DNA of 64,000 nucleotides from Nakamurella lactea DSM 19367 (GTDB lineage: Bacteria; Actinomycetota; Actinomycetes; Mycobacteriales; Nakamurellaceae). The stretch lies in NCBI RefSeq assembly GCF_000426645.1, contig NZ_KE384550.1, positions 270,733 to 334,732 on the forward strand, read 5' to 3'. The first letter of the stretch is position 1. Each line of letters starts with the position of its first letter. Under the pieces are notes generated by a model. The model worked only from the letters and a program-made list of their open reading frames with translations, searched no databases and was not told the origin of the DNA. Below, piece after piece: positions 1-64,000 of the stretch. Both the position numbers and the translations under genes were made by a program.

Positions 1-716
1 GAGCGACGGAAGGCGTTGCGGACGTCCGTCACCGAGTCCGGATTCACCTCGAACCCGAAGGCCGCGGAGATCTGGCCGGCGAGGGCAGCCAGTTTGACCG
101 GCCGGGCGCCGCCGACCGGCCGCGGCCCGAGCGCCGCGGTGAGCAGCCGGTCGTGTTCCCGGACGTCCCACGGCAGTCCGGCGAAGCCCATCTCCGCGGC
201 GGCCAGACCGCTGGCCGACTCCGCCGCGACCAGCAGCCGCAAGGCGTTGTCGGAACCGATCCGCCGGTGTTGGTCGGCGATCGCCGTCGCCAGCGCCTCG
301 AGCGGGTCCACCTGTTCCGGCCCGGCGTCGCCGGACTCGAACAGACCCGGCTGCCCGTCCCTGGCCGCCGGGTCGGGATCCGTTGGGACCGTCAGCCCGC
401 GGGCCCTGGCGTGCACGGCGGCGGCTGACGAAGGTTCCCCCGAGCGCCCGTCACGGGCCAGCAGGATCCGTTCGGTGAGGGTCACGTCGTGCGATCGCCG
501 CACCGGGCAACCGGCCGCCAGCAGGTCGGGGTAGACCCGGGCGGCGGCGTCCATCAGCCACCGCGGCCGCTCTAGCTCCGCGCCGGCCAGCCCGGCGGCG
601 TCCACCCGTCGCTCCGGGCCGGCCGCGGCGCCGTCGGGCGCGACCGGACGGAGCCGCCAATGGGCCGGTCCGCCGGTCGCAGTGGGATCGACGACCGGGC
701 TGACGGCGAGGTACAC
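1..716 (-). CDS. Bifunctional 3'-5' exonuclease/DNA polymerase (PolA-like), N-terminal part, runs off the left edge
   Basis: An open frame of about 238 codons reads leftwards off the window with no stop. It contains the stretch [20 protein letters not shown], followed by [20 protein letters not shown] and [14 protein letters not shown]. These match the actinobacterial family of DNA polymerase I-like proteins that carry a degenerate 3'-5' exonuclease domain before the polymerase fold; the polymerase domain itself lies outside the window. The start is taken as the GTG at 716 (reading [10 protein letters not shown]), 17 nt after the stop of the preceding gene; no strong ribosome binding site is visible, so an upstream non-ATG start is possible. 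The family is presumed to act in DNA synthesis or repair. Family assignment is from remembered sequence character and was not searched. Confidence 0.72.
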
Positions 717-733
717 CCGGTCGTTCGGCGCAC

Positions 734-1546
734 TCAGGGCACCGGCAGCACCGGCGCGCCGAACACCGCCGGATCGACCGGAGCGCTGTCCTGAGCGCCG
801 AGCCACTGCGCGTCCGTCGCGGTCAGGTAGATCTGCACCGATGTGGGGCGGTATCCGTCCTGGGTCAGTTCGGGGAACAGACCGTCCAGTCGTACCACCA
901 GCACCCGCTGGTCGAGATCGACGTCCGCGGGCACCGGCGTGTGGGTGAACAGCGACGACGACCTCATCACCTCGGCCAGTGTCGGCAGGCTGTACCGGGC
1001 GGTGACCGTCGGCCCGTTGCCGAAGCCGACCGAGCACTCGTTGACCGCCTGCCGCAGGGCCACCGTGTTCACCGCGCCGGTGGCGGTGACCGGCCAGGCG
1101 ATCGACTGGCTCTGGCAGTGCCGCAGCGGTCCGTCGATCGGGTTGGCCACCACCGGGATCGCCACCAGTTCCGGCGGCGGCGCCGGCACTGCCGCTGGTG
1201 TCCGGTCCGGGGCGTTGCTGGTGGCAGCGGGTCTGCTGGTGCTGATCACCAGGTCGGTCCGCGAGCTCGGCGACGCGGACGTCGATGTCTCGGTCACCTC
1301 GCGCAGCGCCGCGGAGTGATCCGCGCCGTGGTTCGCCGTCTGGTTGTCCGTCCGGAACGCCGCCATCGCCACCGCCGTGCTGACCACCAGCACGCAGGCG
1401 GCCATCAGCCCGCCGGCCAACCAGCCGTTGCGGCGGCGCCGGGATGCCCTGGCCCTGGCGACCTCTCGACGGACCGCCGACAGGTCGGGGACCAGCGCCT
1501 CGTCACGTCGCAGCGCCGCCCGGATCTCCTCGTCGTACTCACTCAT
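734..1546 (-). CDS. Membrane-anchored protein downstream of a SigE-family sigma factor, anti-sigma-like
   Basis: 270 aa. A charged N-terminal segment of about 40 residues ([20 protein letters not shown]) is followed by an Arg-rich stretch and one hydrophobic helix at about residues 43-63. A Ser/Thr/Pro-rich linker and a globular, presumably extracytoplasmic domain of about 150 residues follow. The gene begins 18 nt after the sigma factor stop (1565) and is almost certainly co-transcribed with it. One-pass topology next to an ECF-type sigma gene suggests an anti-sigma or signal-sensing partner, but no HxxxCxxC zinc motif is present, so this is inferred from context and not from a domain. I do not recognise the extracellular domain. 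Confidence 0.7.
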
Positions 1547-1564
1547 CGGTTCGCCGCCGCTCGC

Positions 1565-2104
1565 TCACCCGAACTCACCCGCCGTCATCCCCGCAGTGAC
1601 GGCCGATTCCCGCAGCCCGGCGAGGGCGCGGGAGACCAGGGTGCGGACCGCGCCGACACTGGCGCCCAGTTCGGCACCGATCTGCACGTCGTCAAGGCCG
1701 AGGTAATAGCGCAGCACCACGGCGGCCCGTTGCCGCGGCGGAAGTTGCTCGAGCAGTCGGTGGATCTGATCCCGGTCGCCGACCCTGATCGACAGGTCAG
1801 GGCTCACCCCGTCCAGTACCGACTCGTCGTCGGTCGGATCGGTGCGCCGACGGGCCGCGCGACGCCGGTCGGAGAGGAACGTGGTGACCACGATCCGCCG
1901 GACGTAGGCGGTCGGATGGTCCATCTCGCCGATCCGGTCCCAGCGGGCGGAGGCCAGGATCAGCGCATCGGTCAGCACGTCGTGGGCGAGCTGACGGTCG
2001 CCGGTCAGGACCGCGGCGAACCGGCCGAGCGGCGCGAGCTCGACGGCAAGGAAATGCTCGAACTGCACAGCGGCCACCCCGTCTCCGTCCTTCGCCGAAT
2101 ACAC
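1565..2104 (-). CDS. RNA polymerase sigma factor, ECF, SigE (sigma-70 SigE) family
   Basis: 179 aa, the usual size for this family. Region 2 covers about residues 14-80: [20 protein letters not shown], then [18 protein letters not shown] and [17 protein letters not shown]. The DNA-binding region 4 covers about 115-168 ([20 protein letters not shown], then an [18 protein letters not shown] helix-turn-helix). The short linker and the absence of region 3 identify an ECF-type factor, and the SigE family is typical of actinomycetes. The next gene encodes a one-pass membrane protein. The gene diverges from fadE5 with 93 bp between the two starts, so both promoters share that gap. The target regulon cannot be read from the window. 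Confidence 0.88.
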
Positions 2105-2141
2105 CCACCAGAATTACACCCGATGACGAGCTCCTTGCGAA

Positions 2142-2182
2142 GGTTACTGGCGAGTAATAACCTGGTTGTACCAGCCAGTAAC
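2142..2182. promoter_or_regulatory. Palindromic operator upstream of fadE5, probably for a TetR-type repressor
   Basis: The arms GTTACTGGC (2143-2151) and GCCAGTAAC (2174-2182) form a perfect 9-bp inverted repeat with a 22-nt spacer. The left arm lies inside a second symmetric element: GGTTA (2142-2146) pairs with TAACC (2158-2162), and TTACT (2144-2148) with AGTAA (2153-2157). The block ends 5 nt before the GGAGG ribosome binding site of fadE5. Symmetric elements of this kind in front of acyl-CoA dehydrogenase genes are usually TetR-family operators; no TetR gene is adjacent, so the regulator would act from elsewhere. Confidence 0.6.
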
Positions 2183-2197
2183 TTATGGAGGCCCGCA

Positions 2198-4060
2198 ATG
2201 AGCCACTACCGTCCGAATCTGCGCGACCTGGAGTTCAACCTGTTCGAGGTGTTCGAGTCCGGCAGCCGACTGGGCACCGGACCGTTCACCGAGATGGATC
2301 CGGACACCGCCAGGGGCGTGCTGCGTGAGTTGTCCGCAGTGGCCACCGGCCCGCTCGCCGAGTCCTTCGTCGACGCCGACCGCAACCCACCGGTGTACGA
2401 CCCGAAGACCTACTCGGTGGCCATGCCCGAGTCGTTCAAGGCCTCGTTCAAGGCCATGATGGACGGCGAATGGTGGCGGCTGGAGCTGCCCTCCGAACTC
2501 GGCGGCTACGGCGCCTCGCCGTCCCTGCGGTGGGCGGCGGCCGAGCTGATCCTCGGCGCCAACCCGGCCCTGTTCATGTACGCCGGCGGGCCCAACTTCG
2601 GCAAGATTCTCTACCAGCTGGGCACCGCGGACCAGCAGACGCTGGCCAAGCTGATGATCGACAACGGCTGGGGCTCCACCATGGTGCTCACCGAGCCGGA
2701 TGCCGGCTCGGACGTCGGCGCCGGCCGGACCAAGGCGATCAAGCAGGCCGACGGCAGCTGGCACCTCGAGGGCGTCAAGCGGTTCATCACCTCGGCCGAG
2801 CACGACATGACCGACAACATCGTGCACCTGGTGCTGGCCCGGCCCGAGGGCGAGGGCGTCGAGGCCCGGCCAGGCACCAAGGGCCTGAGCCTGTTCGTGG
2901 TACCGAAGTTCCACGTCGACCTGGCCACCGGCGAACTCGGCGAGCGCAACGGCGTCTTCGTCACCGGCGTCGAGCACAAGATGGGCCTGAAGGCCTCCAC
3001 CACCTGCGAACTGAGCTTCGGCCAGAACGGCGTACCGGCCGTCGGCACCCTGGTCGGCGACGTGCACGACGGCATCAGGCAGATGTTCAACATCATCGAG
3101 TACGCCCGGATGATGGTCGGCACCAAGGCGATCGCCACCCTGTCCACCGGCTACCTGAACGCCCTTGAGTACGCCAAGGAGCGGGTGCAGGGCGCCGACC
3201 TGACCCGCAACACGGACAAGACCGCACCGCGGGTGACGATCATCCACCACCCTGATGTCCGACGGATCCTGATGCGGCAGAAGGCTTATGCCGAGGGTCT
3301 GCGGGCCGTGTACTTCTACACCGCGGACGTCCAGGACCGGATCGCCTTGGGCGCCGAGGACGCTGCCGAAACGTCCATTGATGCCCTGGTCAAGATCAAC
3401 GACCTGCTGCTTCCGGTGGTCAAGGGCGTCGGCTCGGAGCGGGCGTACGAGAACCTGGCCCTGTCGCTGCAGACCTTCGGCGGGTCCGGCTACACCCAGG
3501 ACTACCCGATCGAGCAGTACATCCGGGACGCCAAGATCGACACCCTGTACGAGGGCACCACAGCGATCCAGGCCCAGGACTTCTTCTTCCGCAAGATCGT
3601 CAGGGACAACGGCGCCGCGCTCGGCGCGGTGGCCAGGGAGATCGGCTCGTTCCTGGAGACGACCGGCTCGCAGGCCGCCGACGGTCGGCTGAAGAACGAG
3701 CTGGCGCTGCTGACGACCGCACTCACCGACGTGCAGGCGATGATCGGTGCGCTGGTGGGCTACACGATGGCCTCGACCACCGAACCCGCGAGCCTGTACA
3801 AGGTCGGCGAGCACGCGGTGTCGCTGCTGATGAGCGTCGGCGACCTGCTGATCGGCTACCTGCTGCTGCGGCAGGCCGTCGTCGCCCAGACGGCGCTGGA
3901 CGAGGGCACCGCCGCGCCGGCCGACCGGGACTTCTACGCCGGCAAGCTCGCGGTGGCGAACTGGTTCGCCCGCAACGTGCTTCCGGAGCTGACCGCCCGC
4001 CGGGTCGTCGTCGAAGCCGCCGACAGCTCGCTGATGGACATCCCGGAGGCTGCCTTCTGA
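2198..4060 (+). CDS. fadE5: Acyl-CoA dehydrogenase, FadE5 type
   Basis: 620 aa. It begins [20 protein letters not shown] after a GGAGG at 2187-2191; the reading frame is open far upstream but this ATG matches the family start. It resembles mycobacterial FadE5 over its whole length: a long N-terminal region ([14 protein letters not shown]), the FAD-contact segment [13 protein letters not shown] at about residues 162-174, the phrase [20 protein letters not shown], and the C-terminal segment [20 protein letters not shown] that carries the catalytic glutamate at about residue 450. It performs the first, FAD-dependent dehydrogenation in beta-oxidation of fatty acyl-CoA in the cytoplasm. It is monocistronic, with a palindromic operator directly upstream. 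Confidence 0.95.
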
Positions 4061-4079
4061 GTCGTCGTGGACCCGGCGG

Positions 4080-5576
4080 TCAGCGGGAGTCCAGGTGCTG
4101 GTGGTTGCAGTAGTCGGAGAACCGCAGCATCCCGGCCGGGACCGGTGCATGGGCGGACCCCGGGCAGTTCACCTGCCCGGCCCCGCCCCCGCTGGTGATG
4201 GCTGACGCGACGTAGCTGAGGAACTCCGCGTCCAGGGCGCGGTTGTCGCCGCTTTCGTAGGAGTGCCAGTTGGTGTGCCGCCCGGTCGCCGGGTCGACAA
4301 CGGTGTTGAAGTCGACCGCCTTGCCCTTCGGGTGATATCCCGAATCGCAGCTGTGCCCGGACACCATGTTGTTGATGAACACCTGGTACTTGTCGGTGGC
4401 CTTGACGATCGACGTCAACATCTTGGGATCGAGGTAGACCGACCCGCCACAGCTGGTGACGGCCCGGCCGGCGGCGGTGACCTGCAGATCCGACTTCGCC
4501 CCGCTGAGCCCGGTCAACCGGCCGCCCCAACGCGCCAGCAGCGTCTTGGCCAACGTCACCCTGGTCGGTGCCGGCGGCGGCGGTGGGCTCGGCTTCGGGT
4601 AGATGGCACCTGTCGCGGTTGTCCAGGTGCAGCAAGGGCTTCCGACGTTCTGGATGTGCAGACGTCGGTCGGGGCCCGAGGTCACCACCTTGCCGGCGGA
4701 GCCGTCCCAGAACGAGCCGGGAGTGCCGATCGCCGAACCGCCGAGCCGGCCGGGTGCCGACCAGGCGCGATGGCTGTAGCTGATCCGATAGACCTGCCGG
4801 TTCGTGCCGACCGCCATCACCCGCCAGTTCAGCGAGTCCAGCCGGACGGCGGTGATGCCGCCCGCGAAACTCCCCTGGCCGATGACGTGCCAGCCGGCCC
4901 AGGCGCCCCCGGAGAAGGTCCGCTGCTCGATCTTGCGGTCCGTGCGGACCGCGAACAGGTCGAATCGATGCGCCGCCGGTTGGTAGACCAGCGACACGTT
5001 GCCCCTGATCCCCGTTCCCATGCCGACCGTCGACCAGCTGCCGCCCAAGGGGTGCTTGGCGTGCAGGACCGCGCCACCGGACCCGGCACCGAACAGATGA
5101 AGGGCGCCGTTGCGATCCCGGATGGCCGACAGGGCGCCGGTGAACCCGCGAACGCCGGTCGACGTCCACCCGCGCCATTTCCCGCCGACGAAACTGCGCA
5201 GCATCACGGTGCCGGACTTCGACACCGCGAGCACGTCGAACCGGTGGTCGGACGCCCGGTAGATCACCGCGGGCGCCCCCTTGAACGACCCGCCCAGCGA
5301 TTCCGGCCCGGACCAGGACGCCCGTTTGATCTGCTGGTAGATCTGCCCGTTCGAGGCGATCGCGAACGATCGCCAGGTGCCGTCCTTCACCTTGATGACG
5401 GAGACCCCGGCGGCATCCCCGTAGACCGGCGTCGTGGCCGCCACCGCGGCGCTCGCGGTCACCGCGTACGCGGCTTGGGCGGCCACCGGTCGCGGCGACG
5501 CGGACGCGAGCCCGGGGGCCAGTAGCGCCGCGACAAGAACAGTGAGCAGGGGAACGGCAAGCCGCCGGGCAGTCAT
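4080..5576 (-). CDS. Secreted protein: beta-propeller-like N-terminal domain plus peptidase-like C-terminal domain
   Basis: 498 aa with a clear signal peptide (MTARRLAVPLLTVLVAALLA, Ala-rich cleavage region). Residues of about 50-320 contain repeated units around motifs such as SFAIASNGQIYQQ, VFAVRTDRKIEQR and VMAVGTNRQVYRI, as in PLL/tectonin-like propellers that often bind sugars or surfaces. After a Pro-rich linker (PKPSPPPPPAP) comes a C-terminal domain with YHPKGKAVDF and a terminal HQHLD, an arrangement (HxxGxAxD plus HxH) like that of zinc D-Ala-D-Ala peptidases and the ARB_07466-type domain. A role at the cell wall is plausible; enzymatic activity is inferred. It lies 83 bp downstream of the ROK kinase gene, on the same strand. 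Confidence 0.8.
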   Translation of the reverse strand: MTARRLAVPLLTVLVAALLAPGLASASPRPVAAQAAYAVTASAAVAATTPVYGDAAGVSVIKVKDGTWRSFAIASNGQIYQQIKRASWSGPESLGGSFKGAPAVIYRASDHRFDVLAVSKSGTVMLRSFVGGKWRGWTSTGVRGFTGALSAIRDRNGALHLFGAGSGGAVLHAKHPLGGSWSTVGMGTGIRGNVSLVYQPAAHRFDLFAVRTDRKIEQRTFSGGAWAGWHVIGQGSFAGGITAVRLDSLNWRVMAVGTNRQVYRISYSHRAWSAPGRLGGSAIGTPGSFWDGSAGKVVTSGPDRRLHIQNVGSPCCTWTTATGAIYPKPSPPPPPAPTRVTLAKTLLARWGGRLTGLSGAKSDLQVTAAGRAVTSCGGSVYLDPKMLTSIVKATDKYQVFINNMVSGHSCDSGYHPKGKAVDFNTVVDPATGRHTNWHSYESGDNRALDAEFLSYVASAITSGGGAGQVNCPGSAHAPVPAGMLRFSDYCNHQHLDSR

Positions 5577-5659
5577 CTACTGGAGTCCTCAAGATCGTTC
5601 GTCGGGAACGACCAGTACAACGGCTCGGCGAGCCTGACGCAAAACGGCCGCTCAGAGTG

Positions 5660-6592
5660 CTATGCGCCCTGGCCGATTACTCCCGTTTCGTCCCGGATGC
5701 CCGCCACCAGCTCGGCCGCACCGACGATCGGCGCATCGTTGCCCAGGGCCGCCACCACCACCGGAACCCGCTCGAGCGGCTCCAGCACCGCATCCAGGAA
5801 CGCCGACCTGGTCGGACCGAGAAAGGCGTCACCGATCTGGGCGACGCCACCACCGACCACCACTGCATCGACGTCGATCGCCGTCGCCAGTCCCGCCAGG
5901 GCCGCGCCGAGCACCCGGCCGGCGTCGGCGATGGTCTCGCGGGCGAGCTCGTCACCGCCGTGCATCAGGTCGGCCACCTCGGTGAGCCGGACATCACGGC
6001 GCCCGCTGCGCCGGCTGTACTCGGCGGCGATCGCCGGGCCGGCCGCGACCGCCTCGAGATGGTCCCACCGACCGCAGCCGCAGGGCAGCGCGCCGGGTCC
6101 CGGCACCAACAGGTGGGCGATCTCGCCGGCGGTGCCGTGGGCACCGTGCGCGATCTCACCATCGAACACCAGTCCGCCGCCGACGCCGGTGCCGATGGAG
6201 GCCACCAGCAACCGGTCGAAACCGACGCCGGCGCCGTGTCTGGCCTCGCCGAGCGCCGTCACCCTGACATCGTTGTCAACAGCCACCGGCAGGCCGTGGG
6301 CCGCCCGGACCGGCCCCGCAACGTCCGTGCCGCCCCAGCCGGGCAGGGTGTCGCCGTCCTGCAGGACGATGCCGTTCACAGTGTCGATCACGCCCTTGGC
6401 GCCGAGCCCGATAGCGGCCAGGGCGTAGCGCGTCGACACCTCACCGATCAGGTCCACCACTTCGGCCATCACGTCCGAGCCGCGTCCGGTCCGCGGGGTC
6501 TCGCGCCGGAACCTGGCGAGGATGCGACCGGCGTCGTCGACCACCCCAGCAGCGATCTTGGTTCCGCCGATGTCCACCCCGAGCCGGTTCAC
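5660..6592 (-). CDS. ROK-family sugar kinase, glucokinase-like
   Basis: 310 aa. The N-terminus has the phosphate-binding signature GVDIGGTKIAAGVVDDAGRI. The catalytic region PVAVDNDVRVTALGEARHGA and the second phosphate motif IGTGVGGGLVFDG follow. The zinc-site region reads GEIAH and then CGCGRWDHLE at about residues 168-180. Most ROK kinases have CxCGxxGC; here the last Cys is His, which could still bind zinc. The length is normal for glucokinase or N-acetyl-sugar kinases; the exact hexose is not determinable. The gene diverges from the nitronate monooxygenase gene with only 32 bp between the starts, so the two promoters must overlap each other or the genes. Confidence 0.87.
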   Translation of the reverse strand: MNRLGVDIGGTKIAAGVVDDAGRILARFRRETPRTGRGSDVMAEVVDLIGEVSTRYALAAIGLGAKGVIDTVNGIVLQDGDTLPGWGGTDVAGPVRAAHGLPVAVDNDVRVTALGEARHGAGVGFDRLLVASIGTGVGGGLVFDGEIAHGAHGTAGEIAHLLVPGPGALPCGCGRWDHLEAVAAGPAIAAEYSRRSGRRDVRLTEVADLMHGGDELARETIADAGRVLGAALAGLATAIDVDAVVVGGGVAQIGDAFLGPTRSAFLDAVLEPLERVPVVVAALGNDAPIVGAAELVAGIRDETGVIGQGA

Positions 6593-6624
6593 AACAGCCC
6601 AATCTACCGGGGGACAATCGGCCG

Positions 6625-7593
6625 ATGAACACCTGGCTCACCGAGCAGTTCGACCTGACCGTGCCCGTGGTCTGCGCCCCGATGGCCGGAGTGGCCGGCG
6701 GACGGCTGGCCGCCGCCGTCAGTGCGGCAGGGGCGCTCGGCATGATCGGCGTCCGACCGGGCGCCACCATCGACTGGCTGGACGAACAACTCGCCGTGGC
6801 TGCCGCCGGCAGCCGGCCGTTCGGAGTCGGCCTGATCGGCTGGGGCGTCGAGGAGGGCGATCCGTTGCTGGCCAGGGTGATCGCCGCGCGCCCGGCGCTG
6901 GTCTCGATCAGTTTCGGTGACATCACCGATCACGTGGCGCCGCTGCACGACGCCGGGATCGTGGTGGCGGCGCAGGCCGGCAATCTGGACGAGGCGCTGG
7001 CCGCCGACGCCGTCGGCGTCGATCTGATCGTCGCCAGGGGCTCGGAGGGCGGCGGGCACGGCCGCAACGAGATCGCCACACTGCCGCTGCTGCAGCAGGT
7101 GCTGGACGCGGTGGACACCCCGGTGCTGGCCGCGGGTGGTATCGGTACCCGGCGTGGGCTGGCCGCGGTGCTGGCGGCCGGCGCCGAGGGCGGCTGGATC
7201 GGGACCGCGTTCATGACCTGCCCGGAGTCGGACGCGCCCGCCGAGTCCCGGCACGCAGTCTTGGATGCCGATGCCGGCGACACCGTCTACTCCCGGGTGT
7301 TCGACCTGGTCCAGGGGGTGCCGTGGCCGGCCGAGTTCGGCGGTCGGTCGCTGGTCAACGAAGTGACCCGGATGTGGGCGGGGCGGGAGGACGAACTGGC
7401 CGCCGGCGGCCCCGCGGTGGTGGCGTTGGGCGATCAGGTGCGGTCCGCGAAGGCGGCCGGTGATGCTGCCTTCGCGCCGGTCTACGCCGGCCAGGCAGCC
7501 GGCCTGGTGGAGACCTCACGGCCGGCATCCGAGGTGGTGGCGGATCTGGCCGGGGCTGACGCGCTGCTCACCAGGTGGGCCCGGACCTGCTGA
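6625..7593 (+). CDS. Nitronate monooxygenase / NPD-family flavoprotein
   Basis: 322 aa TIM-barrel flavoprotein. Diagnostic segments are VPVVCAPMAGVAGGRLAAAV at the N-terminus, LIVARGSEGGGHGR in the middle (the conserved GGH region that holds the catalytic histidine), and VLAAGGIGTRRGLAAVLAAG followed by GTAFMTCPES for FMN phosphate binding. The family oxidises alkyl nitronates such as propionate-3-nitronate with oxygen and FMN; related members act as enoyl-ACP reductases, which is less likely at this length. It appears to be a single-gene unit that ends at the strong hairpin at 7609-7654. Confidence 0.88.
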   Translation: MNTWLTEQFDLTVPVVCAPMAGVAGGRLAAAVSAAGALGMIGVRPGATIDWLDEQLAVAAAGSRPFGVGLIGWGVEEGDPLLARVIAARPALVSISFGDITDHVAPLHDAGIVVAAQAGNLDEALAADAVGVDLIVARGSEGGGHGRNEIATLPLLQQVLDAVDTPVLAAGGIGTRRGLAAVLAAGAEGGWIGTAFMTCPESDAPAESRHAVLDADAGDTVYSRVFDLVQGVPWPAEFGGRSLVNEVTRMWAGREDELAAGGPAVVALGDQVRSAKAAGDAAFAPVYAGQAAGLVETSRPASEVVADLAGADALLTRWARTC

Positions 7594-7608
7594 GTCCAGA
7601 CATGAAAT

Positions 7609-7654
7609 GACCCCGAGTCGCTACCAGGTCGGGGTCCGGTAGCGATCCGGGGTC
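7609..7654. terminator. Bidirectional hairpin terminator
   Basis: Arms 7609-7625 (GACCCCGAGTCGCTACC) and 7638-7654 (GGTAGCGATCCGGGGTC) pair over 17 positions with one 2-nt internal mismatch and a 12-nt loop. The hairpin lies between a forward gene ending at 7593 and a reverse gene ending at 7757, so it can serve both. No U-tract is present, as is common in actinobacteria. Confidence 0.75.
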
Positions 7655-7756
7655 GCTCTGTATATCGGCACTGGGGCCGGATTCGTTACAGGTCTTCTTG
7701 AGAACTCATGAACGAATCCGAAAACCCCAGGTCGATGGGGGGGTGTGACCGTGAGA

Positions 7757-7900
7757 TCAGCGCAGGATGTCCTGGCGCTGGGCAATCACCAGCAGCTCGT
7801 CGCGCATCGCGGGCGATGCGTTCTCGATGGCGCGGCTCAGCGCACGGCGGTTGCGGTTGAACTCACGGTGGTCGCGGAGAACCTTCGCGAGGCGGCTCAT
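7757..7900 (-). CDS. Small basic protein of 47 aa, actinobacterial conserved-looking
   Basis: The frame encodes MSRLAKVLRDHREFNRNRRA followed by a short amphipathic region (SPAMRDELLVIAQRQDILR). An AGAAGGA ribosome binding site lies about 10 nt before the ATG, and the codon use fits the neighbours. It resembles small Arg-rich proteins of unknown function seen in actinobacterial genomes; I know of no assigned role. Helical, charged character and lack of a signal peptide suggest a cytoplasmic protein, possibly nucleic-acid or protein binding. It has its own upstream gap (7901-8072) for a promoter and ends facing the terminator at 7609-7654. Confidence 0.7.
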   Translation of the reverse strand: MSRLAKVLRDHREFNRNRRALSRAIENASPAMRDELLVIAQRQDILR

Positions 7901-8072
7901 GGTCTTCAGTCCTTCTGGTCATTCGTGACGTGGCCGGCTGTTCCCCGGTGGAACCCTCTTCGGCGCCGTCACCTTGTATGACGTCCATTGAACCCGAATT
8001 GTTCCCCATTCGCACGCGATCGTCCGGTGAAGCCGATCACATGCCGGTGATCGTCCGGCCCTGTATCGAAAT

Positions 8073-8621
8073 CTACCGGACGATCGCCGGTCGAGTCCGC
8101 AGGTCCGGCGATCCGTGTGCCGGACCCCGCATCGCGGCCTGGCTCTCGCGTATCCGACCGACCGCACGATGGGCCAGCCCGCGCACAGAGGTGGTCCGGC
8201 AACCAAGGATCTCGGCGATCTTGTCGTCCGGGAGGTCTTCCAGGTAGCGCAGGGTCAACACGGCCCGCTGCTTCGACGGCAGCCCGGCGAGCAGTGCGAG
8301 TACCTCGTCGCGGCTGCAGACGTCATCGGCGATGTCCGGCCGCCCGGTGTCGAAGCGATCCTGACGGGTGTCGGTCACCCATTCGGTTGCCCGGCGACGC
8401 CGGGCCAGCCCGAGGAACCGATTGATCAGGATGCGCCGGGCGTAGGCGTCGGTGTGTTCCGCCACGGACACCCGGTGCCACTTGACCATCACCGCGGCCA
8501 GCGCGTCTTGCACCAGGTCCTCGGCATCCGCCTTGTTGCCGGCCAGCCCGTAGGCCAGTCGCAACAACCGGGGAGCGGCGTCCCGGACGTACTCGGCCGC
8601 CGCCGGGTCGACGCCGGTCAC
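8073..8621 (-). CDS. RNA polymerase sigma factor, SigE family
   Basis: 182 aa from a GTG at 8621. Region 2 is APRLLRLAYGLAGNKADAED, then LVQDALAAVMVKWHRVSVAE and AYARRILINRFLGLARRRR. Region 4 is LLAGLPSKQRAVLTLRYLED and a DDKIAEILGCRTTSVRGLAHRA helix-turn-helix, quoted here in part only. The start codon overlaps the stop of the upstream membrane-protein gene as GTGA (8618-8621), so the two are translationally coupled. The longer in-frame reading up to 9005 lies inside the neighbouring gene and is rejected as the start. The order is reversed relative to the usual sigma-then-anti-sigma arrangement. Confidence 0.86.
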   Translation of the reverse strand: MTGVDPAAAEYVRDAAPRLLRLAYGLAGNKADAEDLVQDALAAVMVKWHRVSVAEHTDAYARRILINRFLGLARRRRATEWVTDTRQDRFDTGRPDIADDVCSRDEVLALLAGLPSKQRAVLTLRYLEDLPDDKIAEILGCRTTSVRGLAHRAVGRIRESQAAMRGPAHGSPDLRTRPAIVR

Positions 8622-9625
8622 TTGGCCAGCCCGCTCTGGTCCAGGTTCGTGACCATGGCATTCATGATGGTGGTGAGTGTCCGCTTCGGGTTCTTCAGCC
8701 CCTCGGCGTTCAGTTCGATCGAAACGATCCAACTGCCGGTCACCTTGAACGCCGTCAGCGCCGGGTAGTAGACCAGCTTGCCGTCGCCACCGGTCGGCCG
8801 GGAGTGGTTGGTGCTGGAGAAGACCCGGATGCCCTTTTCGGTCAGTCCCGGGACGGTGATCTCCTTCATGTTGTCGGATCGGGAGAACGGGCGGTTGCCG
8901 TGTTGATCGAACGCGTCGGCAACCGTCGCGTCGGTGTCGGCGCGGCTGGCGTACTCGGCGACCGCGACCCGGGCAGCAATGGCCGGTTCGCCGTCCGGCT
9001 GCCATCGACCGGGCAGCGAGAGGAAGTCGTTCGCGCCGTTGACCGGCTCGATCGTTGAGTCGCGTTCGCCGACGGTTCCGGCGATGAAGCCCAGCAACGG
9101 TCCGGAGTCGTTGAGCGGCTTGAGGTACGGCAGGTACGGCCCGGCGGCCTGCTCGCTGGTGTCCTTCCGCTGCCGGACGTAGGCCAGTCCGTCGGGAAGC
9201 TGTGTCTTCCCCCGGGGCAGGACACCGACCACCGGACCGCCGGGTTCCGCCGCCGGTTTCGTGACCTGCTTCGCCGGTGCCGACTTCACCGTGGTCGTCG
9301 CCGATGCGCTCTTCGCAGTGGCGGCGGACCCCGCCGGCTGCGATGATCCGGCTTTCGTGCTGGCGGCTGGAAAAGAGTGCGTCGGCGCCGCGAGGGCCGC
9401 CACCGAGTCGCCGTGGCGGCCGGAGGTGATGGTGGCCACCCCGATTCCCCCGCCGACCACGGCCAGCACCAAGGCCGTCGATCCAGCGACGGCGAACCGC
9501 CTGCGGCGCACCAGCTTCCCGGATGCTCGCTGCCCGACCGCGGCGTCGAATCCGGCCGGCGACCAGCTCGGCAACTGCTCGAGACCCCGACGCACCTCAC
9601 CCGGCAGCTCGTCATTCCCGGTCAT
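8618..9625 (-). CDS. Membrane-anchored protein upstream of and coupled to a SigE-family sigma factor
   Basis: 335 aa, taken to start at MTGNDELPGEVRRGLEQLPS because GGAGGGAGG sits 6-10 nt before this ATG. A 37-residue cytoplasmic segment with a basic stop (KLVRRRR) precedes one hydrophobic helix (AVAGSTALVLAVVGGGIGVA, about residues 38-58). An Ala/Ser/Thr/Lys-rich linker and a folded outer domain of about 190 residues follow, containing SLPGRWQPDGEPAIAARVAV. This topology with a coupled sigma gene is like that of an anti-sigma or envelope sensor. I recognise no named domain in the outer part. Confidence 0.72.
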   Translation of the reverse strand: MTGNDELPGEVRRGLEQLPSWSPAGFDAAVGQRASGKLVRRRRFAVAGSTALVLAVVGGGIGVATITSGRHGDSVAALAAPTHSFPAASTKAGSSQPAGSAATAKSASATTTVKSAPAKQVTKPAAEPGGPVVGVLPRGKTQLPDGLAYVRQRKDTSEQAAGPYLPYLKPLNDSGPLLGFIAGTVGERDSTIEPVNGANDFLSLPGRWQPDGEPAIAARVAVAEYASRADTDATVADAFDQHGNRPFSRSDNMKEITVPGLTEKGIRVFSSTNHSRPTGGDGKLVYYPALTAFKVTGSWIVSIELNAEGLKNPKRTLTTIMNAMVTNLDQSGLAK

Positions 9626-9715
9626 GACCATCCTCCCTCCGGCGGCCGCTCGGATGCGGCTCGGCCCGTTCACCGAAGAAGACGCGGTGAACGGGCCGAT
9701 CGGTCACACCGTGGG

Positions 9716-11191
9716 TCAGAAAACCATCGCCATCCCGGGATCGGCCAGCAGCGCACCGACGTCGGCCAGGAACTCGCTACCCTGCTGACCGTCGATCACC
9801 CGATGGTCGAACGAGAGCGCCAGCTGGCAGACCTTGCGGACCGCGATCTGGCCGTCCACCACCCACGGCAGGTCCTTGATCGAGCCGAGCGCCAGGATCG
9901 CCGACTCCCCCGGGTTGATGATCGGGGTGCCGGTGTCGACGCCGAACACGCCGACGTTGGTGATGGTGAAGGTGCCACCGGCCATCGCGGCCGGCGAGGT
10001 CTTGCCCTGGCGGGCGATGTCGGTCAGTTCCCCGAGTGCCGCCGCCAGTTCCAGCATCGACATCCGATCGGCGTCGCGGATGTTCGGCACCACCAGTCCG
10101 CGCGGGGTGGCGGCGGCGATCCCGAGATGGACGTAGTCCTTGAAGACGATCTCGCCGGCCGCCTCGTCCCACACCGAGTTGACCTCCGGCGTCCGCCTGG
10201 CCGCGATGCAGACCGCCCGGGCGGCGAACGTCAGCGGGGTGATCTTCACTCCGGCGAAATCCCGGCGCGCCTTCAGCCGCTCCCGCAGCTGCATCATCGG
10301 GGTGACGTCGACGGTGAGGAACTCGGTGACGTGCGGCGCGGTGAACGCGCTACTCACCATCGCCTGCGCCGTCATCTTCCGGACGCCCTTGATCGGCACC
10401 CGACGCTCGCCGCCACCCTGCCGTGCTCCACCACCTTGCACCGCAACGGTTTCGACAGGTGCCGAGTCGCCGGCCGCTGGGCTGTCGGCCGCCGCTGCCA
10501 CGTCAGCCCTGGTGATCACCCCGTCGTCCCGCGAGGAACTGACGGACGCGAGATCCACCCCCAGGTCCTTCGCGTACTTACGCACCGGCGGCGCCGCCAG
10601 TGGCGCCTGAGTGCGGGGCGCACCGTCATCCGTGTCGACCGTCGGACCGCCGGCGCTGGCCAGCGAATGTCCCGGTTCCCCGTGGGTGGCACCGGCTTTC
10701 ACCGCATCGGCCGCCGTGCCGGGCTCGCCGCCGGCGGCCAGCTGCGCCGCCGCGGTCGGGGCAGGAGGCTGCCCAGGCAAGCCCTTGCGCGGACGCCGGG
10801 CCGACGACCCGGCCGCCGGAATGTAGCCGACCAGGGTGGCGATCCGGCCGTCCGCCGCCACCTCGCCGATCTTCGAGCCGACCTCCTCGACGTCGGCTGC
10901 CGGGCCGGCGCCCGGCTCGGTGTCGATCGAGATGATCGGGGTGCCGACGTTGATCGTCACCCCCGGTTCGGCGAGCAACTCGTGCACCTGCCCGGCCCAC
11001 GGGCTGGGCAGTTCCACTGCGGCCTTGGCGGTTTCGATCTCCACCAGGATCTGGTTCACCGTGACCGTGTCGCCGACGGCGACCTTCCATTCAAGGATCT
11101 CGGCCTCCGTCAGACCCTCCCCCACGTCGGGGAGCGGGAACTGCCGGATCCGGCCGGTCGCCGGCGCGTTCGATGCCGTGTGCTGTGCCAT
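9716..11191 (-). CDS. Dihydrolipoamide acyltransferase (E2) of a 2-oxoacid dehydrogenase complex
   Basis: 491 aa. The lipoyl domain is at residues of about 15-95 (LPDVGEGLTEAEILEWKVAV, with the lipoylated Lys in EIETAKAAVE). An Ala/Pro-rich linker follows, then a peripheral-subunit-binding domain at about 200-240 (VRKYAKDLGVDLASV) and the catalytic domain from about 265 to the end, ending in LSFDHRVIDGQQGSEFLADV with the active-site His and Asp. It transfers acyl groups from E1 to CoA. It is last in an E1 alpha - E1 beta - E2 operon, 15 nt after E1 beta. Branched-chain 2-oxoacids are the likely substrates; pyruvate cannot be excluded. No E3 gene is adjacent. Confidence 0.92.
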   Translation of the reverse strand: MAQHTASNAPATGRIRQFPLPDVGEGLTEAEILEWKVAVGDTVTVNQILVEIETAKAAVELPSPWAGQVHELLAEPGVTINVGTPIISIDTEPGAGPAADVEEVGSKIGEVAADGRIATLVGYIPAAGSSARRPRKGLPGQPPAPTAAAQLAAGGEPGTAADAVKAGATHGEPGHSLASAGGPTVDTDDGAPRTQAPLAAPPVRKYAKDLGVDLASVSSSRDDGVITRADVAAAADSPAAGDSAPVETVAVQGGGARQGGGERRVPIKGVRKMTAQAMVSSAFTAPHVTEFLTVDVTPMMQLRERLKARRDFAGVKITPLTFAARAVCIAARRTPEVNSVWDEAAGEIVFKDYVHLGIAAATPRGLVVPNIRDADRMSMLELAAALGELTDIARQGKTSPAAMAGGTFTITNVGVFGVDTGTPIINPGESAILALGSIKDLPWVVDGQIAVRKVCQLALSFDHRVIDGQQGSEFLADVGALLADPGMAMVF

Positions 11192-11206
11192 TTCGGTCCC
11201 GCCTTC

Positions 11207-12187
11207 TCAGAAGTCCATCACGCGGTCGACGGCATGCAGCACCTTGTCCAGATCGGGCAGGTACTGCTCCTCCAACTTGCTCGGCGGGTACGGGGTGTCG
11301 AATCCGGTGACCCGGGCGACCGGCGCGGACAGCGAGTAGAACGCCTCCTCGGTGATCCGCGCCGAGATCTCCCCGGACAGCGACGCGTGCCGCGGCGCCT
11401 CGGCGACCACCACGGCTCTTCCGGTGTGCCGCACCGAGTCCAGCACCGGACCCAGATCCAGCGGCGACAGCGTGCGCAGGTCGATCACCTCGGGCGATCG
11501 ACCCTCGGCGGCGGCAGCATCGGCCGCCGCCAGCACCACCGGCATGGTGGCTCCGTACCCGATCAGGGTGACGTCGTCCCCCGGTCGGCGGACCACGGTC
11601 GAGAAGGTCGAGTCCGGCCGGACACCGGTGTCCAGCTCACCCTTTTCCCAATACCGGCGCTTCGGCTCGAAGAAGATCACCGGATCCGGGCAATCGATCG
11701 CCTCCTGGATCATCCAGTAGGCATCCGCCGGATTGGAACAGGCCACCACCCGCAGCCCGGCGATGTGGCAGAAGAACGCCTCCGGCGACTCGGCGTGGTG
11801 TTCGACGGCGCCGATACCGCCGCCGTAGGGAATGCGGACCGTCAGCGGCATCGACCAGGCGCCCATCGAGCGGTAGGTGACCTTGGCGACCTGCGAGATG
11901 ATCTGGTCGAAGCCGGGGAAGACGAAGCCGTCGAACTGGATCTCACACACCGGCCGGTACCCACGCAGCGCCAAACCCACTGCGGTGCCGATGATTCCGG
12001 ACTCGGCCAGCGGGGTGTCGAGCACCCGGTGCTCACCGAAGTCCTTCTGCAGACCGTCGGTGATCCGGAAGACGCCGCCGAGCTTTCCGACGTCCTCCCC
12101 CATCATCAGCACCTTGGGGTCGGCCTCCATCGAGGCGCGCAGCCCGAGATTCAGTGCCTTCGCGAGCGTCACGGACTCGGCGGACAT
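11207..12187 (-). CDS. 2-oxoacid dehydrogenase E1 component, beta subunit
   Basis: 326 aa, the normal length. N-terminal LAKALNLGLRASMEADPKVL and MGEDVGKLGGVFRITDGL form the pyrimidine-binding half of the thiamine diphosphate site. PLAESGIIGTAVGLALRGYR and the C-terminal transketolase-like part (VVVAEAPRHASLSGEISARI) are typical. It decarboxylates 2-oxoacids together with the alpha subunit. Its ATG overlaps the stop of the E1 alpha gene (TGATG around 12187), which implies coupled translation of the heterotetramer subunits. Confidence 0.93.
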   Translation of the reverse strand: MSAESVTLAKALNLGLRASMEADPKVLMMGEDVGKLGGVFRITDGLQKDFGEHRVLDTPLAESGIIGTAVGLALRGYRPVCEIQFDGFVFPGFDQIISQVAKVTYRSMGAWSMPLTVRIPYGGGIGAVEHHAESPEAFFCHIAGLRVVACSNPADAYWMIQEAIDCPDPVIFFEPKRRYWEKGELDTGVRPDSTFSTVVRRPGDDVTLIGYGATMPVVLAAADAAAAEGRSPEVIDLRTLSPLDLGPVLDSVRHTGRAVVVAEAPRHASLSGEISARITEEAFYSLSAPVARVTGFDTPYPPSKLEEQYLPDLDKVLHAVDRVMDF

Positions 12188-13404
12188 CAGTGCGCCCCCT
12201 CTTCCTCGAAGCCGGCCAGGTATTCCAGGTAGTCGGCGCGTTGCCGGTCCACCTCGGCATGCGGACCGGTGTAGACGTTGGAGAAGATCCGGTCAACCGG
12301 CGGGACCTGCATGTTCACCGCGAAGTCCCGGAACCTGGCCGCCAACTCGTCGGCCTCGACATCCACCGAATCGAAGAAAGCCTTGTCCGCCAGCCCTTCT
12401 CGCACCAGGTGCACCCGGACCCGTTCGATCGGATCGAGCAGCTTCCAATGTTCGGTCTCGGCGGCCAACCGGTAGCGGCTGGGGTCGTCGGAGGTGGTGT
12501 GCGCGTCCATCCGGTAGGTGAACGCCTCGATCATCACCGGGCCGTTGCCGGTGCGACACTCGTCCAGCGCCCATTTCGTCACCGCGAGGCAGGCGAGCAC
12601 ATCGTTGCCGTCCACCCGGAAACCGGGCATGCCGTATCCGGCCGCACGCCGGAACAGGGGCAGCCGGGCCATCTTTCCAACCGGTTCGGAGATCGCCCAC
12701 TGGTTGTTCTGGCAGTAGAAGACGATCGGTGAGTCGAACGCGGTGGCGAACACCATGCCCTCGTGGATGTCGCCCTGCGCGGTGGCACCGTCGCCGAAGA
12801 AGCAGATCGTGGCCTCGGCGTCGGCGCCGTCACCCACCTTGCCGTCGAAGGCCTGCCCCATCGCATAGCCGGCGGCGTTCAGCGCCTGATTGCCGATCAC
12901 GATGGTGTAGTCGTGGAAGCGGTACTCCTTGGGATCCCAGCCCGAATGGTCGGTGCCGCGGAAGATGCCCAGCAACGCGGTCGGGTCGACGCCCCGACAC
13001 CAGGCGATGCCGTGCTCGCGATAGCTCGGGAAGGCGAAGTCCTGCGGCCGCATGGCCCGGCCGGCGCCGATCTGTGCGGCCTCCTGGCCCAGCAGCGGCA
13101 CCCAGATCGACAGCTGGCCCTGCCGCTGCAGGGAGTTGCCCTCCCGATCGAACCGCCGGATCAGCACCATGTCGCGGTACAGGCCTTGCAGCATCTCGCC
13201 GGTCACCTCGACCGGAAAATCCGGATGCGGGGTGAGCACGCCCTCCGGGGAGAGGATCTGGATCAGGTCCTCGCCCTCGCTGGTGGCCCGCAGACCTCGG
13301 GCGACCTCGTCCGGCGATGGCACGTTGGATGCACCGGCCCCCTCGGCCACGTCCTCGGCGTGCTGTACGTATCGCGGTCTCTCGACCCATTGCTCGGGAG
13401 CCAT
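12187..13404 (-). CDS. 2-oxoacid dehydrogenase E1 component, alpha subunit
   Basis: 405 aa from the ATG at 13404 (MAPEQWVERPRYVQHAEDVA), which has GGAG 6 nt upstream; the longer reading to 13602 is not supported. The thiamine diphosphate motif runs from FFGDGATAQGDIHEGMVF to VFYCQNNQWAIS (GDG ... NN). YRMDAHTTSDDPSRYR is the phosphorylation-loop region, with the catalytic His in the family. QGQLSIWVPLLGQEAAQIGA supports a branched-chain type E1. It is the first gene of the operon; the 469 bp upstream carries no convincing gene and should hold the promoter. Confidence 0.93.
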   Translation of the reverse strand: MAPEQWVERPRYVQHAEDVAEGAGASNVPSPDEVARGLRATSEGEDLIQILSPEGVLTPHPDFPVEVTGEMLQGLYRDMVLIRRFDREGNSLQRQGQLSIWVPLLGQEAAQIGAGRAMRPQDFAFPSYREHGIAWCRGVDPTALLGIFRGTDHSGWDPKEYRFHDYTIVIGNQALNAAGYAMGQAFDGKVGDGADAEATICFFGDGATAQGDIHEGMVFATAFDSPIVFYCQNNQWAISEPVGKMARLPLFRRAAGYGMPGFRVDGNDVLACLAVTKWALDECRTGNGPVMIEAFTYRMDAHTTSDDPSRYRLAAETEHWKLLDPIERVRVHLVREGLADKAFFDSVDVEADELAARFRDFAVNMQVPPVDRIFSNVYTGPHAEVDRQRADYLEYLAGFEEEGAH

Positions 13405-16839
<3,435 letters not shown>

Positions 16840-16919
16840 GCGACGTCCGGCAGGAGAGCGGCGGTTCGCCGGCGGCGAACACCGCCGCCGGACCGCCGAT
16901 CCCGTTCTAAGCTGCGGAC

Positions 16920-17324
16920 ATGTCCGCGACCGACCCCGGATCCGACACCGCCCGGCCGACCGTCGTCCCGTTCCGTCGTCCCGCGCCCGCAGCACCACCG
17001 ACGCGACCGCCCCGACCGGCCGAGCAGGAGCCGATCTGGCGCGAATTGGCCGGCAGGGTGTTGCGGGACGAACGGAACCGCCAGCACCGCACGCTCGGTC
17101 AGGTCGCCGAGCGGGCCGGTATCTCGCCGCAGTACCTGTCCGAGGTGGAACGCGGCCGCAAGGAGCCGTCGTCGGAGATGCTCGCCTCGATCTGCGGCGC
17201 GCTCGGGCTGACACTCGGCGATCTGCTCGGCGGTGGGCTGCAGTTCATCCGCCTCGGCGCGGCCAGCGGTTTCGGCCCGCCCATCCGGCCGACCGGCCCG
17301 GTCTTGATGGCGGCCGGTTACTGA
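16920..17324 (+). CDS. XRE-family transcriptional regulator, ClgR/PopR-like
   Basis: 134 aa. A Pro-rich N-terminal extension of about 38 residues precedes an XRE helix-turn-helix: LRDERNRQHRTLGQVAERAG, then ISPQYLSEVERGRKEPSSEM and LASICGALGLTLGDLL. The YLSEVERGRKEPSSE recognition region resembles ClgR and PopR, actinobacterial activators of clp protease genes. The C-terminal 25 residues are short and unstructured. The gene overlaps the convergent serine hydrolase gene by 7 nt (17318-17324). A clpP pair occurs 8 kb away (25052-26274) with no regulator next to it, so a functional link is possible but unproven. Confidence 0.82.
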   Translation: MSATDPGSDTARPTVVPFRRPAPAAPPTRPPRPAEQEPIWRELAGRVLRDERNRQHRTLGQVAERAGISPQYLSEVERGRKEPSSEMLASICGALGLTLGDLLGGGLQFIRLGAASGFGPPIRPTGPVLMAAGY

Positions 17325-18118
17325 GCCAGGGCGAACGCCAACGAGCCGATCGCCGTCACCGCTTCCCTGGAGTCGTCTTCCTGATAACCCCGGGTGCACA
17401 CCGCGACGATCAAGGCGTCCGGGCCCGGCTCGCCGATGAACGCCACGTCGTGCCGGATCGCATCCACCGAGCCGGATTTGCTGCCCCACGGCACGCCGTC
17501 CGGTAGCTCCTTGGTGATCGCCGGGTACTCCTGGCGGGACAGCATGTCGATCGCCCAGCCGGTCCACTGCGGTCCGGCGAGCCGGCCGGACACCAGCGCG
17601 CCCATCAGCGCCGCCAGGTCGCCGGCGGTGGTGAGGTTGCCGCCGCCCGGCCCGTGCGCGGCCGCTGCGGCGAAGTCACCGAACTTGCGGCTCACCTTGC
17701 TGGCCGTCGCACCGGCGTCGGCGAACACCGCGTTCACCGCGTCGAAACCGATCAGCTCGTACAGCAGGTTGGTCGCCTCGTTCGAGGACACCACGACCAT
17801 CCGCTCCACCACCTCGGCCAACGGCATCGGTGCACCCGACGGCGCCATCCCGTGGTCGACGTCGTCCGGCACCAGCCGGTAGTCCGGGGTACCGGCGATG
17901 TCGCTGACGAAGGTGTCCCGGCTGATCAACGGCTGGTCGAGGCTCACCTCACCGGTCTCCAGCAGCCGGCCGACCGCCGCGAGCACCGCGAGTTTCACCG
18001 TGCTCGCCGGGTAGAACACGTCGTCCGCGAGCCGCTCGGCCAGCACCTCGCCGGACGCCCGGGCGACCCGGAAGGCGACCACCGGGGCGCCGTCACTGTA
18101 GGTGGATCGAATCGACAT
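17318..18118 (-). CDS. Class A beta-lactamase-like serine hydrolase without signal peptide
   Basis: 266 aa from MSIRSTYSDGAPVVAFRVAR. The three penicillin-recognising motifs are present in order: SxxK with Ser39 and Lys42 (PASTVKLA), SSN at 111-113, and KSG (PWGSKSGSVDAIRHDVAFIG) in place of KTG. No signal peptide or lipobox is visible, so it looks cytoplasmic, which argues against classical secreted resistance and for a peptidase or esterase role. Its ATG overlaps the stop of the amidotransferase gene (TGATG at 18118), making it the last gene of the dipeptide transporter transcription unit. Confidence 0.83.
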   Translation of the reverse strand: MSIRSTYSDGAPVVAFRVARASGEVLAERLADDVFYPASTVKLAVLAAVGRLLETGEVSLDQPLISRDTFVSDIAGTPDYRLVPDDVDHGMAPSGAPMPLAEVVERMVVVSSNEATNLLYELIGFDAVNAVFADAGATASKVSRKFGDFAAAAAHGPGGGNLTTAGDLAALMGALVSGRLAGPQWTGWAIDMLSRQEYPAITKELPDGVPWGSKSGSVDAIRHDVAFIGEPGPDALIVAVCTRGYQEDDSREAVTAIGSLAFALAQ

Positions 18119-18936
18119 CAGGATTCCTTTCCGGCACTGCGCAGCACATCGGCACTGCGCAGCACATCGGCACTGCGCAGCACATCGGCACTGCGCAGCA
18201 CGTCGGCGAAAGCGGTGATCAAGATTCGCGCCTGCTGCTCGTTGACGGCGGCGTCGGCCCGACCGCCGGCGAGCACCTCGGCCGGGTCGTAGCCGTCCGC
18301 GGCCAGCGATTCGGCGCTCCAGCTGGTCATCCGCTCGGCCTGCGCCTCCGGATGGAACTGCAGACCCCAGGCACAGTCGCCGATCCGGAACGCCTGCACG
18401 CGGCACTCGTCGCTGCTGGCCAGCAGGGTGGCCGCCGGCGGCAACCCGGTGATGCTGTCCCGATGGTTCTGGATCATCCGCAGCGTGTGGTGCGGCGCGA
18501 GCGGACCGAACAGCGGATCATCGGCGGCGGCAGGCAACAGGTCGACCGGGCACGAGCCGCGTTCGATCTCACCGGAGTCGGCGGTCACCTCGCCCCCGGA
18601 GACGAGCGCCAGCAACTGGCCACCCAGGCAGATCCCGAGCGTCGGGACACGTTGGGCCACAGCATGTTCGGCCAGCAACCGCTCCACCGGCAGCCACGGC
18701 GCGCGGTCGTCGGCGTTCGGCATGAAGCCGCCACCCAACATCACCAGGGCGCTCACGTCGGCCAGCAGAGATCCGATTTCTCCGGCCGGCACGTCCAACA
18801 ACCGCTCGCCCGGCAGTACCGTCACGTCGATCCCGGCGTCGGTCAGCCACTGCTCCAGCCGCCCGGGTCCGCTGCTGTCGGCGTTGCGGATGACGAGCAC
18901 CCGCGACGCGGGTTCCGTCCGAGGAAATTCAGTCAT
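18118..18936 (-). CDS. Class I glutamine amidotransferase-like protein with repeat-expanded C-terminus
   Basis: 272 aa. The GATase1 triad is intact: Cys103 in LGICLGGQLLA, His195 and Glu197 in GLQFHPEAQ. The fold is like the GMP-synthase glutaminase domain; such stand-alone proteins include gamma-glutamyl peptidases and amidotransferases of unknown acceptor. The C-terminus ends in four tandem hexapeptide-coding units (ADVLRS), produced by an 18-bp DNA repeat at 18133-18204, whereas a single copy would complete the final helix. The gene overlaps the ATPase gene upstream by 8 nt and the serine hydrolase downstream by 1 nt, so it belongs to the transporter operon. Confidence 0.85.
   Translation of the reverse strand: MTEFPRTEPASRVLVIRNADSSGPGRLEQWLTDAGIDVTVLPGERLLDVPAGEIGSLLADVSALVMLGGGFMPNADDRAPWLPVERLLAEHAVAQRVPTLGICLGGQLLALVSGGEVTADSGEIERGSCPVDLLPAAADDPLFGPLAPHHTLRMIQNHRDSITGLPPAATLLASSDECRVQAFRIGDCAWGLQFHPEAQAERMTSWSAESLAADGYDPAEVLAGGRADAAVNEQQARILITAFADVLRSADVLRSADVLRSADVLRSAGKES
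18133..18204. repeat. Tandem 18-bp minisatellite, four copies, in frame within the amidotransferase gene
   Basis: The unit GGCACTGCGCAGCACATC occurs at 18133-18150, 18151-18168 and 18169-18186, and once more at 18187-18204 with one base changed. Each unit contains the perfect 8-bp palindrome CTGCGCAG. Because 18 is a multiple of three, copy-number change would add or remove six residues without a frameshift. Confidence 0.95.
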
Positions 18937-19999
18937 GCCCTACCGCCTCACTGGTGACGTCGGCGGCGAAGTGGCAGGCCGCCAGGTGTCCAGATGCCTC
19001 CTGCTGTTCCAGTTCCGGCTGGACGGTGCTGCACACCGACGGGACGCCGGTGCCATCACCGCCTTCGCGCCCGGCCACGATCGGCGCCAGCCAGCACCGG
19101 GTGTGGAAACGGCAGCCGGACGGCGGCGCCGCGGGCGATGGCACCTCGCCCTCCAGCACAATGGGCCGGCGGGTGTCGCGCAGCGTCGGATCGGGCAGTG
19201 GCACCGCCGACATCAGCGCGCGCGAGTACGGATGACGGGTCTGCTCGAAGACCTGGACATCGGTGCCGGTTTCCGCCGTCCGACCCAGATACATCACTGC
19301 GACCTGATCCGCGATGTGCCGCACCACCGACAAGTCGTGCGCGATGAACAGGTAGGCAAGGCCCAGCTCGTCCTGCAGTTTCTCCAGCAGGTTGATCACC
19401 TGACCCTGGATCGACACGTCCAGCGCCGACACCGGCTCGTCGCAGATCAGGATCCTCGGTTTGACCGCGAGGGCCCTGGCGATGCCGATCCGTTGCCGCT
19501 GCCCGCCGGAGAACTGGTGCGGGTAGCGGTTCAGGTGATCGGGGTTCAGGCCGACCAGGTCGAGCAGTTCCCGGACCGCCTTCGTCCGGGCGCCCTTCGG
19601 GGCAGCATCCGGGTGGATGGCGAAGGCCTCGCCGACGATCTCGCCGACCGACATCCGCGGGTTCAGCGAGGTGTACGGGTCCTGGAAGATCAACTGGATG
19701 GTACGACGCAGCCGACGCCGTTCGGCACGTTTCATCCCGGAGACGTCGACGCCCTCCACCAGGATCCGGCCGCTGGTCGGTGCCTCGACGCCGACCAGCA
19801 GCTTGGCCAGCGTCGACTTGCCGGAGCCCGATTCACCGACCAGACCGAGGGTCTGCCCGCGGCGCAGCGTCAGCGACACCCCGTCCACCGCCCGGACCTG
19901 GCCGACGGTGCGTTTGAACACCACACCGCGGCGCACCGGGTAGTACTTGACCAGATCGTCGACCTGGAGCAACACGTCACCCTCGGAACCATCAGGCAT
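18929..19999 (-). CDS. dppF: Dipeptide/oligopeptide ABC transporter ATP-binding protein, DppF type
   Basis: 356 aa. Walker A is [17 protein letters not shown], the Q-loop is IQLIFQDPYTSLNPRM, the signature is [16 protein letters not shown] and Walker B is [18 protein letters not shown]. The C-terminal oligopeptide-transporter domain has the Cys-rich segment SGCRFHTRCW. It powers import through the DppB/DppC permeases. It follows the DppD gene with an 8-nt overlap and itself overlaps the amidotransferase gene, in a seven-gene unit that starts at the binding protein (24819). Confidence 0.93.
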   Translation of the reverse strand: MPDGSEGDVLLQVDDLVKYYPVRRGVVFKRTVGQVRAVDGVSLTLRRGQTLGLVGESGSGKSTLAKLLVGVEAPTSGRILVEGVDVSGMKRAERRRLRRTIQLIFQDPYTSLNPRMSVGEIVGEAFAIHPDAAPKGARTKAVRELLDLVGLNPDHLNRYPHQFSGGQRQRIGIARALAVKPRILICDEPVSALDVSIQGQVINLLEKLQDELGLAYLFIAHDLSVVRHIADQVAVMYLGRTAETGTDVQVFEQTRHPYSRALMSAVPLPDPTLRDTRRPIVLEGEVPSPAAPPSGCRFHTRCWLAPIVAGREGGDGTGVPSVCSTVQPELEQQEASGHLAACHFAADVTSEAVGHD

Positions 20000-21014
20000 C
20001 GGTCATCACCTCCTGTGCGAAGTGACAGGCCGCCGACCGGCCGCCGGGCAGTTCGACCACCGGCGGTGGCGCGCCGGTCCGGCAGACGTCTTCGGCGCGC
20101 TCGCAACGCGGATGGAAGGGGCAGCCGGCCGGCACCGCCAGCAGGTCCGGCGGCCGCCCGGGGATCACCTCGAGCTCGCCGCCCTTGCGGTCCAGCCGCG
20201 GGATCGACTGCAACAGCGCCTTGGTGTACGGGTGGGCCGGCGATCCGTAGGCCTCCAGCACCGGCGCCTGCTCGACCGCCCGGCCGGCGTACATCACCGT
20301 CACCTGGTCGGCGACCGTGGCCACCACCCCGAGATCGTGGGTGATCAGGATCAGCCCCATCTGGCGTTCCGCCTGGATCTCGGCCAGCAGGGTCATGATC
20401 TGGGCCTGCACGGTGACGTCGAGCGCAGTCGTCGGTTCGTCGGCGATCAGCACCTCCGGGTCCATCGCCAGCGCCATCGCGATCATCACCCGCTGCCGCA
20501 TGCCGCCGGAGAACTGGTGCGGGTACTCGCTCACCCGCTGCCTGGCGGCCGGCACCTTGACCATGTCCAGCAGCTCGATCGCCCGCGTCCTGGCCTGCCG
20601 CCGGGAGAAGCCGTGCCGCGCGCGCAGCGCCTCGGTGAGCTGCCAGCCGACGGTGTACACCGGGTTCAGCGCGGCCAGTGCGTCCTGGAACACCATCCCG
20701 ATGTGCTCGCCGCAGTAGGCGCGGTGCTGCTTGCGACTCATGGTCAGCAGCTCGGTGCCGTTGAACCGGATGCTGCCGCCGGCGATGCGGGCCGGCGGCG
20801 ACTGCAGCAGCCCCATCACGGCCAGCGAGCTGACACTCTTGCCACTGCCGGACTCGCCGACGATGGCCAACGTGCGTCCGGCGTCGACGGAGTAGGTCAG
20901 CCCGTCGACGGCACGCACCACCCCGTCGGCGGTGCTGAACTCGACCACCAGGTCGGTCACCGTGAGCAGGGGTGCTGCCGCAGCAGCTGGCGAGGGAGAG
21001 GTCACTGCGATCAC
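19992..21014 (-). CDS. dppD: Dipeptide/oligopeptide ABC transporter ATP-binding protein, DppD type
   Basis: 340 aa. Walker A is [17 protein letters not shown], the Q-loop is IGMVFQDALAALNPVY, the signature is [16 protein letters not shown] and Walker B is [16 protein letters not shown]. The C-terminal domain carries PAGCPFHPRCERAEDVC, a segment often linked to an iron-sulfur cluster in this family. It is the partner ATPase of DppF. It overlaps the permease gene upstream by 4 nt (ATGA-type junction), so translation is coupled. Confidence 0.93.
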   Translation of the reverse strand: MIAVTSPSPAAAAAPLLTVTDLVVEFSTADGVVRAVDGLTYSVDAGRTLAIVGESGSGKSVSSLAVMGLLQSPPARIAGGSIRFNGTELLTMSRKQHRAYCGEHIGMVFQDALAALNPVYTVGWQLTEALRARHGFSRRQARTRAIELLDMVKVPAARQRVSEYPHQFSGGMRQRVMIAMALAMDPEVLIADEPTTALDVTVQAQIMTLLAEIQAERQMGLILITHDLGVVATVADQVTVMYAGRAVEQAPVLEAYGSPAHPYTKALLQSIPRLDRKGGELEVIPGRPPDLLAVPAGCPFHPRCERAEDVCRTGAPPPVVELPGGRSAACHFAQEVMTDA

Positions 21015-21949
21015 TTGAGCTTCGGGTCGAGGGCGTCGCGCAGTGCGTCACCGAGGATGACGAACGCCAGCACGGTCAACACGAGACACCCGAGCGGGAA
21101 CAGCAGCAGGTATTGGGAACCGGCGGCGAAACGCTCGGAGCCGTTGCTGATCAGGATCCCCCAGCTGACGGCCGGCGGACGCACCCCGATACCGAGGAAC
21201 GCCAGCACCGCCTCGGTGCCGATCACCCCGGCGATCGCGGTCGGGACCAGCGCGGTGACGGTACCGATGGCGTTCGGCAGCACGTGCCGGACCATGATCC
21301 GCAGGTCGGAGGCGCCGAGCACCCTGGCGGCCACCACATAGTCGAGGTTCTTGGTCTCCAACACGTTCGCCCGGACGTACCGGGTGTAGCCCATCCAGCC
21401 GAACAAGGTCAGCACCAGCGCCGGCTGCAGGATGCTGCCGAGCACCCCACTGGTCTCCGCGCCGTGGAACAACGACAGCAGCAGCAGCGCCGCCAGCAGC
21501 AGCGGGATCACCAGGAACACCTCGACCGCCCGGGAGATGATGGTGTCCACCCAGCCCAGGTAGAAGCCGGCCAAGGTGCCGAGGGTCACCCCGATCAGCA
21601 CCGACAGGCCGACCACGATGAAGGCCAGTAGCAGCGACGGCCGGGCCCCGTAGACAACGCCGGCCAGCATGTCGCAGCCGGTGATGTCGGTGCCGAACGG
21701 GTGCGCGCCGCCGAATCCCTGCGGCGGGATGCCGGAGTCGGCGATGTCGCAGTGCTGTGGGTCCTGCGAGGTGAACAGCTTCGGGAACAGCGCCACCACC
21801 AGGAAGAACAGCGCGACCAGCGCCGCGATGATCACCTCGGGACGACGCCGCAGGGTGCGGAAGGCGTCCCCCCAGATCGAACCGCCGCCGCGGCCCTCCT
21901 CGGGATTCTGCTCCTCGGTGATCAACACCTGAACGGTCTGGTCACTCAT
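21011..21949 (-). CDS. dppC: Dipeptide/oligopeptide ABC transporter permease, DppC type
   Basis: 312 aa inner-membrane protein. After a cytoplasmic N-terminus, TM1 is at about residues 35-58 (VIIAALVALFFLVVALFPKL). The typical outer loop HPFGTDITGCDMLAGVVYGA and five further helices follow. The EAA loop that contacts the ATPases is in RVLGASDLRIMVRHVLPNAI. It ends in GDALRDALDPKLK, as DppC proteins do. It lies 66 bp downstream of DppB, the largest gap between transporter genes in this unit apart from that before DppB. Confidence 0.92.
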   Translation of the reverse strand: MSDQTVQVLITEEQNPEEGRGGGSIWGDAFRTLRRRPEVIIAALVALFFLVVALFPKLFTSQDPQHCDIADSGIPPQGFGGAHPFGTDITGCDMLAGVVYGARPSLLLAFIVVGLSVLIGVTLGTLAGFYLGWVDTIISRAVEVFLVIPLLLAALLLLSLFHGAETSGVLGSILQPALVLTLFGWMGYTRYVRANVLETKNLDYVVAARVLGASDLRIMVRHVLPNAIGTVTALVPTAIAGVIGTEAVLAFLGIGVRPPAVSWGILISNGSERFAAGSQYLLLFPLGCLVLTVLAFVILGDALRDALDPKLK

Positions 21950-22015
21950 AGGGCCCCCTTCCGCTCGTCCCTCGCGAAGGTGACCCAGCCGGCAACATGA
22001 TTCGCTCGCATGCGC

Positions 22016-23020
22016 TCACTCATAACGAATCCTCGGGTCGAGGGCGGCGTAGAGCAGGTCGACCAGGATCATCACCACGATGGTGACGATGGCCAAGAGC
22101 GTCACGATGCCGATGATCAGCGACACGTCGCTGTCCCGCACCGCGTTCCACAGCAGGCCACCCATGCCGTAGATGTTCATCACGCCCTCGGTGATCACCG
22201 CGCCGGCCAACGCCTCGGTGAAGACGATGCCGACCGCAGTGGCGACCGGGATGGACGAGTTCCGCACGATGTGGAACACCCGGACGTGCCGCTCGGACAG
22301 ACCCTTGGACCGGGCGGCCCGGACATGGTCGGAGTTGTAGTTCTCCAGCTGGGCGGCCCGGACCAGCCGGATGAACGCGGCCGACCCGGCCAGGCCGAGC
22401 AGGATGCCGGGAATGATCACGGTGATCATCGGGTGGTCGGAGTCGAACGACGGCTTGAACAGCAACGCGATGAAGCTGTCCGACCCGAACTGCTTCTTGG
22501 CCCAGGTGTACACCGGAACGGTGATCACGTAGCGGTAGACCAGCAGCATGACGAATACCGGCAGCGCGTCGATCATCACCGAGAAACCGCGGATGCCGTG
22601 ATCGACGACCTTGCCCCGGCGGCGCGCCGCGGTCGACCCGAGGAACATCCCGACGACCAGCCAGGTCGCGGTCACCACCAGGAACAGCCGGAAGCTGTTC
22701 GGTGCCGCTGTTGCGACGATAGAGGTGATCTCGCGGCCGCGCAGGTTGGTGCCGAAGTCGCCGCTCAGGTAGTCCTTGAGCCGGTTGACGAACGGCCCGA
22801 AACACGGATTGCCCAGCTGGTTGTAGCACGGGTCGTCAAGGCCGAACCGGGCCGAAACGGCGGACAGCTGAGCCTGGGTGGGAACCCGGTCGCCGAAGAA
22901 CGCCAGCGCCGGATTGCCGTTGAGCTGAATGGCGAAGGTGGTGAGCAGGTGCAGCAGGAAGATCACCAGGAACAACGTCAGAATCCCCTGCAGCACCCGC
23001 CGCAGGACGTATCGACCCAC
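22016..23020 (-). CDS. dppB: Dipeptide/oligopeptide ABC transporter permease, DppB type
   Basis: 334 aa. N-terminal MGRYVLRRVLQGILTLFLVI is the classical DppB first helix. A large outer domain of about 100 residues and five more helices follow. The EAA loop lies in RAARSKGLSERHVRVFHIVR, and the C-terminus is VDLLYAALDPRIRYE. The start is the GTG at 23018-23020, which agrees with the family N-terminus. This start codon is inside one arm of a perfect 15-bp inverted repeat (23017-23051), so translation initiation may be hindered by RNA structure. Confidence 0.92.
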   Translation of the reverse strand: MGRYVLRRVLQGILTLFLVIFLLHLLTTFAIQLNGNPALAFFGDRVPTQAQLSAVSARFGLDDPCYNQLGNPCFGPFVNRLKDYLSGDFGTNLRGREITSIVATAAPNSFRLFLVVTATWLVVGMFLGSTAARRRGKVVDHGIRGFSVMIDALPVFVMLLVYRYVITVPVYTWAKKQFGSDSFIALLFKPSFDSDHPMITVIIPGILLGLAGSAAFIRLVRAAQLENYNSDHVRAARSKGLSERHVRVFHIVRNSSIPVATAVGIVFTEALAGAVITEGVMNIYGMGGLLWNAVRDSDVSLIIGIVTLLAIVTIVVMILVDLLYAALDPRIRYE

Positions 23021-23051
23021 CCGTCAGCCCCTGATCGGGGCTGACGGGTGG
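23017..23051 (-). promoter_or_regulatory. Intercistronic hairpin covering the dppB start codon
   Basis: Arms CCACCCGTCAGCCCC (23017-23031) and GGGGCTGACGGGTGG (23037-23051) pair perfectly over 15 bp with a 5-nt loop, directly between the binding-protein stop (23071) and the dppB GTG (23018-23020). It can stabilise or terminate the binding-protein mRNA and would pair the dppB start codon. Both effects would favour more binding protein than permease. Confidence 0.75.
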
Positions 23052-23070
23052 ACCGGTGCCGGGCGCCTGG

Positions 23071-24819
23071 TCACTCGTTGATCGTCAGCAGGCGCAGCTT
23101 GACCGCACCACTGAACGGGTCGAGCACCACGTTGCTGAGCCGCTCGCTGTAGAACGCGACGTTCTGCGAGAAGCTGATCGGGGCGGACGGGAAGTCGGCA
23201 GCCAGGATCTTCTCGGCGTCCTGGTACTTCTTGACCGCTTCGTCCAACGTCGGGGCAGCGTCGCCCGCCTTGATCGCGTCGGTGAATTTCTGGTTGTAGT
23301 AGCCGAGGCTGGTGTTGCCAACCTTCGGGTCGTTGCTTCCGTAGGGCCCGGACAGGTAGTTCTCGTTCAGCGGGTAGTCCGGGAACCAGTTCGACCGCAT
23401 GATGCCGGTGAATTCACGCGCGGCCCGGCGCTTGAAGAAGTCCGGGGACGGATCCAGCTGGTACGGGATGCCCAGGTTCAGCTGGATCGAGTCGCCGATC
23501 GCCTTGAAGTACTGCACCGTCGTCTCGTCCATGCCGAGGTGGATGGTCAGCTTCTTGCCGGCCGGCCAGCCGCCGGCCTTGGCCAGCGCGGCCTTGGCGG
23601 CCGCCGGGTCGAACTTGCACCACTCACAGGTGCCGGCAACGCCGCCGGGCACGCCGTCGGGGACGACCCAGCTGTCGGCCGCAACGGCCTGGCCCGGCAG
23701 GATCTTGTCGATGATGGTCTTACGGTCGATGGCCATCGAGATCGCTTTACGGAATTCAAGGTTGTTGAACGGCGCGCCCAGGTACAGCGGGAAACCGATG
23801 TAGGTGAGAGCGGCACCGGGGCCGGTCACCTTGCGAGACGACAGGTCCGGATCGGCGTTGGCCGAGGCCCACTGGGCCGGCGGCGGCGAGGACACGTCGA
23901 TGTCGCCGGCCTGGAAGTCCGGCCACGACGACTTGCCCTTGTACTCGGTCCATTCGATGCCCGCGTAGTTCGGGGTCTCGTTGAGCGTGTAGCCGTCCCA
24001 CTTGCTGGCGACCAGCTTCTGCCCCTGGTCCCACTCGTCGATCTTGAACGGGCCGTTGCCGATCGGCTTGACCGCACAGGCCGGAATGTCGTCCAAGCAG
24101 GCCTTGGCGATCGGGAAGAAGCCGGTATAACCGAGCATGGTGGCGAAGCCGGAGAACGGTGCAGTGAGCGTGACCTGCAGGGTCAGCGGGTCGACGATCT
24201 TGAGGCCCGACAGCTCCTTGGCCGTCGGTTCCTTGCTGACGGTGACCTTGCCGTCCTCTTCGTCCCACTCGCCCTGCATGTCGTCGTAGCCGGCGATGCG
24301 CTCGAAGAAGTAGTTGTTCTGCATCGCATTCGGGCCGTACGCGGCGTAGTTCCAGGCGCGGGCGAACGCCGCGGCGTCCACCGCCTCGCCGTTCTGGAAC
24401 TTCAGCCCGTCCTTGATCTTGATGGTCCAGACGGTGTTGTCCTTATTGGTGATGTCCTCGGCCACGTAGTTGTACGGCTTGGTGGTCTTGGGGTCGTAGC
24501 GCACCAGGCCGTCATAGACCACATCCAGCACGCTGATGTTGTCGGCGGCGTTCGAGTCCATCGGGAGCAGGGTGGGGGTGTCCTGGCTCAGCACCTCTTT
24601 CAGGATTGCGTCGCTGGCCGGCGCGGCGGTGCCACCTTCCGTGCCGCCGGTCGCGGTCTCACCGGCCGAGGTCGTCGGGCCTCCAGCGTCCGAGGTGGCG
24701 CTGCCGGCACCTCCCTCCGGCGTGGAACCGCCGGTGCTGCCCTGGTCCGCAGTGGACGAACAGGCGGTCAGCACGACGGAAGCCGCGGCAACGGCCGCGA
24801 CGAGTCGTCCGAGTTTCAC
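23071..24819 (-). CDS. dppA: Peptide ABC transporter substrate-binding lipoprotein, DppA/OppA type
   Basis: 582 aa. The lipoprotein signal MKLGRLVAAVAAASVVLTAC has its lipobox Cys at residue 20, followed by a Ser/Gly/Thr-rich linker. The mature part is a family 5 solute-binding protein: VYDGLVRYDPKTTKPYNYVA, TVWTIKIKDGLKFQNGEAVD and the late region EFRKAISMAIDRKTIIDKIL. It captures peptide-like substrates at the outer face of the membrane. The start is GTG with GGAGG 6 nt before it. It is the first gene of the dpp - amidotransferase - serine hydrolase unit. A 7-bp-arm palindrome lies in its leader at 24856-24871. Confidence 0.93.
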   Translation of the reverse strand: MKLGRLVAAVAAASVVLTACSSTADQGSTGGSTPEGGAGSATSDAGGPTTSAGETATGGTEGGTAAPASDAILKEVLSQDTPTLLPMDSNAADNISVLDVVYDGLVRYDPKTTKPYNYVAEDITNKDNTVWTIKIKDGLKFQNGEAVDAAAFARAWNYAAYGPNAMQNNYFFERIAGYDDMQGEWDEEDGKVTVSKEPTAKELSGLKIVDPLTLQVTLTAPFSGFATMLGYTGFFPIAKACLDDIPACAVKPIGNGPFKIDEWDQGQKLVASKWDGYTLNETPNYAGIEWTEYKGKSSWPDFQAGDIDVSSPPPAQWASANADPDLSSRKVTGPGAALTYIGFPLYLGAPFNNLEFRKAISMAIDRKTIIDKILPGQAVAADSWVVPDGVPGGVAGTCEWCKFDPAAAKAALAKAGGWPAGKKLTIHLGMDETTVQYFKAIGDSIQLNLGIPYQLDPSPDFFKRRAAREFTGIMRSNWFPDYPLNENYLSGPYGSNDPKVGNTSLGYYNQKFTDAIKAGDAAPTLDEAVKKYQDAEKILAADFPSAPISFSQNVAFYSERLSNVVLDPFSGAVKLRLLTINE

Positions 24820-24855
24820 GTTCTACCTCCAGTTGGTGGGCGCCTGGCGCCGGAA

Positions 24856-24871
24856 CCGCCGGAACCGGCGG
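24856..24871. promoter_or_regulatory. Palindrome in the leader of the dipeptide-binding protein gene
   Basis: CCGCCGG and CCGGCGG flank AA, 37-52 nt before the GTG start. It may be an operator or a small leader hairpin; high local G+C makes chance symmetry possible. Confidence 0.35.
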
Positions 24872-25051
24872 GGCCTTCGCAGGATCCTGCCCCATCGAAG
24901 GGGTCGGATGTAAGTACCGTCACGAGTTCGTAACCAGATTCGGAACAAAATTACGCGACGGAAACCTGCGCCGACGCCGACCGGCTGCGGTGGGTGACCG
25001 CTGTCGCCGACGGGAAACTGCAGGTAGAACGGGGCTGACGGGAGACTGCGA

Positions 25052-25663
25052 TTACGCAGCGTGTTCGGCCGACTTCCGTGGATCGATGATCCGGTCCGCA
25101 AGGCCGTAGTCGACCGCCTGCGCCGCGGTGAAGATCTTGTCCCGGTCGGTGTCGGCCAGCAGCTTCTCCACCGGCTGCCCGGTGTGCACACTGAGCACCT
25201 CGTTCATCTGCTCCCGGACCCGCAGCACCTCCTTCGTCTGCAGCGTCAGGTCGGTGATGGTGCCGCGATGACCGGGGATGGACGGCTGGTGCAGCAGTGC
25301 CCTGGCGTGCGGCAGCAGGGCGCGCCTGCCGGCCGTGCCGGCCGCCAGGATCACCGCGGCACCCGAGGCCGCCTGGCCGACACAGGTGGTCGCGATCGGC
25401 GACTGGACGAACTGCATGGTGTCGTAGATGGCCATGGTCGCGGACATCGATCCGCCGGGCGAGTTGATGTACAGGCCGATCTCCTGGTCGACCGTCTCGC
25501 CGTCCAGATAGAGCAGCTGGGCGACCACGACATTCGCCACGTCGTCGTCGATCTCGGTGCCCAGATAGATGATCCGGCCGGACAGCAAGCGGGAGAACAC
25601 ATCGGTGAACCGCTCGCCGGAGGGCGTGCGTTCCACCACGTTCGGGATCGAGTAATGCCCCAT
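25052..25663 (-). CDS. clpP: ATP-dependent Clp protease proteolytic subunit
   Basis: 203 aa. The catalytic residues are Ser100 ([11 protein letters not shown]), His125 (ARALLHQPS) and the Asp of DTDRDKIF at about residue 175. The oligomer-interface region [19 protein letters not shown] is normal. Substrate proteins unfolded by ClpX or ClpC are degraded in the tetradecameric chamber. It is the second gene of a pair, 2 nt after its paralogue; in actinobacteria such pairs form mixed ClpP1P2-type complexes. The usual downstream clpX gene is absent, so this could be an additional clpP3/P4-like pair rather than the housekeeping one. Confidence 0.93.
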
Positions 25664-25665
25664 GA

Positions 25666-26274
25666 TCAGTACCCCATTCCGGAATTGCGGCCGGCCGGCC
25701 GGATGTCGTCGAGGCTGGAGACGACCCGATCGACGAACCCGTAGTCGCGGGCCTCATCGGCGGTGAACCAGTGGTCGCGGTCGCTGTCGATCGCGATCTG
25801 CTCGACGCTCTGACCGGTGAATCGGCTGTTGAGCCCGTTCATCACGTTCTTGGTGTGCTCCAGCGCCGCCGCCTGGATCTCCACGTCGACGGCGGTGCCC
25901 TGGACGCCCGCCGATCCCTCGTGCATCAGAATCATGCTGTGCGGCAGCGAGAATCGCTTGCCGGGAGTGCCGGCGGACAGCAGCACCTGGCCCATGCTGG
26001 CGGCCAGGCCCATCGCCACCGTCACCACGTCCGGCTTGATGGCGCACATGGTGTCGTAGATGGCCAGCCCGGCCGACACCGAGCCGCCCGGCGAGTTGAT
26101 CAGGAACAGGATGTCCCGTCGCGGATCCTCCTCGGCGAGCAACAGCAACTGGGCGCAGAGCCGGTTGGCGATCGGGTCGTTCACCTCCTCGCCGAGTTGG
26201 ATGATGCGCTGGTTCTGCAGCCGGGTGATCAGCTGATCACCGAGCCGGTCCGTCGGTGTCTCGGTTGTCGTCAT
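25666..26274 (-). CDS. clpP: ATP-dependent Clp protease proteolytic subunit (first of the pair)
   Basis: 202 aa. The triad is Ser93 ([11 protein letters not shown]), His118 (SMILMHEGS) and Asp167 (DSDRDHWF). [18 protein letters not shown] is the conserved handle-proximal segment. The first 15 residues ([20 protein letters not shown]) may include a short propeptide. It diverges from the cation transporter gene with a 104-bp gap, where the small palindrome CTGCT-GAG-AGCAG lies. No gene for a ClpX/ClpC partner or a regulator is adjacent. Confidence 0.93.
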
Positions 26275-26378
26275 GGCCTCGACGATGCCCGGCCCGGCCG
26301 GCCAGGGGCCAGCGGATCAACTGACAGCGGATCTGCTGAGAGCAGCGAGCACGAGACCTCCGGTGCGAGGATGGCGAA

Positions 26379-27344
26379 GTGATCGCCACCGAAGCGAAAC
26401 CCGAGGATCCGCAGCAGGAGTCCAGCGGCAGCACCTTCACCGTGCTGGTCGCGTTCGCCGCGAACCTGATCATCGCGATCGCCAAGTCGATCGCCGCGAT
26501 GCTCACCTCGTCCGCCTCGCTGGTCGCCGAGGCCGCGCACTCGTGGGCGGACGCCGGCAACGAGGTGTTCCTGCTGATCGCCGACCGCCGGTCGAAGCAG
26601 GAGCCGGACGAGACCCATCCGCTCGGGCACGGCCGGGAGACCTACGTCTGGTCGCTGTTCGCGGCGCTCGGGCTGTTCGTCGCCGGGGCAGCGGTGTCCA
26701 TCACCCACGGCGTCACCGAGCTGCTGGACCCGGAACCGGCCAGCAACTTCGTCATCGGATACATCGTGCTGGCCATCGCGTTCGTCTTCGAGGGACTGTC
26801 GCTGCTGCAGAGCCTGCGGCAGGCCCGACGGGAAGCCGGCGAGCTGCACCGGGACGTGATCGAGCACGTGATGCGGACGTCCGACCCGACGCTGCGGGCG
26901 GTGGTGTTCGAGGACACCGCGGCGCTGATCGGCCTGCTGATCGCCGGCCTGGCGCTGCTGGCGCACGAACTCACCGGCTCGTCGGTGCCGGACGCCCTCG
27001 GATCGATCCTGGTCGGGCTGCTGCTCGGAGTGGTCGCACTGGTGCTGATCAACCGGAACCGACGGTTCCTGGTCGGCGAGATGGCCGACGAACGGACCAG
27101 GACGGCGGTGCTGACATCGCTGCTGGAGCAACCGGAGGTCGATCGGGTGACGTACCTGCGCCTGGAGATCGTCGGCCCGCGGATGATCAACGTGGTCGGT
27201 GACGTCGACCTGGCCGGCGACGCGCACGAGCACAACGTGGCGATCATGTTGCGGGCCCTGGAGGCCAAGATCGCCAAGTCACCGGCGGTGGTCGGCGCGG
27301 TGCTCAGTCTGTCGGCGCCGGACGAGGAGAGCCTGCGGCCGTGA
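26379..27344 (+). CDS. Cation diffusion facilitator (CDF) family transporter
   Basis: 321 aa starting from a GTG with GAGG 8 nt upstream. Membrane helices begin at FTVLVAFAANLIIAIAKSIA. The metal site in helix 2 reads AEAAHSWADAGNEVFLL (HxxxD) and that in helix 5 FEDTAALIGLLIAGL. The cytoplasmic C-terminal domain includes VTYLRLEIVGPRMINVVGDV. The family exports Zn2+, Mn2+ or Fe2+ in exchange for protons; the HxxxD plus ED pattern does not settle the metal. It is a single-gene unit, convergent with the D-threonine-aldolase-like gene. Confidence 0.9.
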   Translation: MIATEAKPEDPQQESSGSTFTVLVAFAANLIIAIAKSIAAMLTSSASLVAEAAHSWADAGNEVFLLIADRRSKQEPDETHPLGHGRETYVWSLFAALGLFVAGAAVSITHGVTELLDPEPASNFVIGYIVLAIAFVFEGLSLLQSLRQARREAGELHRDVIEHVMRTSDPTLRAVVFEDTAALIGLLIAGLALLAHELTGSSVPDALGSILVGLLLGVVALVLINRNRRFLVGEMADERTRTAVLTSLLEQPEVDRVTYLRLEIVGPRMINVVGDVDLAGDAHEHNVAIMLRALEAKIAKSPAVVGAVLSLSAPDEESLRP

Positions 27345-27363
27345 GCTGACTGTCGGCGGCCGC
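27335..27363. terminator. Possible bidirectional terminator
   Basis: GCGGCCG (27335-27341) and CGGCCGC (27357-27363) are inverted repeats that surround the stop codon of the cation transporter gene and lie just past the end of the convergent gene. The stem is only 7 bp, so support is modest. Confidence 0.4.
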
Positions 27364-27364
27364 T

Positions 27365-28474
27365 TCAGTGCCGTCCGACGATCGGCCACTCCTCGGTGTG
27401 ACCGTCCGGGTGCACGGCCAACAGCTTGCTCCACATGTTCGTGGTGCCGCAGGCGTGGTGCGGGATCACCCTCAGCAGGTCGCCGACCTTCAAGCGATCG
27501 GTACCGGATCCGGCGAGAAACCCGTGCTCCTCGTTGGTCTCGATGAACTGCAGGTCGGAGACCGGCGAGCCGTCGAGGTTCACCAGAGTTCCGGCGCCCT
27601 TCATCTTGGAGATCGAGTCAGCACTCATCGCCTTCGACCCGGCGTCGATGATCGCCGAGCCGTCCCGGTTCACCGACACCACACGGGTCACCACCGACGA
27701 GGCGCACTGCCCGATTTCGCAACTGCCGAGCGCGGTCTGGTTGCCGTCGAAGTAGACGTAGGTACCTGGCCGGCCTTCGGTGACGCCCTCGGCGAACGGA
27801 GCCGACCGCATCCCAGGGGTCGAGCCGACCGAGACGATGGCGCATTCGTGGCCGGCCGCACCGAGTTCCGCCGCGACGGCCGCCAGCCGGGCCCCGACGT
27901 CGGTGCCGGCAATGTCCAACGCCGACCGATCGCCGAGATAGCCGGCGAGCTGGCCCTCGTGGGTGATGACCCCGCGCAACTCGATGCCGGGCAACGTCTT
28001 CAGTTGATTCTGGACGGCGAGCGCATTCGCCGGCAGCACCCCGGTGCGACCCTGGCCGGTGTCGATGTCCAACAGATAGCCGACGGTGACGCCGGCCGCG
28101 GTTGCCGCCTGCGAGATCGGCTCGGCCACCGCGAACGAGTCGACGATGATCGTCAGCCCGGCGGCCATCTCAACGACGAACTCCACCTTGCCCGGCCCGA
28201 CGGGCTGATGGGCCCAGAGCAGGCCGGTGAACCCGGCGGCCGTCAGTTCGCGAACCTCGGCCGGCGTCGAGCAGGTGAAGCCGATGGCGCCGGCCGCCCG
28301 CTGTCGCTGCGCGACCTGGACGCACTTGGAGGTCTTGAAGTGTGGCCGGAGCGAGACTCCCGCTTCGGCGAAAATCGCTGCGGTGGCGGCGATATTCGCA
28401 TCCATCCGAGCAACATCGACGGTGAACACCGGGGTCTGGACGGTGGACCAATCGGTCTGGGCGAGCGCGGCCAT
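27365..28474 (-). CDS. D-threonine aldolase-like PLP enzyme (alanine racemase fold)
   Basis: 369 aa. The N-terminal alanine-racemase-type barrel carries the PLP lysine at about residue 47 in RPHFKTSKC. YLLDIDTGQGRTGV and VSVGSTPGMR follow, and the C-terminal D-serine-dehydratase-like domain has the metal-binding HxC in IPHHACGTTNMW. Family members cleave beta-hydroxy-D-amino acids to glycine and an aldehyde, or dehydrate D-serine, with PLP and a divalent metal. It overlaps the amidohydrolase stop by 1 nt (TGATG at 28474) and is the third gene after the D-aminoacylase, consistent with D-amino acid breakdown. Confidence 0.85.
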   Translation of the reverse strand: MAALAQTDWSTVQTPVFTVDVARMDANIAATAAIFAEAGVSLRPHFKTSKCVQVAQRQRAAGAIGFTCSTPAEVRELTAAGFTGLLWAHQPVGPGKVEFVVEMAAGLTIIVDSFAVAEPISQAATAAGVTVGYLLDIDTGQGRTGVLPANALAVQNQLKTLPGIELRGVITHEGQLAGYLGDRSALDIAGTDVGARLAAVAAELGAAGHECAIVSVGSTPGMRSAPFAEGVTEGRPGTYVYFDGNQTALGSCEIGQCASSVVTRVVSVNRDGSAIIDAGSKAMSADSISKMKGAGTLVNLDGSPVSDLQFIETNEEHGFLAGSGTDRLKVGDLLRVIPHHACGTTNMWSKLLAVHPDGHTEEWPIVGRH

Positions 28475-29310
28475 CAGAGTTCGATCCCGAGTGCCGGCCG
28501 CTGGTCGCCGGTCAGAATCCAGTCCAAGGTCTCCTTGGCCAGTGTCGGGGCGCCTTCCGGTACCTCGATCTCACCCAGGGCCGTCAGTCCGGCGATCGCG
28601 TCGGTGGGGGTCCAGAGCGGGAAATCTGAACCGAACACCAGCTTGTCCACCACTCCCCATTCCTGCGCCCGGATCAGCGCGCGGTGCCCGTCGGCCGGTC
28701 GGAACCAGGACGCAGAGACATCGGAGAACACCCGGCGGTTCTTCCGGAGCACCACCATGGTGTCCCGCTGCCACGGGTGGCCCATGTGGGCGATGATCTG
28801 CGTCAGCCCCGGGTGCCGGCGGGCCACCTCGTCGACGACCAGCGGCTGGCTGACGTCCAGCCGGCCCTCCGGCGACGGCGTCGCGCCCATGTGCCACAAC
28901 ACGATCAGCCCGGCGTCGTCGGCCGCGCGGTAGAACGGATCGAACCGCTCGTCCCGCGGATCGAAGTGGGCCAGTACCGGGTACAGCTTGATCCCGCGCA
29001 GCCCCAGCTGCACGCCGTACCGCAGCTGCTCGAGAACGTCGTCATCGGTGGGATCCAGCGCCATGAAGCCGATGCAGTTGGTGGTCGATCGCTTGACGAA
29101 GTCGGCGATCCAGTCGTGCGGGGTGGCCACGCCGGCCCTGGTCGCCCGCAGGCCGAAGACGAAGGTCGTGCCGACCCCCGCCATCGCGGCGTCGTACTCC
29201 TCGACCGAGGTGGAGTGCGCCGGCTCCCGGTACACCGGTTCCCAGTTCTTCTCCCACTCCGGACCCCATTGTTCGGGGGTCATCGCGTGGGTATGGACGT
29301 CGAGAATCAA
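28474..29310 (-). CDS. Amidohydrolase family protein (ACMSD/PDC-hydrolase-like TIM barrel)
   Basis: 278 aa from a TTG start (MILDVHTHAMTPEQWGPEWE) with AAAGG upstream. The metal motif is DVHTH at residues 4-8; further ligands are His in VLWHMGATP and IIAHMGHPW, and the Asp in FGSDFPLWTP. The family covers hydrolases and decarboxylases acting on cyclic or amide substrates; the substrate is unknown. It lies between the D-aminoacylase (45 nt upstream) and the D-threonine-aldolase-like gene (1-nt overlap), so it should act in the same pathway. Confidence 0.85.
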   Translation of the reverse strand: MILDVHTHAMTPEQWGPEWEKNWEPVYREPAHSTSVEEYDAAMAGVGTTFVFGLRATRAGVATPHDWIADFVKRSTTNCIGFMALDPTDDDVLEQLRYGVQLGLRGIKLYPVLAHFDPRDERFDPFYRAADDAGLIVLWHMGATPSPEGRLDVSQPLVVDEVARRHPGLTQIIAHMGHPWQRDTMVVLRKNRRVFSDVSASWFRPADGHRALIRAQEWGVVDKLVFGSDFPLWTPTDAIAGLTALGEIEVPEGAPTLAKETLDWILTGDQRPALGIEL

Positions 29311-29355
29311 CTTCGGTGCCTTTCGCCTCGTCTGGTGCTCTGTTGGTCAGGTCGG

Positions 29356-30987
29356 TCAGGTGGTCAGCACTTGGCCGGGCCGGGCGCCGGTGTCGGCACC
29401 GTCGTCCAGCACGACCTGCCCGTTCACCACGACCATGGTGATTCCCGCAGCGAACTGCTGCGGGTCGTCGAAGGTGGCGGTGTCCGCCAGTGTGCTCGGG
29501 TCGAACACCACCAGGTCGGCCGGGTGGCCGTCGGCGAGCAAGCCCCGGTCGGCGAGCCCGACCCTGGCCGCAGGGGCAGACGTACAGCGCCTGATCCCGT
29601 CCGCCAGATCGTCGGCGTACCGCGACAGGTAACGCGGGAAGCAGCCGTAGGAGCGGGGGTGCGGCTGCCCGGCGGCGCCGGTGGGGCCGGCCGGGTCGAG
29701 TGCCTGGCCGTCGGAGGCGACGACGGTGGCCGGATGTGCGAGAACGGCGCGCAGGTCGGCCTCGCTGCGCCCGTAGGCAACGATCATCACCGAGGCGCCG
29801 TACTCGGCCAGTAGATCGAGGGCCACCTCGTCGCCGGTCGTTCCCGCGGCGCTCGCGAGGGCGGCGACCGTCTCTCCGAGGAACGCGGCGTTCGCCGGGT
29901 CGTCGGCGCGCCGACCGTTGACCGCGTTCACCACGATGTCGTTCCAGTCCGATGCGGTCTCGGCCCAATGGGCGATCACCCGCGCACGGACCTCGGGGTC
30001 CCGCAGCCGGGGGGCGAACACCTCGCCGCCGCCCTCCTGGGCCCAATCCGGCAGCAGCTGGCTCAGCGGGCAGTTGCCGGCCAGGTACGGATAGATGTCG
30101 ACCCCGACATCGATACCGGCCGCCCGGGCGGCGTCGACGGCGGCCAGTGCATCGTTCACCGCGCCCCAGTTACGCCGGCCGACGGCGGTCAGGTGCGAGA
30201 TCTGCAGCCGGCAGCCGGTGCTGGTCGCCACCCGGATCGCCTGCCGCACAGAGGGCATCAGGTCGTCGGCGTAGTCCCGGATGTGCCAGGCGAAGAGCTT
30301 GCCGTGCCGGGCCACCACCTCGCCGAGAGCCATCAACTCGGATTCCTCCACGTAACACAGGGGGGCATAGACCAACCCGGTGGAGAGACCGACAGCGCCG
30401 GCGGCCAGTTCGGTGTCCAGCAGGTCCACCATGTCGGCCAGTAGCGCTTCGGTGACCGGACGGTCGTCCAATCCGACCACCCCGGCGTGCAATGACAGGT
30501 GCGGGACGAGGGCGGCGACGTTCTGCGCGGGGCCGGCCGCGGCCACGGTGGCCAGGTAACCCTGCATGTCGCGCCAGCCGACCGACACCTGCGGGTCGAG
30601 ATCCAGGTAACCGACGGCGTCCCTGATGCCGGCCAGATCCGCCGCCGCGCCCCCGGGTTCCGCGGCCCGCGCCGGGTCCGGCAACGGGGTCAGTCCCAGG
30701 CCGCAGTTGCCCACTACCTCGGTGGTGACGCCCTGGTGGATCTTGCTGCCGCCCAACGGGTTTGACAGAAGAGTGAGATCGGAATGGGTGTGGATGTCAA
30801 CGAATCCCGGACAGACAACCAGCCCGGCGACATCGCGAACCACCGGCGGCGAGCCGGCGGCGTCGATGGCCGCCACGATGTCGGCGGGGTCGACGACCAA
30901 CAGGCCGTCGGCGATGCCGACGTCCCGGACGACAGGAGGGTTTCCAGCTCCGTCGTAGACGAGGCCGCCGACGAGCAGCAGATCCAT
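29356..30987 (-). CDS. N-acyl-D-amino-acid deacylase (D-aminoacylase)
   Basis: 543 aa, normal length. Metal site: His66 and His68 in GFVDIHTHSDLT, bridging Cys95 in VVGNCGLGLTPL, later His in LFAWHIRDY and LQISHLTAVG, and the catalytic Asp in VVASDGQALD. The family releases D-amino acids from N-acyl forms using zinc. The N-terminus repeats a short phrase (NPPVVRDV at 16-23, SPPVVRDV at 46-53), possibly a small internal duplication. It is first in an operon with the amidohydrolase and the D-threonine-aldolase-like gene. An IclR-type palindrome (31003-31017) lies 16-30 nt upstream of its start. Confidence 0.92.
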   Translation of the reverse strand: MDLLLVGGLVYDGAGNPPVVRDVGIADGLLVVDPADIVAAIDAAGSPPVVRDVAGLVVCPGFVDIHTHSDLTLLSNPLGGSKIHQGVTTEVVGNCGLGLTPLPDPARAAEPGGAAADLAGIRDAVGYLDLDPQVSVGWRDMQGYLATVAAAGPAQNVAALVPHLSLHAGVVGLDDRPVTEALLADMVDLLDTELAAGAVGLSTGLVYAPLCYVEESELMALGEVVARHGKLFAWHIRDYADDLMPSVRQAIRVATSTGCRLQISHLTAVGRRNWGAVNDALAAVDAARAAGIDVGVDIYPYLAGNCPLSQLLPDWAQEGGGEVFAPRLRDPEVRARVIAHWAETASDWNDIVVNAVNGRRADDPANAAFLGETVAALASAAGTTGDEVALDLLAEYGASVMIVAYGRSEADLRAVLAHPATVVASDGQALDPAGPTGAAGQPHPRSYGCFPRYLSRYADDLADGIRRCTSAPAARVGLADRGLLADGHPADLVVFDPSTLADTATFDDPQQFAAGITMVVVNGQVVLDDGADTGARPGQVLTT

Positions 30988-31002
30988 CGTTCGAACTGAA
31001 CA

Positions 31003-31017
31003 CGAAACGGCCTTTCA
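31003..31017. promoter_or_regulatory. IclR-type operator, site A (D-aminoacylase operon)
   Basis: CGAAAC-GGC-CTTTCA, differing from the shared TGAAAY-N3-RTTTCA pattern at two positions. It sits immediately before the D-aminoacylase gene. See sites B, C, D, F and G for the stronger copies. Confidence 0.6.
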
Positions 31018-31082
31018 CGTCAAGGTGACGGGCCCGACCTGGACCGTTGTAGGAATGGGCTCTAAGCTGATTTCACCGCGAG

Positions 31083-31097
31083 TGAAACGCGGTTTCG
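31083..31097. promoter_or_regulatory. IclR-type operator, site B (Gfo/Idh-FAH-iclR-ridA operon)
   Basis: TGAAAC-GCG-GTTTCG, one base from full symmetry, 50 nt upstream of the first ATG of the forward operon. An additional half site ATTTCA (31070-31075) precedes it, giving the outward repeat TTTCAC ... GTGAAA. Sites A and B share the divergent promoter region 30988-31146. Confidence 0.75.
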
Positions 31098-31146
31098 CCA
31101 CCACGGCGGTGGCGTCACGAGAACGGTTCGTCACAGAAGGGACGAC

Positions 31147-32169
31147 ATGACCGTCAGCACCGACCCGTTGGGCATCGGTATCGTCGGCGCGGGATTCATC
31201 GCCGACTCCCATGCCCAAGCGGCACAAGGCCATCCGGGCCTCCGACTGGCCGCGGTCAACGACCGCAATCCAGTCGCCGCGGCCGCCCTGGCCGCCAAGT
31301 ACGGCGCCACCGTCAGCCCCGGTCTCGACGAGTTACTGGCCGATCCGGCCGTCGACATCGTCATTATCGGAACCCCCAACGACACCCATGCCGAGCTGGC
31401 TCTGGCTACGGCCGCAGCGGGCAAACACCTGCTGCTGGAGAAGCCGCTGGCGCTGTCCGTCGCCGATTCACAGCGGGTCGCGGACGCCTTCACCGAACGC
31501 GGCCTGACCCTGCTGATCGGTCATACGCACCGGCACAGCGACTACGCGATGTCCGTGTCGGCCGCGCTGCAGTCGGGTGCGGTGGGGACGCCGCGCTCGA
31601 TGCGGCTCGCGATCGCCGGCGGTTGGATCTGGGGTAGCTGGGGCGCCTGGGTGCTCGACCCGAAACGCAGCGGCGGCCACGCCTTCCACAACGGCGTGCA
31701 CCTGTACGACCTGGCGCACTGGTGGATGGGCTCGCCGGTGGAGCGGGTCTTCACCATGGGCCAGAAGATCACCGCAGCGGCTCTGGAGATCGACGATGCG
31801 CTGGTTGCCACCCTCGAGTTCGCCAACGGCAGCACCGCGGTCTGCGAGATCTCCCGTGGCGAGCGGCCGAGGTCGACCAACGTGTTCGAGATCGTGGTGC
31901 ACGGCACTACCGGCACCCTGACCCGCAGGTGGAACTCGGACGGCACCGTTGCCTTCACCGACGAGGTGGTCGGCGCGCTCGGCGCAGCCGGGACCTCGCC
32001 GTTCGGTCGCCAGCTCGGAGTGATGCACGACGCCATCGTCAACGGCACCCCGGTTTTCCCGGCCGTTGCGGACGCCATTCATTCGATCGCGATCGCCGTT
32101 GCCGTCGAGCAGTCGGCCCGCACCGGCGAGGTTGTCGACGTCTCCCGCCAGGAAGGAACGAAGGCATGA
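31147..32169 (+). CDS. Gfo/Idh/MocA-family NAD(P)-dependent oxidoreductase
   Basis: 340 aa. The Rossmann motif GIGIVGAGFIADSHAQAAQG opens the protein, and the family Lys-Pro motif is LLLEKPLALSVADSQRV at about residues 97-113. The C-terminal beta-sheet domain has SGGHAFHNGVHLYDLAHWWM, with His residues typical of the active site. Such enzymes oxidise or reduce hydroxyl groups of sugars, inositols or related compounds. It is first in the forward operon, behind operator site B, and overlaps the next gene by 4 nt (ATGA). Confidence 0.9.
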   Translation: MTVSTDPLGIGIVGAGFIADSHAQAAQGHPGLRLAAVNDRNPVAAAALAAKYGATVSPGLDELLADPAVDIVIIGTPNDTHAELALATAAAGKHLLLEKPLALSVADSQRVADAFTERGLTLLIGHTHRHSDYAMSVSAALQSGAVGTPRSMRLAIAGGWIWGSWGAWVLDPKRSGGHAFHNGVHLYDLAHWWMGSPVERVFTMGQKITAAALEIDDALVATLEFANGSTAVCEISRGERPRSTNVFEIVVHGTTGTLTRRWNSDGTVAFTDEVVGALGAAGTSPFGRQLGVMHDAIVNGTPVFPAVADAIHSIAIAVAVEQSARTGEVVDVSRQEGTKA

Positions 32170-33053
32170 CGACCCGCGTCTTGCTCGCCGGCGCCGGAAC
32201 TCCCGGACACCGGCAGGACCACCATCGCGACATGTACGGACCCGCCGTTCAGGGCCTGGAAGGGTTCGAGCAGGCGGAGACACTGGACGACGCCGACCTG
32301 GTGATCATCTGCGCTGACGTCAACAAGCCGGACGAGCTGGCCGACCTGTTGCAGCGGAGCGCGGATGCCGGCAAGCCGGCGGTCGTCGACAAGCCGACCC
32401 TGCTGCCGACCGCGGTGCTCGCCGACCTGGCCGCGCGTTTCCCGAACGCCGTCGCCGCCCACCACCCGCGGTTCCACCCGGCCATGACCACGGCCCGCGG
32501 CCGCGCCGTCTCCGGTGGCCTCGGACTCTTGCACGCCGTGCACGGCGAGTTGCTGGTCGGTCCTGGCGACGGCCCGCACCCGCTCGGAGAGCTCCGCAAC
32601 CTGGCCGTCTACGCACTGGACGTCGTGCAGTCGCTGATCGGCGACCTGCACGGCCGTGCCCACGCGGTCATTGCGCAGGCCGGACCGGATGGCTCCGGCG
32701 AGGCGATCACACTGTCGCTGCGCTGCCGGCCGGATGTGGCCGTCAGTCTGCTGATCGGCCGGGCCGGTCCCGGCGCCGGCGAAGCGAATGCGGTACCGGA
32801 CAACAGCATCCTGCACCGCTACCGCATCCTCGGTAGCCACGGGCAGCTGTTGGTCGACCTCGATTCCCCCGCCTTCGACGTGATCGGCACCCACCGCGGG
32901 CGGTTGCCGTTCGGCCCGAGTTCGGTGGACTCCCTCATCCGGTCGGTCGCCGACGGCGGCACCCGACCGGGACTCGGCATCGCCGCCGACCTGGCCGCCG
33001 TCATCGACGCCCTCAACACCTCCGCGGCCACCCATCGTGCCGTCGACTTCTGA
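32166..33053 (+). CDS. Gfo/Idh/MocA-like oxidoreductase, divergent second copy
   Basis: 295 aa, starting at the ATG that overlaps the previous stop. The N-terminus MTTRVLLAGAGTPGHRQDHH has a Rossmann-like GxGxxG, but the following region (DDADLVIICADVNKPDELAD) and VVDKPTLLPTAVLADLA with a Lys-Pro are more degenerate than in the first copy. The C-terminal part includes RYRILGSHGQLLVDLDSPAF. It is shorter than usual (about 340), with a reduced C-terminal sheet. It may form a complex with, or act after, the product of the preceding gene. The assignment is moderate. Confidence 0.75.
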   Translation: MTTRVLLAGAGTPGHRQDHHRDMYGPAVQGLEGFEQAETLDDADLVIICADVNKPDELADLLQRSADAGKPAVVDKPTLLPTAVLADLAARFPNAVAAHHPRFHPAMTTARGRAVSGGLGLLHAVHGELLVGPGDGPHPLGELRNLAVYALDVVQSLIGDLHGRAHAVIAQAGPDGSGEAITLSLRCRPDVAVSLLIGRAGPGAGEANAVPDNSILHRYRILGSHGQLLVDLDSPAFDVIGTHRGRLPFGPSSVDSLIRSVADGGTRPGLGIAADLAAVIDALNTSAATHRAVDF

Positions 33054-33080
33054 CCTTCCACCACAGCGAAAGAGATTCCG

Positions 33081-33953
33081 ATGAAACTGCTGACCTACCG
33101 CCGTACGGACGATTCGATCGGCCACGGCATCCTGACCGACGACGGCACCGGCGTGATCGAACTCGGTGACGGCGACCTCGCCACCGTGGTCGCGGCCGGG
33201 CTCGTCCCCGCCGCGCCCACCGCTCCGGCACAACGGTTCGACCTCTCGGACGTCACCGTGCTGGCGCCGCTGCAGGCCCCGGGCAAGATCATCTGTGCCG
33301 CCAGTAACTACCAGGAGCACATCGACGAGGGCGGCGGCACCCGGGTCGACAAGACCAGGACGAGCCCGAAGCTGTTCAACAAGTTCGAGAACGCGATCGC
33401 CGGCCCGGACGACACCTTCCTGATCCCGGAGATCTCGGCAGCTGCCGACTGGGAGGTCGAGCTGGCAGTGGTGATCGGTCGCGAGGGCCGCAATATCGCC
33501 ACCGACGACGCGTTGGATCACGTGTTCGGTTACGCCACGGCCAACGACCTGTCGCTGCGGGCACTCGACAAGATCGGCTTCGAGCGCGACACCGAGAATG
33601 CCTGGGTCGGCTTTTTCGACTGGCTCGAGGGCAAATGGGCCGACAACTCGGCTCCGGTCGGCCCGTACCTGGTGACCGCCGATGAGATCCCGGACCCGCA
33701 AAGCCTGCCGATCCGACTCGCGGTGAACGGCGAGATTCGTCAGCAGTCGACGACCGGCGGGATGATCTTCACCTGCGCGGAACTCATCGCGTTCGCCTCC
33801 CGGCTGTGTACCTTGCGCCCGGGGGACATAATCCTCACAGGCACACCAGCAGGTGTGGGTGCGACGACCGGGACCTACCTGAACGACGGGGACGTCATGG
33901 TTGCCGAGGTCGAGGGACTGGGGAAGCTGGTGACTCCCGTCCGCACCGCATGA
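33081..33953 (+). CDS. Fumarylacetoacetate hydrolase (FAH) family protein
   Basis: 290 aa. The short N-terminal domain (MKLLTYRRTDDSIGHGILTD) is followed by the FAH fold: KIICAASNYQEHIDEGGG, PKLFNKFENAIAGPDDTFLI, then the metal ligands in AADWEVELAVVIGREGRNI and the later ATANDLSLRA. The C-terminal ILTGTPAGVG is strongly diagnostic. Members hydrolyse, hydrate or decarboxylate 2-oxo acids such as acylpyruvates, using Mg2+. Position in the operon suggests it handles a 2-oxoacid formed from the imported compound; the exact reaction is open. Confidence 0.9.
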   Translation: MKLLTYRRTDDSIGHGILTDDGTGVIELGDGDLATVVAAGLVPAAPTAPAQRFDLSDVTVLAPLQAPGKIICAASNYQEHIDEGGGTRVDKTRTSPKLFNKFENAIAGPDDTFLIPEISAAADWEVELAVVIGREGRNIATDDALDHVFGYATANDLSLRALDKIGFERDTENAWVGFFDWLEGKWADNSAPVGPYLVTADEIPDPQSLPIRLAVNGEIRQQSTTGGMIFTCAELIAFASRLCTLRPGDIILTGTPAGVGATTGTYLNDGDVMVAEVEGLGKLVTPVRTA

Positions 33954-33972
33954 ACAATCGGAGGAATGAGCT

Positions 33973-34800
33973 GTGGCGACAAAGGATGACGATGAAGTCG
34001 GCCGGTACCGGGCGCAAACTCTGACCAGAGGTCTCACGGTGCTGCGCACCATGGCCGACGTACGTGAGCCGGTGACGCTGCAGGACCTGCACGACCGCAC
34101 CGGGATCCCCAAGCCGACCCTGGTGCGGCTGCTGGCCATCCTCACCCAGGAGGGTTGCACCATCCGGCTGGATGAGCGACCCACCTATGGCCTGGGGCCG
34201 ACGGTGACCGCCATCGCCGCCGGCGTCGCCGACGATCTTCATCCGGACGAGCTGGCCCGGCCGTACCTGCAGCGGTTGTCCGCGGCGGTCGGGCACACGG
34301 CGAACCTGGGGGTGCTGACCGGGAATCAGGTGCTGCACCTGTGCGTGGTGCTGGCCGACCGGCCGATCCGCTACATCGTGCACACCGGCAGCCGGGACGA
34401 CCCGCACTCGACCGGACTGGGGAAGGCATTGCTCGCCCAGCTGGACACGGCCAGCGTCCATCGGATCGTCGGCGACGGGCCGATGGATGCCAAGACACCC
34501 CGCACCATCACCACGCGTTCGAAACTGGACGCCGAGCTGAAGCGGGTCCGGAAGCAGGGTTACGCCTACGACGATCAAGAAGGTGCGCTCGGCTTGAGCT
34601 GCTTTGCGGTTCCTGTGGTCGTTGGCCAGAGATCTGTTGCTGCGGTGAGTATTTCCGGTCCGGCCGGCGAGCTGTCGGCCGATCGGCACGCGGACATCGT
34701 TCCGGAGCTGACGAAGATCGCCACCCAGATCGCCGCCGACCCACGGCTGGCAAAGGCCTTGGTCACCATCCACCCGGGCGACGGACTCGACGAGTCCTGA
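33973..34800 (+). CDS. IclR-family transcriptional regulator, candidate controller of the surrounding locus
   Basis: 275 aa from a GTG with GGAGG 8 nt upstream. The N-terminal winged helix is at about residues 17-75: LTRGLTVLRTMADVREPVTL, then DLHDRTGIPKPTLVRLLAIL. The effector-binding IclR domain follows (HLCVVLADRPIRYIVHTGSR, DDPHSTGLGKALLAQLD, YAYDDQEGALGLSCFAVPVV). IclR proteins bind palindromes of the TGAAAN(2-3)TTTCA type as tetramers and respond to small carboxylates or related ligands. Such palindromes precede six transcription units in this window, including the operon that contains this gene, which implies autoregulation. Confidence 0.93.
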   Translation: MATKDDDEVGRYRAQTLTRGLTVLRTMADVREPVTLQDLHDRTGIPKPTLVRLLAILTQEGCTIRLDERPTYGLGPTVTAIAAGVADDLHPDELARPYLQRLSAAVGHTANLGVLTGNQVLHLCVVLADRPIRYIVHTGSRDDPHSTGLGKALLAQLDTASVHRIVGDGPMDAKTPRTITTRSKLDAELKRVRKQGYAYDDQEGALGLSCFAVPVVVGQRSVAAVSISGPAGELSADRHADIVPELTKIATQIAADPRLAKALVTIHPGDGLDES

Positions 34801-34832
34801 CCACAGAATGACAACGAGAGGAAACACCCGCT

Positions 34833-35219
34833 GTGCCTGCCATTGAAAGTCCCGACATTCCAGCCCCTGGCGTCCCGTTGAGTGCCGGATACCGCGCCGG
34901 TGATCTGCTGTTCGTGTCCGGTCAGATCGCCAGCAACGGCGACGGCTCGGTCCTGATCGGCGACTTCGAGGACGAGGTGAACAAGACCCTCGACAACGTC
35001 GAGGCAATCCTGAAGGCCGGCGGCGCCGACTTCTCGAACGTGGTGAAGGTCAACGCGTGGCTGTCGAACTCGTTGCTGTTCGCCAAGTTCAACGAGATCT
35101 ATCGGCAGCGGTTCGCTGCGGCTACCGACGTTCCACCGGCGCGGACCACCATGGTGGTCGCGTTCGGACATGCCGACGTGCGGGTCGAGGTCGACGCGAT
35201 CGCCTATCTGGGCGAGTGA
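34833..35219 (+). CDS. RidA family protein (reactive imine/enamine deaminase)
   Basis: 128 aa, GTG start after GAGAGGAAA. LFVSGQIASNGDGSVLIGDF and TLDNVEAILKAGGADFSNVV are RidA hallmarks. The substrate-binding arginine is Arg104 in PPARTTMVV, so imine hydrolysis is likely intact. RidA hydrolyses 2-iminoacids formed by PLP enzymes and flavin amine oxidases. That fits the PLP enzymes, the class III aminotransferase and the sarcosine-oxidase-like protein encoded here. It is last in the forward operon, followed by a strong terminator. Confidence 0.93.
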   Translation: MPAIESPDIPAPGVPLSAGYRAGDLLFVSGQIASNGDGSVLIGDFEDEVNKTLDNVEAILKAGGADFSNVVKVNAWLSNSLLFAKFNEIYRQRFAAATDVPPARTTMVVAFGHADVRVEVDAIAYLGE

Positions 35220-35233
35220 TCCGCCGGCTCTCA

Positions 35234-35279
35234 ACGGCAATGGCCCCGTCTGCTCAACCGCAGCCGGGGCCATTGCCGT
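35234..35279. terminator. Strong bidirectional terminator
   Basis: Arms ACGGCAATGGCCCCG (35234-35248) and CGGGGCCATTGCCGT (35265-35279) pair perfectly over 15 bp. Inside the 16-nt loop CTGC (35250-35253) pairs with GCAG (35260-35263), extending the stem. It lies between the convergent ridA and sarcosine-oxidase-like genes. Confidence 0.88.
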
Positions 35280-35317
35280 CTCCGCGATGGGCCGGGATCG
35301 GCCGAGCGGTGCCGAGG

Positions 35318-36424
35318 CTAGATCCGAACGTGGGCGGCGATCCTGAACTCCGGCGCAACTCCGCGGTCGCCGGTCGCCAGGCCGGCCAGCGACGCGCCGA
35401 TCGCGGGGGTGAACTTGAATCCCTGACCGGAGAAGCCCGCTCCCACCACCACCGGACCGACCCGGTCGAGTACGAAGTCCGAGGTGGGCGTCATCGTGTA
35501 GGTGCAGCTGATCATCTCGGGCCGCTCCGCGTCGAGCCCTGGCATCCATGACCGCACGTAGCTCCGCAGCGCGGCCAGCTCCTCGGCGTCCCAGTCATCC
35601 CGTCGGGCGTCCGGATCGACCGGCACTCCCCCGCCGTGCCAACCGATCTTCACGCCACGGCCGGGTTCCAGCAGGCCGTAAATGCTGCCGTACGGCGAGT
35701 CCACGATGTGCCGGAACGACGGCCACGGGACCTCTGCAGCCGGGAAATGCGCCGGCTGCACCTGGAACACCGCCAGCTGCGGAAGATCCACCAGCGCGCC
35801 GAGCACCTTCGATGTCCAGGCCCCGACCGTCACGATCGCCCGCTTCGCGGTGACAACCTGCGGACCGTCCTCGCCGTCGATGGTCACCGCGACCTCGTCA
35901 TCGCCGATGACCTCCAGTCGCACCGCCGGGGTCCGGTAGCGCACCTCACCACCATGGCGGGCCACGCCTTCGTGGAAGGCCTCGACCGAATCCCAGGCGC
36001 GCACCCGGCCACCGTCGGGGGCGAACACGACGCGGCCGTCGAACCTGATACCCGGCCAGCGGGCCGTCGCCTCGGCGACATCCAATTCTCCGGCCCGGAA
36101 CCCCGAAGTTCGGAGGGCGGCGAGGATATCGTCTGCCCGGGCGTCCCCGCCGTGGCCGACCATTCCGACCCGGTCGATGAGCACGCGGTCGCTCTCGGCT
36201 TCCAGCTCGCGCCAGAGGCGGTCGGACTCGACGAGCAGGTCCTGAAAGTACGACTCGGCGTACAGCAGGTTGAAGTTGCGGAAATCGCCATGGGAAGCAC
36301 CGCGATCGTGACGCGGTCCGAAGCGCTCGAGCAGCAGCACCGAACGGCCGGCCCTGGCCAGACTCCACGCCGCGGCCGCGCCCATCGCCCCGCCGCCGAT
36401 CACTACAGTTTCGACATCAACCAC
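35318..36424 (-). CDS. FAD-dependent oxidoreductase, monomeric sarcosine oxidase / N-methyl-amino-acid oxidase type
   Basis: 368 aa. The dinucleotide-binding motif is TVVIGGGAMGAAAAWSLARA. The flavin-face segment is GASHGDFRNFNLLYAESYF with His45 and Arg49, the covalent FAD cysteine is Cys307 in ISCTYTMTPTSDF, and GFSGQGFKFTPAIG has the substrate-side Lys. In sarcosine oxidase and SolA a second Arg (position 52) binds the substrate carboxylate; here that position is Asn52, so the substrate may differ. The reaction should oxidise a secondary or N-methyl amine with O2, giving an imine and H2O2. It is last in the aminotransferase operon, 15 nt after the propeller gene. Confidence 0.88.
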   Translation of the reverse strand: MVDVETVVIGGGAMGAAAAWSLARAGRSVLLLERFGPRHDRGASHGDFRNFNLLYAESYFQDLLVESDRLWRELEAESDRVLIDRVGMVGHGGDARADDILAALRTSGFRAGELDVAEATARWPGIRFDGRVVFAPDGGRVRAWDSVEAFHEGVARHGGEVRYRTPAVRLEVIGDDEVAVTIDGEDGPQVVTAKRAIVTVGAWTSKVLGALVDLPQLAVFQVQPAHFPAAEVPWPSFRHIVDSPYGSIYGLLEPGRGVKIGWHGGGVPVDPDARRDDWDAEELAALRSYVRSWMPGLDAERPEMISCTYTMTPTSDFVLDRVGPVVVGAGFSGQGFKFTPAIGASLAGLATGDRGVAPEFRIAAHVRI

Positions 36425-36439
36425 AGCAATGCTCCCTGT

Positions 36440-37495
36440 TCACAGTGACAGCTCGGCAACAGCACTCATGATCCGCCACACGCCCCGCTGGTTGACGGCG
36501 GTGCCGTCACACGCCTCGTAGAAGATCCGCAGGCGCGACCCACCGCTGCGCCCTGGCAGCTGCAGGATGCTCAGTTCCGAGCACTTCGCCGCGTCCGGTG
36601 CGCCTTCGGTCGGGACGATCGCCGGCTCGGCTTCCTTGTGCCAGGTGAACCCGTCCTCGGAAGTGGCGGCCAGGATCTGCGCCCGATTGTTCGCGCTGTA
36701 GCCCGCGTAATACATCCGATAGCCGCCGCCGGCGATCTTCATGACCTCCGGCGAGAAGGCCGCCGTCGAATCGAGGGGGCCGTTCTGCTCGATGCGGATG
36801 CCCGGCTCCTCCGCGAAGGTCAGACCGCCGTCGCGCGAGACGGCACTGAGGACTCCGCGGTCCCGCTCGTAGAAGTAGAGCCGGACGCCGCCGTCCTGCA
36901 GGTAGGTGATCCGGGGAGTATTGACACCGCGATCCCCGGTGTCCAGACGGACCCCTGGCTCGAGTTCCCACTCCCAACCGCCGTCATCGGAGATCGCGCT
37001 CCGAATGCTGGTAGCCGCCGACTGGGACCCCGGACAGCACTCGAAGTACATCCGCAGCGACCCGCTCTCGCCGGGGACGGCGACCACCTCCGACGAGACG
37101 ACGCGCAGGTCGCCGGCTGCACCCTGCTGTGGGGTCAGCCGGACACCCGGGTCCGGCGTCCAGCTGTCGCCGTCAGCAGACGACGCGCTCAGGATCCGGC
37201 TGGTCGACGTGTCGTAGTCGTTGGCCCCAGCGGGAAATCCGGGCCGAGGACGGATCTGGGTGTAGTACAGCCGGTAGCTGCCGTCGGCCATCCGCAGTGC
37301 GCGCGGGCTGACGACACCGCACCGACCCGTTCGGATCGCACTCGTCGGCCACCGGCCGTCCGGCGCCGGATCGACCTCAGTGTCGGGTGGCGCATCGATC
37401 ACGATCCTGGGGTCCTTGACCCAGGTCCGCCCGGGATCGACCGGCACCGTGTACGACTGGGGCGAGGCCGGACGCGGGAGGGTCAGGTCCATCAT
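36440..37495 (-). CDS. Beta-propeller glycosidase-like / BNR-repeat-like protein, function unknown
   Basis: 351 aa; the ATG at 37495 has GGAG 9 nt upstream and is preferred over the longer reading to 37528. Repeated blade-like units carry Asp-box-like phrases: ASSADGDSWTPDPGVRLTP, AISDDGGWEWELEPGVRL, AVSRDGGLTFAEEPGIRI and ATSEDGFTWHKEAEPAIV. YRLYYTQIRP and YRMYYAGYSANNRAQ resemble five-bladed GH32/43/68-type or sialidase-like propellers. No signal peptide is visible, so it appears cytoplasmic. A catalytic Asp/Glu set cannot be assigned by eye. It lies between aminotransferase and amine oxidase genes, so it may bind or process the locus substrate. Confidence 0.65.
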   Translation of the reverse strand: MMDLTLPRPASPQSYTVPVDPGRTWVKDPRIVIDAPPDTEVDPAPDGRWPTSAIRTGRCGVVSPRALRMADGSYRLYYTQIRPRPGFPAGANDYDTSTSRILSASSADGDSWTPDPGVRLTPQQGAAGDLRVVSSEVVAVPGESGSLRMYFECCPGSQSAATSIRSAISDDGGWEWELEPGVRLDTGDRGVNTPRITYLQDGGVRLYFYERDRGVLSAVSRDGGLTFAEEPGIRIEQNGPLDSTAAFSPEVMKIAGGGYRMYYAGYSANNRAQILAATSEDGFTWHKEAEPAIVPTEGAPDAAKCSELSILQLPGRSGGSRLRIFYEACDGTAVNQRGVWRIMSAVAELSL

Positions 37496-37538
37496 GGCTC
37501 GGTCTCCAATGAGTGCCGGGAAGGACAACCATGCGAAC

Positions 37539-37570
37539 GGCCCCGCCCGCTCGTCGGCGCAGGCGGGGCC
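37539..37570. terminator. Intercistronic hairpin between aminotransferase and propeller genes
   Basis: GGCCCCGCC (37539-37547) and GGCGGGGCC (37562-37570) pair perfectly with a 14-nt loop. It lies inside a same-strand unit, so it probably acts as a partial terminator or mRNA stabiliser. The arm region GGGGCCATTG is shared with the terminator at 35234-35279. Confidence 0.65.
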
Positions 37571-37590
37571 ATTGTCGTTGCCGGAGTATG

Positions 37591-38943
37591 TCAGCCGCGA
37601 CTGACGATGTCGTCGTCGATCATGCTCTGGAGCGCGTCCTGGGCGGCATTCAGACTCATGTCGATGTCCTCGGCCGTATGACTGCCCGAGATGTGGTTGC
37701 GCTTGAGTGGCAACGGCAGCATCAGCACACCACGGTCGATCATTCTGCGGTGGAACTGGATCGCCGCCTGCACGTCGTTCTCCAGCAGGTCCTTGAACCC
37801 GCTCGCCCGGTGGTCGATGAAATAGGTGGAGAAGGTACCACCGAAACCGACCACCTCAGCGGTGATCTCCAGCTCCGACAGGATCCCCCGCAGCCCACTG
37901 CGCCAGCGCTCACCGAGAGCATGAGTCCTGGTGTAGAAGTCCGGGTTGTCCTTGAGGTAGGTGATGGTCGCGATCCCGGCAGCACACGAGGTGGCATTGC
38001 CGTTGAACGTACCCATCAACGCGACCTTGCCGCCGGCCGCATCGAAGTTCTGCATCAACTCCCGCTTACCGCCCAGCCCCGCCACCGGATACCCGTTGCC
38101 CATGGCCTTGCCGAAGGTGGTGAGGTCAGGGGTCACTGCGCAGATCTGTTGGTAGCCGCCGAGAGCGTGCCGGAACCCGGTGATCACCTCGTCGAAGATC
38201 AGCAGTGCACCCTGCTCGGTGGTCAGAGTCCGCAGGCCCTCGATGAATTCCTTGGTCGGCACCAATGCACCGACATTGTGCGGGATCGGCTCGACGATCA
38301 CCGCGGCGATCTGCTCGGGGTACTGCTCGAACAGCGTCTTCACCGACTCCAGGTCGTTGAACTCCGCGATCAGCGTCGACTGCCAGGAATCCGGCAAGAT
38401 TCCCGCCGTCACCGGGTCGTCGCCATAGGCACGTTCCTTCGGCGAGATCACGTTGCGGGCAACGGATTCGCTCCAGCCGTGGAAGCCGCCCTGGAACTTG
38501 ACGAGGTACTTGCGGTCGGTGCTCGCCCTGGCCAGTCGGATCGCGTAGGCGACCGCCTCACTGCCACTGTTGAGAATCACCGTCTGCTCGACGCTGGGCA
38601 GCACCTCGACGATCAACTCGGCGAGCTTCACCTCTGCCTCGCTGACGCCATAGCCACTGAGGTCCAAGGTGTCAGCTGCGGCCGCCATCGCATCTTCGAT
38701 CACCGCGTGCCGGTGTCCGAGCAGGATCGCCCCGAACGCCGCGTGGTAATCCAGGTATCGATTTCCGTCGAAGTCCGTGATGTACGCACCGGCGGCCGAC
38801 TCGAACGCGTACGGCGCACCGTTGCGCCGGGTTCCTGAGTTCACCCCACCGGGGATCACTGCGGTCGCCCGGTCGGCGAGCGCCTTGCTCTTGGTGTGGC
38901 TATCGGCGCTCACCGGAGTGAATGTCAGATCTGCTGCGGCCAT
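37591..38943 (-). CDS. Class III aminotransferase, glutamate-1-semialdehyde-aminotransferase-like
   Basis: 450 aa. PGGVNSGTRRNGAPYAFESA and ITDFDGNRYLDYHAAFGAIL match the N-terminus of GSA-aminomutase-like enzymes. The cofactor pocket is ILNSGSEAVAYAIRLARA, LLIFDEVITGFR supplies the Asp that contacts the pyridine ring, and the PLP lysine is in TTFGKAMGNGYPVAGLGG. Relatives transaminate or isomerise omega- or beta-amino groups and some act on D-amino acids; haem synthesis is unlikely given the context. It is first in a reverse operon with the propeller and amine oxidase genes, 40 nt downstream of perfect operator site C. Confidence 0.9.
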   Translation of the reverse strand: MAAADLTFTPVSADSHTKSKALADRATAVIPGGVNSGTRRNGAPYAFESAAGAYITDFDGNRYLDYHAAFGAILLGHRHAVIEDAMAAAADTLDLSGYGVSEAEVKLAELIVEVLPSVEQTVILNSGSEAVAYAIRLARASTDRKYLVKFQGGFHGWSESVARNVISPKERAYGDDPVTAGILPDSWQSTLIAEFNDLESVKTLFEQYPEQIAAVIVEPIPHNVGALVPTKEFIEGLRTLTTEQGALLIFDEVITGFRHALGGYQQICAVTPDLTTFGKAMGNGYPVAGLGGKRELMQNFDAAGGKVALMGTFNGNATSCAAGIATITYLKDNPDFYTRTHALGERWRSGLRGILSELEITAEVVGFGGTFSTYFIDHRASGFKDLLENDVQAAIQFHRRMIDRGVLMLPLPLKRNHISGSHTAEDIDMSLNAAQDALQSMIDDDIVSRG

Positions 38944-38982
38944 GGTGAGCCTCCGTGCCTTTCGATTGCTGTTCCGCCATAA

Positions 38983-38997
38983 TGAAATACCATTTCA
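38983..38997. promoter_or_regulatory. IclR-type operator, site C (aminotransferase operon), perfect palindrome
   Basis: TGAAAT-ACC-ATTTCA is a fully symmetric 15-bp site in the 74-bp gap between the ABC ATPase stop (39018) and the aminotransferase start (38943). Its position gives the aminotransferase operon its own regulated promoter. Confidence 0.85.
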
Positions 38998-39017
38998 CTA
39001 TAGACCCCCAGGGGCGG

Positions 39018-40082
39018 TCACGGCGCGTCGGCGTACGCTCCGACCGGCTCGCCACCGAGGACGTCGATCGCCTGCGGGAAATGGCAGGCCATCTCATGGA
39101 CCGACCCGGCCCGGCGCCCCGGAGTCGGCAGCAGCACGGGCGCCTGCTCGGCGCAGATGTCCTGCGCCTTCCAGCATCGGGTGCGGAACCGGCATCCACT
39201 GGGTGGGTTGCTCGGGCTCGGCACGTCGCCACGGAGCACGATCCGCTCCCGGACGACGGCGGCATCCAGATCGGCAGACGGGATGGCCGACAGCAACGCC
39301 TGGGTGTAGGGATGGGTCGGCCGGGTAAAGATCTCCTCCCGCGATCCCACTTCCACGATCCCACCGAGGTACATCACGGCGACCCGGTCACAGATGTGCC
39401 GGACAACGGACAGGTCGTGCGAGATGAACAGGTAGGCCAGTCCGCGCTCGTTCTGCAGGCGCTCCAGTTGGTTGAGCACCTGCGCCCGGATCGAGACGTC
39501 AAGGGCGGACACCGGTTCGTCGAGCACGATCACTCGCGGCTCGAGCACCAGCGCTCTGGCGATCCCGATCCGTTGCCGCTGGCCGCCGGAGAACTCGTGG
39601 GCGTACCGCGATCCCTGCTCCTGGGACAGTCCGACTGCAACCAGGGCATCAGCCACCCGTTCGGCACCGGTGCGGCCGTTCTCGCTACGGCCGTACCGCT
39701 TCTGCACCCGGAGCGGTTCGGCGACGATGTCGTGCACCGTCATCCGGGGACTCAGCGATGCGTACGGGTCCTGGAAGACAATCTGCACGTTGTTGCGCAG
39801 TCCGTCCTCGCCGGCCAGATCGACCTGCTTGCCGTCCAACAGGACCTGACCGCCGGTCGGTGTCTCCAGCCCCATCAACATCCGCCCGGTGGTGGACTTC
39901 CCGCACCCGGATTCGCCGACCAGGCCGAGGGTCTCACCGGCCTGCAACTCGAAACTCACGCCGTCGACCGCGCGAACCGGCGGTTTCGGCTTCGAGAAAA
40001 TGCCGGTTCGCGTCGTGAAGTACTTCTGCAGGCCGACGGCAGCCAGCACCGGCTCGGCCGGCGGACGTGGTTCTTCACTCAT
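39018..40082 (-). CDS. Second dipeptide ABC transporter, ATP-binding protein (DppF type)
   Basis: 354 aa from [20 protein letters not shown]; the longer reading to 40256 lies within the neighbouring gene. Walker A is [19 protein letters not shown], the signature is [16 protein letters not shown], Walker B is [16 protein letters not shown], and the C-terminal Cys segment is [16 protein letters not shown]. Its ATG overlaps the stop of the DppD-type gene (ATGA at 40079-40082). It is the last gene of the second transporter unit, which begins at 44973 behind operator site D. Confidence 0.93.
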
Positions 40083-41158
40083 GAGCGGACCTCCGAATCG
40101 TCCGGCGCGACCTGCTGCTCGGGTGCGCTCGCACCGACCTCGTCCGGAAAGTGGCAGGCGGACAGATGGTCTGTGCCGACCTCGAGCAACGGCGGCCGTT
40201 CGGCCGCGCAGATGTCCCTGTCCCGGCCGATCACGCACCGCGGCTGGAACGGGCACCCCTTCACCTTGGCCAGAATGCTGGGCGGATTACCGGGAATCGG
40301 CGTCAGCTCGGCGTCGTCCCTGGTCAACGACGGCAAGCTGGCCAACAGCCCGGCCGTGTACGGATGACGCGGCTGGCGGAAGATGGTGGATACCCTGCCG
40401 GTTTCCATCACCCGTCCGCCGTACATCACCATCACCCGCTCGGCCAGTTCGGCGACGACCCCGAGGTCGTGGGTGATGAAGATGGTCGCCGCGCCGGTCT
40501 CCTGCTGACTGTGCCGGATCACGTCGAGCACCTGTGCCTGGATGGTGACGTCCAGCGCTGTCGTGGGTTCATCGGCGATCAACAGCGCCGGGTCGTTCGC
40601 GATCGCCATTGCGATCATCGCCCGCTGCCGCATACCGCCGGAGAACTCATGCGGGTATTGCCGAGCCCGCAGCTCGGGTTGTGGAACGCCCACCAGGGCA
40701 AGCAGTTCGACGGCCCGCTCCAGCGCCTTGTCCTTGGACAGTCCTCGATGAATCCGAATGCCTTCGGCAATCTGCCGCCCCACCCGCTGGACCGGATTGA
40801 GCGCCGTCATCGGATCCTGGAAGATCACCCCGACCGCGCTCCCGCGGAGTTTGCGCAGCGTCCGCTCCGACGCCCCGACCAGTTCCTGGCCCTGCAAGAC
40901 GATGGAGCCACCCGCGATCCGGCCTGGCGGTGACGGGACCAGACCGAGAATGGACATCGCCGTCACCGACTTCCCCGAACCCGATTCGCCGACCACGCCA
41001 AGAATTTCGCCGGCCGCGATGCTGAACGAGACGCCGTCAACGGCGTAGGCGCGACCGGCGTCGGTGCGGAACTCGACCTGCAGATCGGTGACCTGCAGCA
41101 GTGGTTGTTCGTCGCCGATCGGCGCGGTGTCCTTCGTGATCGAGACCTGTTCCGTCAT
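40079..41158 (-). CDS. Second dipeptide ABC transporter, ATP-binding protein (DppD type)
   Basis: 359 aa from [20 protein letters not shown] (the reading to 41194 overlaps the permease gene and is rejected). Walker A is [18 protein letters not shown], the Q-loop is [16 protein letters not shown], the signature is [16 protein letters not shown] and Walker B is [18 protein letters not shown]. The C-terminal segment is [18 protein letters not shown]. It forms the ATPase pair with the downstream gene and lies 10 nt after the DppC-type gene. Confidence 0.93.
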
Positions 41159-41168
41159 ATCGGCACTC

Positions 41169-42101
41169 CTAGCGCTGCCGGGGATCCAGCGCATCGCGCA
41201 GGCCGTCCCCGACGAAATTGATGGCCAGCACGGTGAGGGCGATCGCCAGCCCCGGTGGCAGCCAGAGCCACGGCATCGACGAGATCACCGTGTACTGCTG
41301 CGCCGCCTGCAGCATGTTGCCCCAACTCGCAGTCGGTGGCTGGATCCCGACGCCGAGGAAGGACAGCGCGGCTTCGCTGAGGATGAATCCGGCCACCTCG
41401 AGCGTCATCAGCACCACCACCTGACTGAGCGCCGCCGGCAATAGGTGCCGACTGATCAGCCACAGTGGTTTGGCGCCGAACGCGCGCGACGCCTGCACGT
41501 ATTCGCGCTCCCGCAGCGACAGGATCATCCCGCGGACCACCCTGGCCGTCTGGGTCCAGCCGAACAGGGCCAGCAGGATCACCATCACGATCACGTTCGC
41601 CCCGAAGATGCCGACCACGACGATGATCGCGACCAGGTTGGGGAACGACATGAACACGTCGGCCATCCGCATGAAGGTCGAATCCACCCAGCCGCCAAGG
41701 GTGCCGGCCAGCGCACCGATCAGCGACCCGATGAGCACCGCCAGCAGGGCTGCCGAAAAGCCGATGAGCATCGAGATCCGGCCGCCGTAAACCAGTCGGG
41801 CGAATACATCACGACCGACGCCGTCGGTGCCCAGCAGGTGGTCACCGGTTGGCTTGGCCCTGACATTGAGCGGATCGACGGTGTAGGGATCGAGGTGCAT
41901 GAACACCGGCAGCAACAGCACGCCGAGCACCAGCACCACCAGCACCACGGCGCCGGCTACGGCGAGTCTGTTGGACATGTACCGCCGCAAGGCCATTCGC
42001 GATGGCGAGCGCCGGACCGCGGCAAGTCCCTCTGCCGCGTCGTGCGAATGGTCCGCGGCCGGCGCCGCCGCCGGCAGGTTCGGATCAAAGGTTGCTGTCA
42101 T
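41169..42101 (-). CDS. Second dipeptide ABC transporter, permease (DppC type)
   Basis: 310 aa with a first helix at about residues 47-70 (LAVAGAVVLVVLVLGVLLLP), the outer loop DHLLGTDGVGRDVFARLVYG and five further helices. The EAA loop is in ASRAFGAKPLWLISRHLLPA. It ends GDGLRDALDPRQR. It overlaps the DppB-type stop as ATGA (42098-42101), so the two permease subunits are made together. Confidence 0.92.
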   Translation of the reverse strand: MTATFDPNLPAAAPAADHSHDAAEGLAAVRRSPSRMALRRYMSNRLAVAGAVVLVVLVLGVLLLPVFMHLDPYTVDPLNVRAKPTGDHLLGTDGVGRDVFARLVYGGRISMLIGFSAALLAVLIGSLIGALAGTLGGWVDSTFMRMADVFMSFPNLVAIIVVVGIFGANVIVMVILLALFGWTQTARVVRGMILSLREREYVQASRAFGAKPLWLISRHLLPAALSQVVVLMTLEVAGFILSEAALSFLGVGIQPPTASWGNMLQAAQQYTVISSMPWLWLPPGLAIALTVLAINFVGDGLRDALDPRQR

Positions 42102-43057
42102 CGGAGTTTCACCCGCGGATCCACCAGTGTGTAGAGGACGTCGGCAACGAGGTTGGACAGCAGTACCAGGATCGCGGTCAACATCGCGAACGCGATCAGC
42201 ACCGGGAAGTCGTTCTTCGCAGCCTCGTCGACCACCATCGAACCCATCCCCGGCCAGGCGAAGACGGACTCGATGAGTACCGCCCCGCTGAGCAGCTGCG
42301 GAATCATGTAGGCGATGACGGTCAGGATCGGGATCAGCGCGTTCCGGAACACATGCTTGACGACCACTCCGCCGCGGGTCAGGCCCTTGGCGAGCGCCGT
42401 TCGCTGGTAGTCGGCCGTCAGTTCGCTGATCATCGCGCCGCGGACGAACCGCAACAGGCCGGCCGACATGGTCAGGCCCAGGATGGTCACCGGCAGGATG
42501 AGGTGCTTGAGTGCGTCCGCCGTGGTGTGCACGCCGGTCGTCGACATACCGGCCGACGGCAGGAGTTTGAGCTTCACCGAGAACAGATAGATGGCCATGA
42601 TGCCGATGAAGAAGCCGGGCGTCGAAATGGTCAACATGCTGAAGAAGGTGATGACGTAATCGACGATGCGGTTCTTGCGGACGGCGGCCCAGGTACCGAA
42701 GACCAGCGCGATCACGATGGCCAGGATCATGCCGAGGCTCATCAGCTCCAGCGTGGGGACGATCCGCTCGCCGATGATCTCCGAGACCGGACGGCCGTTG
42801 ACGATCGACAGTCCCAGGTCGCCGGTGAAGGCGTGTCCGATCCAGGTCAGGTACTGGATCGGCAGTGCCCGGTCCAGGCCGAGCTCATGCCGTTTGGCGG
42901 CGATGAAGTCCTGGGTCGCGGACGTGTATTGATCCGGCGGGATCTGCATCGCGATCGGGTCGCCGGGCGCCAAGTGGATGAGGGTGAACACCACAATGGT
43001 GATCAGGAAGAACACCAGGACGGTGGAGGCGAGCCGGCGCAACAGGTAGGCACCCAC
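42098..43057 (-). CDS. Second dipeptide ABC transporter, permease (DppB type)
   Basis: 319 aa. MGAYLLRRLASTVLVFFLIT is the DppB first helix, and LAPGDPIAMQIPPDQYTSAT starts the outer segment. The EAA loop is in RTALAKGLTRGGVVVKHVFR. It ends DVLYTLVDPRVKLR. The GTG start has a near-ideal GGAAGGAGGTGA ribosome binding site and, unlike the first transporter, is not covered by the intercistronic hairpin (43105-43141), which lies about 50 nt upstream. Confidence 0.92.
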   Translation of the reverse strand: MGAYLLRRLASTVLVFFLITIVVFTLIHLAPGDPIAMQIPPDQYTSATQDFIAAKRHELGLDRALPIQYLTWIGHAFTGDLGLSIVNGRPVSEIIGERIVPTLELMSLGMILAIVIALVFGTWAAVRKNRIVDYVITFFSMLTISTPGFFIGIMAIYLFSVKLKLLPSAGMSTTGVHTTADALKHLILPVTILGLTMSAGLLRFVRGAMISELTADYQRTALAKGLTRGGVVVKHVFRNALIPILTVIAYMIPQLLSGAVLIESVFAWPGMGSMVVDEAAKNDFPVLIAFAMLTAILVLLSNLVADVLYTLVDPRVKLR

Positions 43058-43104
43058 GAGTCACCTCCTTCCATAGGTTCTCCGGCAGGGCCGGTGCGTT
43101 CATG

Positions 43105-43141
43105 CAGCGTTGGGGGCCGCGGCGAGCGGCCCCCAACGCTG
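43105..43141. promoter_or_regulatory. Very strong intercistronic hairpin in the second transporter operon
   Basis: CAGCGTTGGGGGCCGC (43105-43120) and GCGGCCCCCAACGCTG (43126-43141) pair perfectly over 16 bp with the loop GGCGA. It sits between the binding-protein stop (43183) and the DppB-type start (43057). It is likely a partial terminator or 3'-end stabiliser that gives excess binding protein over transporter. Confidence 0.82.
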
Positions 43142-43182
43142 GGGTGGTCACTCAGGGTGACCAACAGATCCTGCCCGATCGA

Positions 43183-44973
43183 TCAGGATGCCTTCTTCCA
43201 GTTCCACGGTTCGAACCAGGAGTTGGCCAGCGCCTGCGGCTGGAAGCCCTGGAACGTCTTGCCGACGGCCCACAGGCTCTTCGGCGAGTACAGCCACATC
43301 TGCGACGGGTCCTCGTTCTCGATCTTCGACGCCTGCTGGTAGAGCTTCGTCCGGGCCGCCAGGTCGTTCTCCTGGTTCGCCTTGGTGAGCAGGGCGGAGA
43401 ACTCCTTGTTGCAGTACAGGCCGTTGTTCGGTCCCTTGCCCGGCTCCTGGCACGAGGTGATCGGGATGACGCTGGCCGGCTCGGCGGTGTAATCGCCACC
43501 GCCGTACATGAACATGTCGAACTTGCCGACCGAGACGTGGTCCGGGATCCAGGACGCCTGCACCTGCTTGAGTTCGATGTTGATGCCGACGTTCTTGAGC
43601 TGGTTCTGCATCACCTGCGCAGCGGCGTCGCGGTCGGGGTTGCCGGCCGAGATCCAGGCCAGCTCAACCGGCTGGCTGGAGTCCCAGCCCGCCTCGGTCA
43701 GCAGTTGCTTGGCCTTGTCCGGATCGTAGGGGTAGTCGTTCAGGTCGGCGGCCTGCCACGGCGGCCCGAAGACGCTGTTGCGGACGATTCCCTGTCCCTT
43801 GATCGCGCCCTCGACGATCGACTTGCGGTCCGTCCCGTACAGGAAGGCCTGCAACACCTTCGGGTCCTGGAACCGCTTCTGCGACTGGTTCCACGCCGCC
43901 CGGACGAACCCTGCGGTGTCGATGGTGTCCACCGTCACGCCGTCGAAGCCCTTGACCACGTCCAGGTCCACCGGCGCGATGTTGGTCAGATCGAGCTCGC
44001 CGGTCTGCAGCTGCTGGGTCGCCACGTCGGAGGTCAGGATCTTCAGGAAGACGTCCTTGACGCCGACCTGGTAGCGGAAGTTCGGGTTCGCCGTCAGGTG
44101 CACGTACTGGTCGGTCTTGAACTCCGCCACGGTGAACGGCCCGGTGCCGACCGTCGGCTTGGCGAAGTACGGATCCTGGGTGAAGGTCTTGATCGGCAGC
44201 TTGCCGACGACATGCTCCGGGAGGATCTCGATCGTGCCGATCTGGCCGAGGAAGCCGACGTTCGGCTCCGTCAGCTTGATGACGAAGGTCTGATCGTCCG
44301 GCGTGGAGAATCCGGAGATGGTCTTCGCCTTGCCGGACGCGAAGTCGTCGATGCCCTCGACCGTGCTGAACAGGGTGGCCGCCCGGCTCAGGTCCATGTT
44401 CGGATCGGCCGCCCTGGTGTAGGTGAACAGCACGTCCTTGCTGGTCAGCGGCTGCCCGTCACTCCACAACACGCCCTTCTTGATCTTGAAGGTGAAGGTC
44501 TTGGCATCCGAACTGATGGTCGGTGTCCCGTCCGCCAGATCCGGCACCAGCGCGCCGCTGGGGCTGGCGATCAACAGCGGTTCGTAGACCAGCGAGATGA
44601 CTTCCTGATCCGGCCCGGAAGCGCCGTGCAGCGGATTGAAGAAGCCGTTCGGCTTCTGGTACATGAACAGGTTCAGCGTGCCGGTGGCGTTCGCTGCCGC
44701 CTGTCCGGCCTCGGCCGGGGTACCGGTAGTGCCCTCGGTCGCCTCCGCGCCCCCGGTGGTCGCCGCGCTGGTCGCCGCGGTACCTCCGCTGGTCGCCGCG
44801 GTATCGGCTGCGGATGACGCCTCGGTGGTCCCGGCGGCGGGGGAGGACGTCTGTCCGGTCGCCGCCGATGTGGTCTCGTCCGCAGGGTTACTCGGGTCCG
44901 AGCACGCGGACAACACCATGGCCGCCGCCACAATTCCGGCCACCATGGCCAGCATCTTGCGTTGTCGCTTCAT
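43183..44973 (-). CDS. Second dipeptide ABC transporter, substrate-binding lipoprotein
   Basis: 596 aa from the ATG at 44973, chosen over the GTG two codons upstream because AAGAGG would abut that GTG. The lipoprotein signal is MKRQRKMLAMVAGIVAAAMV followed by LSAC (Cys24). A long Ser/Thr/Ala/Glu linker of about 75 residues follows. The family 5 binding-protein body includes VISLVYEPLLIASPSGALVP, FTFKIKKGVLWSDGQPLTSK and VLQAFLYGTDRKSIVEGAIK. It is first in the operon, with operator site D at 45035-45049 in its promoter region. It is diverged from the first binding protein, which implies a different ligand. Confidence 0.93.
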   Translation of the reverse strand: MKRQRKMLAMVAGIVAAAMVLSACSDPSNPADETTSAATGQTSSPAAGTTEASSAADTAATSGGTAATSAATTGGAEATEGTTGTPAEAGQAAANATGTLNLFMYQKPNGFFNPLHGASGPDQEVISLVYEPLLIASPSGALVPDLADGTPTISSDAKTFTFKIKKGVLWSDGQPLTSKDVLFTYTRAADPNMDLSRAATLFSTVEGIDDFASGKAKTISGFSTPDDQTFVIKLTEPNVGFLGQIGTIEILPEHVVGKLPIKTFTQDPYFAKPTVGTGPFTVAEFKTDQYVHLTANPNFRYQVGVKDVFLKILTSDVATQQLQTGELDLTNIAPVDLDVVKGFDGVTVDTIDTAGFVRAAWNQSQKRFQDPKVLQAFLYGTDRKSIVEGAIKGQGIVRNSVFGPPWQAADLNDYPYDPDKAKQLLTEAGWDSSQPVELAWISAGNPDRDAAAQVMQNQLKNVGINIELKQVQASWIPDHVSVGKFDMFMYGGGDYTAEPASVIPITSCQEPGKGPNNGLYCNKEFSALLTKANQENDLAARTKLYQQASKIENEDPSQMWLYSPKSLWAVGKTFQGFQPQALANSWFEPWNWKKAS

Positions 44974-45034
44974 TGACACCTCTTCGGCTGGTCGAAGAGA
45001 CGAGATCGACTGATCCCGTCCGAACTACACGGAT

Positions 45035-45049
45035 TGAAACGCTATTTCA
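45035..45049. promoter_or_regulatory. IclR-type operator, site D (second dipeptide transporter)
   Basis: TGAAAC-GCT-ATTTCA, 62-76 nt upstream of the binding-protein ATG. Five bases of each half (TGAAA and TTTCA) are symmetric. Confidence 0.82.
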
Positions 45050-45152
45050 CAGCATGGGGGGAGGTTGCCGGACTGTCAATAGGCTGTTATCCACCCGTTG
45101 CAAGGACTCGACCTTGCATCATCGACGTCAGGTCCCTCACTCCCCGCTGGCA

Positions 45153-45167
45153 TGGAACGGCATTTCG
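45153..45167. promoter_or_regulatory. Possible weak IclR-type operator, site E
   Basis: TGGAAC-GGC-ATTTCG has two changes from the shared pattern and lies 104 bp beyond site D, further upstream of the same transporter operon. It may be an auxiliary site. Chance similarity is possible. Confidence 0.4.
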
Positions 45168-45261
45168 TGAGCGCTACGTTATACGTACCACCCGTCCGCC
45201 AACGAGCGCCCGGCATCCGGGCGCGCGGCATCACAGATGCGCCTCACCTGCACTGATGCGG

Positions 45262-45696
45262 TCAGCGATCCGGTAGCTGAACCGGGGCCTCCCCGGGGCT
45301 GTCGGCCCTGAGCGGGTCACCCGTGACCTGCTGCGGCGCCACCCCAACGCGAGCACGCAGCCGCGATCGGCGCCACTGGAGGGCCACGACATTTGCCAAG
45401 ACCAGCGATCCGTAGGGGATGGTCGAGTAGAGCATCGCACTCTCACCGGACGGCAGCGCGTAGCTGAACCACAGCGCTTGGTTCACCAAGATGAGAACCA
45501 TCCCGAGCAACGACACGCCGGCCGGGTCGGATGTCCCAGGTGGTTGCCAGCGGCAGCCGGCGGGCCTGGCAGAGTTGGGCCAGGACCCACCCCGGGGTGG
45601 GGAAGAGCAGCGCGTCGGGCGACAGGATCTGCGGGATGCCAGTCAGCAGACCGAAGAGAGCGCCGCGATCCAGCCGACGGCATCCACGACGGACAC
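45262..45696 (-). pseudogene. Frameshifted PQ-loop (SWEET-like) membrane protein remnant
   Basis: From a GTG at 45696 the frame reads VDAVGWIAAL and then breaks. In the next frame it continues as FGLLTGIPQIL, with the PQ dipeptide of PQ-loop transporters, through GWVLAQLCQARRLPLATTWD. A second one-base shift leads to AGVSLLGMVLILVNQALWFS, a membrane helix with the typical NQ-x-W pattern, and ends in a polar tail. The pieces are in the order expected for a PQ-loop/SemiSWEET-type protein but need two compensating frameshifts, so the gene is probably inactive. Only the last piece (45262-45516) is intact. A sequencing error is possible for either shift. Confidence 0.5.
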
Positions 45697-45779
45697 GAGA
45701 CGACCCCTACGTGACGGCGAAAGAAAGGAGAAAGGAGAGAATCGCGAAATCCGGCCGGCACGTACATGACCTGGTGCAG

Positions 45780-45817
45780 TTGACCCCCCTCAAGTGCAAT
45801 GACCTAAGGGGGGGCAA
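45780..45817. terminator. Hairpin terminator downstream of the PIG-L-type gene
   Basis: TTGACCCCCCT (45780-45790) and AGGGGGGGCAA (45807-45817) pair with one mismatch around a 16-nt loop. It is 57 bp past the stop of the reverse-strand gene at 45874. Confidence 0.6.
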
Positions 45818-45873
45818 CCGGCGGCCAGGGCGGGGGCCCGATGCTGAATTCGCCTTTGATGGCCAGGCTGAGC

Positions 45874-46722
45874 TCAGGTGACGATGGGGAATTCCGCGCG
45901 AACGTTCATCCTGGAATAGGTGATATGGCTGGTCAGTGCGTCGAACTCCTGCGCCTGGGGAGTCAACGGGAGCAGCGAATGGGTCTCGCTGCGGAACCGG
46001 ACATAGGCTTCGGCGACATCGACGCCGGCGGCGCGCCCGAACTCGCCGTTGTAGGACTCGATCAACTTCCGGGCGAAGAGGCCGTCGTAGCCCTGGCTGA
46101 CGAAGCAGTCCATGGCCGCGATCTTGCGTCCGACCACCGGGGTGATGTCGATGAACATGTCGTTGCGCTCGCCGTAACTGGACAACGCATCGCGGGCGAT
46201 CGACTGCATTCCGGTGAAAAAGACCTGTCGCACGTTCACTTCGGCCTGGCCATCGAGGACGGTCAGGAACTGGGCAGCGCGGTCAAGGGCCGCAATGGCC
46301 GTCATCGTGGCGGTGGTGTGCGATGATCCCGAGACAACTGGATTCAGCGGGTAGTCACAGATCAACACGTCCGGGCGGTGCAGCGCGATCTGCTCTGCAA
46401 CCTGATCCACCATCTCTTCACTCACGACGGCCATACGATCGTCGTTGTCGAGTGTCACGACGGTGCCGATTCCGATGATTTCGGCGGCCCGTCGTAGCTC
46501 TTCCTTCTTGTTGTCAACGACGTCCTGCAGGCCGGCCGCCGCAATGGCCGGGTCCGGATTTTCCTTGCGCATCTCTTCGGCGTACTTGTTCGGGTGGATC
46601 CGACCGCCGTGGGTGAGTATGACGGCGACGATTTCGTCGCCATTATCCGCATGCCGTGCCAGCATGCCGCCGCAGTTGGTGATGGTGTCGGCGGGATGGG
46701 CGTAGATCGTCATGATCTTCAT
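45874..46722 (-). CDS. PIG-L/LmbE-family deacetylase homologue with altered HPDDE motif
   Basis: 282 aa from MKIMTIYAHPADTITNCGGM; the in-frame extension to 46794 runs across operator site F and is not used. The fold is LmbE/PIG-L-like: VAVILTHGGRIHPNKYAEEM, IIGIGTVVTLDNDDRMAV, DVLICDYPLNPVVSGSSHTT. The zinc motif normally reads AHPDDE; here it is AHPADT (His9, Asp12), so the first Asp, the general base in MshB-type deacetylases, is Ala. The later His (SSHTTA) is kept. Relatives remove N-acetyl groups from sugars and sugar conjugates. This one may use another base or have a different role. Confidence 0.82.
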   Translation of the reverse strand: MKIMTIYAHPADTITNCGGMLARHADNGDEIVAVILTHGGRIHPNKYAEEMRKENPDPAIAAAGLQDVVDNKKEELRRAAEIIGIGTVVTLDNDDRMAVVSEEMVDQVAEQIALHRPDVLICDYPLNPVVSGSSHTTATMTAIAALDRAAQFLTVLDGQAEVNVRQVFFTGMQSIARDALSSYGERNDMFIDITPVVGRKIAAMDCFVSQGYDGLFARKLIESYNGEFGRAAGVDVAEAYVRFRSETHSLLPLTPQAQEFDALTSHITYSRMNVRAEFPIVT

Positions 46723-46768
46723 TCCGGCTCGTCTCTCTCTGGCTGCTGACCTGGGGCTCCACTCAATG

Positions 46769-46783
46769 TGAAACGCGATTCCA
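46769..46783. promoter_or_regulatory. IclR-type operator, site F (PIG-L-type gene)
   Basis: TGAAAC-GCG-ATTCCA, one base from the shared pattern in the right half, 47-61 nt upstream of the ATG at 46722. The spacing to the start is similar to that of sites B and C. Confidence 0.72.
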
Positions 46784-46913
46784 TTACAGCACACGGGGTG
46801 CCGGTACGGGACACCCCAAGACGATCCCGGAGCGCACCTCTCCGGGCCGACGAGCCGGCGCCATCGCGCCGCCGACCCGCCGGTCCGGGCGGCCGACCAG
46901 GAGGCCGGGCGGG

Positions 46914-48755
46914 CTACTCGCCCAAGCGCTGGCGCAACAGAGCCAGGTCGTCACGCAGCGACGTCGGCACGGTGTCGCCGAGCTTGTCGAACCACTCCTG
47001 GATCAACGGGATCTCCCGCCTCCACTCGTCCGGATCCACGGCGAGCGCCTCGGCCACCGCATCGTCGGTCATGTCCAGCCCGTCGATGTCCAGTTCCCCG
47101 GCTGCCGGCACGTAGCCGATCGGGGTCTCGGCGGCGCCGACCCTGCCGTCCAGCCGGTCGATCACCCACTTGAGCACCCGGGAGTTCTCGCCGAAGCCCG
47201 GCCAGAGGAAGCCACCGTCGGCATCGCGGCGGAACCAGTTGACGTAGAAGATCTTCGGCAATTTGTCGTCGGCGGCGCTCTTGCCGACATTGATCCAGTG
47301 ACCGAGATAGTCGCCGGCGTTGTAACCGATGAACGGCAACATGGCCATCGGGTCGCGACGGACCACACCGACCTTTCCGGTTGCGGCGGCGGTGGTTTCG
47401 CTGGACAGCGTGGCACCCATGAAGACGCCGTGCTGCCAGTCCCGGGCCTGGGTCACCAGTGGCACGGTGTCCTTGCGCCGGCCGCCGAACAGGATCGCCG
47501 AGATCGGCACGCCGACCGGCTGGAAGTACTCGTCGGCGATGATCGGCACCTGGGTGATCGGCGTGCAGAACCGCGAGTTCGGGTGGCTCGAGGGCTCCTG
47601 GCTCGCCGGCGTCCAGTCCCGGCCCTTCCAGTCCGTCAGGTGCGCCGGCGGCTCCTTCGTCATCCCCTCCCACCAGATGTCGCCGTCGTCGGTGAGGGCG
47701 ACATTGGTGAAGATCGAGTTGCCCTTCTCGATGGCGCGCATGGCATTCGGGTTCGTCTGGTAGCCGGTGCCGGGCGCGACGCCGAACAGGCCGAACTCCG
47801 GGTTGACGGCGTACAGCCGACCGTCCTTACCGAAGGTCATCCAGGCGATGTCGTCGCCGAGGGTCTCCACCGTCCAGCCGGGGATGGTGGGCTCGAGCAT
47901 GGCGAGATTCGTTTTGCCGCAGGCACTCGGGAAGGCGGCGGCGATGTAGTGGGTGGTGTTCTCCGGCGAGGTGAGCTTGAGGATCAGCATGTGCTCGGCC
48001 AGCCAGCCCTCGTCGCGGGCCATCACCGAGGCGATCCGCAGCGAGTAACACTTCTTGCCCAGCAAGGCGTTTCCGCCGTATCCGGAGCCGTAGGACCAGA
48101 TCATCCGCTCCTCGGGGAACTGGGTGATGTACTTGGTGTCGTTGCACGGCCACGGCACGTCCTTCTCGCCTGACGAGAGCGGCGCGCCGACCGAGTGCAG
48201 CGCCTTGATCCAGCGGGCACCGTTGTTGATCAGCTCCAGTGCCTTCGCGCCCATCCGGGTCATCACCCGCATCGAGGCGACCACGTACTCCGAGTCGGTG
48301 ATCTCCACGCCGAGCATCGGCGACGGCGCGTCGTACGGACCCATGCAGAACGGCACCACGTACATCGTGCGGCCGGCCATGCTGCCGCGATAGTGCTCGC
48401 TCATCTCGGCCTTCATTTCGACCGGGTCGCGCCAGTTGTTGGTCGGGCCGGCGTCCTTCTCTCGGGCCGAGCAGATGAAGGTCCGGTCCTCCACCCTGGC
48501 CACGTCGGACGGGTCGGAGGCGCAGTGGAAGGAGTTCGGCTTGGCCGTCAGGCGGGTGAACGTGCCGGCGTCGATGAGCTTGTCGGTGATCCTGGTCCAC
48601 TCAGCATCCGAACCGTCGACGAAGACGATCCGATCGGGGGTGGTCAGCGCGGCCACCTCCCGTACCCAGGCCAGGAGCTCCGAGTCGTAGCCCGCGGTCG
48701 GCTGCGCGGTCAGATCGGTACCTGAGTTGGTGGCGTTCTCGGCTACGGCTGTCAT
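46914..48755 (-). CDS. pckG: Phosphoenolpyruvate carboxykinase (GTP)
   Basis: 613 aa, the GTP-dependent type. The P-loop (kinase 1a) is [20 protein letters not shown], the metal/kinase-2 region is [20 protein letters not shown], and WMTFG and [15 protein letters not shown] are typical of GTP-PEPCK. It converts oxaloacetate and GTP to phosphoenolpyruvate for gluconeogenesis. It is a single-gene unit with a 215-bp upstream gap. The weak inverted repeat GGGGTG/CACCCC (46795-46817) lies about 100 bp past the stop. Confidence 0.96.
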
Positions 48756-48970
48756 GTCGTTGGCTCTCCGGAATCGTCGAGGCCCGCCGATAGTGCTGCA
48801 ATCGACGGGCGCGGCAGGTGATTTGCCAAACGGTAGACCGAACTGCCGAAGGATTGCCGGTGTGTCGCTGAGGAAAGCGTCTCAGAATCGAGAAAGAGAT
48901 CGATTCAGATTCGTGACGGTCACCACCCCCTGTTCGAGCCTGTTGGGACGTGTCCGACGGTGTGCGGCCG

Positions 48971-49531
48971 TCAGCTGCGAGGGAGCGGCGGCTCGGGCCG
49001 GTAGCGAAGAATGACGATGCCCGAGCCGAGCCTGATCACCTCCAGCAGTTCCAGCCGGGTGTTGAGTCCTTCGCTGAGCAGCAGATCGTCCGGCCCGCCG
49101 ACCCCGGCCAGCATCGGATGCACCCAGAGGAACAGCTCGTCCAGCAGCCCGTGCCGGACCAGGATCTTGGCCACCGGCCCGTAGCCGTGCATCAGGATGT
49201 CCCGGTCGGGGTCACGCTTGAGGTCGGTGACGGCCTCGACGAGATCCCCGGCCAACACCGTGGTGTTCGCCCATTCCGGCGACTGCAACGTGGTGGACGC
49301 GACGTACTTTTCCATCAGGTTGATCCGGTCGGCCATCTCGCCGTCCCGTTCCGGCCAGGTCGCGGCGTACGCGTCATAGGTGTTGCGACCCATCAGGAGT
49401 GCGTCGTGCTCGTTCAGTTGCCGGATGGCGAAGGCGTCGGTCTCGGCGTCGATGAAGTCGAAGTGCCAACGGTCCATGTGGTTGATCACGCCGTCGAGGC
49501 TGACGAAGGTCGAACTGACGATCTTTCCCAT
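48971..49531 (-). CDS. Dihydrofolate-reductase-like (RibD C-terminal domain) protein
   Basis: 186 aa from MGKIVSSTFVSLDGVINHMD, with an AGGAGAAC-like ribosome binding site; the reading to 49582 runs into the preceding gene. ALLMGRNTYDAYAATWPERD, TTVLAGDLVEAVTDLKRDPD, and ILMHGYGPVAKILVRHGLLD are the NADPH-binding and core segments of the RibD_C/DHFR-like family common in actinobacteria. The natural substrate is unknown for most members. It follows the flavin oxidase gene closely (26 nt) and probably shares its transcript. Confidence 0.87.
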   Translation of the reverse strand: MGKIVSSTFVSLDGVINHMDRWHFDFIDAETDAFAIRQLNEHDALLMGRNTYDAYAATWPERDGEMADRINLMEKYVASTTLQSPEWANTTVLAGDLVEAVTDLKRDPDRDILMHGYGPVAKILVRHGLLDELFLWVHPMLAGVGGPDDLLLSEGLNTRLELLEVIRLGSGIVILRYRPEPPLPRS

Positions 49532-49556
49532 GATGTTCTCCTGTTGTCGCTGGTGG

Positions 49557-50891
49557 TCACCTGGACGGTGGGATGTTGGCATTGAGATGGAAGACGTTCT
49601 GCGGGTCGTAGGCGTTCTTGAGCTCGGTCAGCCGCGCGAGTTTCGCCGGCGAGTACGCCCGCCGCACGCCGTCGGCACCCTCGTCACCGAGGGCGTTCAC
49701 GTAGGCGCCGCTGGCAAACGGCGCCAGCCGCGCGGCGTAGCTGCGGGCAGCGTCGATCCGCGCCGCATCCTGCGCCGGGTCGGTCCAGCCGGTGCCGGCA
49801 TTCAGTTCGAACGCGACGCCGCGGTGACTGAAAGCCGAGGCGTCGTCGGGCACGTCGGCGATTGCTCCGCCGTAGGCCTGCAGGCCGGCGCCGGGGAACA
49901 TCGGATCGTCGGCCCCGGTCACCAGCTGCTCAATGGCCTCGTCGGTCAGGCCGGTGAAGTAATGGTTCTTGGCGTACCGTCGCTTGCCGTGCCGGCCGGC
50001 GGTGTCGATCCGGGTCTGCAACTGCAGGTAGGACGAACGGACGACCCGCTCACCGCACGGCCGGCCCAACGACCTGATCGCCGGCAACAACGAGGTGTCA
50101 CCCTGCCGGTCGCCGGTCCAGACGTAGCCGACCGTTGCCAGCCCGTTCTCGATGTCGGCGGTGAAGGTGGCCTGCCGCGGCGCGGTCGCGTTCAGATCCC
50201 GCCAGCCGCGCAGCACCGCGGCCGCCTGATCGAGCGGGAAGTCCACCTCGACCGACGATGCGTTGGACCCGGTGTCGTGCAAGCGGAATGCGAACTCGGT
50301 GACGATGCCGAAGTTGCCGCCGCCACCCCGCAGGCCCCAGTACAGGTCCGGGTGCTCGGCGGCACTGGCAGTGGTGATCGACCCGTCGGCCAGCACCACC
50401 GTGAACGAGGTGACGTTGTCACAAGCCAGTCCGTGCTGCCTGGCCAGCCAGCCCATGCCGCCGCCGAGGGTCAGCCCGCCGACTCCGGTGTGCGAGACGT
50501 TGCCGGCGGTGGTGGCCAGGCCGAACTCCTGCGACGCGCGGTCGAGCGCGCCCAACAGCGCACCGCCCTGCACCAGTGCGGTGCGGCTCGCCGGATCGAC
50601 GGCGACGCCGCCCATCGGCGTCAGGTCGATCATCAGTCCGCCGTCCGGGACGGCGTGGCCGGCCGCGCTGTGCCCACCACAGCGGACGCCGATCTCCAGG
50701 TCGAGTTCACCGGCCGCTCGGACCGCCGCCGCCACATCGTCAGCGCCGGCGGCCCTGACGATCAGGCGGGGATGGCGATCGACCGCGGCGTTCCACACCG
50801 AACGGGCCCGGTGGTAGCCGGTATCTCCCGGCAGTAGCACCGTTCCCCTGATCATCCTGGTCTGCTGCCGGAGCTGGGTTGCTGTGGTCAT
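49557..50891 (-). CDS. FAD-linked oxidase, berberine-bridge-enzyme-like
   Basis: 444 aa from MTTATQLRQQTRMIRGTVLL. The FAD domain is VRAAGADDVAAAVRAAGELD, then VRCGGHSAAGHAV with His74 as the likely covalent flavin attachment, and GGLTLGGGMGWLARQHG. The cysteine that makes a second flavin bond in some members is absent (NVSHTGVGG). The BBE C-terminal segment is RLTELKNAYDPQNVFHLNAN. The family oxidises sugars, alcohols or plant-type alkaloids with O2. It diverges from the MocR regulator gene (46 bp between starts), which is therefore the likely controller. Confidence 0.9.
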   Translation of the reverse strand: MTTATQLRQQTRMIRGTVLLPGDTGYHRARSVWNAAVDRHPRLIVRAAGADDVAAAVRAAGELDLEIGVRCGGHSAAGHAVPDGGLMIDLTPMGGVAVDPASRTALVQGGALLGALDRASQEFGLATTAGNVSHTGVGGLTLGGGMGWLARQHGLACDNVTSFTVVLADGSITTASAAEHPDLYWGLRGGGGNFGIVTEFAFRLHDTGSNASSVEVDFPLDQAAAVLRGWRDLNATAPRQATFTADIENGLATVGYVWTGDRQGDTSLLPAIRSLGRPCGERVVRSSYLQLQTRIDTAGRHGKRRYAKNHYFTGLTDEAIEQLVTGADDPMFPGAGLQAYGGAIADVPDDASAFSHRGVAFELNAGTGWTDPAQDAARIDAARSYAARLAPFASGAYVNALGDEGADGVRRAYSPAKLARLTELKNAYDPQNVFHLNANIPPSR

Positions 50892-50937
50892 GAAAGAACT
50901 CTGACGCCGGCCTGCCGGGTCGGTAAGGTCCAATCCG

Positions 50938-52356
50938 ATGACGGAAATCAGGACCAGCCCGTCGGCGACGAGCGGCCCGCTCGTCTCGCTGGATCCGGAC
51001 TCCTCGACGGCGAAGCACGTCCAACTGGAAGCGGCGATCCGCGACGCGATCCGCGGCGGCCGGCTGTTGCGCGGCCAACAACTGCCCTCCACCCGGCAGT
51101 TCGCCGCCGACCTCGGGCTGTCCCGTGGAGTCGTGGTCGAGGCCTACCAGCAGCTCACCGCCGAGGGCTACCTGACCAGCCGCGGCGGCGGCTACACGAC
51201 GGTGGCCGCCGACCGGGCGCCGCCATCACCGGCGCCGCCGACGCCTCGGGCGCTGCCCAGGATCGACCTGCTCTACGGTCGCCCGGACGTCTCGCGCTTT
51301 CCCCGCGCCGCCTGGCTCCGGTCGATGCGCACGGTGCTGACGAAGGCCCCGCACGATCGGTTCAGCTACCTCGAGGGTTACGGGGCACCGGAACTGCGCA
51401 GCGCGCTCGCCAACTACCTGAACCGGGTCCGCGGCACCTGGGCGCCGGCCGACAACGTCGTGGTGACAAGCGGTTTCGCCCAGGCCTGGTCCTTGATCGT
51501 CCGGGTGCTGGCCGCCGCCGGCGTCCGCACCTTCGCGGTGGAGGATCCGTCCTTCGAAGACGTCCGGCCGATCGCCGCCGGCGCCGGGCTGACCGTTGTC
51601 GGGATCGGAGTGGACGACGAAGGCATCGACGTTCGCGCTCTGGTGGCGAGCGCGGCCGACGCCGTCCTGGTGACGCCGTCGCACCAGTTGACCGGCGCGG
51701 TGCTGTCGGCACCCCGACGGGCCGCCTTGGTCCGGTGGGCACAGCAGCGGAACGCGATCATCGTCGAGGACGACTACGACTCCGAGTACCGCTACGACCA
51801 GGTCGCCATCGGCAGTCTGCAGGGCCTGGCCCCCGATCAGGTGGTGTACGCCGGATCCGCCAGCAAGACGTTGGCGCCGGGCCTGCGGCTGGGTTGGCTG
51901 ATCGCGCCGAACCGACTGGTCGGCGCCGTCGCCGCGGCCAAACTTGACGCCGACCGCGGCTCGCCGGTGATCGACCAGTTGGCCTTCGCCGACTTCCTGG
52001 AGACCGGCGCGTTCGACCGGCATCTGCGCACGATGCGCCCGCTCTACCATGCCCGCCGCGATGCATTGCTGGCCGCACTCGCCGCGCGGCTGCCGGAGCT
52101 GCGACCGGTCGGCATCTCAGCCGGGCTGCATCTGATGGTCTGGCTACCGACGGATCTCGACGAGCAAGCGGTGGTGACGGAGGCGGCGCGCCGGGGTCTG
52201 GGCATCAACGGACTGGCCCCGCACCGGATCGCCGCCGCCGACCGCGGGGCGCTGATCCTGGGGTTCGCCAAGGAGAACGAGCGGGCGATCGCCGACGGTG
52301 TCGACGTGCTGGCGGCGGCGATCAATGAGGTCCGTCGGACCCGGGGGACAGAATGA
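50938..52356 (+). CDS. MocR/PdxR-type transcriptional regulator (GntR HTH plus aminotransferase domain)
   Basis: 472 aa. The N-terminal GntR winged helix is at about residues 22-90 (AIRDAIRGGRLLRGQQLPST, QFAADLGLSRGVVVEAYQQL). A flexible Pro/Ala linker leads to a fold-type I aminotransferase domain: VVTSGFAQAWSLIVRVLAAA, IIVEDDYDSEYRYDQVAIGS, and the PLP lysine in YAGSASKTLAPGLRLGWL. MocR proteins sense PLP or amino compounds and usually control a divergent neighbour, here the flavin oxidase/DHFR-like pair. The downstream AlkZ-like gene overlaps by 4 nt. Confidence 0.92.
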   Translation: MTEIRTSPSATSGPLVSLDPDSSTAKHVQLEAAIRDAIRGGRLLRGQQLPSTRQFAADLGLSRGVVVEAYQQLTAEGYLTSRGGGYTTVAADRAPPSPAPPTPRALPRIDLLYGRPDVSRFPRAAWLRSMRTVLTKAPHDRFSYLEGYGAPELRSALANYLNRVRGTWAPADNVVVTSGFAQAWSLIVRVLAAAGVRTFAVEDPSFEDVRPIAAGAGLTVVGIGVDDEGIDVRALVASAADAVLVTPSHQLTGAVLSAPRRAALVRWAQQRNAIIVEDDYDSEYRYDQVAIGSLQGLAPDQVVYAGSASKTLAPGLRLGWLIAPNRLVGAVAAAKLDADRGSPVIDQLAFADFLETGAFDRHLRTMRPLYHARRDALLAALAARLPELRPVGISAGLHLMVWLPTDLDEQAVVTEAARRGLGINGLAPHRIAAADRGALILGFAKENERAIADGVDVLAAAINEVRRTRGTE

Positions 52357-53495
52357 CGACCATGTCGGTGACGCGTGCTCAGGTGCTGAAGTTCCGCTGG
52401 CGCGCGCACCAGCTGGACCGCGAACCGGGATCCGCCGCCGGCCTTGCCGACGTCGATCTGCTGGACTTCGGCGTGCAGGACACCGGGCCGGCAGCGGCCC
52501 GCTGGGCGCTGACCAACCGCGGGCTGACGGACTACGACGAGGCAGACACCTTGCTGGCCTGGACCTTACGGGTATCGCCCCACCTGTACCGGCGCGCCGA
52601 TGTGGCGGCGATTGCGACGGCGAGCTCACCGTTCTCGGAGCCCGACGCGGCCAAACGCATCTTCGACGCGGCAAAACCGCTGACGGCGGCCGGCATCTCC
52701 GTGACGGACGGGCTGGCCGTCGTGGCGCGGGAGCAACGGAGAATCGTCGCGAAGCCGATGGTGAAGGGTGCCCTGTCGACTGCGCTGACGGCGGCGCTCG
52801 ATCCGCCGTACCTGCGCGAGTGCGGCCCGTGTGGGTGTGTGCACTGCTGGGAGTCGTCATTCCGGATTGTTGGATTGCAGGCCGGCCTCGAGCTGCAACC
52901 GGGGACCTCTCCCCCGGTGCTGCAACGCATCCCGGGGTTCCGGGCGCCGCTGTACGGCCGCTCCGGCGCGGATGCCGATCCGCAATTCAGCGTGATCCGC
53001 AACTACCTGCGGTTCTTCGGACCAGCCCGACCGGCCGACGTCGCCGCGTTCCTCGACATGCCGACCAAGGTGGTCGCCGCGCACTGGCCGCAGGACACAG
53101 TGCCGGTCGAGGTGACCGACGCGCCGACGGTGCGGGGCGAGCGGTTCCTCCTGGCCGGGCAGCTCGAAGCCCTGACCGCAGCGCCCGAAATGAGCGGGAC
53201 CACCAGGCTTCTCGGCCCGTACGACGCCTACCTGCAGGCGCGGGACCGGCCGATGTTGGTGGCCGATCCGGCGCACTCCAAGGACCTCTGGCGCATACTC
53301 GGGCGGCCAGGCGCGGTGGCCGTCGACGGCGAGATCGTCGGCACCTGGCGGCCGAAGTCCACCGGCAGCAAGCTGACGATCAACTGGGAGGCGTGGCTGC
53401 CGGTGACGGCCGGTGTGTGCAGTGCGGTCGCGGCGCAGGCGGAGCGACTGGCGACGGTCCGCGGGCAGACATTGAACAAGGTCACCGGGGGCTGA
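52353..53495 (+). CDS. Winged-helix DNA-binding protein, AlkZ-like (HTH_42 family)
   Basis: 380 aa, starting at an ATG that overlaps the MocR stop (ATGA). The N-terminus VTRAQVLKFRWRAHQLDREP and the segment LLDFGVQDTGPAAARWALTN are family hallmarks. Middle phrases are FRIVGLQAGLELQPGTSPPV, LRFFGPARPADVAAFLDM and LLGPYDAYLQARDRP. HTH_42 proteins include AlkZ/AZL, glycosylases that unhook DNA crosslinks; whether the Gln-based active site is retained (the VQDT here) needs an alignment. A role in DNA repair is inferred from the family only. Confidence 0.85.
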   Translation: MTTMSVTRAQVLKFRWRAHQLDREPGSAAGLADVDLLDFGVQDTGPAAARWALTNRGLTDYDEADTLLAWTLRVSPHLYRRADVAAIATASSPFSEPDAAKRIFDAAKPLTAAGISVTDGLAVVAREQRRIVAKPMVKGALSTALTAALDPPYLRECGPCGCVHCWESSFRIVGLQAGLELQPGTSPPVLQRIPGFRAPLYGRSGADADPQFSVIRNYLRFFGPARPADVAAFLDMPTKVVAAHWPQDTVPVEVTDAPTVRGERFLLAGQLEALTAAPEMSGTTRLLGPYDAYLQARDRPMLVADPAHSKDLWRILGRPGAVAVDGEIVGTWRPKSTGSKLTINWEAWLPVTAGVCSAVAAQAERLATVRGQTLNKVTGG

Positions 53496-53604
53496 CACGC
53501 CTTCCCCACCGGTCCGGTGCGCAGTTGCTGGCGGTCGGTGCGCTTACAGTCGTGGATGACGGAATGCTGATGCCCGCCTCAACCGGGAAGGCTCCGGATC
53601 CGAC

Positions 53605-54081
53605 ATGTTCGAACTCGCACTCAGCGGGCGCACGCGATTGTTTCCGATCATCGGCGACCCGGTGACCTACGCCGAGTCACCGGTGCGGCTCACCCGGACC
53701 TTCGCGCAGCGCGGTCACGACGCCGTGTGCATCCCCATGCAGGTGCCCGGACAGCAGGACCGCGGTGCTCACATCGAGAATGCACGAACGCTGCTCCTGG
53801 GCGCCGACGGCGCCGGCAGCGCGATCGCGATGGCGGAGGCAGGCGTCGGAGAACTCGTCATTCACGATGCCGACCCCTCACGAGCTGCCAAGCTCGTCGA
53901 CCTGCTCGCCGGCCACGGTCGCGGCCGAGTGATCGTGGGGCCACCGGACCCGACGGGTTGCGATCTGGTGTTCAACGCGACGCCCCTCGGCATGGGCGAT
54001 GGGGACTCGCTGCCGGTCGACCCGACACAGTTGAAGTCGTCCATGTTCGTCGGGGACGTCATCGCCGGACACGGCGTTACC
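53605..54081 (+). pseudogene. Shikimate/quinate dehydrogenase-like pseudogene with internal deletion
   Basis: The N-terminus MFELALSGRTRLFPIIGDPV and GHDAVCIPMQVPGQ match the substrate domain of AroE-like enzymes. The text then jumps directly to DRGAHIENARTLLLGADGAG and DPTGCDLVFNATPLGMGDGD of the NAD(P) domain. About 60 residues, including the catalytic Lys/Asp region between the domains, are missing. A second small gap follows AIAM (expected AVALLEAG, found AMAEAG). After FVGDVIAGHGVT homology stops, and the frame runs on into unrelated antisense sequence. These defects point to a decayed gene that still has an open frame. Confidence 0.75.
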
Positions 54082-54167
54082 AGTCGGCGGGTACAACCCC
54101 GCCAGCCGGCGGCGACGATTCTTCGACCGGGTGGGCCCGAAAGTGATGAGGGGCGTTGGAAGGATGT

Positions 54168-55091
54168 TCAACGCACCGAGTTGCGGTGTTCGGTCAGCAG
54201 CTCGTCGATCAGGCCGAGCGCCCCGGTGCGCCACCCGAACTCCAACCCTGCATCTTCCAGCTGGTCCGGCGACTCCTCGCGGGCATTGCGGGCAGTGACG
54301 GCGGCCTTCCAGAGCATCCAGCCGCGCGCTCGGGTCCACGTGTCGTCGTCCAGCCCGACGGCTGCTCGGAACAGCGCCCGGCCGGCGCCTTCGAACAGCG
54401 ACCAGGCGATCACCAGATCGCAGGCCGGATCACCGACCCCACAAGTCCCGAAGTCGATGACGGCGCCCAGCGCGCCGTCGCGCAACAACAGGTTGCTGCC
54501 GCTCATGTCTCCGTGGAACCAGACCGGTGGTCGGCCCCACTCGGATGTCAGCGCCGCCCGCCACAGATCGAGCGCCAGCGGCGCGTCGATCAGATCGGCG
54601 AGCGCGTCGATGGCGGCTCGGGCAGAGTCGTCCCAATGCCCCGGCCCAGCGCCCCGGAAGAAGCTGTGCGGTCCGGCCTCCGGGCCGCCGGTCGCATCGA
54701 TCCGCCGCAGCGTGGTCAGGAATCCGGCGACCTCACCGGCAAGCCGGACCGGATCGCTGACCAGCGACGGCGTTGCCGGTTCGCCCGGCAACCATTCATA
54801 GACCGACCAAGGGCGCGGGAACCCGGCGCCCGGCTCACCCTTGCCGAGCGGGTTCGGGATCGCGACCGGCAGTCGCGGCCGCAATACCGGCAGCCACCGG
54901 TGCTCCTTGGCGACCTGCGGGACGTAGACGTCCGCGCTCGGGAACCGCAACGACATGGTGTCGCCCAGGCGCAGGGTGAGGTTGTCCCAACCGTCGTTGT
55001 CCACCGGCCGGATCGGCAGCTCTGCCCACTGCGGAAATTGCTCCGCCAGCAACCCTCTGATCAGCCCGTGGGTGATGTCGCTCTTGCGCAT
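54168..55091 (-). CDS. Aminoglycoside phosphotransferase (APH)-family kinase
   Basis: 307 aa from MRKSDITHGLIRGLLAEQFP. Kinase-like features are LRLGDTMSLRFPSADVYV with AKEHRWLPVL near the ATP site, the catalytic loop VWFHGDMSGSNLLLRDGALG (HGDxxxxN) and the metal-binding Asp in AVIDFGTCGVGDPACDLVI. The length matches the APH family, whose members phosphorylate aminoglycosides, macrolides, homoserine or other alcohols. Genomic context (an ABC exporter 126 bp upstream) is compatible with drug resistance but does not prove it. Confidence 0.88.
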   Translation of the reverse strand: MRKSDITHGLIRGLLAEQFPQWAELPIRPVDNDGWDNLTLRLGDTMSLRFPSADVYVPQVAKEHRWLPVLRPRLPVAIPNPLGKGEPGAGFPRPWSVYEWLPGEPATPSLVSDPVRLAGEVAGFLTTLRRIDATGGPEAGPHSFFRGAGPGHWDDSARAAIDALADLIDAPLALDLWRAALTSEWGRPPVWFHGDMSGSNLLLRDGALGAVIDFGTCGVGDPACDLVIAWSLFEGAGRALFRAAVGLDDDTWTRARGWMLWKAAVTARNAREESPDQLEDAGLEFGWRTGALGLIDELLTEHRNSVR

Positions 55092-55148
55092 GCACCCATC
55101 ACAGCAGCAAGGCACCCCCGGTCACGATTCGTTTGCTCGACGACGAAC

Positions 55149-55182
55149 GGCCCGGCGCCTGGTCATCTCCAGGGGCCGGGCC
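55149..55182. terminator. Hairpin terminator after the ABC exporter gene
   Basis: GGCCCGGCGCCTGG (55149-55162) and CCAGGGGCCGGGCC (55169-55182) pair over 14 bp with one mismatch and a 6-nt loop, 36 bp past the exporter stop. It separates the exporter from the kinase gene on the same strand. Confidence 0.78.
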
Positions 55183-55217
55183 GGTATCGGGACGGGTGTC
55201 GGTCGGTGGATCCGCTG

Positions 55218-57167
55218 TTACAGCGCCGCAGCGAACTCCGCCGCCGGAATCGCGTCCGCCGCAGCGAACTCGTCGTCCAGGTCGGTGTCGGCCTGCGCGT
55301 TGACCAGGGCGGCGTAGCGACCGCCGATGGCCATCAGCTCATCGTGGTCACCCCGCTCGACGATGGCGCCGTGGTCCATCACCACGATCAGATCGGCGTG
55401 CCGGACGGTGGACAGCCGGTGGGCGATGGTCAGCGTGGTGCGGCCGTGGCTGGCCGCATCGAGCGCCGCCTGCACGGCTCGCTCGGTGTTGTTGTCCAGC
55501 GCACTGGTCGCCTCGTCCAGCACCAGCACCTTCGGATCCCGCAAGATGGTGCGGGCCAACGCGATCCGCTGCTTCTCGCCGCCGGAGAACCGGTAGCCGC
55601 GGGCCCCGACGACGGTGTCGTAGCCGTCCGGCAGGTCCAGGATCATCTCGTGCACCTGCGCCGCCTTGGCGGCCGCGATGATCTCGTCGTCGGCGGCATT
55701 CGTCTTGGCGTACCGCAGGTTTTCGGCGATGCTGGTGTGCAGCAGATAGGTCTCCTGGGAGACGACGCCGACCAGATCGGCCACGTTCTTCAGCAACATG
55801 TCGCGCAGATCGACACCGTCGATGCTCACCGTGCCCGAGCTCGGGTCGTGCAGCCGGGAGACCAACCCGGCCAGGGTCGACTTGCCGGAGCCGGTGGCGC
55901 CGACCACGGCGACCGTCCTGCCGGCCGGCAGTTCCAGGTCGACCGACGTCAGCGCATCACGGTCGGAGCCCGGGTAGCGGAACGTCACGTTCTCGAAACG
56001 GACCGTACCGGAGGCGGTTTCGACCGGCAGATCGACAGCGTCGGCCGGATCATCGATTTCCACCGGCATGTCGAGGTATTCGAAGATGCGGGAGAACAGT
56101 GCCAGCGAGGAGTTGATCTGCACGCCGACGTTCAGCACCCCCATCAGCGGCCGGAACAGCGCGCTCTGCAGGGCGGTGAAGGCGACCAGGGTGCCGATCG
56201 TCATCCCACCGGAGGTGGCCGGCAGGCCGGCGGCCAAGTAGATCAAGGCGGGAATCGCGGCGAAGATGATCGACATGGTCGCCATCCGCCAACGGCCGGC
56301 CAGCTGCGAGGAGACCTCGAGGTCCGTCAACTCGACCGAGGTCTTGGTGAATCGCTGGGACAGTTGCGGTCCGGAGCCGAGCGTCTTGGACAGCTGGACG
56401 CCACTGATCGACAGCGACTCCTCGATCTGGGTCTGCATGTCGGCCAGCGCGCGTTGCGCCTTGGTGGTGACCGCGCGCCGCATCCTGGCCACCCTGCGGG
56501 TCAGATAGATGGCCGGCGGCAGCACGATCAGGCTCAGCAGCGACAGCCGCCAACTCAGCGCGGCCATCGCTACCGCGGTACCGACGACGGTGGTCAGGTT
56601 CGAGGCGATCGAGGTGGCCGAATTGGTGACCACCGACTGCATCCCGTTGATGTCGTTCGTCAGCCGCGACTGCAGTTCGCCGCCGCGGGTCCGGGTGAAG
56701 AAGGACAGCGGCATCCGCTGCAGGTGGGAGAACACGCTGGTCCGCAGGCCGTGCATCACCTTCTGGCCCATCACGGTGGACAGCCAGGTCTGCAGCACGC
56801 CGAAGACCGAGCTCAACACGGTGATCCCGAGCATTCCGCCGACCAGCAGCAGCAACAGCGACACATCCTTGTTCGGGATGGCGTCGTCGATCAGGTGCTT
56901 GGTAATGAAGGGGGAGGCGAGCCCGACCAGCGAGGTCGCCACGATCAGCGCGACGACAACGGCCAGTCGCGCGCGGTAGGGACGGAACAATGCGCCGATC
57001 CTGCGCAGGCTGACCGGATGTTCGGCCAGTTGGGCGATGTCTTCGGGCTTCTTCTTGGCGCTGGACGCGTCGGGCCTTCCGCCACGACCGCCGCGCTCGC
57101 CGCCGACATCGCCGGCGGAATGGGAGTGGCCCCGCATCGGGGCAATCATCGGGCTAGTCATACGCAT
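55218..57167 (-). CDS. ABC exporter, fused permease and ATPase (multidrug/lipid type)
   Basis: 649 aa half-transporter. A cytoplasmic head of about 65 residues precedes six membrane helices (about 75-345), the first at LAVVVALIVATSLVGLASPF, with the coupling segment MHGLRTSVFSHLQRMPLSFF. The ATPase has Walker A VAVVGATGSGKSTLAGLV, Q-loop VGVVSQETYLLHTSIAENLR, signature RFSGGEKQRIALARTIL and Walker B KVLVLDEATSALDNNTE, then the switch His in LTIAHRLSTV. It probably works as a homodimer. It diverges from a MarR gene, a common pairing for drug-efflux systems. Confidence 0.93.
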   Translation of the reverse strand: MRMTSPMIAPMRGHSHSAGDVGGERGGRGGRPDASSAKKKPEDIAQLAEHPVSLRRIGALFRPYRARLAVVVALIVATSLVGLASPFITKHLIDDAIPNKDVSLLLLLVGGMLGITVLSSVFGVLQTWLSTVMGQKVMHGLRTSVFSHLQRMPLSFFTRTRGGELQSRLTNDINGMQSVVTNSATSIASNLTTVVGTAVAMAALSWRLSLLSLIVLPPAIYLTRRVARMRRAVTTKAQRALADMQTQIEESLSISGVQLSKTLGSGPQLSQRFTKTSVELTDLEVSSQLAGRWRMATMSIIFAAIPALIYLAAGLPATSGGMTIGTLVAFTALQSALFRPLMGVLNVGVQINSSLALFSRIFEYLDMPVEIDDPADAVDLPVETASGTVRFENVTFRYPGSDRDALTSVDLELPAGRTVAVVGATGSGKSTLAGLVSRLHDPSSGTVSIDGVDLRDMLLKNVADLVGVVSQETYLLHTSIAENLRYAKTNAADDEIIAAAKAAQVHEMILDLPDGYDTVVGARGYRFSGGEKQRIALARTILRDPKVLVLDEATSALDNNTERAVQAALDAASHGRTTLTIAHRLSTVRHADLIVVMDHGAIVERGDHDELMAIGGRYAALVNAQADTDLDDEFAAADAIPAAEFAAAL

Positions 57168-57244
57168 CACGTCTTTCGGTTCTGCTTCGCCTGCCTCCTG
57201 GGCAGTGGGCGATTCTCTGGGTTCTCTTCAAGTCTCGATGCTGA

Positions 57245-57267
57245 GGTTACCTCACATTGTGGTTACC
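57245..57267. promoter_or_regulatory. Candidate MarR operator between exporter and marR genes
   Basis: GGTTACC occurs twice as a direct repeat (57245-57251 and 57261-57267) around TCACATTGT. CCTCACA (57250-57256) is also the inverse of TGTGAGG (57285-57291) just before the marR start. These lie in the 125-bp divergent gap and are the most structured sequence there. Confidence 0.45.
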
Positions 57268-57292
57268 CGTCAAATCCGGTAGGCTGTGAGGC

Positions 57293-57781
57293 GTGAGACA
57301 CGGACACGGCGAGGCGCAGGACCCGGCCGACATGACGGCCGGTGAGCTGCTGACCATGCTCGCTCGGCGGCTCCGCCACCTGCGCGGACAGGAACTGCAG
57401 CCGTTCGGGCTGACGCCGGCGCAATCCAGGGCGCTGGCCACCGTGGCCCGCAGCACCCACCGGGACGGCGAGGAACTGCGACTGTCGGGCCTGGCCGAGC
57501 GGCTGGGCATCGCCCCACGGTCGGCCACCGAGGTGGTCGACGCACTGCAGGAGAAGGGCCTGGTGCAGCGCGCTCCCAGTCCGACCGACCGCCGCGCCAC
57601 CGCGCTCTCGCTGACCGCTGAGGGCCGGCAACTGATCGGCCGGCTGCGCGCCGCCATGGCGCAGGCAAGCCGGGAGAAGGCGGACGACATGTTCTCGGTG
57701 CTCAGCCAGCAGCAGCGGGACGCCCTCACCGAGCTGCTGCGGACCGTCGCGCAACACGATCCGGCCGCTCCCGCAGAATGA
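57293..57781 (+). CDS. MarR-family transcriptional regulator
   Basis: 162 aa from GTG. The winged helix is at about residues 40-110: LTPAQSRALATVARSTHRDG, LRLSGLAERLGIAPRSATEV, VDALQEKGLVQRAPSPTDRR, with the wing Asp/Arg. Flanking helices for dimerisation are normal. It is divergent from the ABC exporter gene and probably represses it in the absence of a small-molecule ligand. The mannosidase gene starts 4 nt after its stop, so the two may be co-transcribed. Confidence 0.92.
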   Translation: MRHGHGEAQDPADMTAGELLTMLARRLRHLRGQELQPFGLTPAQSRALATVARSTHRDGEELRLSGLAERLGIAPRSATEVVDALQEKGLVQRAPSPTDRRATALSLTAEGRQLIGRLRAAMAQASREKADDMFSVLSQQQRDALTELLRTVAQHDPAAPAE

Positions 57782-57785
57782 GGCC

Positions 57786-60700
57786 ATGCACGATCGACGA
57801 CAGCTGATCTCCGACCGCATCGCCCGCGCTCTCGCCGAACGGATCCGGCCCGCCGTCCATCGGCCGCTGGCCGAGCTCACGCTGACCGCGTGGCACCTCG
57901 ACGGCGGGCAGGGGGAACCGATCACTCCGGCCGAGGCACTGGCGCCCGAGGCGGCCGCCCACTATCTGCCGGCCAGGGTCGGCGACGCCTGGGGCCCGGC
58001 CTGGGGCACGAGCTGGTTCCATCTGACCGGCACGGCCGCCGGGGTCGCCGGCGGGCACGGGGATGACGGGGATGCCGCCGGTCCGCTGGAGCTGGTGCTG
58101 GATCTGGGCTGGTCGCAGGACATGCCGGGTTTCCAGGCCGAGGGCCTCGTGTACCGGCCCGACGGCTCGGTGATCAAGGGACTCAACCCGCGCAACAGCT
58201 GGATCCCGGTGTCCACCGGCGATCGGATCGACCTGTACGTGGAGGCGGCCGCCAATCCGATCCTGTTGGGGGAACAGGGGTTCCTGCCGACCCGGTTCGG
58301 CGAGAAGACCACAGCGGGTGACGCACCGCTGTACCGGATCGCCCGCGCGCAACTGTGCCGGCTGCACACCGAGACCTTCGAACTGGTCGCCGATCTCGAG
58401 GTGCTGGACGGGCTGATGCGCTCGCTCCCGGACAGCGACGCGCACCGGTGGGAGCTGCTGTACGCACTGGAACGCGCGCTGGACGCACTCGATCTGTTCG
58501 ACGTCAACGGCACCGCGGCCGGCGCCCGCGCCGAACTCGCCGGGCTGTTGGCCCGGCCGGCCGCACCGGGCAGCCACCGGCTCAGCGCCGTCGGGCACGC
58601 GCACATCGACTCGGCCTGGCTCTGGCCGGTGCGCGAGACGGTGCGCAAGGTGGCCAGGACGGTGTCCAACGTGACCCAGCTGTTGGACACCACCGACGAC
58701 CTGGTCTACGCGATGAGCTCGGCGCAGCAGTACGAATGGATCGAGCAGCAGCGACCCGAGGTGTTCGAGCGGCTCCGCAAGCACGTCGCCGACGGCAGGT
58801 TCGTTCCGGTCGGCGGGATGTGGGTGGAGTCGGACACCAACATGGTCGGCGGCGAGGCGATGGTCCGGCAGTTCCTGTACGGCAAGAGGTACTTCCTCGA
58901 GAAGTTCGGCGTCGAGCCGACCCAGGTCTGGCTGCCGGACTCGTTCGGCTACACCGCAGCGCTGCCGCAGATCGTCACGCTGGCCGGCTGCACCGACTTC
59001 CTGACCCAGAAGATCTCCTGGAACCAGGTGAACCCGTTCCCGCACCACACCTTCTGGTGGGAGGGCATCGACGGCACCAGGGTGTTCACCCACTTCCCAC
59101 CGGTCGACACCTACAACTCCGAGCTGTCGGGCGCCGAGCTGGCACACGCGGCCGCGAACTTCCGGGACAAGGGTCGGGCGAGCCGGTCGCTGGTCCCGTT
59201 CGGCTACGGTGACGGCGGCGGCGGTCCGACCAGGGAGATGCTCGCCAGGGCCAGCCGGACCGCCGACCTGCAGGGTTCACCGCGGGTGACGATCGAGTCG
59301 CCCGCCGCCTTCTTCGAGGCGGCCCGGGCCGACTACCCGGACGCGCCGGTGTGGACCGGCGAGTTGTATCTGGAGATCCACCGCGGCACCTACACCTCGC
59401 AGGCGAAGACCAAGCAGGGAAACCGCCGCAGCGAGCACCTGCTCCGCGAGGCCGAGCTGTGGTCGGCCACCGCTGCCGTCCGCGGACTGCTCGAGTACCC
59501 ACACGACGCACTCGACGCAGCGTGGAAAACCGTGCTGCTGCAGCAGTTCCACGACATCCTGCCGGGCAGCTCGATCGCCTGGGTCCATCGCGAGGCCGCG
59601 GAGAACTACCAGCGGGTGGCGGCGGAGTTGCAGACGCTGATCGACACGGCGACAACGGCGCTGGCCGGCGCCGGCGACCGGACGATCGCATTCAACGCGG
59701 CTCCGGTGACCGCGGCCGGCCTGCCGCCGCTGTCGGCGGCCGAACCGGTCGACGGCGGAGCCGTTGCCGCGCAGCAGGACTCCGGATCGATCGTGCTGGA
59801 CAACGGAGTTCTCCGGGTGCAGATCGACGAGCGTGGCGTGATCGATTCGGTCCGCGACCTCCGCGCCGGCCGCGAGGTGCTGCCGGCCGGCGGCGTCGGG
59901 AACCTGCTGCAGATCCATCCCGATCTCCCGAACAAATGGGATGCCTGGGACATCGACGAGTTCTACCGCAACACCGTCACCGATCTGACCGAGGTCGACG
60001 AGATGACCCTCGAGCAGGCCGGCCCGGACTCCGGCGGCGCCGCCGAGGTGATCGTCCGCCGCTCGTTCGGTGCATCGACCGTGCAGCAACGGATCCGGCT
60101 CGAACCGGGGGCCGGAGAGGTGCTGTGCACCGTCGACATCGACTGGCAGGAGAGCGAGCGGGTACTCAAGGCCGCTTTCGACCTGGACGTGCACACCGAC
60201 CATGCGGCCTACGAGACGCAGTTCGGGCACGTGGTGCGCCCCACCCACCGGAATACCAGTTGGGACGCAGCGCGTTTCGAGGTCTGTGCGCATCGCTTCG
60301 TGCACCTGGCCGAGCCGGGGTACGGGATCGCCGTCAGCAACGACGCGACCTACGGGCACGACGTCACCCGTCATCCCCGGGATGGCGGTGGCAGCTATTC
60401 GACCGTTCGGCTCAGCCTGCTCCGGGCGCCGCGATATCCCGACCCGCACACCGACCAGGGTCGGCACGTTCTGCACTACGCGTTGGTTCCCGGCGTCGAT
60501 GTCGCCGGCGCGGCCGCGGCCGGCTATCGGATCAACCTGCCGGCGCGCCGGGGGACCGGCGCCGGCCCGGTGTCGCCGCTGGTCAGCGTCGGCGAGGGCG
60601 CCATGGTGGAGGCGGTGAAACTGGCTCAGGACCGCAGCGGCGATCTGATCGTCCGGTTGTACGAGCCCAGCGGGGCCCGCGCGCAGGTCACCGTCACGCC

Positions 60701-60845
60701 GTCGTTCGACGTCGCTGCGGTCATCGAGACCGACCTGCTGGAACGGGAACTGCGGCCGGACGCGCTGGTCGACACCGACCCGATCACCGTGGCGCTGCGG
60801 CCGTTCCAGATCGTCACCCTGCGGATCGCGCGGGACGCCGGCTGA
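57786..60845 (+). CDS. Alpha-mannosidase, glycoside hydrolase family 38
   Basis: 1019 aa, cytoplasmic (no signal peptide). The catalytic domain has the zinc/substrate motif GHAHIDSAWLWPVRETVRK with His271, His273 and Asp275. The nucleophile is Asp385 in VWLPDSFGYTAALPQI. The middle helical domain (LEYPHDALDAAWKTVLLQQF, HDILPGSSIAWVHREAAENY) and the C-terminal beta-sandwich (FGHVVRPTHRNTSWDAARFE) are as expected for bacterial GH38. It removes alpha-linked mannose from glycans or glycoconjugates. The gene ends 12 nt from the convergent amidohydrolase stop. Confidence 0.95.
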   Translation: MHDRRQLISDRIARALAERIRPAVHRPLAELTLTAWHLDGGQGEPITPAEALAPEAAAHYLPARVGDAWGPAWGTSWFHLTGTAAGVAGGHGDDGDAAGPLELVLDLGWSQDMPGFQAEGLVYRPDGSVIKGLNPRNSWIPVSTGDRIDLYVEAAANPILLGEQGFLPTRFGEKTTAGDAPLYRIARAQLCRLHTETFELVADLEVLDGLMRSLPDSDAHRWELLYALERALDALDLFDVNGTAAGARAELAGLLARPAAPGSHRLSAVGHAHIDSAWLWPVRETVRKVARTVSNVTQLLDTTDDLVYAMSSAQQYEWIEQQRPEVFERLRKHVADGRFVPVGGMWVESDTNMVGGEAMVRQFLYGKRYFLEKFGVEPTQVWLPDSFGYTAALPQIVTLAGCTDFLTQKISWNQVNPFPHHTFWWEGIDGTRVFTHFPPVDTYNSELSGAELAHAAANFRDKGRASRSLVPFGYGDGGGGPTREMLARASRTADLQGSPRVTIESPAAFFEAARADYPDAPVWTGELYLEIHRGTYTSQAKTKQGNRRSEHLLREAELWSATAAVRGLLEYPHDALDAAWKTVLLQQFHDILPGSSIAWVHREAAENYQRVAAELQTLIDTATTALAGAGDRTIAFNAAPVTAAGLPPLSAAEPVDGGAVAAQQDSGSIVLDNGVLRVQIDERGVIDSVRDLRAGREVLPAGGVGNLLQIHPDLPNKWDAWDIDEFYRNTVTDLTEVDEMTLEQAGPDSGGAAEVIVRRSFGASTVQQRIRLEPGAGEVLCTVDIDWQESERVLKAAFDLDVHTDHAAYETQFGHVVRPTHRNTSWDAARFEVCAHRFVHLAEPGYGIAVSNDATYGHDVTRHPRDGGGSYSTVRLSLLRAPRYPDPHTDQGRHVLHYALVPGVDVAGAAAAGYRINLPARRGTGAGPVSPLVSVGEGAMVEAVKLAQDRSGDLIVRLYEPSGARAQVTVTPSFDVAAVIETDLLERELRPDALVDTDPITVALRPFQIVTLRIARDAG

Positions 60846-60857
60846 CCGGCGAACGCA

Positions 60858-61688
60858 CTACCAGCCGGATCGAGGATCGCGCCCCGTCAGGCCGAGCAGC
60901 GCCTCGGCATTGCGCCCCAGGATCAGCGCTCGATCCTCGTCGCTGATCTCCGCGTCCACGATCCGGAACCGCTGCATCCCCGCCAGGTACAGCGGTGTGT
61001 CGGAGCCGAACAGGATCCGGTCCGCGCCGATTTCCGCGACGGCCCATTCGATGAGTCCTGGCCAGATGCTCCGTGCGCTGGACGTGTCGGTCCAGATATT
61101 GCAATGCCGACTCGCCTGCACGGCACGCACCTGGTGGCTCGGGTCGTTGTCCCACCCGTTCCCCAGATGCGCGAGGATCAGCCGCGCATCGGCGTACCGA
61201 TCCAACAGCGGCACATAGTCCATCGGCAGGCTGTTCTGCTCACCGCTGTGGGTGAGCACCAACGCTCCCCGCTCTGCGCAGAACCGGAAGATCTCCTCCC
61301 CGAACTCCGTGATCGGATAGCCATGCTCCTCCGGATGGATCTTCACGCCGACGCACCACGGATGCTGCAGCATCCGGTCCGCCTGCTCGAAGGTCTCCGG
61401 TTCACGCGGGTCGATGATCACCCACTGCAGCAAACCCGGTGTGGCCGGCACCATCTTCTCGGCGTCGGCATTGCCGATCACTGGGTTGGCGCTGAACCTG
61501 GGCACCAACCCACGGAGCGGCGAGATGACCGTCCAGTCGATGTTCGATCGTTCGGCGCGGGCTGCGACTTCGCCCGCCTCGCCCGACATGAACCTGTCGA
61601 CCAGTTCACCCAGTCCTCGGTCCATCGATCCGTAGTGTCCGTGGACATCGACGGTGAACACGTCCGGCGCGCTGTCGGTCACGGTCAC
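60858..61688 (-). CDS. Amidohydrolase family protein (ACMSD-like TIM barrel), satellite pair
   Basis: 276 aa from a GTG that overlaps the upstream stop (GTGA at 61685-61688). The metal motif is FTVDVHGHYGSMDRGL, then VGVKIHPEEHGYP, LVLTHSGEQNS, LILAHLGNGWDNDPSH and ILFGSDTPLYLAG for the remaining ligands. It is a distant relative of the amidohydrolase at 28474-29310. It is co-transcribed with the DHDPS-like gene, whose promoter has perfect operator site G, so it likely belongs to the same catabolic regulon. Confidence 0.85.
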   Translation of the reverse strand: MTVTDSAPDVFTVDVHGHYGSMDRGLGELVDRFMSGEAGEVAARAERSNIDWTVISPLRGLVPRFSANPVIGNADAEKMVPATPGLLQWVIIDPREPETFEQADRMLQHPWCVGVKIHPEEHGYPITEFGEEIFRFCAERGALVLTHSGEQNSLPMDYVPLLDRYADARLILAHLGNGWDNDPSHQVRAVQASRHCNIWTDTSSARSIWPGLIEWAVAEIGADRILFGSDTPLYLAGMQRFRIVDAEISDEDRALILGRNAEALLGLTGRDPRSGW

Positions 61689-62635
61689 TCCCCGGCCGCA
61701 GCGGGCTCCCAGAGCCACTCCGGCGCATGGTCCGTGATCCATTCGCGCAGCACCGCAACGTCGTCGGCGTTCGCCGCGGAATACGGCGCGCGACAGCGGA
61801 CATCGGTCGACAGGAACCCGGTGGCGCTGCCAACGAGACGGTCCCAGGCGCTGTCATGGAATCCGCGTCCCTCGAATGCCTGGAACGCGAAGTCGTACAG
61901 CTTGTTGTACGCGTCGACGTCGGCCTGCAGGGCGACCTGATCCTTCGCCTGCAGATGCTCGAACATCCGAAGGATCTTGGTCGGGTTCGCGTACACGGTG
62001 GCGCTGCAACCGCCGATCACCCCGCTGTCGGCCATCTCTGCCCACAGACCCTCGCTGACGAAGACGTTGACGAATTCGGAGAGCTCCCGACTGCCCTCGA
62101 GCGTGCACCCAACGGTGTCCGCGTTCGCCTTCACCATCAGATAGTTCGGGGCAGCGTCATGGATCGCGCGGTGCTGGTCGACGGTCAGCGTCTGCTTGCT
62201 CCGTGTCGTCTCGTAGACCGAGAACGCCATCGGAGCGGCCGCCTGGGCCACCGTCACGAAGAACGGGACCACCTCATGATCGGCGACCGCAAGCCAGAAC
62301 GGCAGCGCGACCTGGACGGCATCCGCGCCGGCCTCCTTGGCCCAGGCGATCCGGTCGAGCACCCCACGAGTACTGGTAGCGGTGCAGCCGATCATCGCCG
62401 CCGTGGAGTACTTGTGCGCCTCGTCGACCGTCGCAACGGTGATGGCCTTGAACTCGTCCTCGGAGATCGCATAGAACTCACCCGACGTCCCGCCGGTGTA
62501 GATGCCCGGCGCCCCGTTCTCCGCACTGCGCGCGACGTCCGCGCGATACGTTCTCTCGTCAAATTCGTCATTCTCGTCCCAGGCGACCGGCAGGCCGGCC
62601 CATGGTCCGATGAAGGACTCTCGTGTCAGCATCAT
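61685..62635 (-). CDS. Dihydrodipicolinate synthase / N-acetylneuraminate lyase family aldolase
   Basis: 316 aa, taken from the ATG at 62635 (MMLTRESFIGPWAGLPVAWD); a GTG seven codons upstream is also open. The class I aldolase signatures are YTGGTSGEFYAISEDEF (GTSGE), Tyr141 in AFSVYETTRSKQT and the Schiff-base Lys169 in NYLMVKANADTVG. Family members condense or cleave pyruvate with an aldehyde; the housekeeping lysine-pathway enzyme is unlikely because of the catabolic context. Perfect operator site G lies 80-94 nt upstream, linking it to the IclR locus at 27-47 kb. Confidence 0.9.
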   Translation of the reverse strand: MMLTRESFIGPWAGLPVAWDENDEFDERTYRADVARSAENGAPGIYTGGTSGEFYAISEDEFKAITVATVDEAHKYSTAAMIGCTATSTRGVLDRIAWAKEAGADAVQVALPFWLAVADHEVVPFFVTVAQAAAPMAFSVYETTRSKQTLTVDQHRAIHDAAPNYLMVKANADTVGCTLEGSRELSEFVNVFVSEGLWAEMADSGVIGGCSATVYANPTKILRMFEHLQAKDQVALQADVDAYNKLYDFAFQAFEGRGFHDSAWDRLVGSATGFLSTDVRCRAPYSAANADDVAVLREWITDHAPEWLWEPAAAGE

Positions 62636-62714
62636 GTTCCGCAGAAGACCTTTCACCAGTTGCCGGAGTCGGACGTGCGACAGGAACCGCCGCGAAGGGC
62701 CGTCATTGTTGCGA

Positions 62715-62729
62715 TGAAATCACATTTCA
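62715..62729. promoter_or_regulatory. IclR-type operator, site G (DHDPS-like operon), perfect palindrome
   Basis: TGAAAT-CAC-ATTTCA is fully symmetric and identical in both arms to site C, 24 kb away. It is about 28 kb from the iclR gene, which shows that the putative regulon is not confined to the main cluster. Confidence 0.85.
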
Positions 62730-63133
62730 CGAACTGCCACAACCCTCGGTTCGCGACCACACGACGGCGTCGGCCGGGCCACGCCGGGCGCCGCACCACG
62801 AAGGGACAACTGGCCAATCTCGTTGCGAACCCCGCCGTTCGCTCGTACCTTCGAGGTACACACGAAAGGAGGTGGTCCGAAGTTGTATTCCCAACGGACT
62901 CGTGAGGTGACTGGCCGCTAGGCCGTCCACCGCCCGCCAGGAGCCGGTCGATCGGGAGATCGAGTGACGACCTGGCCAGTACCGGACAGTCACCCGACCC
63001 CCGGGCCGCCGACATCTTGTCCACGTCGGCTCGACCTCCGGCCGCATCCTTTCGGCATCGGCTCAGGCTGTTTGCTGCGAGTTCCCTGCGGCCGCTGGTC
63101 AGGCCCGGGGGTTGTCCGTACCTCCGCCTGGGG
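62730..63133. other. Intergenic region with an SD-like micro-ORF and palindrome
   Basis: 404 bp without a normal-length gene. GTACCT-TCG-AGGTAC (62845-62859) is a perfect palindrome, followed at once by AAAGGAGGTG (62865-62874), an almost ideal Shine-Dalgarno sequence. The rest shows nothing that I can assign. Confidence 0.5.
62883..62921 (+). CDS. Possible 12-residue leader peptide
   Basis: A TTG start at 62883 lies 10 nt after AAAGGAGG (62865-62872) and encodes about 12 residues (MYSQRTREVTGR) before TAG. The exceptional ribosome binding site argues for translation; the product is too short to judge by composition. No forward gene follows within the next kilobase, so an attenuator role is not obvious. 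Other frames through the same site also stop soon. Confidence 0.3.
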   Translation: MYSQRTREVTGR

Positions 63134-63982
63134 TCACTGCGGGCGTGTGTCGAACGCCGTCGCCGACCAACTCGGATGACGAAGCCGCCAGCCCAGCGAC
63201 GATGCCAACGCGTTGGACGCGGACCGGCCAGGCGCACTCGCTCGGAAGGTGGCCCGTTCGGGGTCGCCGCCGGCGGCCGCGACCAACGCCGGCCCCCACT
63301 GCTGCAGCCGGGTCGGCTCGTCATCCACCACGTTGACCACGCCGGGCGGCCAGTTGATGGCGGCCGCTGCGGCCTCTGCGGCGTCGTCGACCTGCACGAA
63401 GCTGGTGTGGTCGGTGGTCGCCGTCACCGATCCGGCCGCCGCTGCCACGAACGCCGAACCGCCTGGCGCGTACCAGGTGTCCGGCCCATACAGCAGGCCG
63501 AACCGCAGCACCAGACCGCCCGGCAGGGCCAACACTGCTTGCTCGAGCAGTTCCACCCCGCGGTAGGCGGGCTCGCCGTCGGGGTTGCGGGCGAGCGGCT
63601 CGTTCTCGCCGGCCGCTCCCGGCCCGGGCCGGTAGACCCAGCTGAGGCTCTCCGCGACCATCCTGGTCACGCCGTGGCGACGGGCCGCCGCCACGAGGTT
63701 CGCCGTGCCCTCGACCCGAAGGCGCGCGTTGGCGGCGAAGTCGTCGCCGGCCAGATCGGTCAGCAGATGTAGCACCAGATCCGGTTCGCTCTCCGCGACG
63801 GCGCGGTCTGCGCTGTCGGGTTCCAGCGCGTCCATCAGCACCGGATGCTGCCCGGCCGCCGACAGCGCGGCGGTACGGTTCGGCCATCGTGTACTGGCCC
63901 AGACCTCATGGCCGGCATCGACCAGCAGGGCGCCGGCTCTCCGGCCGAGCACACCGGTACCGCCGGCAAGCAGAATCCTCAT
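63134..63982 (-). CDS. NAD-dependent epimerase/dehydratase family protein (extended SDR)
   Basis: 282 aa. The N-terminal MRILLAGGTGVLGRRAGALL is the TGxxGxxG-type dinucleotide motif. NLVAAARRHGVTRMVAESLS carries the region of the catalytic Ser, and PAYRGVELLEQAVLALPGG lacks the usual YxxxK (it reads YRGVE), so catalysis is doubtful and the protein may be an atypical or NmrA-like SDR. LRFGLLYGPDTWYAPGG and VVNVVDDEPTRLQQW complete the fold. GGAGGAG lies about 8 nt before the ATG at the right edge of the window. Confidence 0.83.
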   Translation of the reverse strand: MRILLAGGTGVLGRRAGALLVDAGHEVWASTRWPNRTAALSAAGQHPVLMDALEPDSADRAVAESEPDLVLHLLTDLAGDDFAANARLRVEGTANLVAAARRHGVTRMVAESLSWVYRPGPGAAGENEPLARNPDGEPAYRGVELLEQAVLALPGGLVLRFGLLYGPDTWYAPGGSAFVAAAAGSVTATTDHTSFVQVDDAAEAAAAAINWPPGVVNVVDDEPTRLQQWGPALVAAAGGDPERATFRASAPGRSASNALASSLGWRLRHPSWSATAFDTRPQ

Positions 63983-64000
63983 CCCGTCATCTCCTCCGCC

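Follow-up and report, generated by a model that had tools for sequence, protein, structure and literature searches.

The aldolase operon and its operator

The window analysed here is a stretch of 64,000 nucleotides from contig C7 of the Nakamurella lactea DSM 19367 genome. Towards its end lie two minus-strand genes, which encode a DHDPS/NAL-family class I aldolase-like protein (61685-62635) and an Amidohydro_2 protein with a GTG start (60858-61688). Pfam places the former in PF00701 (66.9 bits against a gathering score of 22.1, E 1.6e-18) and the latter in PF04909 (94.7 bits, E 1.1e-26); the Amidohydro_2 protein retains the metal-ligand pattern HxH, His, His, Asp and found no match when searched against solved structures. 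The stop codon of the first gene and the GTG of the second overlap in a 4-nt GTGA, and the amidohydrolase start codon is probably that at 61688. Since homologues of the DHDPS-family protein begin with M(M)LTR, its start was set at 62635, which leaves the edge of the operator, site G (TGAAATCACATTTCA, 62715-62729), 79 nt upstream. Directly upstream of the operon and on the opposite strand there is also an Rfam match to the actinobacterial sRNA Ms_IGR-5 (62858-63120, +, 73.5 bits), spanning a short ORF that ends YSQRTREVTGR.

The DHDPS-family protein carries the Schiff-base Lys176 (counted from the GTG at 62656) and the pyruvate motif GGTSGE (G-[TS]-[TS]-G-E), and the catalytic Lys is one of 82 invariant columns in an alignment of nine homologues of the subfamily. 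Ungapped extension of the alignment with NanA also puts it on the NanA lysine. The catalytic Tyr is present as Tyr148 and is not invariant across the subfamily, being replaced by Asn in one homologue (L007). The AlphaFold model is a TIM barrel (pLDDT 90.8) whose top Foldseek and VIA match is YagE (Z 32.4, 291 aligned residues, rmsd 2.3, 16% identity), other DHDPS and NAL chains lying within about 1 Z of that score (Z about 32 to family members). By sequence, the best solved structure is NanA (E 1e-9, identity about 20%), and the NCBIfam equivalog cut-offs are missed for DapA (43 vs 206 bits), NanA (45.9 vs 382) and KdgD (43 vs 374). By its sequence, then, the protein is a member of an uncharacterised subfamily, whose homologues retrieved here are 48-66% identical to it; a search against plasmids gave no match. 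Fold and gene context suggest that it is a class I aldolase splitting a 2-keto-3-deoxy sugar acid into pyruvate and an aldehyde. In two of the genomes carrying the subfamily, aspartokinase-like genes with AA_kinase and ACT domains lie directly behind its gene (L005:1442-2791 in a Latescibacterota MAG and L007:10959-12338 in a Gemmatimonadetes MAG; Pfam was run for L007 only).

Site G shares its arms, TGAAAT/ATTTCA, with the operator at 38983-38997 in the main cluster, as the original prediction had it. In genome-wide pattern searches the perfect form TGAAAN5TTTCA occurs four times in 5.82 Mb, against about 0.29 expected (Poisson P 2e-4), and all four occurrences are on C7 between 267697 and 333461 (66 kb), three of them preceding catabolic operons in the window and one lying 3 kb outside it. 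Scored with a PWM built from 26 sites that did not include it, site G reaches 25.8 bits, second in the window to the 38983 site (26.3 bits), and 3 Mb of random sequence contains no 15-mer with an equal score.

The main cluster and a probable regulator of the IclR family

The main cluster is bordered by two tandem ClpP genes (25052-26274, -), syntenic in a congener, G001. From there it comprises a D-serine dehydratase/D-threonine aldolase-type PLP enzyme of the OngC-like fold family (DSD, 27365-28474, -), an Amidohydro_2 protein (AH2, 28474-29310, -) and a D-aminoacylase/OngB-like N-deacetylase (29356-30987, -; phmmer 1m7j, E 1.2e-65, and PpOngB 9kb1, E 1.6e-59), divergent from a Gfo/Idh/MocA dehydrogenase gene (31147-32169, +). 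These are followed by an FAA hydrolase (33081-33953, +), whose best curated model, 2,4-didehydro-3-deoxy-L-rhamnonate hydrolase, is matched below its cut-off, an IclR-family regulator (33973-34800, +; Pfam IclR_C and HTH_IclR), a RidA-family protein (34833-35219, +), an FAD-dependent amine/amino-acid oxidase of the DAO family (35318-36424, -), a class III, glutamate-1-semialdehyde aminomutase-like aminotransferase (37591-38943, -), a peptide/opine-type ABC importer with two ATPases, two permeases and an SBP_bac_5 protein (39018-44979, -) and a PIG-L-type deacetylase (45874-46722, -). The ABC transporter at 18.1-24.8 kb carries no operator and was not counted in the regulon. Elsewhere in the window, an Rfam F6 sRNA (7604-7659, -) scores just above its gathering score.

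Operators precede the aminotransferase gene (TGAAATACCATTTCA, 38983-38997; footprint conserved in G001, G019 and G184), the SBP/ABC operon (TGAAACGCTATTTCA, 45035-45049; conserved with its flanks in G001) and the PIG-L gene (TGAAACGCGATTCCA, 46769-46783; same layout at a paralogue on contig C12 and at the G001 orthologue). An operator-like site conserved in G001 separates the D-aminoacylase gene from the divergently oriented Gfo/Idh gene (TGAAACGCGGTTTCG, 31083-31097), and a weaker second site lies 104 nt beyond 45049 (TGGAACGGCATTTCG, 45153-45167). The 14 kb that separate the PIG-L gene from the aldolase operon hold genes for PEPCK, RibD_C, an FAD-linked oxidase, a MocR-type GntR regulator, an AlkZ-like protein, APH, an ABC exporter, MarR and GH38, so that their earlier description as housekeeping and efflux genes was roughly right.

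The consensus of IclR group 2 is TGRAACAN1-2TGTTYCA (PMC8222616). The motif observed here, TGRAAYN3RTTYCA (15 bp), fits it with the inner CA/TG only partly kept, and it recurs in four genomes that keep an orthologue of the IclR protein (G000, G001, G019 and G184), for which reasons the IclR at 33973-34800 is the probable regulator and owner of the operator. In G001 the orthologue is 71% identical and the cluster is syntenic, with sites at the same genes; in G019 and G184, more distant members of the order, identity drops to 44-45% and the sites (TGGAACGCGATTCCA, TGGAACCAGATTCCA and TGGAACAGGATTTCA) are found at the aminotransferase gene or at the gene divergent from it. The protein misses the NCBIfam cut-offs for KdgR (84 vs 275 bits) and BhcR (162 vs 350). 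The home genome has ten IclR matches in all, and the paralogues, 25-33% identical, might own some of the sites; binding of site G by this particular IclR is what the motif and its co-occurrence with the regulator point to.

A probable regulon scattered over the genome

Is the aldolase operon a lone satellite of the main cluster? The full motif is matched exactly at ten places in the genome, against about 0.7 by our own composition estimate, and five of the ten are on C7. In nine cases the site sits shortly before a gene for AH2, the aminotransferase, SBP, PIG-L (twice), DHDPS, BNR (twice) or Zn-ADH; the tenth overlaps an aldo/keto-reductase ORF at its 5' end, and an SDR gene accompanies this ORF. 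Off C7, the exact sites belong to two secreted BNR genes (C3 and C10), the Zn-ADH gene (C11), a PIG-L gene 70% identical to that of the window (C12) and the aldo/keto reductase (C6). The perfect operator lying 3 kb beyond the window (L001:16698-16712) precedes tandem Amidohydro_2 genes (L001:14851-15699 and 15748-16599) that are 86% identical to each other and 54-57% to the AH2 gene of the main cluster. With one mismatch, sites were found at a MR dehydratase and hydroxyacid dehydrogenase pair (C19), a DUF4862 gene (C15), an ADH gene (C10:200002) and a GH36 gene (C5), the first three units being respectively 50% and 49%, 35% and 44% identical to genes of a Streptosporangiaceae MAG. Most of a further 24 one-mismatch sites are inside genes or beside no gene, and only C10:200002 was taken from them as a regulon candidate; about half of the one-mismatch sites fall in coding sequence and are likely chance matches. 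Both here (L075:2066-2968) and in G001 (L120:2433-3380), the DUF4862 gene has its start codon at, or within, an operator-like site.

The congener G001 carries sites at its own MR and hydroxyacid dehydrogenase pair and at its DUF4862, PIG-L and BNR genes, so that the regulon is conserved, computationally, in two species. At the AH2 operon, the C19 operon and the MR operon of G001, a TTGAC -35-like box directly precedes the palindrome, an arrangement that would suit repression through promoter occlusion. The G001 cluster also has a second SBP gene (L044:3119-4954) with a perfect operator of its own (L044:5006). Several genes that are clustered in the Streptosporangiaceae relative (MR dehydratase with hydroxyacid dehydrogenase, DUF4862 and ADH) are dispersed over other contigs here, each with the operator at its start, which makes the aldolase operon one of about ten scattered units that probably form a single regulon. 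The proposed tie between the operon and the main cluster through the operator therefore stands, but not the view of a sole satellite linked by the operator only, as there are at least nine other scattered units.

The aldolase gene in relatives

Searches for a close orthologue of the DHDPS-family gene came back empty for the 16 remaining congeners, for 396 further genomes from the order and for 395 more from the phylum. The genome collection yielded eight relatives, the closest of them (66%) being the Streptosporangiaceae MAG. There the gene is part of one contiguous cluster, on a single contig, in which at least 11 main-cluster genes have relatives: amidohydrolase (51%), aminotransferase (57%), D-aminoacylase (37%), Gfo/Idh (45%), FAA hydrolase (51%), importer genes (39-55%), DSD (42%), RidA (33%) and an IclR that is only 27% identical. 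Its direct neighbours are DUF4862, MR dehydratase, D-2-hydroxyacid dehydrogenase and ADH genes, and a second DHDPS-family gene, located after a divergent IclR gene, is closest to L-2-keto-3-deoxyarabonate dehydratase. An orthologue inside an equivalent cluster, which the original prediction had proposed to look for, does therefore exist. No operator was found in that cluster at up to two mismatches, so the motif is not conserved as far as this MAG. In MAGs of Opitutales and Rhodopirellula, the partner of the DHDPS homologue is an amidohydrolase that shares about 51% identity with that of 60858-61688.

Within the genus, the suggestion that the locus was once contiguous finds no support: none of the 16 other genomes has the orthologue, and G001 keeps the main cluster without a close one, so the aldolase step must be dispensable there or done otherwise. 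Nor is the operon found alongside the GH38 orthologues of congeners. One DHDPS gene near two G001 sites (G001:C12:431515/431691) was considered as an orthologue and rejected, being 21-22% identical, with the sites belonging to genes about 5 kb away.

Proposed pathway and alternatives

The reading that we favour, at a probability of roughly 0.7, is that the aldolase operon is a unit of a scattered IclR-controlled regulon (TGRAAY-N3-RTTYCA) serving a probable non-phosphorylative route for sugar acids, some of them derived from N-acylated amino sugars. The IclR at 33973-34800 would control the scattered units through these operators, repressing by promoter occupancy until it is released by an intermediate of the pathway. 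The substrate would be supplied by secreted BNR and GH36 glycosidases together with the peptide-type ABC importer; PIG-L or D-aminoacylase proteins would remove its acetyl group, and dehydrogenases would then oxidise it. Amidohydro_2 proteins may open the resulting lactone, and a 2-keto-3-deoxy acid could arise either from the MR dehydratase or from the DSD enzyme with RidA. The DHDPS-family enzyme would convert this acid into pyruvate and an aldehyde, which fits the earlier idea of a pyruvate-type aldolase step encoded apart, and the FAA hydrolase might serve a parallel, oxidised branch. No KDG kinase, hexosaminidase or RpiR regulator is found among the annotated main-cluster genes, and the gap left by the missing kinase would be closed by an aldolase that acts directly on the keto acid in its unphosphorylated form.

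How did the operon come under this control? That it was acquired recently or recruited locally, gained its operator after the regulon existed and was never in a contiguous ancestral cluster of the lineage, seems to us somewhat better than an even bet; it concerns origin and is compatible with the reading favoured above. The missing orthologues in genus, order and phylum, the congeneric GH38 genes without the operon beside them and the stand-alone pairs in Opitutales and Rhodopirellula all suit it, whereas the actinobacterial relative with the gene in its cluster would also allow for loss or dispersal. Recruitment via operator gain is, in any case, at least as likely as the break-up of an ancestral cluster. 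Ownership of site G by a different member of the IclR family whose group-2 box is similar, leaving the operon independently regulated, is improbable: the motifs of the group are indeed similar across regulators (PMC8222616) and the genome has several paralogues, but the exact TGAAAN5TTTCA is confined to the surroundings of the main cluster, and the genes that have the site in common correspond to a single cluster of another actinobacterium. It is far more improbable still that site G is a chance palindrome before an unrelated operon. A single 15-bp palindrome would be weak by itself, but the genome counts against expectation and the PWM result in random sequence effectively exclude chance, and the conserved regulon and the cluster co-occurrence strongly disfavour it too.

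As for the chemistry, the DHDPS-like enzyme might instead be a sialic-acid-type (nonulosonate) lyase in a regulon that degrades sialoglycans. NanA as the best sequence match among solved structures, the secreted BNR sialidase-like proteins and the PIG-L deacetylases speak for this, and against it speak the low identity and score towards NanA and the MR dehydratase and L-2-keto-3-deoxyarabonate-dehydratase-like neighbour in the relative's cluster, which point to aldonates; on balance it is unlikely, if less so than control by another IclR. Sialic-acid-like acids are nonetheless a possible substrate of the favoured route. More tentatively, and at somewhat less than even odds, the system may be a non-phosphorylative pathway under IclR control that has not been described before, comprising about ten operons and acting on an N-acylated amino-sugar or nonulosonic acid. 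In it, a new DHDPS subfamily would perform the pyruvate-forming cleavage together with an Amidohydro_2 lactonase dedicated to the pathway, and the genes that one lineage keeps contiguous would be dispersed under common regulation in another. Overall, the analysis replaces the lone satellite operon by a regulon open to testing: about ten scattered loci are linked by a single operator, and their counterparts are partly contiguous in a distant relative, so that tests of gene content, regulator and pathway can be combined. It also gives a first functional context to the DHDPS subfamily, present in several phyla, and to DUF4862.

Comparison with known systems

In the ong cluster of Pseudoalteromonas prydzensis, OngB, OngC and OngD turn N-acetylglucosaminate, from oxidised chitin, into 2-keto-3-deoxygluconate (PMC9537276). 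The three families occur together here (at 29356, 27365 and 34833), as a D-aminoacylase-type deacetylase, a PLP deaminase of the DSD/D-threonine aldolase fold and RidA. However, ong has an RpiR regulator, an SSS transporter and a kinase with KDPG aldolase, in place of which there are here an IclR, an ABC importer and a DHDPS-type aldolase; without KDG kinase (kdgK), hexosaminidase and RpiR among its annotated genes, the cluster was not classed as ong. YagE, a 2-keto-3-deoxygalactonate/gluconate aldolase, is the closest fold and belongs to the same DHDPS/NAL family, but at 16% identity a likeness in specificity is putative.

The KdgR regulon is likewise scattered and feeds 2-keto-3-deoxy-acid metabolism. 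Together with other IclR group-2 regulons, it shares with the present one an IclR-family regulator and an AT-rich TGAAA/TTTCA palindrome, and differs from it in its genes and probably in its substrate, the IclR described here being far below the KdgR model cut-off. The non-phosphorylative L-rhamnose and L-fucose pathways, in turn, proceed through a dehydrogenase, an Amidohydro_2 lactonase and a MR dehydratase, and then through an FAA hydrolase or an aldolase. The same set of families is found in the present regulon, which adds to it DSD, RidA, aminotransferase, DAO and D-aminoacylase.
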